DNA of 38,381 nt from a virus. The translations under genes were made by a program, and so were the position numbers. Of the stretch, positions 1 through 38,381 are shown in pieces. The stretch lies in IMG/VR virus record IMGVR_UViG_3300005511_000034, positions 1 through 38,381 of that record, one strand, 5' to 3'. Numbering within the stretch: the first letter of the stretch is position 1; each line of letters opens with the position of its first letter. The notes beneath the pieces were generated by a model. It was given only the letters and a program-made list of their open reading frames with translations, was not told where the DNA came from and searched no databases.

Positions 1-174
1 GATGCCGAGCTTTGCAGCCACCTCCGCCTGGGTGAGACCGAGGTGTTCGCGCCATGCCGTCACCGGTGTCGCGCCTTTCATGATGGTGCGACCCACGACC
101 TCATTCGGAATGTAGTCGGGACCGCGCAGCTTCGCAGCGCAGCGTTCCGGGCTTGCCTCGAGGGGGTCTGCCAT
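1..174 (-). CDS. XRE-family helix-turn-helix protein, N-terminal part (cut by window edge)
   Basis: Reading down from an ATG at 174 gives 58 codons with no stop before the window edge, so the C-terminus is missing. The visible part is a short N-terminal arm followed by the start of a helix-turn-helix: the stretch WREHLGLTQAEVAAKLGI has the typical spacing of XRE/Cro domains that are often antitoxins or autoregulators. A TGGAG ribosome-binding site lies about 10 bases before the ATG. The gene is divergent from the SOS-controlled ORF at 263, and the LexA-like palindrome lies between them. The DNA-binding role is known for the family; whether it is an antitoxin or a phage/host regulator cannot be decided from the fragment. 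Confidence 0.75.
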   Translation of the reverse strand, partial: MADPLEASPERCAAKLRGPDYIPNEVVGRTIMKGATPVTAWREHLGLTQAEVAAKLGI

Positions 175-228
175 GTGCGCTGTTCTCCACGAGATATCCC
201 CAGTTTACCGATCGAGCGGCCCAAGCAT

Positions 229-250
229 ATACTGTATGAATATACAGTAT
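229..250. promoter_or_regulatory. LexA (SOS) operator
   Basis: A palindrome with 9-base arms (ATACTGTAT and ATACAGTAT) around a 4-base centre contains the exact CTGT-N8-ACAG pattern of proteobacterial LexA boxes at 232-247, with an AT-rich core. It ends 12 bases before the ATG at 263, where LexA would block transcription of the 263-574 ORF and the SRAP remnant. It also lies 55 bases upstream of the divergent regulator start at 174. Confidence 0.8.
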
Positions 251-262
251 TGAGGGATATCC

Positions 263-574
263 ATGGGCAACAGCAAACTCGCCAACCAATGTCACATCCG
301 CAACGGTGAGGCGCCCCGCCCTGCCACAGGCACCCCCGAAAACGGCATCCTAGCCCAAGTTCCCGGCAATATCGTGGCCGCGGCTCTGCAGACTCTTCCC
401 CCGCCTACCGCTATTGGCCCAGATACCGCCACCGTGATCTTCGATGCGGAGCATCTCGGCCTTGTGCAGTTCACCATCGAGAAGTGCCGACTCAAGCACG
501 GTCGCCATTCGCACTACTATTGGTCAGCAAGCCGCGCTGAGCCGGTGGAACCAAATTCGAACGGAGAGTCGTGA
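263..574 (+). CDS. small SOS-controlled protein of unknown function
   Basis: The 103-residue product has no domain that I can name. The C-terminal half, with TVIFDAEHLGLVQF followed by a basic and histidine-rich stretch ending HSHYYW, looks like a compact folded unit. A GAGGGA ribosome-binding site sits 5 bases before the ATG, and the LexA box lies directly upstream, so SOS induction is likely. Its TGA stop overlaps the ATG of the following SRAP remnant (TGATG at 572-576), which indicates that the two genes were translated as an operon. A role in DNA-damage response is inference from this context only. Confidence 0.6.
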   Translation: MGNSKLANQCHIRNGEAPRPATGTPENGILAQVPGNIVAAALQTLPPPTAIGPDTATVIFDAEHLGLVQFTIEKCRLKHGRHSHYYWSASRAEPVEPNSNGES

Positions 575-928
575 TGTGCGTGAACTATGCCCCAATCCAG
601 CGGCAGATCCTGAAAGACATCTTCGGCGGGGAGCCGCCGCCCCGCAATGGAAGGCAGAAGCATGGCCCGACTACTTTGCCCCCATCCTGGTTGTCGGAAG
701 CATGATCACGTGAGGCGGTGCTGGGGTCGTTCAGCATGGGTCCGAAGAGCAGCATCCCACCGGGGTCCGGCACTACCCGACGTCGAATGCGCGAATCGAT
801 ACAATCGGGATCTGGGCTCGATTTTCGCCAAGTACTAGAAAGCTGGTCAGCTCTGCCTGATAGCGGCCGTACGCCTCCAGCCAGGGGAAGCTTGCTCCAA
901 AGAACCTAAGCCGCGGCCTTCTCAATAA
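574..928 (+). pseudogene. decayed SRAP/YedK-type gene (SOS response-associated peptidase)
   Basis: The remnant starts MCVNYAP, keeping the catalytic Cys2 and surrounding motif of SRAP (HMCES/YedK) proteins, which crosslink to abasic sites in single-stranded DNA. Further family segments appear in different frames: AWPDYFAPILV (about 660-692), an SFSMGP...IPPG segment (about 728-768), HYPTSNARIDTIG (about 770-810), and KAGQLCLI after an in-frame TAG at 836-838. At least two frameshifts plus that stop break the gene; the last frame ends in TAA at 926-928. Family similarity is convincing to about position 862 and unclear beyond. It is coupled to the upstream SOS ORF. Sequencing error could explain one shift but not all of these lesions together. 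Confidence 0.7.
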
Positions 929-1264
929 AGCCGTTCGGGACAAGAGACGACAGCGAGAAACGGCAAGGGACGCATTGTTAGTAGTCGCTAGCATCGATCA
1001 CGATGCTCTCACGTGTTACGCTCCCGAAGACCAGACCCCCAACACTCTTCCTTGTGCTGTTGTGTTTGAGAGATGCCACCAGCCAGCTTCGCTGCGGCTT
1101 TCTTCGTCGGGACGGTCGTCTCGCTTCACCCGCCCCGTCGGGGCCCAGCGAACACTGGACTTGAACGAAAGATGCTGAAGCGGGGGATTTTTCGGGTATA
1201 TTCCGAGCGCATAAGGAGTGATGGCTGGTTCACGAACTAGCACCGCCCTAGCGCTAACCCATAT
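929..1264. other. unassigned stretch between the SRAP remnant and the forward cassette
   Basis: No ORF here has a recognisable product. There is a short GC hairpin, CCCC-GTC-GGGG, near 1134-1144 without a T run. A TATATT box lies near 1197, and an AAGGAG element at 1213-1218 precedes an ATG at 1221 that opens only a 36-codon frame overlapping the ATPase start. This may be a boundary between phage and cargo DNA, but no attachment-site repeat was recognised. Confidence 0.4.
1175..1202 (+). promoter_or_regulatory. possible promoter of the 1265-4845 cassette
   Basis: A TATATT hexamer at 1197-1202 is a good -10 candidate. The region 16-17 bases upstream (around 1175-1180) only weakly resembles a -35 box. 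Its position about 60 bases before the ATPase start and just after GC-rich sequence fits, but the match is weak. Confidence 0.3.
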
Positions 1265-2476
1265 GTGTCGATGCCACACCTTCTATCTATATCAGCCCAG
1301 AACTTCCGCAGTCTGGAAAACGTCTCTGTAAAACTGAGAGATCTGAGCGTGCTCGTCGGGCCCAATGGCGCCGGGAAGACCAACCTGCTGAAAGTTATCC
1401 AGTTTCTAGGCGACACTGCACGACTTGACCTAGAGCCTGCCATAGAACGACATGGCGGATTTGATAATTTGCGTTTTCGGGGAAAAAGCTCGGTTAAATC
1501 GATTAAGCTTTCTGTGGAGGCTATTGTTACGCCACACGCGTCGGCGAAGGCTATTGACGAATATACGCTTTCCTTTCGGCAGCAGAAAGCGACCTCGGGC
1601 CTAGCGTGGACCCAACGCATTGAGGAATTCGTATTCAAGAGAACCAAAGGGCGCGGCCGACGGATCTCTGTGCAAGGTGGCGAAGTTCGGATTTCCTCGA
1701 CGGAAAGCCCGACCGGGAGAAACAAACGGGAACTATCTAAACGGGAACTGTCGATGTCCAAGCAGTCCGCTGGCCTTTCGACACTTCAACGTCTCGGAGA
1801 TGATGAGGGCGCTCCTCAAGTTCAGGCTCTAGCATCCCTATTTGAAACTTTCCGCGTATTTGAAGTTGACGTAATCGCAGCAAAAACTCCTTGCGCAGAT
1901 GCTTCGGCGAATATGCTTGCGCAAGATGCAAGCAATCTCGCCGCATTTTTGGGTTACTTGCAGCGCGAACACGATGAAGTCTTTTCTGCTATTGAGTCGG
2001 ACTTGTGTCGGCTAGCTCCCAATATCAGCGGGATATCTGTTGATGTTGAAAAGCTTGGAAGTACCGAGGGAACCGTAGTTTATCTCAGCGAGCACGGACT
2101 GAGTGGTAGAACTCGATTGTTTGACGCATCGTTTGGCACCGTCAGAGCGCTCGCACTATTGGCAATGCTTCATGACCCAAACCCTCCGCGTCTAACTTGT
2201 GTCGAAGAAATAGACCACGGCCTTCACCCTCAAGCGCTAGACGTCATCGTTGAGCGCTTACGATCGGCTTCCGAGAGGACACAACTGTTAGTTGCCACAC
2301 ATTCGCCAGCACTTGTAAATAGACTTCACCCTGACGAGCTAATCGTGTGTCAGCGACATTCCACAAGCGGCGAATCAATAATCCCGGCAATTGATCCAAT
2401 GGATGTCGCGGAGATGGTTGAGGCATCTGGCTTATTGCCAGGTGAGCTGTGGTTCTCAGGAGCTCTAGGCGGTTAA
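1265..2476 (+). CDS. ABC/SMC-type ATPase (AAA15/AAA21, OLD/AriA-like), candidate defence sensor
   Basis: The 403-residue protein has all motifs of the RecF/SMC-like ATPases found in defence systems: Walker A GPNGAGKT at residues 32-39, a signature-like SFGTVR near 289-294, Walker B with CVEEID (E315/D317) near 312-317, and the H-loop ATHSP near 344-348. It lacks a fused TOPRIM domain; a TOPRIM-like protein is encoded 2 bases downstream. That two-gene arrangement recalls PARIS (AriA/AriB) and RloA/RloB pairs. The start is GTG at 1265 or ATG at 1271; neither has a good ribosome-binding site. Family knowledge suggests an oligomeric ATPase that holds or licenses an effector and is triggered by infection; its partner and trigger here are inference. 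Confidence 0.85.
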   Translation: MSMPHLLSISAQNFRSLENVSVKLRDLSVLVGPNGAGKTNLLKVIQFLGDTARLDLEPAIERHGGFDNLRFRGKSSVKSIKLSVEAIVTPHASAKAIDEYTLSFRQQKATSGLAWTQRIEEFVFKRTKGRGRRISVQGGEVRISSTESPTGRNKRELSKRELSMSKQSAGLSTLQRLGDDEGAPQVQALASLFETFRVFEVDVIAAKTPCADASANMLAQDASNLAAFLGYLQREHDEVFSAIESDLCRLAPNISGISVDVEKLGSTEGTVVYLSEHGLSGRTRLFDASFGTVRALALLAMLHDPNPPRLTCVEEIDHGLHPQALDVIVERLRSASERTQLLVATHSPALVNRLHPDELIVCQRHSTSGESIIPAIDPMDVAEMVEASGLLPGELWFSGALGG

Positions 2477-2478
2477 AT

Positions 2479-3183
2479 ATGGCAAAAAAAAGCGATAATA
2501 ATGATGCCAAAAAGGCACGCCAGAAGCAGAAAATCGTTTTAGTCTTTGGTGAAGACGATAATGACCGGCAGGCGGTATCTCATCTGGTCAAAGCGCTTTG
2601 GCCAGACGTGCCAACGATTCGCTGCTTGAGAGCCCCTCTTGTGTTAATTAAGGGCCGAGCTAACGCGGAGCAGCGCAAAAGCGCAACTAATATCTCGAAG
2701 GTTGTAGCGGCTCAAGAGGTGACCCACGCGGTGAGAGCAGTCTTTGCTCATGAAGATTGCGACGCCGTCGAACCAGCACACGTTGTCCTAAGCAAACAGA
2801 TTGAAGACGGCCTTAGCCTGTCCGGCGTACCCAATCCGTGCGCTGTCACTCCTGCTTGGGAGATGGAGGCATGGTGGTTCATGTGGCCCGATCAAGTGAA
2901 GGAGCAATGTCGGCAGTGGAGACGCCCGCAGCGGGATGGAACGAACGTTGGATTAATCCAAAATGCCAAGGAGACTCTTCGGCGTGAGGTACGTTCTACC
3001 GGAAAACAAACCTCGCGCGACTATCATGAGAGCGACGGTATTGACATCGCTAAGCGAATATTAGACCTTGGATTAGTTCGCGATCCTAAGGCACGCAGCG
3101 CATCATTTGACATGTTTGTATCTCGTGTCGATACAATTTCTGGGCGAAGCTCGCAGGCGAAGGAAATCCGCAAAGGCAGTTAA
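2479..3183 (+). CDS. TOPRIM/DUF4276-like protein, probable effector nuclease partner of the ATPase
   Basis: The 234-residue product begins with a lysine-rich tail, then a beta strand ending in GEDDND (E25) as in the first acidic motif of TOPRIM folds. HEDCD follows (D93 and D95, the DxD motif), then AWEMEAWWF (128-134), which resembles the conserved E-A-W segment of DUF4276/RloB-like proteins. TOPRIM proteins of this type act with ABC ATPases as metal-dependent nucleases in OLD, Gabija and PARIS systems. The ATG at 2479 is 2 bases after the ATPase stop, so the two are co-translated; a GTG at 2449 is a less likely start. The exact family is uncertain, as DUF4435/AriB and RloB are related alternatives. 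Confidence 0.65.
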   Translation: MAKKSDNNDAKKARQKQKIVLVFGEDDNDRQAVSHLVKALWPDVPTIRCLRAPLVLIKGRANAEQRKSATNISKVVAAQEVTHAVRAVFAHEDCDAVEPAHVVLSKQIEDGLSLSGVPNPCAVTPAWEMEAWWFMWPDQVKEQCRQWRRPQRDGTNVGLIQNAKETLRREVRSTGKQTSRDYHESDGIDIAKRILDLGLVRDPKARSASFDMFVSRVDTISGRSSQAKEIRKGS

Positions 3184-3262
3184 AGCCTTCCGATCTAATC
3201 TCGAACCCGTCGAGCCACGACACGATATGCGTTCGCCTGAGCCGATAGAAGGAAACGTAACA

Positions 3263-3886
3263 ATGTTTGCGTCGATTCAGCCCAGCGCTACCTCTCAATG
3301 GGAATGCATACCCCGACAATCGAAGGAAGGACCTCGCTCAGTTAAGCAGATCCTAGAAGCGCTTGGTGCTACAGCAGTAACATGGCAACGGCTTGTCCCG
3401 AGCACGGTTGAGATGGCTCGCAGCAACACCCTTTCCTCAAGACATGGACTGGGTGCGTTTCCTGCTCATACCGATTTCGCAACAGCAGCGACCCCTCCTC
3501 AGTATCTTATATTGGTTGCTCCACGCTCTCGAGAAGCGGAAACACTGATCTTCGATCCTTTCGAGCTTCTCCAAGAATTCGGACTTGACCATGTCCAAAG
3601 AAGTCTATTTCTCCTGAAGGGTCGGTATGCGTCTTACTGCCGAATATTGACCATTCGAAATGGGGAATTATTTTTCAGATATAATTCTGCAGTAATGACC
3701 GCCCGAAACGATGAAGCTGTGGCCGTAGCCGCCTATATCGCCAAAATGAAACCAATTCGTCGCGTGGACTGGAAAAACACTCGGATACTGATACTTAATA
3801 ATTGGAGTACTTTCCACGGAAGAAATCAACTACCTGAAGCACAAGACGTTGGACTATATCGCTTTGCGGCCTGGAGAGATCAATGA
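3263..3886 (+). CDS. TauD/TfdA-like Fe(II)/2-oxoglutarate-dependent dioxygenase
   Basis: Counted from the ATG at 3263, the 207-residue protein has the double-stranded beta-helix iron triad: H69-T-D71 in AHTDF, and distal H185 in STFHGR. R200 in GLYRF is suitably placed to bind 2-oxoglutarate. The segment ILILNNWSTFHGR matches the GDvlllDN...HgR pattern of TauD/clavaminate synthase enzymes, which hydroxylate or oxidise small molecules or modified residues. It is shorter than TauD (about 280). I chose 3263 because AAGGAA lies 8 bases upstream; in-frame starts at 3227 and 3107 exist, the latter inside the preceding gene. The stop overlaps the next ATG (ATGA). No metabolic neighbour explains a substrate, so a role in the defence-like cassette is inferred from linkage. 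Confidence 0.75.
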   Translation: MFASIQPSATSQWECIPRQSKEGPRSVKQILEALGATAVTWQRLVPSTVEMARSNTLSSRHGLGAFPAHTDFATAATPPQYLILVAPRSREAETLIFDPFELLQEFGLDHVQRSLFLLKGRYASYCRILTIRNGELFFRYNSAVMTARNDEAVAVAAYIAKMKPIRRVDWKNTRILILNNWSTFHGRNQLPEAQDVGLYRFAAWRDQ

Positions 3887-4845
3887 CTTGGTCAGTTGAA
3901 AATTACTTTTCAAAAGCTCAGGCGTATTGGCAAAGAGCAACGAAAAGCGGTCGGGATAGCGAGGATTTCGTTCTCTATGTTTGTTTCTTCTTGGAGTTCG
4001 TGGCACGCGGAGCGGTCTGTCATGTTAATCCAGCCTTAAACGCGGCTTCAGACCTAGAAAGTCTTCTTTTTTCTTGCGGTCACACTCCACGGACTACTCC
4101 CAAAACGGCCGATTTGCAGGATGTTATCAAACGATTACAGCGACTTGTGACAATTCTCACCGATGCGGAGATTGCCAACGTTCAGACGCTAGTCAGCGCT
4201 CGCAATGGAGAGCTCCATAGCGACAGGGCCGAAATACCGCAACTTTCTGCTCGCCGACTCATGCCCCTTGTGTATTCGTTTGTCGTAAAGATCGCAGATT
4301 TTTCCGGTCAAAATCTTGAATCGCTCCTTGGCAAACAGGATGCTCAGCTCGCCAGACAAACCGCAGAAGCGATGACAAAGGATCGCTCGCGGCGAGTCCA
4401 GGACCTCATTCGCGTTTGCAAAGAGAGATTTTTTTCCCTCCCCGAAGAGGATCAGAGAGAAAAGCGTGGAGCATCTGCAACAACTCTGGTTTCCGCAGTA
4501 CTTGTTAGTGGAAATCACATAATGTTTCTAAAATGCCCGGCATGCGCACAGATCGGTCAGCTGCTCGCAATTCCGGTCGGTAGAAGCGAACCATTTCTTA
4601 AAGCTGGCGAACTCGTACAAGAAGTACGCGTGGCACCCATCCAGTACACATGTAAATGCTGCACATTGGAAATTCGTGGCCTTGACGAATTGATGGCATC
4701 TGGCTTTGAACACGAATATTCATCTATAGATGTCGTGGATCCCGTAGATCACTTCAATATAGATATTAATGAATATATTGATGCAGAAGAGATCGCTAGA
4801 GAGTACCACCGAGATAGATATGAGGATGAATATCAAGACGAATAG
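3883..4845 (+). CDS. HEPN-like protein with C-terminal zinc ribbon, candidate RNase effector
   Basis: The 320-residue protein has an all-helical N-terminal half containing ARNGELHS. R107 and H112 fit the Rx4-6H catalytic motif of HEPN ribonucleases, and N108 follows the arginine as in many active members. The C-terminal third carries a CPAC pair (C218, C221) and a CKCC segment (C257, C260), which can form a four-cysteine zinc ribbon. The tail is strongly acidic. ATGA coupling to the dioxygenase implies one translational unit. HEPN proteins usually cleave RNA as toxins or abortive-infection effectors; that activity here is inference. The coding DNA is AT-rich (one 60-base line at 4741 has 20 G/C), unlike the phage late genes, which suggests transfer. 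Confidence 0.55.
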   Translation: MTWSVENYFSKAQAYWQRATKSGRDSEDFVLYVCFFLEFVARGAVCHVNPALNAASDLESLLFSCGHTPRTTPKTADLQDVIKRLQRLVTILTDAEIANVQTLVSARNGELHSDRAEIPQLSARRLMPLVYSFVVKIADFSGQNLESLLGKQDAQLARQTAEAMTKDRSRRVQDLIRVCKERFFSLPEEDQREKRGASATTLVSAVLVSGNHIMFLKCPACAQIGQLLAIPVGRSEPFLKAGELVQEVRVAPIQYTCKCCTLEIRGLDELMASGFEHEYSSIDVVDPVDHFNIDINEYIDAEEIAREYHRDRYEDEYQDE

Positions 4846-4885
4846 TTTTCATAGATCGATTCTTTTCGTACATCATCCAAAAGAT

Positions 4886-5398
4886 CTAACGACCATCAAT
4901 CAGAGCATCGTAGCTTCTCTCGCATGCCAGACCAGCTACCTTGAGTCTGTCGGCATATAAAGCCAAGATTCCCGAAGCTTTGTCAGACCGCCTGAGCACG
5001 TCAACAAGCACATCGAGGGGATCTGCACTTGGCTCGTCCGGGCCACCGCCGGCAATACTGGAATCCTTGGCGGATCGGGCGGAGGCAAGTAGCTGGTCGA
5101 CACGCTGCCGCAACCGGTCAGCAGCATCGCCAGCAGCGCGGGCATCGGCCCGCGCTGTCTCCGCATCGTGTTTCGCAACATTGGCAATCTCCATTTGTGC
5201 AGCCGTACGGCGCTGCTCCTCGGCTCGTGCGTATTGAACGGCCTTTGCTTTTTCAGTCACAGCGATCAGGGCCGCTCGTGTGCGCTTCGACTCGTACCTG
5301 GCAGCATCAGCCAAAGACTGATGCCAGCGGCCGGTGGCGTACGCAATCAGCCCACAACTCAGCAACGCAAGCCATAACCGTGAATTCAGAAGATTCAT
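4886..5398 (-). CDS. Rz-like i-spanin (DUF2514-type)
   Basis: The 170-residue protein has an N-terminal membrane anchor (LWLALLSCGLIAYATG) followed by a long Ala/Glu/Arg-rich coiled coil, the usual design of inner-membrane spanins that fuse inner and outer membranes in the last step of lysis. The start at 5398 is set by GGAGGT just upstream and by ATGA overlap with the endolysin stop at 5395. The C-terminal half encloses the Rz1 gene in another frame. The stop faces the HEPN gene stop across 40 bases with no clear terminator hairpin. Confidence 0.85.
   Translation of the reverse strand: MNLLNSRLWLALLSCGLIAYATGRWHQSLADAARYESKRTRAALIAVTEKAKAVQYARAEEQRRTAAQMEIANVAKHDAETARADARAAGDAADRLRQRVDQLLASARSAKDSSIAGGGPDEPSADPLDVLVDVLRRSDKASGILALYADRLKVAGLACERSYDALIDGR
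4936..5187 (-). CDS. Rz1-like o-spanin lipoprotein, embedded in Rz
   Basis: This frame lies wholly inside the Rz gene, the classic nested Rz/Rz1 layout. It encodes a short lipoprotein: a basic start, a hydrophobic stretch and the lipobox LLTGC with the lipidated Cys at codon 26 (DNA 5112-5110), then a proline-rich segment (LPPPDPPRIPVLP) typical of Rz1. The product would sit in the outer membrane and pair with Rz across the periplasm. The true start may be one of the later methionines (5181, 5166 or 5145), since the 15 residues before the signal peptide are longer than usual. Confidence 0.75.
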   Translation of the reverse strand: MPMLRNTMRRQRGPMPALLAMLLTGCGSVSTSYLPPPDPPRIPVLPAVARTSQVQIPSMCLLTCSGGLTKLRESWLYMPTDSR

Positions 5399-5928
5399 TG
5401 CACCTCCATGCATCTACGATGGCGCTCGAGCTGTCGCGTCCAAACACCGAAGCAGCGCGTGTTTGGCTTGCCTTCCACCCGTGTGCTGCAGTCGTAGTCA
5501 CCGAGGAAACGCCAGTTCTTGAGAGCGTCGCATGCACCTAGATAGTCACCGGCCAGTAACCACGTGCGCGGCGACTTCGGCTTCCGCCAATTGCCGATAC
5601 CGAACTGCCCCACAAAATTCAGGTAAAGGTCGTACTCTTCCTGAAACAGCTCCACACCATCGATCGAGGCCCGAAACCGCTGCTCGTCCTTCGACATCAA
5701 ATTACGCGCCAGCTGCTCAGCGCGCTGTCGCGTGATCGGCGGATCGGTCAGCTTGACCGGCTGACCATCTTCGTAGCGCGTGGACCCGTATCCTATGGTC
5801 GGCCTGTCCCCCTTGATCGGGATCATCGGAGCGGGCGCGAAACCTTCCGATTTCATCCACGCACCGATTCCGGCGAGGCTCACGGATAGAAAGGCAACTG
5901 CGACCCGCTTACGGTTGCTGATCGACAT
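5395..5928 (-). CDS. GH24-type lysozyme with signal-anchor (SAR) N-terminus, endolysin
   Basis: From the ATG at 5928 the 177-residue protein starts with basic residues and a weakly hydrophobic, Ala/Gly/Ser-rich segment (about 9-24), as in SAR endolysins exported by Sec and held at the membrane. The catalytic GH24 pattern follows: E28 in SEGF, D41 in KGDRPTIGYGST, and T50. It hydrolyses peptidoglycan glycan strands. AAGGGG lies before the chosen start; a longer upstream frame exists but has no membrane logic. It overlaps the holin by 20 bases and is coupled to Rz by ATGA. Release from the membrane after holin triggering is inferred from the SAR-type N-terminus. Confidence 0.88.
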   Translation of the reverse strand: MSISNRKRVAVAFLSVSLAGIGAWMKSEGFAPAPMIPIKGDRPTIGYGSTRYEDGQPVKLTDPPITRQRAEQLARNLMSKDEQRFRASIDGVELFQEEYDLYLNFVGQFGIGNWRKPKSPRTWLLAGDYLGACDALKNWRFLGDYDCSTRVEGKPNTRCFGVWTRQLERHRRCMEVQ

Positions 5929-6169
5929 TGCATTGCCCCTTGATCGCGGCGATACGCGCTGCGCTCTCTGCAGTTTCCCGTCGATCGCGCCGAATCTGGA
6001 AAAAGATGTTCGCCGCCAGGCCAAGCACTGCGACGAGCACGCCGACCAGGCCTACCCAGTTGATCTGCGCAAGCCAGCCGACGGCGCCAGTTAGCGCGCC
6101 AGCAACCGTCGTCTTGTTGGCCAGCGAGGTGCCGACCACTTCAATCGTAAGTTCGGTTCTATCCGCCAT
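5909..6169 (-). CDS. phage holin, two transmembrane segments
   Basis: The 86-residue protein has two hydrophobic segments (about residues 20-35 and 38-58) followed by a charged tail with IRRDRRE, the layout of class II holins. Its position directly before the SAR endolysin and the Rz/Rz1 pair supports a role in timing lysis by depolarising or perforating the inner membrane. It overlaps the endolysin start by 20 bases. With a SAR endolysin, a small-hole pinholin would suffice, but this cannot be told from sequence. Confidence 0.75.
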   Translation of the reverse strand: MADRTELTIEVVGTSLANKTTVAGALTGAVGWLAQINWVGLVGVLVAVLGLAANIFFQIRRDRRETAESAARIAAIKGQCNVDQQP

Positions 6170-6194
6170 AGCGTTCCGCCCCCGTCCAAAGTTT

Positions 6195-6211
6195 GGAGGC
6201 TTGCCGCCTCC
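6195..6211 (-). terminator. GC hairpin between polyvalent gene and holin
   Basis: GGAGGC and GCCTCC form a perfect 6-base stem with a 5-base loop. It lies in the 102-base gap upstream of the holin. No T run follows on the reverse strand, so it may be an RNA structure rather than a true terminator. Confidence 0.35.
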
Positions 6212-6224
6212 CTCGATGGAATCG

Positions 6225-6259
6225 AAGTCTTGGCTAACCGCTTGCGACAGCCAAGACTT
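6225..6259 (-). terminator. long inverted repeat just after the polyvalent gene
   Basis: Arms AAGTCTTGGCT (6225-6235) and AGCCAAGACTT (6249-6259) are perfectly complementary over 11 bases with a 13-base loop. The repeat lies 12 bases downstream of the stop of the polyvalent gene. On the reverse-strand transcript it would form a strong stem, suited to 3'-end formation, processing or holding back lysis-gene expression. It lacks a U tract, so intrinsic termination is uncertain. Confidence 0.5.
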
Positions 6260-6271
6260 ACAGGGGTGGAG

Positions 6272-9200
6272 TTAGAGATCCGCGCGCACTCTCGCCACGT
6301 CTTCACGCAACCGCTGGCGCATTGCCTTTGGCGCCGTGTCCGCAATGCGCTGGTCTTTCGATTTCGCCATCTCACGCACGCGCCGGAGCACGTCGGGCAT
6401 GCGCACGACCATCCGCTGATCAGGATTTTTCCTGTTCCAAACCGTAACGGCGTCGCGTGCCCTCTGCACTTTCGCCTGGTCCTTCTCGAAAATGCCTTGT
6501 GCCCATAGCGCGCGGATCTCCTGCGCCCGCAGGTTATAGAACGCCTTGGCCTGCTGGTTCAGTCCGTTGGCTTCCTGGATCGTGGCGACGCTGGACGGCT
6601 GGAAGCCAACGGCTTTGAGCGCCGCTTCCAGGGCGTTGGTGTCGAGCACCTTGTAGCCTTTGGTGTCGCGGTACATGCCCGTTGCCGCCATATCCGCGCC
6701 CTTGGCCAGGTTGCGAACGGCTGTCGGCGCTGCTTCTAGCAGTCCACCACCGATATCGCCGCCCGTCACCTTCCGCGCGCCGGACAGCAGGCGGCGGGCA
6801 AAGTCGCCGGCGGGGCCCAGGATTTCGAGGACGTCACGGGTGTGGTCGTTGCTCTCCTTCAACAAGCCCGTGCCGGGAATCAGGTTGCCCATACCAAGCC
6901 GACCGGACACATCCAGCGGCATGCCCGGCAGACCGGTGATTCCCTTTTCGATGAAGGACGCGATGTCGCGCCCAAACACGCTTTCCAGAAACTCCTGCTT
7001 GGCCTTCTTCGCCGAAAAGTTGTAGCCCGCAATTTGCGCCATGGCGTCGATCAGGTCGTCTGCATCTTCGGCGAACGGAAGGCCGCCAGCACCACCGAGC
7101 AGCATCAGGGTCGCCAGCATCAGCAGCGCAGCCTTGCGCCCCTCCTTCCGCTCGCGTGAACCCTCTTGACCCTGGCTCCACAGGCGGCTCATCAACTCGA
7201 CGTATGCAATGGAATAAGTCTTGAAAGTGAAAACTATTCCGCCCACGGCGCCGCGGCCCCACTGCATTTTCGAAGCCTTTGAATTGCCAGTGACGAACAC
7301 CGCCCCGCGACGTCGCGCGATCCATGTTCCCGCCTTCGTTTCTGGGCACCACACACCGTCATCCACATAGACGGTCTTGCGCTTAAGACTTCCGACTTGG
7401 GAGCGTTGACTATTCACGTGAAGGTAGAGATGGGGAACGCTTGATGGCCTCTCATCCCGTCTGGGATAGAACGTCGCATTCTGCCCCGTCAGTACGGCCA
7501 TCGCCTGCAGAATATCGAGGTTTTGGTCGGCCTTTTGTGCCACAAGCCATCCACCTTCTTTGAGCAAATGCCCGTCGCCCTTCGCAAAGGCATCGATCAT
7601 TCCCCGCATCTCCGCGAACGGCATTTTCTCAACCATCGCCCAGGTCAGCAGCTTCTCAGGCATGAGTTCACGAACGCGATCAGAAAGAGGCTTTCGCAGC
7701 GTGAAAATTGCCATCTCGCCATTCTTCACGACAAACTTGCGATAGTGGCCACCCAAGCGGGTTAGCAGTTCATCAAGCTCCTTCACGTAGACGGGATTGT
7801 GAGAAATTGACTGCGTCAGTCGAACATTTGTCCGAGTTTTGCAGTTTCTGAAGCGAGCATAGTGCCCTTCAGCGGCCACCCATCCCAGCAGTGCAGCCAG
7901 ATCAACACCGATCCATGGGGCGCGGACGATCGGTGCCGAAGGCGCACGCAACAATTGGTGACCCGGACGTAGGTCAATAGCTCTCCGCTTCAGCACCTTA
8001 CTTCGCTTCTTGAGTCGGCTGTCAAAGTGTTGAACCAAACAGTGGTGGCCATCGGTGACCATCATGTTGAATTTGCGCGACCCCGAGAATTCATTGATTG
8101 CATGCCGGCCGGGGAATCGATGTACGTCTTCCAGTACTGTGTGTATGGCACGACCACTCTCATCTACACCAACGACAGTGTCTCCCAGACGCAAATCATC
8201 GCGCATCTTCCACCCACCAACAGTTAGGCACTCGGTCTCGGAATCAACGCAATACACAAACTGTGTTTCCGTGACCGCCCGGCGCGCGAACTCGGCGGGA
8301 GCGGCCATACCCTGGCCCTTGGCCACGCGGTACGCGGCGATGAACGTCACTCGTCGGTTCACCTGTTCGGCGGCGCCGAAGAGCTTTCCCCACGCGACGG
8401 ACAGGCGCGTAAGCGAGTTGGCAGCCATCGCACGAGCGTCCCCGATCCGCGTGCCGTCGCCAGCGCGCAATGATCCGCTGCCACGCGCCTGCGCCATCAG
8501 TTGGTGGACCTCCTGAGGGCTGACCGTTCCATCGTCTTCGGCATCGCGCAGCGCGCGTGCCAGGTCAGCTTCGTACTGGAAGCCCTTCGTGGCCATCTGC
8601 CGGGCTGCTCGACCGATCTCGGTGGCCGCCTTGCGTGCACCTCCGAACTGGCTGAGCCACGGGAATGTGACCGCGGCAGGTTGAGTCATGTTGACCAGCG
8701 CCGAGGCCACCGAGCCACCCAGGTACTGAGCAAACAGCAGACCGCGGATGACCTGCGCTTCCTCCTGCGGATTTTTGATGTAGTCGGCCAGTCGTACTGC
8801 GGCGTCCTTCAGTTCGCCCTGCTCTTTCGGGATCGCGTCTACTGCTTCTGACAGATCCCCCATATGCAGGCCCGCCGCAGTCTGGCGACTGTTGCTGTAG
8901 ATGAAAGACGCCAGCACGCGGCCCACATCCTCGCTGTAGCCGGCAATGCCCTTGCGGTGAATCAGCCGCCGCACGGCGCTGCGATTGGTCTTCGTCAGGC
9001 GCAGATATTCCTGGAAGGCCTGATCTCGCTCACTGTCTCCTTGCGAATCTAAGCTCAGCGCATTCCCGAAGATCTCCAGCGTCTCCGGCGTGACGCCGGC
9101 GAACAGCTTGTAGCTCTCTTCCGACAGCGTGCCCTGGTTGACGGCGGCAGCCGGGAAGGCGCCGCGCATCTGCCCAGCCATCTGGTTTGCCTCGCGCCGC

Positions 9201-12200
9201 GTCTCAAACAGGCCGAAGTACTGGCGCTCGCCGGCCTGATCGACCACGTCCACCGTGTACTTGCCGAACCTGGACAACGGTGCATAACCCTCTGCCTGCA
9301 GTTTGGTTACCTTCTCTGCCCGGTCCATCACCCCATGCGCGACTTCCATTAGGTGCTTGGTGCGGTCAGGGCGGGCGTCCGCCATTTTGGCCAAGTGGTC
9401 ACGCAGGAGCGTGGCTGCCGCGCGGACATCAGGTGCATCCATGACCAGGTCTCGCAGTTCCTTTGCATCGTCCCCCGCATAGTGCAGCATGTCTGCCCGA
9501 GCCATGGTGTCAAGACTGCGATCAGTCGCGGCGCGGAATTCCTTGTACAACGCGACCTGCGCGTCGTTCAGCTTGAACTGGCTACGCAGTTCGGCGTCCG
9601 TCCAGACGATGCCGGCCTTGAGCATCTGCGACTCGAAACGGCTGTCGATCAGCCGCGCAAACTGTTCCTCCGAATGGCCACGCCACGCCCGCAACATCCC
9701 CTCGGGGATCTTGTTTTGTTCCAGCAGGATGGCAGCCTTGTCCTCGGTGGTGATGCTTGCCGCGGCCTCGGCCAGGTCGGTAACGCGCGCGGGCTTGCCT
9801 GACGTGTTGCGCGTCCACAGCAGAGTGCCTTCGAAGATCGGCGCGGCCACTGCCTTGTTGTCTGCGGCGCTGACCGGCGACTTGGCGATATCGCCCCATG
9901 TGTCCAGCTTCGGCAGCAGCTTCGGAGCCATATCGGCGGCATCGCTCGCATAGTGCGAGACGTCGTCAATGAAGCCTTGCGCCGATTCGAACACCGGCCG
10001 GAAGGCAGGCGACCGCTGCGCGAGGTTGTACATCGTGCCGATCGTCTTGTGCCACCAGGAGAGGCCGCCGGGCGCGCTGAACGTCTTGTTCAGTTCCTTG
10101 GTCGCCCGGCCAGCCACGGCACGCAGCCCGGAGCGGCTGAACTGGATTCCATCGTCGCTCGCACCAGTTGCGGCGAGATCGGTGGATAGGAGCCGGCGGA
10201 GTACGTTCGCAACCTCACCCGAGGTGACTTTGCTATGTCGCTCAGAGCCGCCTGCGTCATCGGCGCCCGGACTCTGGGCCTTCGAAATCGTCGAATCCGG
10301 CAGGTTTTCGGGTACGCTACCGCTTCCCCCTGAGCCATATGAGCCGGAAGGCTGCTCTGCCGAAGAGGCATCAGCACCGGAAACTTGGTGGTTCGGGGGA
10401 CTATCAGTTGTGTCGTCGTTGCTACTTGCTTCCCGCAAAGCCTGGAGTACACTACGTGTGCCTCCTGCAGTGACCTTACCGTTTCGCTCGGGTACTCCGG
10501 TACCGGCCTCGGAATCACGGGACTGCAGGAGGCTTTCTTTTGTGACGACGCTGTGCAGATACATACGCCCCTGCTCACCAGGGTGCCGGCGGACGAGCAC
10601 AGTCACGATGTCATCTACTCCAGTGATGCGCACCGGCGCCGAGACATAGAAGCTATCGAAGTCTTCTACCGGGCCGGAAAGCACCACCACTCCACGCTCC
10701 AGTACATCCTTCACCACCGCAAAGGCTTCGGCTTTGAACGGGTTCATGCGATGCGCCATGGAGTCGCGTACGGAGCGCTCGTTCAGGGTCACTTCGCCCA
10801 ACTCGGGGTTCATTGCCTTGCCGCCAAACTGGTTGACAAAGAGATCGATGGCCCATGCCCGAAGCGCCGGATAGCCCTGTGGGGCCCGCCTCTCGGCCAC
10901 GACTGCAACAGGCTGGCCCTGCAACACCCGCGCCTTGCGGATCTCGTTTTCGTTCCGGCTTGCCGCAACCCCCTGACCCCGGACGTCGCCACGGGTTGCC
11001 CGCTCCATGCCGGCCATCGCGTATCCCACCAGATCATCCACGCTGATCGGCCCTACGCCCAGCCCGTTGCGCAGCATCCACTGACGAACCATGGCTAGAA
11101 AACTGCGAAGGAGATCCCCGACACGTCGACCGACCGCTGAGTCAACCCATTCCAAGAACCGGCTGTCTACAAAGGCAAAGCCCTGGCTGCGGCCCTCAAT
11201 CACCGCCTGCTCGACGACGTAGGCTGCGGCTTCTCGGGGATTCCCTTCCTCTCCGGCGGCCGCCATTCGGCTGGCCGCGCGATCGAGGAACTCCCGCAGT
11301 GAGCGGTCCCGGATACTGGCACGCTTGGTCAGTAGGTCAGCGGCGCGCTTGTCGAACTGCTGACGTTGCTGACCATGAGTCATCTCGTGCAGAAGAACTG
11401 CCGGGGCCGTGACCGAATCGAGGTTTGGCCCAACCAAGAAGGTCAGACCAGACTTTGCATCGTAGAAGCCGTTGATCAGACCGCCGTCTTCGAATAGCTG
11501 GACGGCCTTGGTCAGCGAGGTTCCCGTTTTGGTGGCGAAGACACGAGCAATTTGCTTTGGATCATTGCTGTCAATCATCACCGCGCCGCCACGCGTGCCC
11601 TTTCGGCCGCGCGCCAGCATCGTTCGAACTGCCTTGGTCAACTGCGGGAACTGCAGCTCGAAGGCTCGCAGAAGCTTCTGCTCGTCCATCAGCGCATTAC
11701 CGGAGATGTTCTGCGGATACTCGCCATTCACGACGTCACGCCCATTTAGGGTGATAAGCACCCGGCTCTCCTGGACGTCAGCCGATTCTTCTACAGCGGT
11801 CGTGCTACTCGGTTGCGAGCGTGCCCTCGGCCCGGCCACAGAAAATTGCGGGATATCGTCGCCCGATTGACTTTTCGACGGTGCGTCGTTATCGGGCAGT
11901 TTTCCATCGGCCGGCATTTCCACCTCCCCTACCGGCCCCACCTTCAGATCCCGTGCGCTGGGGGCGGTGGAGTGCGTGCGATCGTGCCTATCCGGCATGT
12001 CCCGCCAGGTTCCACCATCCTTCTCTACGGCACGTACCGTGACGCTCCACCCGCCATCAGGATCGGTCGGGGTGTAGCTCACCACGCGGTCAAAGCCGCT
12101 GTAGCTCTTCACCACATTGCCGGGCGTGAAGTACTCCGCTCGTGCCAGGGCATCGGCTTTGGCCTTCTTCGCCAGCACACCGCGTGGCGGCTTTGCCTTC

Positions 12201-15040
12201 TGCGCGGTGCCGGCCCGCTCCGGCTTGGCCGGAGTGTCGGCCATGTCATCGGTCACCGGTGCGCGCGTGTCGCCGTTCTTCAGCCACGACTTGAACTCGT
12301 CCATGTCCATGGCCCGAACTGGCCCGACCTTCCAGCCGGCATCGAAGTTGGAGCGATAGGCCGCAACTGCGTCGGACTCTTGATCGAAAGCAAGCATGAC
12401 CTTGTGTTCATCGAAGCCACCGGACTGTTGGTCGAGCTGGTTCACAACGAACACATGACGCGATTCAGGATTGGGGCCGATATAGGCGTCGACCTGATCG
12501 CCGTCCGCACCTTCCGTACGCTTGATGTACCCGTAGTGGTCGCTCATGGTGTGGCGCCACTCGGTGCCGTCCGGCCGCATGCCCGTGCGATCGGAGCCGC
12601 GGGGGTTTTCCACCGTGATATCCAGACCCTGGACACGAACGTGGCCCTTGGCGTAGTTGCCCGCTTCCTTCTGGGCCTCGGTGGGTTCCGGTCGATCGTT
12701 CTGCGGGCTCGTGGCCGCCTGATGTGCAGCGGCGTCGATTTGCACCGACGCGGCGCCCTGAGGCGCCAAGGGCTTAAGCACTGGGGGCCGAACCGTTGGC
12801 TGGGTGCCAAACAGGTATTCCTCGGCTGAGTCTTTGTCCGCCCGCTGCGGCTTCGTAAGGTTGGCCTCGAACTGCCGGGCATTGAAATCGTCCCCACGCG
12901 AGCGCGCTTCGTCCAATGCGTTCTGCATCAGCCACTGGTCCGCAGCCCTGATGGTCCTCGACGCCTTGCGGTTCGAGTCGAGGATCACCTTTGGGAATGG
13001 CGTGGTCTGCCGACCCGAACTCGTCAGCACCATCTCGCCGGACGCGAGCGCTTCGCCGACCTTGCCTTGACGCGGCACCGCGGCCTTGTTGGCGGACTGC
13101 TGAGCAGCCTTGGCACGACGCACCCTGGCAATGGCGTCCTTCAGATTGGAAGGCTTCGATTCAACCGGGGGAACAACTTCAGGCGTGGCCTCGGTAGGTG
13201 CTGATTGCGGTCGCGCCGCAGCAGCTTCAGGTTGCGGCGCTGCTTGCGGTTGCTGCTGAGATTCGAGCGCATGTGCTGCCTCCAGATTCGGTGCGCTTGG
13301 CGTTGGGATGCTGTCTGCCGCTGGCACGGCCGGTACCGGCTGGGTCTCGTCGGCCGAGCTCGATGGCATCTGCTGCGGGGGTCGCTCTGCATTGGGTTGC
13401 AGCTTCGCCAGCTCCGATTGCACGCGGTCGCGCTCGGCGATCAGGCGCATGTCCCAGCCGTTGGCTCGTGCGGTCTGCTGAATGAAGTGCAAGCGGCCCC
13501 GTAGCTCAGTGGCCGGGTCGCTGGCCAACAGGCTTCCTTGCGCCGCGTCGATCTTCCCCGGTTCCTGATCGATCTCCTTGCCCTTCCCGCCGTTGTCCTG
13601 CTGCGGAACCGCTTCAGCGGCCTCCTGCAGTGCGGCTTTGTTCGCGATGTCTTGGGTCGCCCCGCTGTCGACGGCGAGCGCCGCCGCAGTGGACATCGGA
13701 CCGGCCTCAGGGTCGAGACCCATCTGCTCGGAGGCAGTCGGTGCCCTCTCGATCGGCGTCACATCAAGAATTTCGCCGCGGCGAATGCGGTCCAGGCGGT
13801 CCGCTCGAGCCTGCGCGGCAGCCTGAGTCGCGTCGTTGAGGTCGGCGGTCGTGCGTACGACACCATCGGCATCGGCCTCGTAGACGGGTGCGGGGAGCTG
13901 CGGCGGAAGTGGTTCGGTAACCGTCGGGGCCGCCGGCGTGGGAGTCACGTCGGTGAATTCCCCTCGACGAGCTCGATCCAGCGCGGCGTTCCTGTCCTCG
14001 GTAGTCCGCACCTCGCCGTCGGCGCCCACGTCGTAGACAGGCGAGGGCAGCAAGGGAACATGCCGCTGCTGCAGCTCCTGCTGCGGAGGTGCCAATGTCG
14101 GCGCCGCCTCAGCTTCGAGACTTCTACCGTGAATCGGCCCGGCGATGCCGCCCATCAAGCCACCGGTCAGCACGCCCATTACTGCCTGATCGCTAAGACC
14201 TTCGGTCCACGGCTTGTCCAGTGCCTGGTTCTGCAATACCTGCTCTGACAGCGCCTGCGGCAGTTCCTCGAGGAAGCCTTCGGAGATCGCTCCCTCCAGC
14301 GCCTTGCGAGGCAGACTCTTGGAGGCCGCCCGCGCAGACGCGGCAGCGGCGGACGCGCCACCGGTAGCCAGCAGGGTGTCGATATCGCCAATGCCCAGAC
14401 GCTGAGCGATCTTGCCGCCCGCTGCACCGAATAGCGTTGTTGCCGCACCTGAGGCGGCGGCCAACGCCGCCTGCTTGTCCGTCAGCAAGCCGTCGTCAGT
14501 CTCCTGACGGATCTGGGCGGCTGCCGAACCTGCTCCAACGATGCCCTCGCCCACTGCTCCGGCCACTGTGCCGCTGACCTTCGGAATCATGCTTACGGCG
14601 CGGCCGGCCACACCACCCGCACCCATTAGCGGTAGCGACTGGCCGACCGCGTTGGTAATGAGCGAGGGATTCGAGAGCGCGACCTTAGTTTTGTCCATCA
14701 CGCCATCGGCGTTCTGGAAGTCCTGCTGCTGTTGCTTGGCTGCGTCCGTCATCAGGGAGCCCAGGAACTCCCGAGTCTGCCTGGGTCGGAATCCAATGGC
14801 ACCGTCCTGGTTCTCCAGGAACTTGCCGACTTGGCCGCCGGTGGCAATGTCGGCCAGGCCGACCGCCGCCTCAGGAACACCCACGACACCCTGCGCTACT
14901 GAGAGCCCGAAGTCGCGGACGTGGCCCAGCACGCCTTTTTCCTCCGGAACGGTGGTGCCGCCGAATTCTTCCCAAGGCTTCGGCGCAGCGCCGCTGGACG
15001 GCTGCTGCGCATAGTCTTCCCACGGTTTTTGATCGGACAT
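6272..15040 (-). CDS. giant polyvalent virion/effector protein (InPase, zincin peptidase, MuF-C and LPD38-like regions), interrupted by an intein
   Basis: This 2922-residue protein (about 2599 without the intein) is of the large phage polyvalent type delivered with DNA into the host. The start at 15040 is set by a TGATG overlap with the upstream stop. Visible parts: KPWEDY/KPWEEF repeats at the N-terminus; Gly/Ala-rich, membrane-like helices (about 120-300); a duplicated PVYxxxADGxVRTT unit (about 330-430); an inorganic-pyrophosphatase-like region with DAYIGPNPES (about 790-925); a zincin peptidase with HEMTH (H1218, H1222); a MuF-C/BECR-type region with NPELGEVTL (about 1390-1500), a family that includes toxin nucleases; and an LPD38-like C-terminal region around TQFVY/SKASKMQWGRG, split by the intein at 2264-2586. 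P1 DarB and Bcep22 gp75 are functional analogues known for ejection or anti-restriction. I see no lytic transglycosylase motif. Domain names are from memory of motifs and should be treated as probable. Confidence 0.85.
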   Translation of the reverse strand: MSDQKPWEDYAQQPSSGAAPKPWEEFGGTTVPEEKGVLGHVRDFGLSVAQGVVGVPEAAVGLADIATGGQVGKFLENQDGAIGFRPRQTREFLGSLMTDAAKQQQQDFQNADGVMDKTKVALSNPSLITNAVGQSLPLMGAGGVAGRAVSMIPKVSGTVAGAVGEGIVGAGSAAAQIRQETDDGLLTDKQAALAAASGAATTLFGAAGGKIAQRLGIGDIDTLLATGGASAAAASARAASKSLPRKALEGAISEGFLEELPQALSEQVLQNQALDKPWTEGLSDQAVMGVLTGGLMGGIAGPIHGRSLEAEAAPTLAPPQQELQQRHVPLLPSPVYDVGADGEVRTTEDRNAALDRARRGEFTDVTPTPAAPTVTEPLPPQLPAPVYEADADGVVRTTADLNDATQAAAQARADRLDRIRRGEILDVTPIERAPTASEQMGLDPEAGPMSTAAALAVDSGATQDIANKAALQEAAEAVPQQDNGGKGKEIDQEPGKIDAAQGSLLASDPATELRGRLHFIQQTARANGWDMRLIAERDRVQSELAKLQPNAERPPQQMPSSSADETQPVPAVPAADSIPTPSAPNLEAAHALESQQQPQAAPQPEAAAARPQSAPTEATPEVVPPVESKPSNLKDAIARVRRAKAAQQSANKAAVPRQGKVGEALASGEMVLTSSGRQTTPFPKVILDSNRKASRTIRAADQWLMQNALDEARSRGDDFNARQFEANLTKPQRADKDSAEEYLFGTQPTVRPPVLKPLAPQGAASVQIDAAAHQAATSPQNDRPEPTEAQKEAGNYAKGHVRVQGLDITVENPRGSDRTGMRPDGTEWRHTMSDHYGYIKRTEGADGDQVDAYIGPNPESRHVFVVNQLDQQSGGFDEHKVMLAFDQESDAVAAYRSNFDAGWKVGPVRAMDMDEFKSWLKNGDTRAPVTDDMADTPAKPERAGTAQKAKPPRGVLAKKAKADALARAEYFTPGNVVKSYSGFDRVVSYTPTDPDGGWSVTVRAVEKDGGTWRDMPDRHDRTHSTAPSARDLKVGPVGEVEMPADGKLPDNDAPSKSQSGDDIPQFSVAGPRARSQPSSTTAVEESADVQESRVLITLNGRDVVNGEYPQNISGNALMDEQKLLRAFELQFPQLTKAVRTMLARGRKGTRGGAVMIDSNDPKQIARVFATKTGTSLTKAVQLFEDGGLINGFYDAKSGLTFLVGPNLDSVTAPAVLLHEMTHGQQRQQFDKRAADLLTKRASIRDRSLREFLDRAASRMAAAGEEGNPREAAAYVVEQAVIEGRSQGFAFVDSRFLEWVDSAVGRRVGDLLRSFLAMVRQWMLRNGLGVGPISVDDLVGYAMAGMERATRGDVRGQGVAASRNENEIRKARVLQGQPVAVVAERRAPQGYPALRAWAIDLFVNQFGGKAMNPELGEVTLNERSVRDSMAHRMNPFKAEAFAVVKDVLERGVVVLSGPVEDFDSFYVSAPVRITGVDDIVTVLVRRHPGEQGRMYLHSVVTKESLLQSRDSEAGTGVPERNGKVTAGGTRSVLQALREASSNDDTTDSPPNHQVSGADASSAEQPSGSYGSGGSGSVPENLPDSTISKAQSPGADDAGGSERHSKVTSGEVANVLRRLLSTDLAATGASDDGIQFSRSGLRAVAGRATKELNKTFSAPGGLSWWHKTIGTMYNLAQRSPAFRPVFESAQGFIDDVSHYASDAADMAPKLLPKLDTWGDIAKSPVSAADNKAVAAPIFEGTLLWTRNTSGKPARVTDLAEAAASITTEDKAAILLEQNKIPEGMLRAWRGHSEEQFARLIDSRFESQMLKAGIVWTDAELRSQFKLNDAQVALYKEFRAATDRSLDTMARADMLHYAGDDAKELRDLVMDAPDVRAAATLLRDHLAKMADARPDRTKHLMEVAHGVMDRAEKVTKLQAEGYAPLSRFGKYTVDVVDQAGERQYFGLFETRREANQMAGQMRGAFPAAAVNQGTLSEESYKLFAGVTPETLEIFGNALSLDSQGDSERDQAFQEYLRLTKTNRSAVRRLIHRKGIAGYSEDVGRVLASFIYSNSRQTAAGLHMGDLSEAVDAIPKEQGELKDAAVRLADYIKNPQEEAQVIRGLLFAQYLGGSVASALVNMTQPAAVTFPWLSQFGGARKAATEIGRAARQMATKGFQYEADLARALRDAEDDGTVSPQEVHQLMAQARGSGSLRAGDGTRIGDARAMAANSLTRLSVAWGKLFGAAEQVNRRVTFIAAYRVAKGQGMAAPAEFARRAVTETQFVYCVDSETECLTVGGWKMRDDLRLGDTVVGVDESGRAIHTVLEDVHRFPGRHAINEFSGSRKFNMMVTDGHHCLVQHFDSRLKKRSKVLKRRAIDLRPGHQLLRAPSAPIVRAPWIGVDLAALLGWVAAEGHYARFRNCKTRTNVRLTQSISHNPVYVKELDELLTRLGGHYRKFVVKNGEMAIFTLRKPLSDRVRELMPEKLLTWAMVEKMPFAEMRGMIDAFAKGDGHLLKEGGWLVAQKADQNLDILQAMAVLTGQNATFYPRRDERPSSVPHLYLHVNSQRSQVGSLKRKTVYVDDGVWCPETKAGTWIARRRGAVFVTGNSKASKMQWGRGAVGGIVFTFKTYSIAYVELMSRLWSQGQEGSRERKEGRKAALLMLATLMLLGGAGGLPFAEDADDLIDAMAQIAGYNFSAKKAKQEFLESVFGRDIASFIEKGITGLPGMPLDVSGRLGMGNLIPGTGLLKESNDHTRDVLEILGPAGDFARRLLSGARKVTGGDIGGGLLEAAPTAVRNLAKGADMAATGMYRDTKGYKVLDTNALEAALKAVGFQPSSVATIQEANGLNQQAKAFYNLRAQEIRALWAQGIFEKDQAKVQRARDAVTVWNRKNPDQRMVVRMPDVLRRVREMAKSKDQRIADTAPKAMRQRLREDVARVRADL
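7283..8251 (-). mobile_element. in-frame intein with LAGLIDADG homing endonuclease
   Basis: Residues 2264-2586 of the polyvalent protein form a 323-residue intein. It begins at Cys1 (CVDSETECLTVGGW, block A) and has block B with T66-D-G-H69. Two LAGLIDADG-like helices follow, LLGWVAAEG (121-129) and MIDAFAKGDGH (218-228), giving acidic E128 and D226. It ends with block F/G VWCPETKAGTW ... VFVTGN before Ser+1. The penultimate residue is Gly rather than the usual His. Removing it restores TQFVY-SKASKM, the continuous LPD38-like motif. Base composition differs: sample 60-base lines at 7741, 7801 and 8041 contain 32, 27 and 30 G/C, against 39 at 8341 in the flanking extein. Splicing is inferred from complete motifs. 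Confidence 0.93.
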
Positions 15041-16926
15041 CAAACAGGCTCCCAATTTCTTTGATCGGCTGGGTTACCCCCTTTGAATTTGTAGCCACCA
15101 CGCACGCTACCGACCTGCGGAGCCCCCGACGCTGCAGCTGCGTTCGACTGCTCTACGAACTGGCCTGTCTGGTTGTTGAGGACACGCGACGGACGAGTCA
15201 TCACCGACATGGCCTGTGGGTCGTACTCCTGACCGCCGGGCACGACGGTGAAGCGGTTCGGTGCTTCCTTGCCGTTCAAAACGCGGATCTGCTCCGCGAT
15301 AGCGCCTCGCTCTTCAGGCCGTGCGGCGGCGTACTTCTCATACAGCTTCTCCGCACGTTGTGCGCCGCGAGTCTGGAAGCCGCGCGCTTCGATCTCCGAG
15401 GCAGTGCGCTGCCGATCCAGCGCATTGCTCGCTGCGAAGCGCGCATTCTGGCCAGCCTCATGCATGCCGACACGTCGGTCGGCACCTCGCTGCTGGATCT
15501 GTTCGCGCACGACGCCTGCCGCGGTCTGTTCGCGGGCAACCGCCGTTTTGTCATCGCTCTCCTGCAGACCGGCCAACACCTTTACTTGGTTCGCCGTCAG
15601 TTGCCCGTTCGGTGAATTGCGATATGGAGTGGATGCCGCGCGCAGAGCCAAGGCACGCACTCCATCATTGCGAGGTTCAGCGGCGTACTGCACGAAGCCC
15701 TGCGAGGGAGCGGCTTCAGCAATGCCCGCGCCGGCCCCGATGCTGGCCGCGCCGGCCGTAAAGGCCGGAACCGTGTTGACGGTACCGCCGCCGCCCTTAA
15801 ATCCCAGCTTTTCACCAGTTGCGCCCGCTACAGCGCCCATATCGTCCGTGAACGAATAGGTGCCGTTCGCTTCGCGCCTTCCCACAACCCCCTCCACCCC
15901 GGTTGGGGAGAAGCCATTGCCGGTCTGCGCCGGCGTGGTGGCTGCCGCTCGCGTCACTGGCCGGGCGCCGGCTGATGCGGTGGTGGCAGCAGGGGCCAAC
16001 GACTGCGCCGCCTCACCCGGCGCTGCCGCGGTTGGCGACGGGCTGGCAACCGGTGCCTTCGGTGCTGGGGCGGCAGCCGCCTGTTGGTCGATGCCTAGCA
16101 GTCCGCTGCCGAAATTCATCAGCGGCCGGCCTGCCACGTTGTAGAGGTCTTCACTGGCGTCTGCGAGCGCCGCGGGCACCGCCGCCGCAGTGCCACGAAC
16201 CAACGTGCCCAAACCACGCGCATACTCGCCGTTGCCCCATTGGGCGGCCACGTCGTCGCCGGTACCGCGCAGCACCGAGTCGGTACGCCACCCGGACCCT
16301 TCAGTGCGCATTTGCGGCAGGAACCCAAAGGACGATTGCGATGCCGCATCCGGCGCCGGTGCAGCTGTGGGTGCTGCGGCGCGCGCGGGTGCAGGCGACG
16401 TGGGCGCGGCTGGCATGGCTGTCGAGGCGCGAGGATCTGCCGGGTATGTCGCCACCGGCTGCGAAAGCGCTGCAGCAACCGTCGGATTGACAGCGGGCGC
16501 GGCGGGCACGCTGGCAAGTCCGCGCGGCTTCTTCGGATCATCGACCAAGCCGCCGTCGGCGAAGAACAGGTCGGGCTTGCCGCCCGCCTGCGGCTGGGTA
16601 GCGAAGCCCAGGCCCGCCGGCCCCACCGGCGCGTGAGTCGCGCCCTTCATGGCATCGAGTGCTTCGACGCCGACGGCATGGACCTGCTCGGGTGGCAAGA
16701 CGCTCTCCCCATTGCTGAGGTTCACGTCGACCGGCGCACCCGTGCCCATGCTGGAGAGGTTGTCACTGCCGATCTGCGCGGTGGAGTCGGCGGGCATGAC
16801 ATAGCTTCCGTTCGGGACCGTTGCCCGTACATCATCGGACGTGCCCGTGCCTGGCCCCTGGACCTCGCCGCCACTGGCGTAGTTCTGCGCCTTGGGCCGC
16901 CTGGCGCCCTTTTTAAATCCATGCAT
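15040..16926 (-). CDS. Ala/Pro-rich virion-associated protein upstream of the polyvalent gene
   Basis: The 628-residue protein opens with a basic stretch and then GGEVQGPGTGTSDDV and GSYVMPADST, followed by NGESVLPPEQVHAVG. This motif pair is common in phage structural proteins that carry long disordered linkers. The middle is almost entirely Ala, Pro and Gly (about 150-400); the C-terminal part (about 420-560) is helical and charged (RAEKLYEKYAAARPEERGAIAEQ). The TGA stop overlaps the ATG of the giant gene, so both are made together. An internal virion or ejection role is inferred from position; no enzyme motif is seen. The 285-base gap upstream separates it from the forward cargo. Confidence 0.65.
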   Translation of the reverse strand: MHGFKKGARRPKAQNYASGGEVQGPGTGTSDDVRATVPNGSYVMPADSTAQIGSDNLSSMGTGAPVDVNLSNGESVLPPEQVHAVGVEALDAMKGATHAPVGPAGLGFATQPQAGGKPDLFFADGGLVDDPKKPRGLASVPAAPAVNPTVAAALSQPVATYPADPRASTAMPAAPTSPAPARAAAPTAAPAPDAASQSSFGFLPQMRTEGSGWRTDSVLRGTGDDVAAQWGNGEYARGLGTLVRGTAAAVPAALADASEDLYNVAGRPLMNFGSGLLGIDQQAAAAPAPKAPVASPSPTAAAPGEAAQSLAPAATTASAGARPVTRAAATTPAQTGNGFSPTGVEGVVGRREANGTYSFTDDMGAVAGATGEKLGFKGGGGTVNTVPAFTAGAASIGAGAGIAEAAPSQGFVQYAAEPRNDGVRALALRAASTPYRNSPNGQLTANQVKVLAGLQESDDKTAVAREQTAAGVVREQIQQRGADRRVGMHEAGQNARFAASNALDRQRTASEIEARGFQTRGAQRAEKLYEKYAAARPEERGAIAEQIRVLNGKEAPNRFTVVPGGQEYDPQAMSVMTRPSRVLNNQTGQFVEQSNAAAASGAPQVGSVRGGYKFKGGNPADQRNWEPV

Positions 16927-17211
16927 GGCATGTCCCTGAGAGATGTCGACCGGATACCGGGCGATCTTCTATGCCCTACGAAAGGGGGGCTAGCCCTACA
17001 GGGGTACTGGTATGTGACCGACAGGAGGACGTGCACACAAAGGCTGGATGACAGTCGCCGTGTGGACTGTCTTAGCGGTTGTGATTGCGATGGCCGTGAC
17101 CGATAACGATGATCTATTGGAATCTCCGTTTGCAAGACCATCCATTCGCCTCGTTTTTTATACGACAATGAGTCACACAACGATCGGCTGCGGCCGACTC
17201 AGGGAGAACAA
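16927..17211. other. 285-base intergenic region between divergent genes
   Basis: This gap separates the reverse-strand virion gene from the forward HNH gene and must hold promoters for at least the latter. It contains a 10-base palindrome GGGCTAGCCC at 16987-16996, flanked by two CCCTAC repeats (16974-16979 and 16994-16999). A perfect inverted repeat, GACAGTC / GACTGTC, lies at 17050-17056 and 17065-17071 with an 8-base spacer. An AGGGAG ribosome-binding site precedes the HNH ATG. No small gene was recognised. Confidence 0.5.
17050..17071. promoter_or_regulatory. inverted repeat, possible operator
   Basis: Perfect 7-base arms GACAGTC and GACTGTC with an 8-base spacer, 140 bases before the HNH start. 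There is no T run on either side, so a protein-binding site is as likely as an RNA hairpin. Confidence 0.3.
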
Positions 17212-18354
17212 ATGAACGGATTCGACTGGGTTCCGTTTTACAAAGAGATGGCAAAAAAGTTGCTTGGCTATCGCAACAAGCAGACTGAACTGATCGATAT
17301 CCTGCGAGAAAGCGGTGTTGGCGGTCTAGAGGATAAAGACGCCAAGGGAAAAACGATCGATCTTGACGAGATGGATCCCTTCACGTTTCTTGCCATGCTC
17401 AATAAACAATCGCAAGAGACTCGATCAGAAATTCTGAAGACGGTCAGAGCTCGACTAGGCATCACTAGCGCAGTCCCGACCGGATATCATGGCATCCCAA
17501 AACCAGATGCTCGCCAAACCTGGCTTTTCCCGTACAAGTCTGCACGCACGAAGGGCGATATTGATAGTCTGTGGCGGCTGTATGTAGAAGTATTGTCTGG
17601 CAATCCACTGAGCGAAACAGTCTTCAGCGCCGCTCAATCCGTGAAATATGCGGGGAAAGCAAAACTAACCCAGGCAATTTTTCGCGCGGCTCCAGAGAGG
17701 TTCTTTCCTGTAGATGGGCAAACAACCGGTTACTTGGCACGCCGCGGATTACCTTACAAATTTAAAACAGCAAAGGAATTCGAGAATATATGCATGGAAG
17801 TGGCAAGGCTCAATATTCCACTATATGAGCTATCCCATGAAGCTTGGCTCCTTAATCGAAGTAAAAACGCAGAGGCCGAATATCAAAAGACCGTTCTGCA
17901 AAAAGCGGCAGACGCAAAACCTTTCATCGAAAAAAAGGGTGGAATACCTCTTCCAAAAAAAGGAAATGCTGGACCTGCCGGCAGCAGATACCAGCGCAAC
18001 CCGAAGGTTGCAGCAACCGCACTGAATTCCGCGAATTTCAAATGCGAAATAAACCGAGAGCATCAGACATTTCTCTCAAACGCAAAAAATAAGCCTTACG
18101 TCGAGGCGCACCATCTTATTCCATTTAGCAATCAGGAAAGCTACCCCTTCTCACTTGACGTCACGGCTAACATCGTTGCCCTATGCCCCAACTGCCACCG
18201 CCTGCTTCACCACGGAAGAAAGGCGGAAAAGAATACGCACATTTTGATGTTGCTTGAGAAACGCCGAATCAAATTGGAAGAAAAGAAGATCAGCATCAGT
18301 AAGGCAGCATTACTAGAGCTATACCGTGGAGATTTACTCGAAGAGGAAGCATAA
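17212..18354 (+). CDS. HNH endonuclease with McrB-N-like region (candidate type IV restriction)
   Basis: The 380-residue protein ends in a zinc-bound HNH domain: C278 in KCEINRE, then VEAHHLIP (H300-H301), an Asn in the TANIVALCPNC helix, and C325/C328 with HRLLHHG. The N-terminal 200 residues (WVPFYKEMAKKLLGYRNKQ, DPFTFLAMLNKQ, YHGIPKP) resemble the region preceding the GTPase or AAA module of McrB-like proteins, so a modified-DNA restriction enzyme is likely. AGGGAG lies 6 bases before the ATG. It is the first gene of a forward block inside reverse-strand late genes. Target modification is unknown; a homing or packaging HNH role is less likely given the N-terminal region. Confidence 0.75.
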   Translation: MNGFDWVPFYKEMAKKLLGYRNKQTELIDILRESGVGGLEDKDAKGKTIDLDEMDPFTFLAMLNKQSQETRSEILKTVRARLGITSAVPTGYHGIPKPDARQTWLFPYKSARTKGDIDSLWRLYVEVLSGNPLSETVFSAAQSVKYAGKAKLTQAIFRAAPERFFPVDGQTTGYLARRGLPYKFKTAKEFENICMEVARLNIPLYELSHEAWLLNRSKNAEAEYQKTVLQKAADAKPFIEKKGGIPLPKKGNAGPAGSRYQRNPKVAATALNSANFKCEINREHQTFLSNAKNKPYVEAHHLIPFSNQESYPFSLDVTANIVALCPNCHRLLHHGRKAEKNTHILMLLEKRRIKLEEKKISISKAALLELYRGDLLEEEA

Positions 18355-18393
18355 CAACACCATTCAACCTCATAATGACCACCATGCACCATC

Positions 18394-19269
18394 ATGAATG
18401 ATCCACGCACACAGCTTGCGCTCGCCCCAAGTCGCAGCTTAATTAATGAGTTGTGGCACCGCAAGACATCGATACTTGGCGGAGCACTAGCAATCATATC
18501 TTTATCGCTTGCGCATTATGCGGGTTTTCTTTTGAAAGTCCCACTGCAAATCGTAGCGGTTGCCGGGATGCCGCTCGCCAAAGGAGTCACCGCCACATTT
18601 TTATTTTATGTCTTTTTTTGCGCAGTTTTTGCCAGGGTGTTAGTTTCTATATTTCAGCTCGTTATTCTGCCCTGCATCGCATTATCAGATCGCCTGGAAC
18701 GTGGATTCAACAGGAAGATGAACTGGTCACAACAGCGCCGCTTTGTTCGATCCCACAGCCAGACTATAAAGTGGGAAGGACATGTTTGGATTATTATTCA
18801 GGCAATATCTTTTCTGATTATAATGCTAGCGATATACGTTGAATTCACCATAACGTGGATATCTGGCATCGGCCTCTTAATATCTATCATACTAGTTCTT
18901 CTGTCCAGCCTCGTCCGCTCTGAATTTTTTCTTCAACCAGACCCGAACGCACTTATCCGGAAAATTAGAACACGCCCTAAGCGCTTTGGACGCGCGGCAT
19001 CTGCACTTTTTGTGACAGTCACAGCAGCCCTTATTATCGTGGCATTTTTTATGGGGAGCATGCGCGCAAATTTGTTGCGAAATCAAAAACCACATATGAT
19101 TGTGACAAGAGAATTCACAGATATTGCCACCGTTATTGCAAGCTCTGAAGGATCGCTTCTCTTGTTTCAAAAACAAGGAGACGAATTTCGATACATCTAC
19201 TCCGCCCCGGAGTTCACGACTTCATTGGAAAGTAAATCTGTATTTCCGTCGATCGGTATTAAGAAATAA
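18394..19269 (+). CDS. multi-pass membrane protein of unknown function
   Basis: About five hydrophobic segments are visible in the 291 residues (near 26-46, 66-95, 131-150, 152-173 and 201-221), then a soluble C-terminal region of about 70 residues. A basic loop (RGFNRKMNWSQQRRF) follows the second segment and another (RKIRTRPKRFGR) the fourth. I do not recognise the family. The DNA is strikingly AT-rich (20 G/C in the 60-base line at 18601). It begins 40 bases after the HNH stop with no clear ribosome-binding site. A membrane effector for the neighbouring nucleases is possible but is only context. Confidence 0.6.
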   Translation: MNDPRTQLALAPSRSLINELWHRKTSILGGALAIISLSLAHYAGFLLKVPLQIVAVAGMPLAKGVTATFLFYVFFCAVFARVLVSIFQLVILPCIALSDRLERGFNRKMNWSQQRRFVRSHSQTIKWEGHVWIIIQAISFLIIMLAIYVEFTITWISGIGLLISIILVLLSSLVRSEFFLQPDPNALIRKIRTRPKRFGRAASALFVTVTAALIIVAFFMGSMRANLLRNQKPHMIVTREFTDIATVIASSEGSLLLFQKQGDEFRYIYSAPEFTTSLESKSVFPSIGIKK

Positions 19270-19334
19270 GTTGCAGCGATATCTTTGATTCCCTCACATC
19301 ACAGGTGCTGCACGATGCGCGATAATTCAGCTTC

Positions 19335-20726
19335 ATGATTAATATGAACATAGAAATAGAAAAAGGACCTACCGGGAGAATCAAAAGGCTTCGACAAGTC
19401 CTCGCAGGATTGACCCAAGACGACGTTCTGACGACGCTTGAGAGCTACTCTGCTGAGACGGCCGCGTCCTACGGATTTGCTGACTCTACGGACTTCGACC
19501 TAGTCCATGAAGGATCGAGGTTCCCGCCCAAGGCGGTTCTGGGTCTTGCGGCGGCGAGGTCAGTTGGGCGCCCGCTCACTTCCGACGAATTCTCCGGAGG
19601 CAAGGGATCACCATGCTTCAGGATCCTTGAAGACCTTGAGTTTATTATTTCGCAGAAGCCTTCCGGCGATTCAATACCATTGGCGGTGCAAACGCTAGAG
19701 CAGTTCCAGCCGTATAGCAGAGAAGAAATCGCAGCAATCTTCGAGCCGGAAGTGAAGTTCGTTCGCGGAGCCGGCCGGTGGGGCATACCGGGTCTTGTGG
19801 AAACGCCCAAGGACAGCGGCAATTTTGTCTTCATGGTGACACTCGGCAAGCCTTCTGATGGAAACCCGTACCAGGATGCATTGACCCTCGACGGCTACCT
19901 TATTTGGGAATCACAAACACAGCAAAACTTCGAGTCAAAGTCTATTCGAAAGCTGCTCGTACACGACGCCGAAACCCGAACTATTCAGCTTTTTCTGCGC
20001 GCCAAGGAAGGCATACCCTACACATACTTCGGTCTGCTCGACTACTTTTCACATGACCCCGATAAGGAACGTCCCGTTCATTTCGTCTGGAGGATTTTGA
20101 ACTGGGACCGGAGCTCGTCGGACCTCGACGCGCTGGGGATACCCTTCAGGGCGCCGCTCAATCCCGCATATTCGCCGCCAAGTGTTCAGTCTGACGCCAA
20201 ACATCTCGTTCGCGTAGCACCTCCCAGTCTCGTACCCAAGCCCGCTGAGCGGAAGAAGGTTTCAGGGACGAGCCTGAAAGCGAAGAATGCAGTCGATTGG
20301 GCAGAGCGCGACCTTCGAAATCGGGAATTGGGATCTGACGGGGAAAAGCTCGTGCTTCAACATGAGATCGAAACGCTCCGCAGTGCTGGCCGCGAGGACC
20401 TCGCATTGCAGGTCCGCCACGTCGCGCTCTACGACTCTGCCGCCGGCTATGACATTGCGTCGTTTCGGACCGATGGAAGTCCCAAGAGGGTCGAAGTAAA
20501 AACGACGGAGGGACCCGCATCTACCCCTTTCTTCATATCGATAAACGAAGTTTTAGCTTCCCGCGAGTACGGGGAAAGCTTTGCCATCTACCGTGTATTC
20601 GACCATCGCCCAGGGGTCACTCAAGTCAAATTCTTCGAGCTGTCGGGGGACGCCGAACTCAGTTGCAACCTACACCCCGTCAACTTTCGCGCCTATCCAA
20701 TCGGCGACGATAGCCCAAGTAGTTGA
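19335..20726 (+). CDS. ScoMcrA-N / DUF3427-like / DUF3883 nuclease candidate (modified-DNA restriction)
   Basis: The 463-residue protein has three regions. Residues about 10-105 (HEGSRFPPKAVLGLAAAR, DEFSGGKGSP) match the N-terminal head domain of ScoMcrA-like enzymes, a modified-DNA reader. Residues about 125-260 (GYLIWESQTQQNFESKS, IQLFLRAKEGIPYTYFG) look like the DUF3427 domain. Residues about 320-450 match DUF3883, with D373 in GYDIASF and E387-V-K389 in RVEVKTT forming a PD-(D/E)XK-type site. Together these suggest a restriction enzyme acting on modified DNA. The start at 19335 is an arbitrary choice over ATG 19344. It closes the restriction-like block; ATP hydrolysis motifs are absent, unlike McrBC. 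Confidence 0.7.
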   Translation: MINMNIEIEKGPTGRIKRLRQVLAGLTQDDVLTTLESYSAETAASYGFADSTDFDLVHEGSRFPPKAVLGLAAARSVGRPLTSDEFSGGKGSPCFRILEDLEFIISQKPSGDSIPLAVQTLEQFQPYSREEIAAIFEPEVKFVRGAGRWGIPGLVETPKDSGNFVFMVTLGKPSDGNPYQDALTLDGYLIWESQTQQNFESKSIRKLLVHDAETRTIQLFLRAKEGIPYTYFGLLDYFSHDPDKERPVHFVWRILNWDRSSSDLDALGIPFRAPLNPAYSPPSVQSDAKHLVRVAPPSLVPKPAERKKVSGTSLKAKNAVDWAERDLRNRELGSDGEKLVLQHEIETLRSAGREDLALQVRHVALYDSAAGYDIASFRTDGSPKRVEVKTTEGPASTPFFISINEVLASREYGESFAIYRVFDHRPGVTQVKFFELSGDAELSCNLHPVNFRAYPIGDDSPSS

Positions 20727-20902
20727 TCCGTTGCCACGCACGAGTACGGCCAGCGCATCAGCACTGCACGAAATACGGCTGCGCATAGATGCTCCTCAAA
20801 GAAGTGCCATCAGGATCCCGCGACAATCGTAGGTTCTTGCGGGACCAGACTGTTCAAGTTGGTGCCCAAGAATCCGCCGATATCGAGCTGAAGGAGCATC
20901 GG

Positions 20903-21535
20903 ATGCTGAAGTGGCTGCTGTGGAGCTCTCTGGTTGTGGGGTCTGGAACGGCTGTAGCCCATCCCGTTGTGAAATGCGCTCTCCCGGACGGGCGTGTCGC
21001 GTATCGCGACACCCCTTGCCCGGTCGGCGTCGCTGCGGCCGGCGTCAATACGCGGGGCAACGTCATCGACGCGTCCCACTACAGGGCCGCAATCGCTGCC
21101 GAGCAGCAGAATGAAGCTGCCGCCGCCCTCCGCACGGCGCAACCCATCCTGATCGCATCACCCGCCCGCGAAATTGACGAGATGGCGTGCCGATCGGCAC
21201 AACGCAACGTCGAGATGGCATACATTAACCTCCGCTCGGAACTCTCTCGCAACAAGCATGGTCATGCCGAGAGGTCTGCAGTGAAGGTTGCAGAAATCAA
21301 GGCGGCCTCGGCCTGCGGCACTCCAATGCCGCCCCTGCCCGTGGCTCCCGCAGCTCCGGTAGCCCAACCCAATCCCGGAGCACCGCCATCGCTACCTTCT
21401 GCAACAACGATGAGCTGCGCCAACGGCCACTGTGTCGATAACCGCGGTGGGACGTATAGGACGGAAGGGCCAAATCGGGTATCCAGGCCAGATGGTAGCC
21501 ATTGCTCCGTGAGCAATGGCTGGGTGCATTGCTAA
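20903..21535 (+). CDS. secreted DUF4124-like periplasmic protein
   Basis: From the ATG at 20903, preceded by AAGGAG with 6-base spacing, the 210-residue product has a signal peptide ending GTAVAHP and then KCALPDGRVAYRDTPCP, the DUF4124 motif. A helical region and a proline-rich linker follow, then a small Cys-rich C-terminal unit (SCANGHC ... GWVHC). It would act in the periplasm; DUF4124 proteins have no firm function. As a phage-borne moron it could alter the envelope or exclude other phages, but that is speculation. Its TAA overlaps the convergent stop of the reverse virion gene, leaving no room for a terminator between them. Confidence 0.75.
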   Translation: MLKWLLWSSLVVGSGTAVAHPVVKCALPDGRVAYRDTPCPVGVAAAGVNTRGNVIDASHYRAAIAAEQQNEAAAALRTAQPILIASPAREIDEMACRSAQRNVEMAYINLRSELSRNKHGHAERSAVKVAEIKAASACGTPMPPLPVAPAAPVAQPNPGAPPSLPSATTMSCANGHCVDNRGGTYRTEGPNRVSRPDGSHCSVSNGWVHC

Positions 21536-23412
21536 TAGGAGTAGTTGTAGTTCGTTGAAGTGCTATCGGACGAGCTGGCACTTCCCGAGCCGCTGATCGT
21601 CGCTGACACGTGCGCGGCCGACATTGCGCCCGCCGCGAGCTGGGCCGTGTACTGCCCCATCGCCTTTGCAGCTTCCAGCGCAATCTGTGCCTGCTGAACA
21701 GCGTTCTGCATTTTCGCGGTGTACTCGCTGATCTGCATCTCTGCGTAGGCGATGTTTGTCCGGGTGTTCATGTCGGCGAAGCGGCTTTGCATCTCGGCAT
21801 TGGCCACGTTGGCGCTGACGCCAGCGCGCCAGCCCTCAACCTGCGCCTGAAACACCGTGGTGCCGTACTGCACGTTGCTGAGGTTCGCCTGCAAAGTTGC
21901 CTTGTACGCGTCGACATCTGCCAGGAACTTGGACACCTTGGTGCGCGCCGCTTCCATCTTGATCTGCACGCCCTTCACCTTCACGTCGGCCTTGCTGGCA
22001 ATCGCCTGGATGGTCGAAGCGTAGGCACGGGCCTGAGAGTCCAGAACGCTGGCCTTGGCCGACTCTCCCTTCACGCGGGCTTCGTAAGCGTCGAATTTCA
22101 CCTTCTCGGCGCCGATCTGCTCCGCGTACGCCTGCACATCCGCCCGGTATGCATCGAACTGGTTCTTGATGGTGTCGGCGCGCACCGAGGCGCCCTGCAT
22201 GAGCGCCTTGTACACCTCGACGTTGGACTGCACGGCCTGGAGCTTTGCCTTGAAGACGTCCACTCGCTGCTGGTTGATCTGGCCCAGCGCCGCCTGCCCT
22301 TCCACTGCCGTCTTGTAGGCGGTGAGCTTCGAAATCGCCGCATCCAGCTTGGTGCGGTACACCTGCGCCAGCGTCTGGAAGGCAGCATTCTGGGCATTGA
22401 AGAGGCTGACCTGCGCGTTAAATACGTTGATCTGGCTTTCCGCGTGGAAGCGGGCGACCTCGAACAGGCGCTTAGCCATGTTCTCGTGCAAGTTCTCTGT
22501 CAGCTGCTCGAGCGCCATGCCCTGCTGAACCGCGAAGCGCAGGTTCTCGATTTCCCAGGTGGCGGCCTGCACCAGGACGTCGCGATTCAGTTCGGACGCT
22601 TTCAGCCGACCCTGCTCGCGCGCCACATCCACCTGCTTGGCCAACATGCCCGGCGGCATCGAGAAATTGCGGCCGGCCCACGTGTCCATGGCCTCCTGCA
22701 CCTGGCGCGACGTCTCGCCGCTGTCACGCTCCCGTGCGCGGGCGAACAACGCATCCTCGATCGGTGCCGGCAGCCCGGTGCCACCGGCCATCATCTGCAC
22801 CACCCTGGTCTTCAGATCGTCCAGCACCTCCGACGCATAGACCGGCTCCGCCCAGTTTATGAAGACGTTGGGAACCGAGAGGCCGCTGGCGTCCGGTGGC
22901 GTCGCATCAAAGGTCGGGAGATCGGGGAAGACGAAATCCGGCAGCGTCAGCTTCTCCAGCGCCTCCATGTCCGGCAAGACTATCTGCGGCGCGTCCGGGA
23001 TCTCCACATTCGTATCGATGTCCGGTCGCTTCGGCGCCGGGATGGCCGCCATGCTTGGCGCATCCGGAATGTTGATGGGGATCATGGTCGGCGCGTCGGG
23101 CAGTTCCTCCATTTCGCCCACATCCAGATCCTTCAGCAGGTCGTCGATGTTCAGATCGCTTGGTGCCTCCGGCATTGCCAGCGGCGGCGGGTCGTATGTC
23201 GGCTGGTTGTCCAGCGGCACGGAAGGCGCCAGCGCGACGGGCGCATTCGGCCGGGTTGGCGTCGGGACGGCCTCCACGGTGATATCGCTGATCTTGGCAA
23301 GCGCCTCGCTCAACTGCGAGTTATATCTCCGTGAGAGAACATCCAAGTTGTTCATTTTCTCGGTGACGGTATCCACCGCCACGCCGAGGATGCTGTCTGG
23401 TGCGATACCCAT
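21532..23412 (-). CDS. coiled-coil virion protein, probable tail-associated
   Basis: The 626-residue protein has an N-terminal proline-rich region with repeated PDAP motifs (about 60-170), then a very long alpha-helical, Ala/Gln/Lys-rich region (about 200-600) built of heptads, ending in a Ser/Tyr tail (NYNYSY). Such architecture fits a needle or stalk component. ATG 23412 is chosen because it overlaps the previous stop (TGATG) and GGAGAG lies just upstream; TTG 23415 is the alternative. No enzymatic motif is seen. Virion location is inferred from its place in the late operon and from its form. Confidence 0.7.
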   Translation of the reverse strand: MGIAPDSILGVAVDTVTEKMNNLDVLSRRYNSQLSEALAKISDITVEAVPTPTRPNAPVALAPSVPLDNQPTYDPPPLAMPEAPSDLNIDDLLKDLDVGEMEELPDAPTMIPINIPDAPSMAAIPAPKRPDIDTNVEIPDAPQIVLPDMEALEKLTLPDFVFPDLPTFDATPPDASGLSVPNVFINWAEPVYASEVLDDLKTRVVQMMAGGTGLPAPIEDALFARARERDSGETSRQVQEAMDTWAGRNFSMPPGMLAKQVDVAREQGRLKASELNRDVLVQAATWEIENLRFAVQQGMALEQLTENLHENMAKRLFEVARFHAESQINVFNAQVSLFNAQNAAFQTLAQVYRTKLDAAISKLTAYKTAVEGQAALGQINQQRVDVFKAKLQAVQSNVEVYKALMQGASVRADTIKNQFDAYRADVQAYAEQIGAEKVKFDAYEARVKGESAKASVLDSQARAYASTIQAIASKADVKVKGVQIKMEAARTKVSKFLADVDAYKATLQANLSNVQYGTTVFQAQVEGWRAGVSANVANAEMQSRFADMNTRTNIAYAEMQISEYTAKMQNAVQQAQIALEAAKAMGQYTAQLAAGAMSAAHVSATISGSGSASSSDSTSTNYNYSY

Positions 23413-24581
23413 CAAACTCTCCTATTGGTTGGCGCCGATTCGACGCGCAGATCATTGACATGGCCATGCTTGCCGGTCAGGCGCAGGGCAAAACTGAAAT
23501 GCCGCCCGCGCAGGCCACGGCCAAATTTGAAGCGGCCATTGGTCAGCACGGCGGCCGGCTCCCGCTCGAGCGGATAGCTGTAGGTGTCGGCCTGGACACC
23601 GCTCTGCGTCGTGGCCACGTCCATCACTGCTGTGCCGCCGGCGTCCAGTTCATATTCCAGATAAGCGGCCACCGGATGGACTAGCGCACCCTTGCTCAGG
23701 TCCACCTTGCCGGTCACGAGCGCCCCGCTTACCGGTTCCTCGCCGCCATCCAGCGCATAGACGCCATCCGATGCCAGTCCATAAAGCTTGCCGTCGATCA
23801 CCGCCAGCGAGGCGAACGTGTACGGCGCGTACCGGCTCATCGCCCAGCTATCGACGTTGGCAGTCCATGCCTGGCCGGCGCTCTGGTCTCCGCTCACGGT
23901 GACGCCTTCCATCAACGCCTGATCGCTGACCAGATCAACGGCCGCGAGGCGGTCGACCACCACGGCCATAGCGCGCGCACTGTCCACCAACAGCGGTTCG
24001 GCAGCCTGATGGCTGTCGAGAACTTCATCGATCAGCGCGGCAATGTCGAGCAACTGCGTGCTCGCGTGCAATTGGCCACCAGCTTCGTCGTTGATCACCG
24101 CGGCTTCTACCACCAGCACGCCCGTGGCCTGGCCTGAGCTATCACCGGCACGCGCGGCGTCTATGACCAATGTGCGAACGTGCCGTCTGGCAAGCACTTC
24201 CTCGCTGACGAACGCACTATCGACAATCAGACCTCTCATGCGATCGGCGCAGGCATCCGTCACCCGGGCACTGTCAGCGTGCATCACTCGAAGCGCTCCG
24301 GCAGCACGCTCTCCGATCGTGATGTGGTCCGCGCTGAGTTGACGCGCGTGTAGGTGGTCGCTGACCGCGGCGCTCATCAATGCTCGATCCGCCAGCAAGT
24401 GCGCCGGGCGGTCAAAAACAATCTGTTCTGCGGCGACCGCCCCGTCGGTGTGGAGCACCAGTAGACCGAAGAGCAACACCTCGGCGATCCTCGCCGAGCC
24501 TTCGGAAATGGCCGTCAGACCGACGCAGCCGGAGTCTCGGGCCACCGCTATGTCGTTCGAATCGTCTCGGTATCTACTCAT
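23412..24581 (-). CDS. phage virion protein with Ala/Asp-rich helical N-terminus
   Basis: The 389-residue protein has an N-terminal region (about 1-230) of short repeated units rich in Ala, Asp and His with recurring DSARxxDxxADR-like patterns. A beta-rich C-terminal domain follows (YAPYTFASLAVIDGKLYGLASDGVYAL, then KHGHVNDLRV), typical of phage fibre or baseplate-type proteins. It overlaps the preceding gene by 8 bases and the next by a TGATG. I do not recognise a named family; a tail or receptor-contact role is inferred from position between the large virion genes. Confidence 0.6.
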   Translation of the reverse strand: MSRYRDDSNDIAVARDSGCVGLTAISEGSARIAEVLLFGLLVLHTDGAVAAEQIVFDRPAHLLADRALMSAAVSDHLHARQLSADHITIGERAAGALRVMHADSARVTDACADRMRGLIVDSAFVSEEVLARRHVRTLVIDAARAGDSSGQATGVLVVEAAVINDEAGGQLHASTQLLDIAALIDEVLDSHQAAEPLLVDSARAMAVVVDRLAAVDLVSDQALMEGVTVSGDQSAGQAWTANVDSWAMSRYAPYTFASLAVIDGKLYGLASDGVYALDGGEEPVSGALVTGKVDLSKGALVHPVAAYLEYELDAGGTAVMDVATTQSGVQADTYSYPLEREPAAVLTNGRFKFGRGLRGRHFSFALRLTGKHGHVNDLRVESAPTNRRV

Positions 24582-27171
24582 TGATCACCCCTATGAAGTG
24601 GTGTGCAACGCTGTTGTCCGCCAGCGTGGTGTTCCCCCATCGGCGGCGCAGGCCGTCCGGTCCCGTCTCGGAGATGCTGGCGTAGCCCGCGTCGCCTATC
24701 GCGTTATGGACCGCATCTCGGTAGAAGTAGAGATCGGACGTCGGCGAGAAGCCCCAGTACCAGGCGTGCGGCATTTCGCGGCTGACCATCGCCGCGTCGG
24801 CCACGGCCAGGCTTACGCTGAGCCGCCCGGACCTCGCGTCCGGGATTTCCATCGTCTTGTAGTACGGATTGAACCTCGGCGCTTCTCCGCCGATGACGAT
24901 GCCTACAGACGAGTGCGGTGAGCCGCGCGCGGTGTATGGCCCACAGATGCTTGTCACGTCCAGGAATCCACCGCCTGGCAGATTCAGCCAGTTTCCGCTG
25001 TCTGCAAAGTCGCTGGTTTCTGTCGGCTCGTAGATCATCGTATCGACGTAGACAGGGACTCCATTCACCGAAGGTGGCGAACCTCGGTTGTTGTTCCTGG
25101 TCCGTCCTCGATAGTGGAAGATGCTGTCATAGCACCAGAGTTGGTACCTCGTCGGGTCGGCCACGGCGCCACGTTCGGTACGTTCCGATCGCTTGCGCCC
25201 AACAGTGTGGTCTTGATAGGCATACAGGATGCAATCCCGTGCGAACACCGGCACCAGCGTGGCCACGTCGATACTGAATGACTGCGTGGTATCCACCACG
25301 ATGCGGTGCATGTAGTACCGGCTGCGGAAGACACTTCCCACCATCTCGAATGCCCACGGCGTTGCATATGCCGGGTTTCCGTAACCCATGTCGGTGCCGA
25401 CGATGTTGGTCCGTGTGGTGATGGGCGGCCGCTCCTGCCGGTCATCGAAATCGGTGGTGTGGAAGTAGCCCATCAGTGCGCTGCTTCCGATGGTTTCGGT
25501 ATGCTCCCACTGACCGACGATCATGTTTTCTTCAAACGTGCTTTGAATCTCGCGCTTGAACTTCCGATCGTCGTAGAAGTATTTGATCACCCGCAACTGA
25601 TCCTCGACGTAGCAGCCGAAGACGATGGTGTCGCACTTCACTGGATCGCCGCTGTAGTCAGGCGACAAGTGAATAAACGACGCGCAGCCCTGCCCCGCCA
25701 ACTCAGGGAACTTCAACCGCGTACAGGACTGCACCTTCTTCAACCACCAGTAGAACGGACCTGTCCCGACCCGAGTGACGCGGCCGGCGTGCGCGGCAAT
25801 GGGCTTGAGCTCGAGGTTTTCCCAGTAATCCAGATCGTTGCCGTTGATGCTTCGTGCGCGGGCCAGGATCTCCCCGACCGGAATCCGGCGGATCTTGTAC
25901 TTGATAGCCAGTTCGCGCGCGGTGCCCGCACCCAGGGCCTCATATATCCTCGACAGATAGTTGTTGAGCGTGCGCACGTCGTCGGGATGGTCTAACTGCC
26001 AGTCGTTGGGCAACCTGCCTCGCTCCAGTGCTGGCGCCAGTGTCAGCTTCAACTTGTAAGCATGCACCTGCATTAGCCCTGCGTCGTCATAGCCCCAGCA
26101 GGTGTTGAACCCTTCCGATCCGCTACGGTTCATCGCCCAGCCGCACGCTTCGTACATGGCGCTGTAGCTGTAGAAGTCCGCGGTATCGCAGACATGGATG
26201 ATCACGCCAGCGCGCCGCCACGCCTCGAAATCCCGCTGGGTCTGCGGAAAGCCTTCACCGGTGGGCAGGCCCCCGAATCGATCCAGCAGTTGCAGCAGTT
26301 CGGCGTCGCCTACATCCAGGACGTACTGTCGGAACGCTGCGGTCGTCGTCGCCGGCACCACGGGCAGCGGCATCGCGTAGACGCCGCGCGCGTCGATCTG
26401 GAGCAGCCACGGGCCGCCCGACGTGTCAAAGGCAACGTTGTTGCAACGACTGGCTCTGTAGTCGCACTTGAACTGCCCCTTCTGATCGGGAAACCCCGTG
26501 TAGCCCGGCAGCCGGGCGTTGCCCAACTGCTTGCGGACCAGCCTCATATACCTTTCGGGGATCTGCATGCGTGCGCGCTCCAGACCGTTCTCCGGCAGGT
26601 CCTGCAGCACCTGGCGCCCATATCCGCCCGCCACCTGCATGACTTCTGCCATCGCGCCGCTATACCAGGTTGGCCGCTGCGCCAGATACTGGGTGTAGGT
26701 GAAAATGCCGGGATCGGCGGGCCGAAAGTATCTGAAGCGCTCTTCGTAATCGATCTTGAAGCGCTGCAGCGCGACGTCCTTGGGCGGGAGCGGCACGTCT
26801 CCTGCGTACGCAATCAAGCGCCGTCGGGTCTGCTCGGTCAGCCGCAACCCCACGCCTTCTCCCTGGGTCTGCACCAGCCCCTTTGTCACCACCCCGCTGA
26901 ACAGCATCGGAATGTTGGTCTCGGCGACGCCATCGAACCGGTGTTCAGGGTTCTCATGCCGCTCCAGCACCAGGATGCGGAAGAGACCTCCCATGTCGGT
27001 GGCCACCGCCTGCCGGCCGCTGGGTAGGTCCATGACGCGCTTCAGGCTGGCGAGATCAGACGCCTGCTTGAAGTTAGTCAGGTTCCGGGCCAGCAGCTCG
27101 ACGGCAGCGGCATCTTCAGCCGATAGCTCCGCGTCCTCGGTGAAGCGGCCATAAGGGCGTGGCAACCGCAT
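24574..27171 (-). CDS. large late virion protein of unknown fold (865 residues)
   Basis: The start at ATG 27171 lies 2 bases after the preceding stop; a longer upstream frame has no protein-like sequence. The first 200 residues are helical and resemble a docking region (RLPRPYGRF, then LASLKRVMDLPSGRQAV). The middle is rich in aromatic residues and Cys (VCDTADFYSYSAMYEACGWAM), and the C-terminal third is beta-rich (TSDLYFYRDAVHN). No peptidase, glycosidase or lyase signature was recognised. The size and place next to the repeat proteins fit a tail-associated or host-contact protein in Bcep22-like phages; this is inference. Confidence 0.6.
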   Translation of the reverse strand: MRLPRPYGRFTEDAELSAEDAAAVELLARNLTNFKQASDLASLKRVMDLPSGRQAVATDMGGLFRILVLERHENPEHRFDGVAETNIPMLFSGVVTKGLVQTQGEGVGLRLTEQTRRRLIAYAGDVPLPPKDVALQRFKIDYEERFRYFRPADPGIFTYTQYLAQRPTWYSGAMAEVMQVAGGYGRQVLQDLPENGLERARMQIPERYMRLVRKQLGNARLPGYTGFPDQKGQFKCDYRASRCNNVAFDTSGGPWLLQIDARGVYAMPLPVVPATTTAAFRQYVLDVGDAELLQLLDRFGGLPTGEGFPQTQRDFEAWRRAGVIIHVCDTADFYSYSAMYEACGWAMNRSGSEGFNTCWGYDDAGLMQVHAYKLKLTLAPALERGRLPNDWQLDHPDDVRTLNNYLSRIYEALGAGTARELAIKYKIRRIPVGEILARARSINGNDLDYWENLELKPIAAHAGRVTRVGTGPFYWWLKKVQSCTRLKFPELAGQGCASFIHLSPDYSGDPVKCDTIVFGCYVEDQLRVIKYFYDDRKFKREIQSTFEENMIVGQWEHTETIGSSALMGYFHTTDFDDRQERPPITTRTNIVGTDMGYGNPAYATPWAFEMVGSVFRSRYYMHRIVVDTTQSFSIDVATLVPVFARDCILYAYQDHTVGRKRSERTERGAVADPTRYQLWCYDSIFHYRGRTRNNNRGSPPSVNGVPVYVDTMIYEPTETSDFADSGNWLNLPGGGFLDVTSICGPYTARGSPHSSVGIVIGGEAPRFNPYYKTMEIPDARSGRLSVSLAVADAAMVSREMPHAWYWGFSPTSDLYFYRDAVHNAIGDAGYASISETGPDGLRRRWGNTTLADNSVAHHFIGVINE

Positions 27172-27173
27172 GG

Positions 27174-27764
27174 TTAGACGGTCAGATTCAGCCTGTAGCC
27201 GATATCGTAGGTGTCGCCACTCTGGAAAACGCGCGTGACGGCGTATTTCGATGCAGACACCAGTGCGCCAGTCGTACCGCCCTTCGTGCCGTTCGTCAGC
27301 AGCGCCGCACCGTTCACGTTGAGCTGCGACGCTGTCGCGATGGTGACCGACGCCACCGAGGCCATGTTGTCGATCGAGCCCGTGGCGGTATCGGCAGTTG
27401 TCCACGCTGGACGCGTCGCGCTCGTATAGCCCTCGGTCAGGCTGGTGATTTCAGACGCCACCGCTGCGAAGTTGGCCGCCGTCCAGTTGTCGGCAGGTGC
27501 TGCACTCCCGGAAAACAGGGCCAGAAAGCACGATGCCTTCGGTTTGGCGCCGAGTGCCACGTTCAGGATGTGTGCCAGACCCTCGGTCGGAATCCGGTTA
27601 TCTCCCTCCTTCTCCCACTCGCCGCCGTTGACACGGCCGAAGTACTCGCCACCCGCCATAGCGGAAAGCCGCGGGAAGACGATGCCACTTTCAGTGACAT
27701 TGAAATTGCCGGCGGCCAAGGCGGCGGCCAGCTCGATGCGCAAGGCTTTGCTGATGCGTTGCAT
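27174..27764 (-). CDS. small virion structural protein (196 residues)
   Basis: From the ATG at 27764, with GGAG about 9 bases upstream, the product starts MQRISKALRIELAAAL and has a Gly/Ala/Thr-rich body (SGSAAPADNWTAANFAAVASEIT) ending in a beta-rich stretch. The N-terminal segment contains GEYFGRVNGGEWEKEGDN. It resembles tail tube or decoration-type subunits in size and composition, but no named family was recognised. It is followed after 2 bases by the 865-residue protein, so the two are coupled. A start at 27794 is less likely. Confidence 0.6.
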   Translation of the reverse strand: MQRISKALRIELAAALAAGNFNVTESGIVFPRLSAMAGGEYFGRVNGGEWEKEGDNRIPTEGLAHILNVALGAKPKASCFLALFSGSAAPADNWTAANFAAVASEITSLTEGYTSATRPAWTTADTATGSIDNMASVASVTIATASQLNVNGAALLTNGTKGGTTGALVSASKYAVTRVFQSGDTYDIGYRLNLTV

Positions 27765-27831
27765 AGGATTTGCTCCACTGTTCCTATGCCGCACTCATGC
27801 GCAGCGATTGATATCCCGGAATCGGGATGGT

Positions 27832-29022
27832 TTAGATTACTGCCGTCAGCAGACGACGATCCAGCACTACAGACGTACCGGCCTGACCGGTGATGCCGGT
27901 CAGCACCGATGCATGTACCTCGACGATGGCGCCCGCACTCGTGCCCATCACATAGCCGTTCTCCGCCAGCCACACAACGACCGGCGATCCATCTGGCGAC
28001 ACATCGGCTCCGACGATCTCCGCTGCCACCAGGATGGCGCTTCCCGGCACCGGCGCGCGCGACTGACGACGCGAAATGGCCAGGTTCCCGAGCTCGGTAC
28101 CGCCAAGGAAGGCCACATGATCGACCTGCCCGACCCAAATGCCGCCATCCACGGGTTGCACGAAGGTGATGCGCTGTGGCATCTGCACAAAGCCATAGCG
28201 CTCGTCGTGCAGGTGGTAGGCCATGGCCTCGGAAAGCAGCAGGACGTTGGCGCGGGCGGTCATCAGCCGGCCGCGCCAGTACTTCAAGAATCGGCCCGTC
28301 GGCATTGGGGAGAGGTTGCGAAACTGCGACGGCCTGCCCAATTCGGGTAGCGTCGGCATGCTGATGGGTTCCGCCCCTATCGGATGGTCTCCGGCCAGCA
28401 GCAACTCGCCGCCGTTGGCGCGCATAAGGTAAAGCCGCGCACCGGTCACGGTCTCATCGAGGCACATGGGTAGTGTGATCTCCAGCGAACCACGCTCGTC
28501 CACATCCACGAAGGCGATGGCGGACGGCGCCGATTCCAGCTGCCCTCGGAGCCACGCGACAGCCGCGCCGTACGTGCCCTGGCTGAGCGCCCCCTGTCCT
28601 GCGAGTACCAGCGGCGGCGCCGGCGTGTCGAGTGCCATGCGCTCCGCCCGCTGCCCGTTGAAGGCGATGATGCCCGCGGGGCCGGCGACACACACCAGGT
28701 TGTTCAACACCTCATGCGACACATCGCCTTCGCCAATCCGAGCCAGCGGCTCGATGCTCCAATCGCCCGTGTTCACCTTGCCCCACTGGTCGCCCAGCGC
28801 GCCGAAGACGTCCCCATGCAAAGGGCTCTGCCAGAGGTGTCGAAACGGTCGGTCGGACACGCGGCGCGTGCTGGACCGGAGGCTTGCCTTTCCGGCCGGA
28901 GACAGGTTCACATTCAGGGCGTCGCGCAGGTAGAGCTTCGGATGCTCGCCGCCCTGCTTCAACGCGGCGTCCTCCGCCACGTTGTTCATGCCCGCCAGCG
29001 GCATCAGCGAAGTTCCAGCCAT
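27832..29022 (-). CDS. beta-rich virion protein, probable hub or head-tail protein
   Basis: The 396-residue protein has recurrent short beta-strand/turn units (LYLRDALNVNLSPAGKASLR, DVFGALGDQWGKV, ARLYLMRANGGELLLAGDHPIG, RYGFVQMPQRITFVQPVDGGIWVGQ) that look like propeller blades. It starts at an ATG that overlaps the previous stop (TGATG at 29024-29020). No catalytic motif is seen. Its place just downstream of the long repeat protein suggests a structural tail or adaptor function; this rests on context. Confidence 0.6.
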   Translation of the reverse strand: MAGTSLMPLAGMNNVAEDAALKQGGEHPKLYLRDALNVNLSPAGKASLRSSTRRVSDRPFRHLWQSPLHGDVFGALGDQWGKVNTGDWSIEPLARIGEGDVSHEVLNNLVCVAGPAGIIAFNGQRAERMALDTPAPPLVLAGQGALSQGTYGAAVAWLRGQLESAPSAIAFVDVDERGSLEITLPMCLDETVTGARLYLMRANGGELLLAGDHPIGAEPISMPTLPELGRPSQFRNLSPMPTGRFLKYWRGRLMTARANVLLLSEAMAYHLHDERYGFVQMPQRITFVQPVDGGIWVGQVDHVAFLGGTELGNLAISRRQSRAPVPGSAILVAAEIVGADVSPDGSPVVVWLAENGYVMGTSAGAIVEVHASVLTGITGQAGTSVVLDRRLLTAVI

Positions 29023-32000
29023 CAGAAGGCTCCTTTACGGAATTGATCGGCGTCGCCATCCGGCCGGATGTAGTGGACGCCTGGCCGCACATTGGGCGCT
29101 CCTGCGCTCGGCCCGTCCACACCTACAGGTGTAAGGATCTGATCTGCAGGACGTCCCTGCGCAACAGCTCGACTCACCCGGAGGCGCTCGGCGAAGCGCG
29201 ACGGGTCGTATTCCAGACTGGACGTCGAGAAGCCCTGTCCCTCCACGCCACGCACACGCAGTGACACCCATGTTTCGCCAAACTGCGATGCCTCGAAGCC
29301 GCGTGGGCAGGTTGGCATCGGCGGGCCCACGTGTAGCCTGCGCCATTGGTACGGTGAATCAGGTCCGGAACGGCCCATCGACATCGCACTGAACCCGCCT
29401 AACTGGTAAGTCCGGTGCCGCAGCGACACCCAGGTCGCAGATCCGAACGCCATGGCGGCGATTCCGGGCGGCACCACCGACTGTGGGCCCGTGTACGGGG
29501 CACGCGCCACGGATGGTCGTCCGGCAGCCAGCGTGTCCGTCCCACCAAACTGTGCAATGGTCTGCTCCCCATCTCCAATATTCGCCCACCCCATGCGCAA
29601 GGCGCGCACTCCTTTCGGCGTGATATACCTTCGTCTCAAATCAATCCGAGGGGCGCCGACGGCTGCCATGTCGCCCATCGTCCTGACGCGCAGAATTCCC
29701 TGGTACGTGCTGATCCTTGCGGCACCAAAGCGCACACCCGGCGGATAGATGTCTGTTTCGCCGACATAGTGCAGAGTGGAACCCCCATGGTTCAGTTTGG
29801 CCTGTTCCGGCGCTTCCTTTACAGCCCAGATGGTCAACGGACTCATGACGGGCTTCCCTGGAGAGAAGACGTTTGCGTCATCCCACGCCGACACGGCAAT
29901 GCGACGGTTCCTCAAGCCGACGGTGGGCTTTCCGTACGCATCGACCTTTATCCCTGCGTCTACGGTGGCGCCCGTGAAGCGAACCAAGGGCGTACCTGCA
30001 GCCGGTGGCCGCACGCCAACTGCGTAGAGGACAGACTGATTCAGCCCCGGTATGCCAACTTCGCTCTCGGAGGCCAACGGGATATCCACCTCGATGTTCT
30101 GAGGCGCGTAGGGGGGCGTGCCGGTCTTCGTCACCACTAGCTTGTCGCCCATCTTCATCACGTTGGTGCCCGGCACGGCGATGCCCTGCTTTCGGTCGGC
30201 AATCCTCGCGCGACCGAACAGCTGCATGCTGGCGCCATCCGCTTTCACGCGACGCCATTGCAAACGCACGGAGGCGTCGCCGAATTTCTCGGCATTCCAC
30301 CCATAGGCGCCCAGCTCAGGTGTTACGTTGCGCGCGTGCGGCTCTCCGACCAGATCGCGATGATTCCATCTCGGCTCGATTCTCTTGAAGTGGATGGACA
30401 GCGCGGCCAAGCCGACGCCCGCCGTGTCGGCGCCCTGCGGCTCAAAGTAGCGCGTATGCAGCTTCACCTCGGGCAATCTCACGTCCGGCGCCGCGATGCT
30501 GTACCGCGGCTCGATCGTCAACGAGCGAACAGCAAAGTCGACAAACGCCGTCCCGATTGCGGCCGAATCGAAGTCGCCGATCCTATCGAACTCGCGGCGC
30601 GTGTTCTCCAGAGCAGCAGTGCCAAAGACTGTTGCAACCGTCCCGGGCGGCGCCAGCACCTTCGCTGCGTTGAAAACGACATGCCAAGTTGAAATCGGCG
30701 GCACCTCGATCCCGTCGACCGGCAACTGGCGCACCCGATGGGCGACCATTCCGGCCTTGGCGGTGCCCGGGGGGCTTGATGGACGCATGCCAGCCGGCCT
30801 GACCACGCGCGCCTTGTTGTCGATCTGGGTGTAGCCCCACGCTGGCGGCGCCACGCCGATAGCGCGCACCACGCGGCTTCGGTTCTCTACGAGCGTCCAT
30901 TGCGACCACGGCTGCGCGCTCAGACCACTCTCGGCGTCGTGGGTCATGGTGATGAACTGCCGCCGATTCCAGACGTGCACACGGCCCCAGCGGAACTCTT
31001 CTTGCACCGTGGACTGGAACCCCATGGGCACGGCGAAGGTCAGGTGGTTTTTGATATCCTGCTGCCCCCAATCCTCACGGAAGCCTAGCGGCGCTATGGA
31101 CTGCGATTCGGGGATGATCCGCGTACCGAAGCCCAGCACGTCGATGCCGGCCGGCTGCAAGTAGCGCGTGCCGCCCACCAGTGGGCTCGGCACCGCAGCC
31201 GCGTCGCGCCCTGTCGCTTCGATGATCCGCGGCGAACTGCTGGCCCATGGAGTCCCCAGTCCGGGCGGTGCAATGCTGCGCAGCTGTATGTTCTGCCGTT
31301 CGTGGCTGACGCGCGCGACGCCGTATCGAGTCGCCAGAATTCCCGACTGACGCAGGTAACGGGTAAACAGCGCCACAGACGGCGTGCCACACGCGGCAGC
31401 GCCAATGTTTCCGGCTGCCACGTAGCGGCTTCGGTTGACCACCGTCAGCGAGTTCGCCACGGCCAAGCTGTCGAGCCCTCTGGGCGAGAGCGATCGCGCC
31501 ACATTCCGGACGCTTCCAACGGGCACGGCGCCCGGCGCCACACCCGCCGGGAGGACAAACTGCGTCTCGTTGAACAGTCTGGCGCCACCAATGGCACCGT
31601 CCGCCCAGCCTGTCAGCGCTACGATCGTCGCCTCAATGGGCAGCGTCCATGCGCCATTCAACGTCGCGCGCGGCGGCGTGTACCTCGCCTTGCCCACCCA
31701 CGAAGCCGTAAGCGTCCATTGTGGCGGCGGGTACTGGTAACCGAAAAGCGCATAGCCCGCGGCGCCCATCGCCGAAAGATCAAAGCCAACTGGCCGGACA
31801 AACTGTGTGCCGAAAACTCTGGCCGCACCGACGCCAGATGCGTCGTACCCGTTTGGCGAGATATAGCCAACCGTCTTGTCGAAGGTGACGTTCAGCGTGC
31901 CATTCGGCTGGGCATATGGCTTCGCGCCGGCCCACGTCCCGTCGACGCGGTACTGACCGGGCCTGTAGTTGAACCAGCCCGTGAGCGCCCAGGTCCCGCC

Positions 32001-32210
32001 CAGGGCCGCCGTATCAAATCCGGAGGGCCGGACAAACTGCTGGGGCACCAACGCCGACACGCCGGTCGCTTCCGCAGACCAGCCGACAGGGGCAATCGTC
32101 TGGCCTGACTCCCCCCACGAGACAATCAGCCGCGATACCGCCCCGCGATGGGGATTCTTGCCCGACCACGAAAGGCTCAGCGTCCCCGCCGGCGCCACAT
32201 AGTCGGCCAT
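29022..32210 (-). CDS. repeat-rich virion protein, probable tail fibre or stalk (1062 residues)
   Basis: The protein is built almost entirely from degenerate units of about 25-40 residues with patterns such as QFVRPSGFDTAALG, QFVRPVGFDLSAMG and RYLQPAGIDVLGFG: a short aromatic/basic beta strand, P-x-G, a hydrophobic pair and a small-residue turn. Such regular beta repeats suit an elongated fibre or needle. Its ATG is 3 bases after the previous stop and its TGA overlaps the next ATG. No globular receptor-binding domain is evident at either end, and no enzyme motif. Host-recognition function is inference from size and repeats. Confidence 0.7.
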   Translation of the reverse strand: MADYVAPAGTLSLSWSGKNPHRGAVSRLIVSWGESGQTIAPVGWSAEATGVSALVPQQFVRPSGFDTAALGGTWALTGWFNYRPGQYRVDGTWAGAKPYAQPNGTLNVTFDKTVGYISPNGYDASGVGAARVFGTQFVRPVGFDLSAMGAAGYALFGYQYPPPQWTLTASWVGKARYTPPRATLNGAWTLPIEATIVALTGWADGAIGGARLFNETQFVLPAGVAPGAVPVGSVRNVARSLSPRGLDSLAVANSLTVVNRSRYVAAGNIGAAACGTPSVALFTRYLRQSGILATRYGVARVSHERQNIQLRSIAPPGLGTPWASSSPRIIEATGRDAAAVPSPLVGGTRYLQPAGIDVLGFGTRIIPESQSIAPLGFREDWGQQDIKNHLTFAVPMGFQSTVQEEFRWGRVHVWNRRQFITMTHDAESGLSAQPWSQWTLVENRSRVVRAIGVAPPAWGYTQIDNKARVVRPAGMRPSSPPGTAKAGMVAHRVRQLPVDGIEVPPISTWHVVFNAAKVLAPPGTVATVFGTAALENTRREFDRIGDFDSAAIGTAFVDFAVRSLTIEPRYSIAAPDVRLPEVKLHTRYFEPQGADTAGVGLAALSIHFKRIEPRWNHRDLVGEPHARNVTPELGAYGWNAEKFGDASVRLQWRRVKADGASMQLFGRARIADRKQGIAVPGTNVMKMGDKLVVTKTGTPPYAPQNIEVDIPLASESEVGIPGLNQSVLYAVGVRPPAAGTPLVRFTGATVDAGIKVDAYGKPTVGLRNRRIAVSAWDDANVFSPGKPVMSPLTIWAVKEAPEQAKLNHGGSTLHYVGETDIYPPGVRFGAARISTYQGILRVRTMGDMAAVGAPRIDLRRRYITPKGVRALRMGWANIGDGEQTIAQFGGTDTLAAGRPSVARAPYTGPQSVVPPGIAAMAFGSATWVSLRHRTYQLGGFSAMSMGRSGPDSPYQWRRLHVGPPMPTCPRGFEASQFGETWVSLRVRGVEGQGFSTSSLEYDPSRFAERLRVSRAVAQGRPADQILTPVGVDGPSAGAPNVRPGVHYIRPDGDADQFRKGAF

Positions 32211-32213
32211 GCT

Positions 32214-33467
32214 TTACCCGCTCACTGCCTGGGGCTCGGCTCTCGCGAAGAACAGATCGTTCAGCAGCTCCCCCTCCGCAGTCATGAACTGAATGTCGTA
32301 GGGACCAGCGTCATAGACCTTCAGAGCATAGTTGCCTGTTGCCGCGTCTGACGTCGTCTGCGCGAGAAGCTCGCCGGTGGCTCTGCTATATGCACGCACA
32401 ACGCGCGCTGCCGGCGCATTGTCTACGTCGCGTACGGTACCGGTCAGGGTATGCGCATCGGTCATCACGATGCCGCAGGCACCATAGGGAGTGCTGCTAC
32501 CCCAGCACACGTTGCGGAAGATAGCCGGCTGCCCGGCGAAAGGTGTGCCCGTGGAAATCCTGTACTTGGTAATCGTCCTTGAGGGCAATGTGTTTCCGTA
32601 ATAGTGGAACGCATACAAAGCATCCTCGTCTGGATCCGGATCCACGACCAGATGGTTCACGGAGCCAATGCGCGGGTTGGCGGCAGCCCAGAGTTGAAGG
32701 TCGTGGGTCTGCGTGTCGACCGTGGCGATCTTTCCATCGGATGAGGCGGCAAAAATGACTCGATCATCGCCGCGCAGCGGGGAGCGCACAGCTCGGAGAC
32801 CGTAGCTACTGCCCGACGTAATGCTGTAGTCAGACGACCTCGTTAACGAAGCCTCGCGAACCCCAGTAGAAGCGTTATAGATAGTGACATATGGCGAACT
32901 GGAGGTGCACACCACCAGCTTGCTACTATCTTTGGAAAAGCAGCAGGCAGACGGATAGCCCGGCGCTGGGGTATCAGCATTGACTATTGACCAGTCCGAT
33001 GTGCTGTAGATCCGCACGTATGGCGTCTTGTCATGCGCCAACGCCAGCCTGCTCCCGTCCGGCGAGAAATCCATGGCGATGACTTCGCCTAGTCCCGATG
33101 TATTGAGCGTCACGAGCGCATGGGTCGCGCGATCGAAGACATAGAGATAGGGCGAGTCCCCGCCAAAGGCGTACAGCGTCTCGTTGATTGCGCAGCAGTT
33201 CACATATCCAGCGAAGCTCGCCATGGGAATCGACACCCCAACGAGATTTGCTGGATCGCTGAAGTACCGCATGTTGTCTGAGCTCGCCCGGTTGCCAAGC
33301 ACGGCCGCGCTGCCATCGGGAGCCACCGCGAAGCAATTCCCGCTGCCTGAGACTCTAAAGTGGGGATGGGAATCTAGCTTCGCAAGCGGATCGAGACCCT
33401 GCCGGAGCTGGATGATTCGTCCGGGAATGACCTCGCCATAGAACATCCCCACCAGTCGCTTAGGCAT
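32214..33467 (-). CDS. WD40/YVTN-like beta-propeller virion protein with C-terminal Ig-like domain
   Basis: From the ATG at 33467 the 417-residue product carries repeats of the form AVAPDGSAAVLGN, DFSPDGSRLALAHD and CFSKDSSKLVVCTSSSPYVTIYNASTG, the signature of beta-propeller blades. The last 90 residues (LTGTVRDVDNAPAARVVRAYSRATGELLAQTTSD ... YALKVYDAGPYDI) look like a carboxypeptidase-regulatory/Ig-like beta sandwich. It overlaps the preceding gene by 8 bases. Propellers in phage virions usually bind other proteins or surface glycans; which one applies is unknown. The longer upstream frame is discounted because it lacks protein-like sequence. Confidence 0.7.
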   Translation of the reverse strand: MPKRLVGMFYGEVIPGRIIQLRQGLDPLAKLDSHPHFRVSGSGNCFAVAPDGSAAVLGNRASSDNMRYFSDPANLVGVSIPMASFAGYVNCCAINETLYAFGGDSPYLYVFDRATHALVTLNTSGLGEVIAMDFSPDGSRLALAHDKTPYVRIYSTSDWSIVNADTPAPGYPSACCFSKDSSKLVVCTSSSPYVTIYNASTGVREASLTRSSDYSITSGSSYGLRAVRSPLRGDDRVIFAASSDGKIATVDTQTHDLQLWAAANPRIGSVNHLVVDPDPDEDALYAFHYYGNTLPSRTITKYRISTGTPFAGQPAIFRNVCWGSSTPYGACGIVMTDAHTLTGTVRDVDNAPAARVVRAYSRATGELLAQTTSDAATGNYALKVYDAGPYDIQFMTAEGELLNDLFFARAEPQAVSG

Positions 33468-33792
33468 TCTCCAACTCCCCGAGCGGCGTTTCCCCTGGCC
33501 ACATCCCCTTCTCCTTGTGCCATTGACCGTATGCCGCGAACAGACCCTGTTCGCCCAGCTTTGCGATTTGCTCGGCCATGAAAGGCCGCATCGCGTCGGC
33601 GACGTGGGCCGGCGGCCGGCCGCTGCGCTCCGCAACGAACATCTCGAATGCCGGCAATCCACAGATGCGCCCCCATGGGATAGGCGCGACGGGTGCGGCT
33701 TCCTGTTTGATCGGCTCGATGCTCTGCACACCGATACCTTGGGTCGGCGGTTTCACGGCCTCAACGGCTTCTGTCTTGGAAGTGTGTGTCAT
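33460..33792 (-). CDS. small late phage protein of unknown function (110 residues)
   Basis: The product starts with a flexible, acidic/proline-rich stretch (about 1-40), then a helical part (LPAFEMFVAERSGRPPAHVADAMRPFMAEQ) and ends WPGETPLGELENA. The layout, with a disordered N-terminus and a short helical body, fits a chaperone or small structural subunit. It lies 3 bases after the previous stop and overlaps the propeller gene by 8 bases. No family was recognised. Confidence 0.55.
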   Translation of the reverse strand: MTHTSKTEAVEAVKPPTQGIGVQSIEPIKQEAAPVAPIPWGRICGLPAFEMFVAERSGRPPAHVADAMRPFMAEQIAKLGEQGLFAAYGQWHKEKGMWPGETPLGELENA

Positions 33793-33795
33793 GGA

Positions 33796-34152
33796 TCAGT
33801 CCGGCTTGACGAGATGAGGCTTGCTGATACCGCGCACGCCGGTGTAGTTGCCCTGCGTGCCACCGGCAATCATTGCTGTCATGGCGCGCACGGCTTCCAC
33901 GGCGGCGACAGGCTGGCGCAGTTCGACGGCTGCCAATGCCAGGTTGTCCTTGATATCCTGATCAGTGACGACACCGCGGCCGAGCTGATCGAACAGGCCT
34001 GAGTACATCCGCTGCCACGTCTGGAGCTGGTTCTGCAGGCTCCTGCCCTGCTCCACCCAGAACTCCCGTTCGATCAGGAGCGCCTCATTGCGAGCCGTAA
34101 GCCTGGCAATTTCGGTCTTGAGACGTTGGATCTCGTTGTTGCTATTGATCAT
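33796..34152 (-). CDS. small coiled-coil late phage protein (118 residues)
   Basis: From the ATG at 34152, with GGAG 8 bases before it, the product begins with a helical heptad-like region (IQRLKTEIARLTARNEALLI, extending to about residue 50) followed by helices and a Gly-rich tail (GGTQGNYTGVRG). The length and coiled coil suit a small assembly or chaperone factor for the fibre-like genes. A GTG three codons upstream is a less likely start. No named family recognised. Confidence 0.55.
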   Translation of the reverse strand: MINSNNEIQRLKTEIARLTARNEALLIEREFWVEQGRSLQNQLQTWQRMYSGLFDQLGRGVVTDQDIKDNLALAAVELRQPVAAVEAVRAMTAMIAGGTQGNYTGVRGISKPHLVKPD

Positions 34153-34179
34153 GGTCTGCACTCCTGCGCGGGGCGCCCG

Positions 34180-34587
34180 TTAGACGCGGAAAATCTTGTT
34201 GGTGCCGTTATCCCAAGTGACGATGATGTCGCCGCCGTTCGGCGTGATGGGCAAGCCTGTGGCCGTGTCGATGTACGCAATCAGCGGACTGGTCGATTCC
34301 GTACCCGTATCGCGATAGATCACGATGGCCTCGATGCTGGCGCCCGAAACGCTCGTGAACGTGATATCCGCGCCATCGGCTGCTCCACCAGTCGTTGTCT
34401 TCGAGGTGATCGTGACGGGACCAGAAATGCGGGCCGACGTCGGGATGTCCGACAGGTACTGGTGGAGCGCCGTCTGCGGGGTATATGCCCCCGTGTCGAC
34501 CAGATACACCTTGATGGTGTCGGTCAGCCAGTTGAACTGCCCTTCGAGGAAGCGTTGGCGGGCAAAGTCAAATAGAGTATTCGCCAT
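34180..34587 (-). CDS. small beta-rich virion protein (135 residues)
   Basis: From ATG 34587, with GGAG 7 bases upstream, the product opens MANTLFDFARQRFLEG, then DTIKVYLVDTGAYTP, a pattern seen in small phage virion proteins with an N-terminal helix and a beta-sandwich body. The body (SGPVTITSKTTTGGAADGAD, IVIYRDTG) is rich in Thr and Gly. It overlaps the preceding gene by 20 bases. A role as a tail or decoration protein is inferred from size, fold type and location. Confidence 0.65.
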   Translation of the reverse strand: MANTLFDFARQRFLEGQFNWLTDTIKVYLVDTGAYTPQTALHQYLSDIPTSARISGPVTITSKTTTGGAADGADITFTSVSGASIEAIVIYRDTGTESTSPLIAYIDTATGLPITPNGGDIIVTWDNGTNKIFRV

Positions 34588-34792
34588 GAGTAGGCTCCAT
34601 GAATGGTTGGAGCGCACTCTTGCGCGCTTCCCCGGCGGCTTCCCGCCTTGCCTTCGGGGTAACGATCGGGGTGAGCTCGTCGGCGACGATGACGAGCCGC
34701 GCGAGCTGGCCAGATTTCTTGTCCAGCCGCACGGTGGTGGTGCCGATCGTCAGCACGTCACCGATCCTCATGTCGACGGACAGCCTTGTCAT
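34568..34792 (-). CDS. small protein with CsrA-like pattern (74 residues)
   Basis: The stretch MRIGDVLTIGTTTVRLDKKSGQLARLVI followed by ADELTPI recalls the beta-strand order of CsrA (GESIMIG ... VRIGIDAPKEVSV), an RNA-binding regulator, but the similarity is only suggestive. The rest (KARREAAGEARKSALQPFM) is helical. ATGA overlap couples it to the upstream connector-type gene. If CsrA-like it could tune late mRNA translation; otherwise it is a small structural protein. Low certainty on function. Confidence 0.5.
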   Translation of the reverse strand: MTRLSVDMRIGDVLTIGTTTVRLDKKSGQLARLVIVADELTPIVTPKARREAAGEARKSALQPFMEPTHGEYSI

Positions 34793-35466
34793 AGCCAGAA
34801 CGCCTCGACGTGGTGTGGCACATCCTCGCGCGTCACGCGACGCAGATCCGAATCGGGCCGCAAGCCGAAGTAGGCCGTGAATGCCGCCTCCGCGATGTCA
34901 GCCCTGCGCGCGTCGAACGATTCCATGTCCGGAATGCTGAAACCGCGATGCAGCGGCCATTGCACCAGGTGCGAGTGGTGCGCCTCCCCGATCTCGGGCT
35001 CGTCTTCGTCCTTCCTTTGGAAGTCCATATGTGCCAGTGGCAACCGGTAACCCTCCAGGATCAGCTTGCCTGACCCTGACGGCTTCGGGACCAGCCGCAA
35101 GCCTTTGTCCGACTGAACGGCGAACAGCGGCGACCCGCGACGCGCCCGCCAGTCGCTCTGATTGGCATCCAGCCACTCGGTCGACACCAGACGGATCGTG
35201 CCCGCCTGGCAAGCACCATCGTCGAGGAAGCCAACGTAGGTCAATTCGAACAGCGCCTGATGCAGCGGATAGGCTGAGCGCTCCGCCTCCACCGCAATCT
35301 CACAGACGGCGGCGTCCTCGCTTTCGTGAATGAGGCGACCACGCAGCGCGGCTTCCGCCACCGCGTCGTTCAGCCACGCAGTGATGTCCGCGTCTGACCA
35401 GAAGTACGGAGCGACGTTGTCGTTCCCGTCGACACGTACCCGGCGGATTAACTCGGCCAGCTTCAT
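34789..35466 (-). CDS. head-tail connector/adaptor-like protein (225 residues)
   Basis: The helical N-terminus (MKLAELIRRVRVDGND ... FWSDADITAWLNDAVAEAALRGR) followed by a beta-rich middle (RLVPKPSGSGKLILEGYRLPL) and the acidic/His segment DEDEPEIGEAHH is the usual layout of phage head-tail adaptors of podoviruses (DUF6682-type), which sit between portal and tail. ATGA overlaps at both ends tie it to its neighbours. Family assignment is from the overall pattern; a decisive domain match was not run. Confidence 0.65.
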   Translation of the reverse strand: MKLAELIRRVRVDGNDNVAPYFWSDADITAWLNDAVAEAALRGRLIHESEDAAVCEIAVEAERSAYPLHQALFELTYVGFLDDGACQAGTIRLVSTEWLDANQSDWRARRGSPLFAVQSDKGLRLVPKPSGSGKLILEGYRLPLAHMDFQRKDEDEPEIGEAHHSHLVQWPLHRGFSIPDMESFDARRADIAEAAFTAYFGLRPDSDLRRVTREDVPHHVEAFWL

Positions 35467-36323
35467 ACGACCCCGAACTGGTCGACGAAGCCCTTTACCT
35501 GCGCGCGCAGGACATCCTTGGTCGCGTTCTTGGGCAAGTCCTGCCGGTAATTCACCTTGGCGAACTCGACCAGTCCAGCCTTGTCCATGCGGTCGATCTG
35601 GTCATAGATGTCCTGGACCTGCCGCAGAGTCTGCTCCTGCTGCTCCAGCTGTTCCTTGCCCTGCTCCAGCAGCAGCGCCGTATCGTCGTCGGTCTCGCTT
35701 GCGCCAGCGTCCGTGGCCACGGCCGGAGCGGCAGCGCCAACGCGCTCGAAGAGGTCGGCATGCCGCAGCAGCTTGCGCGCGATGGCTTCCGGAAGCGTGC
35801 GAGCCTGGTCCTTCGTGAAGTGCAGGCCGGTGTTGTACATGCGGTCGCACCAGTCGGGACGGCGACCGATGTACCGCACGCCTACGCCGAAGTTCATGCG
35901 AACGGCGGGCGCGGATGCGTCGTGCTCTGGAGGCGGCGGAAGGTTGGCGCGGAATGCCTCGACGGCATCCTCGGCATCGGGGATGTCCTTCAGCGCATGC
36001 ACCACCGCACGGAACAGGTAGTCCTTGGATTTTTGCTCCGGCGGCAGTTCCGCGTACGGGCGGATGCAAGGGTGCGTCTTCTTCTCGACGTCCTTTATAT
36101 CGCCGTAGACCCAGCCCTGCTCCTGTTTTTCCTTCAACCAGGCGTCGTGCGTTTGCTCGGGGGTGGTTTCAGGGTTGGCGATGTGCAGCTCCACGCCGCG
36201 CAAGAGTCCTTGCTGATGCGACTCCGGGCACTCGTCCCAAGCCGGCATGACTTGATCCCCGATGGATGCGCAGTATGCCGCGTTGATGGCGTGCGCAATG
36301 GATGCGATGAGGGTAGATTTCAT
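35463..36323 (-). CDS. phage protein with RyR domain
   Basis: The 286-residue product has a RyR-like module at residues about 50-112: ETTPEQTHDAWLKEK, GWVYGDIKD, KKTHPCIRPYAELPPEQKSKD, matching the W...GW.YG..KD...K.HP...PY..L pattern of phage and ryanodine-receptor RyR domains. An acidic linker, a segment with VRYIGRRPDWCDRMYNTG, and a Gln/Glu-rich C-terminal helix (about 215-245) follow. In phages RyR proteins lie among late head genes, but their role is not well established. It is coupled by ATGA to the connector-like gene and preceded by a GC hairpin. Confidence 0.8.
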   Translation of the reverse strand: MKSTLIASIAHAINAAYCASIGDQVMPAWDECPESHQQGLLRGVELHIANPETTPEQTHDAWLKEKQEQGWVYGDIKDVEKKTHPCIRPYAELPPEQKSKDYLFRAVVHALKDIPDAEDAVEAFRANLPPPPEHDASAPAVRMNFGVGVRYIGRRPDWCDRMYNTGLHFTKDQARTLPEAIARKLLRHADLFERVGAAAPAVATDAGASETDDDTALLLEQGKEQLEQQEQTLRQVQDIYDQIDRMDKAGLVEFAKVNYRQDLPKNATKDVLRAQVKGFVDQFGVV

Positions 36324-36349
36324 TGGAATGTCCTACTCATGCGTGACGA

Positions 36350-36371
36350 GCGGGCGGCGCAGACCGCCCGC
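36350..36371 (-). terminator. GC-rich hairpin between virion genes
   Basis: GCGGGCGG and CCGCCCGC form a perfect 8-base stem with a 6-base loop in the 67-base gap between the capsid-accessory and RyR genes. No T run follows on the reverse strand, so partial termination or mRNA processing that sets gene dosage is more likely than full termination. Confidence 0.35.
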
Positions 36372-36390
36372 CTCGGTGGTGTGCCGTCAG

Positions 36391-36867
36391 TTAGCGGTTG
36401 CCGGTCAATTCGCCAGTGACAAGCACCTTGATGTCGCTAGCCTTGGAATTGCCGCGCCCCTGAATGGTCAGAATGAGCCGCGCGGGCTTCGGCAAGGTCA
36501 CCAGCTTGGCACCCGTAGCGCGCTTGCGGCCCGGGTTCGTCAGATCGATGGCCGACGCGAAGTAAGCGGCATCCTGTGGTACAGCACGATCGTCCACCCT
36601 GTCCTCGTACCTGAAGCCCAGCATGCCGGTAATACCGGGGCTCATGCCGACCGACACCAGGACCGACGCATCCTCAAGGCGCATGCCTTCGGGAAGCTGG
36701 CCGAGATCGACTACGAAGCCCGCCCCGAGAGGACCGGCGAAATTGGCGTCTAGGGCGCCGCCATTCCCGCCGGTCTGCAGGGGAAACGCGTAGGACGTGA
36801 GATTGCCGAACGGTGAAACGCCGCCGTACTGACGATTTTGGAACTGATTGATTGTCACATGAGCCAT
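36391..36867 (-). CDS. capsid accessory/decoration-like protein (158 residues)
   Basis: The gene directly follows the major capsid gene. The product has a Gln/Asn/Gly-rich N-terminus (MAHVTINQFQNRQYGGVSPFGN), a beta-rich core (FVVDLGQLPEGMRLEDASVLVSVG) and ends in ILTIQGRGNSKASDIKVLVTGEL. A strong AAGGAGG ribosome-binding site precedes the ATG, which suggests abundant synthesis, as expected of a decoration or capsid-stabilising protein. No named family recognised. Confidence 0.65.
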   Translation of the reverse strand: MAHVTINQFQNRQYGGVSPFGNLTSYAFPLQTGGNGGALDANFAGPLGAGFVVDLGQLPEGMRLEDASVLVSVGMSPGITGMLGFRYEDRVDDRAVPQDAAYFASAIDLTNPGRKRATGAKLVTLPKPARLILTIQGRGNSKASDIKVLVTGELTGNR

Positions 36868-36889
36868 ATGGCCTCCTTTCTGGCGGCGA

Positions 36890-38182
36890 TCAGTTGCGCG
36901 CGCCGATGATGGGCACTGCGGTGTCGACCACTGTTACGCCGTAGTCGGTGATCTCCTTGCCCATCCCGGTGTCGACTTCGAAACGCACCTTCGACACGCC
37001 CCGAATCGCCCCGATCAGCAGTTCCACCTTGTCACCGTGGTCCAGCTCCTTTTCCGACCAGAAGAACGGAATGCCCGACTTGTCGGAGCTCGCCAGTGCT
37101 TCGGCAATGGCTTGGCCACCCAGAATTACCGAGCGGTCGATCGCGAACTGCTCGCCGAAGCTGAGCGGCACCGTTGCGGTCGACTCGGCCTCGCTACTCG
37201 CGCTCGGGCAGTAGCGGATGGTGTCGCCCGCGTAGAAGCGAATGGCACGAGGCATCTTGATGAGCAGGTATCCGTTCCAGAGACCCGCCTCACCCAGGAA
37301 CATTGGGTGCTGACCTGCCTGGCTCGCGCGCGCCAGCGCCGAAGCCTGCAGTTGGCGGAAGCTCGGATCAGCCGCGAACTTGTTGTACTGGGCCGGCGAC
37401 ATCATCCACACGCGCAGCGGCGAGTCGGTAGCGGCCTTGTCACCCTCAAACTGCACGATCGGGGGCGGCAGGGGGATCTGGTCCAGCACCGTGCGCATGG
37501 CGTCCACCGTGTCCATCTTGAAGATGTCGGTAGATTGGATGTCGATTTCGCCACCGTTCACCTTGAAGCCGGACACCGCGTCGCCGTCTGCAATGAAGTG
37601 GCGGTTCTTCGACGGCGCCAGCACCGGGTTGACCATGATTTCGCCGAAATCGGCGTCGGTCTCAGTCGGAACCACCCACTCGATGTTGTTGTGGAAGCCG
37701 CGCGCGCCGGCCATATGCACTAGCAGCGACTGATCCACGTATCGATCCATCAGGTTCTGCGCTGCAGGACGGCCAAGCTGGCGAAACTCCACAGGCGAGC
37801 GAATGGACGTCATGGCATCGCCCAGATCCAGCGGGAAGCGAGCCTGGTTCACCCGCAGCTTGTCCTCCGTGATGCTCAGACCCGTGCCACGGCCTTCCGC
37901 ATAGCGGCTGCCCATGATCGGCTTGGCGCCGATCGGATTCAGCAGGTGGAAGGTCACTTCGTCGCCCTTGCCCTTGGACAGATCTTGGCAGCGCACGATG
38001 GGCATGTGCTGCGTCGTCTGTTTGCGCAGCGTCGCCTCCGCGCCTTTGATGCCCGTCGGCATCTTCCCGGTCAGCCTGTTCAGCGTGCTGTTGCGCTGCA
38101 TGTGAGTGGCGAACAGGCCGACGGCCTGTTTCACCATGTTGGTCTTGTCGCCGTATGGCGCGTGCGTCTTGTTTGCGGTCAT
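36890..38182 (-). CDS. major capsid protein, N4-gp56 family
   Basis: The 430-residue product matches the N4-gp56/DUF4043 family of HK97-fold capsid proteins in its N-terminal pattern (LTGKMPTGIKGAEATLRKQT, MPIVRCQDLSKGKGDEVTFHL), the segment PLDLGDAM, the substrate-loop region DAMRTVLDQIPLP, and the ending TDYGVTVVDTAVPI. It builds the icosahedral shell. The gene lies just after the probable scaffold end, with the decoration-like gene following, the standard head gene order. Confidence 0.9.
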   Translation of the reverse strand: MTANKTHAPYGDKTNMVKQAVGLFATHMQRNSTLNRLTGKMPTGIKGAEATLRKQTTQHMPIVRCQDLSKGKGDEVTFHLLNPIGAKPIMGSRYAEGRGTGLSITEDKLRVNQARFPLDLGDAMTSIRSPVEFRQLGRPAAQNLMDRYVDQSLLVHMAGARGFHNNIEWVVPTETDADFGEIMVNPVLAPSKNRHFIADGDAVSGFKVNGGEIDIQSTDIFKMDTVDAMRTVLDQIPLPPPIVQFEGDKAATDSPLRVWMMSPAQYNKFAADPSFRQLQASALARASQAGQHPMFLGEAGLWNGYLLIKMPRAIRFYAGDTIRYCPSASSEAESTATVPLSFGEQFAIDRSVILGGQAIAEALASSDKSGIPFFWSEKELDHGDKVELLIGAIRGVSKVRFEVDTGMGKEITDYGVTVVDTAVPIIGARN

Positions 38183-38199
38183 GGATCTTGTCTATCGGA

Positions 38200-38381
38200 T
38201 CACAGCGTATTGAGGAACCGATCGATCTGCTCCGGAGTCATGTTTCCATCGCCCATCGCGTCGAGCAGTTCCCGCCCGTTCATGTCAGCCATTTGCTCGT
38301 CCCGCGTCAGACCAGCCGGGCGCCCACCGGGAAGATCGGTGAGGCTGGCTGGTACCCTGGTCGGGGCGTTGGCAATAGCTG
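38200..38381 (-). CDS. C-terminus of probable scaffold/head assembly protein (cut by window edge)
   Basis: The visible 59 codons end in a TGA at 38202-38200, 18 bases before the capsid ATG. They encode a Pro/Gly/Ala-rich linker and a short acidic helical tail (GRELLDAMGDGNMTPEQIDRFLNTL), the form and place of a phage scaffold C-terminus, which binds capsid protein during procapsid assembly. The N-terminal part is outside the window, so function rests mostly on position. Confidence 0.6.
   Translation of the reverse strand, partial: AIANAPTRVPASLTDLPGGRPAGLTRDEQMADMNGRELLDAMGDGNMTPEQIDRFLNTL

Follow-up and report, generated by a model that had tools for sequence, protein, structure and literature searches.

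SRAP proteins (DUF159; YedK, YoqW, HMCES) cross-link to abasic sites in DNA. The SOS operons described for this family in the main text of PMC3765255 contain SRAP, ATP-dependent ligase, and zinc-ribbon-like proteins, all of which are found again at the loci of an unnamed family, here called MGNS, to which an intact 103-aa gene of the virus sequence analysed here belongs, judging from sequence. The neighbourhoods published in that main text centre on DinB, UmuCD, ImuAB-DnaE2, or Ku; neither Cupriavidus nor Ralstonia occurs in it, its figures and additional files being outside this scope, and the zinc ribbon that it describes could be the one that lies beside MGNS. A second set of related systems consists of prophage loci controlled by the host: Tum of phage 186, AntC of N15, and the dinI-antirepressor operons of the Gifsy prophages are, in the available text of PMC3121763, small prophage genes under host LexA, as is predicted for MGNS. 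However, no Pfam similarity was found for MGNS (although an antirepressor may have no Pfam model), its recognised partners are DNA-repair proteins, and it is also present in many genomes of one genus. Finally, the accessible part of PMC3323433 describes hypA, a hypothetical gene that is predicted to be LexA-regulated and is confined to beta-proteobacteria, in a set that includes R. eutropha, R. metallidurans, and C. taiwanensis. By description only, hypA could correspond to MGNS or to its zinc-ribbon partner.

The window, meaning the entire stretch of DNA analysed, is the whole IMG/VR virus record IMGVR_UViG_3300005511_000034, a linear fragment of 38,381 bases, whose relevant features are these:

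1-174, minus strand: divergent gene cut by the contig end, matching HTH_3 weakly at E 8e-4, which falls short of the curated cut-off
230-249: LexA/SOS box TACTGTATGAATATACAGTA, 18/20 to consensus, starting 33 bp 5' of the ATG at 263
263-574, plus strand: intact MGNS-family gene, starting with ATG and encoding 103 aa (MGNSKLA...HGRHSHYYWSASRAEPV)
574-901, plus strand: SRAP (YedK/HMCES-type) pseudogene that retains residues 1 to ~111, spread over several frames, and lacks the C-terminal half
1265-2476, plus strand: HEC-01A-like ATPase (E 9e-139)
2476-3183, plus strand: HEC-01B-like protein (E 7e-30)
4886-5413, minus strand: Rz-like spanin, oriented towards the SOS unit, an arrangement shared with relatives
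5395-6024, minus strand: endolysin, likewise oriented towards the SOS unit here and in relatives
6272-15055, minus strand: 2927-aa protein with InPase and LPD3 domains

An earlier note on this DNA had proposed a near-ideal LexA box ahead of a coupled two-gene unit whose small first gene is intact, and each of these points is borne out. When the window is scored against TACTGTATATATATACAGTA, which we take to be the LexA consensus, the second-best LexA-like place reaches 12/20, and no site of at least 16/20 arose when the window was randomised 50 times with a first-order Markov model. The CTGT-N8-ACAG palindrome within 230-249 is intact and lies 5' of the 263-574 gene; LexA would be expected to bind there, with induction upon DNA damage. 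The ATG of the 263-574 open reading frame is preceded by GAGGGA, and its TGA (572-574) shares one base with the ATG of the SRAP remnant at 574, a stop/start overlap that accounts for the coupling. On its other side, the box is bordered by the divergent 1-174 gene, which may share the intergenic control region with the SOS unit.

The second gene of the unit is a remnant of SRAP, beginning with MCVNYAP and thus retaining the Met-Cys start of the family. When 26 SRAP sequences of the retrieved loci, among them one identical pair, were compared with positions 551-1300, matches appeared in three frames, with a best E of 9e-19, that span 574 to ~765, 645 (in some cases 585) to 842, and up to 871; the matched part of the queries was residues 1 to ~100 of 213-239. 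The Pfam SRAP profile has no match anywhere in the window. A frameshift-aware alignment of the window DNA was then made to the intact SRAP proteins of loci L198 and L214, with shuffled proteins as the control. Against L198, residues 1-111 of 216 are covered by window positions 574-901, with 74 of 103 aligned codons identical, four frameshift steps, one in-frame stop, and a score of 297, compared with 50-58 for five shuffled proteins. Against L214, the alignment covers residues 1-117 of 221 (window 574-916) and 59 of 109 aligned codons are identical, with four frameshift steps, no stop, and a score of 219 compared with 55-82 for the shuffled proteins. The alignments stop at ~901-916, and nothing further 3' aligns with either reference; the C-terminal half is missing. 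Poor assembly is disfavoured as the cause of these lesions because long open frames are present elsewhere in the contig. Set against what the accessible text of PMC9436759 gives for a working SRAP, the frameshifts and the end of alignment at residue 111 (L198) or 117 (L214) mark the window copy as a pseudogene rather than a working family member. The earlier note had described an SRAP gene broken by at least two frameshifts and a stop. Identity and decay are upheld, and the lesion proves larger than noted; the frameshifts, about four in number, are firm since they appear with both references, whereas the stop depends on the reference, appearing with L198 only.

By comparison, the protein encoded by the first gene has no match of meaningful E-value in Pfam, NCBIfam, PHROGs, or PADLOC, and a search of 37 MGNS members against Pfam at E 0.1 gave a single marginal match, that of a zinc ribbon to one member (0.008). 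In phage records, no match was found to DNA positions 1-1270 or to the 103-aa protein; this protein used as a single query confirmed 0 of 14 stretches of viral contigs, and in a plasmid search it returned four Cupriavidus records. A first profile, built from the window open reading frame and two Cupriavidus megaplasmid relatives, was applied to the genome collection, where 13 of 72 pattern matches proved to be MGNS loci; the records of 12 are titled Cupriavidus and that of one Ralstonia. With profile A2, MGNS was found in 45 of 60 genomes of Cupriavidus (the genus of L006) and in 39 of 349 genomes of the family, all 39 being within the Cupriavidus genus list. At the level of the order, profile A3 matched 10 of 399 genomes, including three known genus members, and at the level of the class it matched 1 of 369, which is the already known G003. 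Because the family, order, and class searches scored only about 12-14 candidates in each genome, the absence of MGNS outside Cupriavidus is soft. The seven order genomes outside the known genus members gave MGNS matches with E 5e-27 to 4e-4. Among their eight loci, several lack an MGNS start or are split between frames; the box scores 17/20 in L115 and 14/20 just upstream in L116, L117, and L119, and no LexA box (12/20 or less) lies upstream of MGNS in L114, L118, L120, and L121.

Profile A3 also yielded 29 confirmed viral MGNS loci in IMG/VR among 69 pattern matches, relatives that are detected only by profile and were missed by the single-protein query. The viral and genome counts are not independent because the two locus sets partly overlap: the MGNS proteins of L199 and L004, of L200 and L005, and of L204 and L043 are identical, and L199 and L200 may represent the very positions of L004 and L005. 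In each of these last four loci, another LexA-like box, scoring 16/20, follows 402 bp beyond the start of MGNS. In L046, L048, L049, L054, L056, and L057, a similar open reading frame (MRLADFILRDM... or close) lies 3' of a zinc-ribbon-MGNS pair, which suggests that the pair is a fixed chromosomal copy there. Among the titles and abstract openings listed by searches of the open literature, supplementary files being outside that scope, none describes an MGNS-like family.

The link between MGNS and LexA is not peculiar to the window. From 79 loci with a match, those whose start falls at profile position 1, with a score of at least 90 and enough upstream sequence, were retained; after removal of duplicates, this left 50 distinct intact-start loci including the window, a few of which have damaged 3' ends. 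A LexA box of 16-20/20 is present within 450 bp upstream in 47 of the 50, many relatives having it at -32 to -38. A score of 16/20 was reached by 0 of 10,000 Markov-resampled upstream regions and, elsewhere in these loci, by 8 of 393 stretches of 450 bp. The three loci without such a box are L043, L104, and L101, and in L043 and L104, 17/20 boxes are located 611 and 605 bp upstream, ahead of the FLE partner gene. Among the viral loci, four pairs of which are near-identical, a box of at least 16/20 lies within 650 bp in 19 of 25, the other four of the 29 having too little upstream sequence. Viral L218, L220, and L221 have sites of 14-15/20 at -327 to -330, and in L207, L217, and L223 the best upstream site scores 10-13/20.

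A limited set of genes recurs near MGNS, mostly on the same strand: a zinc-ribbon protein (ahead of it), the 84-aa FLE protein, SRAP (PF02586), DUF2188 (PF09954), and an ATP-dependent DNA ligase (PF01068, E 1e-25). In the interval from -1.3 to +3.5 kb, SRAP is present in 19 of 92 rows and ligase in 12 of 92, duplicates being included and the flanks being unequal, so that the tie of MGNS to repair through its neighbours is indirect. SRAP, ligase, DUF2188, and the two small proteins are minority partners of MGNS. In L197 and L198, which are identical over the 600 bp compared, the order is LexA box, MGNS, SRAP, DUF2188, ligase, with SRAP starting 308 bp after the MGNS start, and by sequence this is the window order in intact form. 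A downstream SRAP spans its model nearly in full in L090, L091, L092, L197/L198, L210, L214, L217, and L224. It is incomplete in the window, L006, L030/L093/L215 (which have similar matches), L097, L100, and L212, where the window and L006 were read as sequence and some of the others may reflect frame or locus-end cuts. An upstream SRAP, partial or split, is found in L219, L222, and L223. SRAP thus appears as an optional and often incomplete partner, with MGNS as the most constant member, and it seems that a locus can lose SRAP and still keep MGNS.

The earlier note had also raised the idea that the small gene may keep a function of its own, and the existence of the family, the conserved LexA box, and the low dN/dS in relatives all speak for it. 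Among nine zinc-ribbon-MGNS loci, the median dN/dS is 0.07 (36 pairs, range 0.034-0.165), and among five L041-type loci it is 0.126 (10 pairs, 0.071-0.188). The viral pairs give 0.08 (L210/L213), 0.09 (L202/L208), 0.10 (L199/L200), 0.24 (L203/L204), 0.30 (L201/L204), 0.34 (L202/L205, at very low divergence), and 0.38 (L210/L209), so that dN/dS is below 1 in every MGNS comparison reported. Selection on the window copy itself is poorly measured because dS to L196, the nearest relative seen, is saturated (dN 0.28, dS 2.1). The predicted structure of MGNS is confident at about residues 30-95 (block-mean pLDDT 93-96 for 31-90) and consists of a helix and a three-stranded antiparallel sheet, the N-terminus being poorly predicted. 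Fold searches with this model gave no significant match, with Foldseek in PDB at E 1.0 or worse. The highest-ranking structure, that of the BrnT toxin, reaches Z 3.9 over 59 residues with rmsd 3.5, and a chain from a ParDE system appears at Z 2.7; by the tool's own note, a Z below 8 may reflect no more than a shared arrangement. The missing fold match is no evidence of a new fold. Designed armadillo proteins, matched over 31-32 positions in a PDB profile search (best E 6e-8), were judged to be low-complexity Ala/Leu matches and rejected.

An Rz- or endolysin-like gene lies downstream of MGNS, on the opposite strand, in 24 of the 29 viral loci, the loci without a facing lysis gene being L199, L200, L216, L218, and L223. 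Furthermore, the order in L198, L203, and L213 is dusA, integrase, LexA box, MGNS, lysis, and since MGNS is flanked by integrase and lysis genes in these three, it lies inside the prophage. The integrase and Dus of L198 were confirmed by Pfam and the lysis genes of the window by profile; the L203 integrase and the Rz/endolysin seeds other than the window's own were chosen by eye from open reading frame lists. The window, whose contig ends at base 1, has no integrase of the L198/L203 type, and the position of its SOS unit beside an integrase would follow by analogy with these relatives. Positions 34789-38182 align over 99% with Pseudomonas phage 8P at 71.5% identity and with H66 at ~68.5% over 70%, and the window has the arrangement of F116/H66-like phages, in which tail and lysis genes come after a homologous head region, 34789-38182 being the part compared as DNA. 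As in the window, the lysis genes of 8P come after the structural genes. In 8P, however, the integrase adjoins the lysis genes, whereas at that place the window carries, on the opposite strand, ~4.8 kb of cargo to which the SOS unit belongs. Given the lysis-facing order, the integrase order of relatives, and the 8P match, the unit is best read as phage cargo. The earlier suggestion of a prophage or chromosome edge is thus retained in its first half; the chromosome-edge reading was dropped in view of the lysis-facing genes and the three relatives between integrase and lysis genes. Among 73 viral loci fetched by the window Rz gene, only two (L144, L153) carry MGNS within the retrieved DNA, and consequently this cargo is optional even in this phage type. 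In 48 of the 54 genome-derived loci, the 1.5-4 kb flanks show no match to integrase, dusA, Rz, or endolysin, the search having used few seeds. In L040, integrase and dusA matches lie on either side of the zinc-ribbon-MGNS pair, perhaps as the remnant of a dusA prophage that retained the SOS cassette.

Other genes of the window also have the look of cargo. The HEC-01A/HEC-01B-like genes at 1265-3183, outside the SOS unit, are a candidate anti-phage defence pair, and the protein encoded by 3883-4845 has no confirmed viral relative. Two plus-strand genes amid minus-strand phage genes are probably further cargo: 17212-18354 matches a model of a type IV restriction enzyme at E 3e-14, and 19335-20726 matches that of PDC-S36 at E 7e-46. 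Within the 2927-aa protein, 7283-8251 (minus strand), which starts with CVDSETECL and ends with VFVTGN before Ser, is an insertion that we take to be intein-like; it has no NCBIfam match.

The best reading of these findings is a LexA-controlled cassette that is carried by some Burkholderiales temperate phages and is also resident in Cupriavidus genomes. For the window, we consider it reasonably probable that the unit is a LexA-controlled DNA-damage cassette, cargo at the integrase/lysis end of an F116/H66-related temperate phage, and that MGNS helps repair. In this model, LexA would repress the cassette promoter in the lysogen, and DNA damage, by inactivating LexA, would turn the cassette on together with the host SOS genes. 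The MGNS protein would be the constant product, perhaps a small DNA- or partner-binding repair factor, to which fuller cassettes would add SRAP, ATP-dependent DNA ligase, DUF2188, and small partners; in the present phage, SRAP would have decayed by frameshifts and C-terminal loss, with MGNS alone staying whole. The cassette would most likely aid the survival of phage and host DNA under damage, during induction or stress. What can be read from the DNA itself is the LexA box, the small gene in its whole form, what is left of SRAP, the family and its LexA-box link, and the position and partners of relatives; from these we infer LexA binding and induction, the place next to an integrase in this truncated contig, and the repair role of MGNS.

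MGNS could instead be a LexA-controlled antirepressor or induction helper that inactivates the phage repressor upon SOS, like Tum, AntC, or GfoA/GftA of the Gifsy prophages. It is a small prophage gene with a LexA box, present in 29 viral loci, and the known cases, in the available text of PMC3121763, are likewise small and LexA-controlled, being operonic with dinI in the Gifsy prophages. However, MGNS occurs in 45 of 60 Cupriavidus genomes, and the partners recognised are SRAP and ligase, although repressors were outside the search. Damage tolerance is favoured because these partners are repair proteins and because 48 of 54 genome loci lack phage matches (within 1.5-4 kb flanks and with few seeds), so that an antirepressor seems unlikely. 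Still less probable is an SOS-induced inhibitor of growth or division that holds the cell while phage or repair works, an effect comparable with those of SulA, Fil, and TisB, which are SOS-induced inhibitors. The small protein behind a LexA box and the weak BrnT (Z 3.9) and ParDE-chain (Z 2.7) rows would fit it, but Z values below 8 may reflect no more than a common arrangement, and there is no match to a toxin family, though the zinc-ribbon partner recurs. The alternative to which we give least credence is that the unit is no more than a host SRAP locus in ordinary decay, included because the prophage border was mis-called, with the small open reading frame as a meaningless leader. SRAP is indeed a pseudogene, and the record is linear and ends inside the neighbouring gene; however, the small open reading frame has a family of its own, a conserved box, and dN/dS well below 1 in relatives, three of which lie between integrase and lysis genes.

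The damage cassette, as preferred here, admits a broader and more tentative extension. MGNS may be the founder of a new SOS effector family, a small protein whose target would be damaged DNA or the RecA/SRAP/ligase machinery. It may have spread in Burkholderiales as LexA-driven cargo with a preferred integrase-lysis slot in different temperate phages, and Cupriavidus may have adopted it as a resident SOS gene. Lists of SOS regulons usually start from core genes; in the present case, a LexA box points to a small family for which none of the four libraries has a model. MGNS gives the impression of a genuine but unstudied component of the bacterial response to DNA damage, and it offers a simple, testable gene with which to ask what phages gain from damage-response functions that are controlled by the host.
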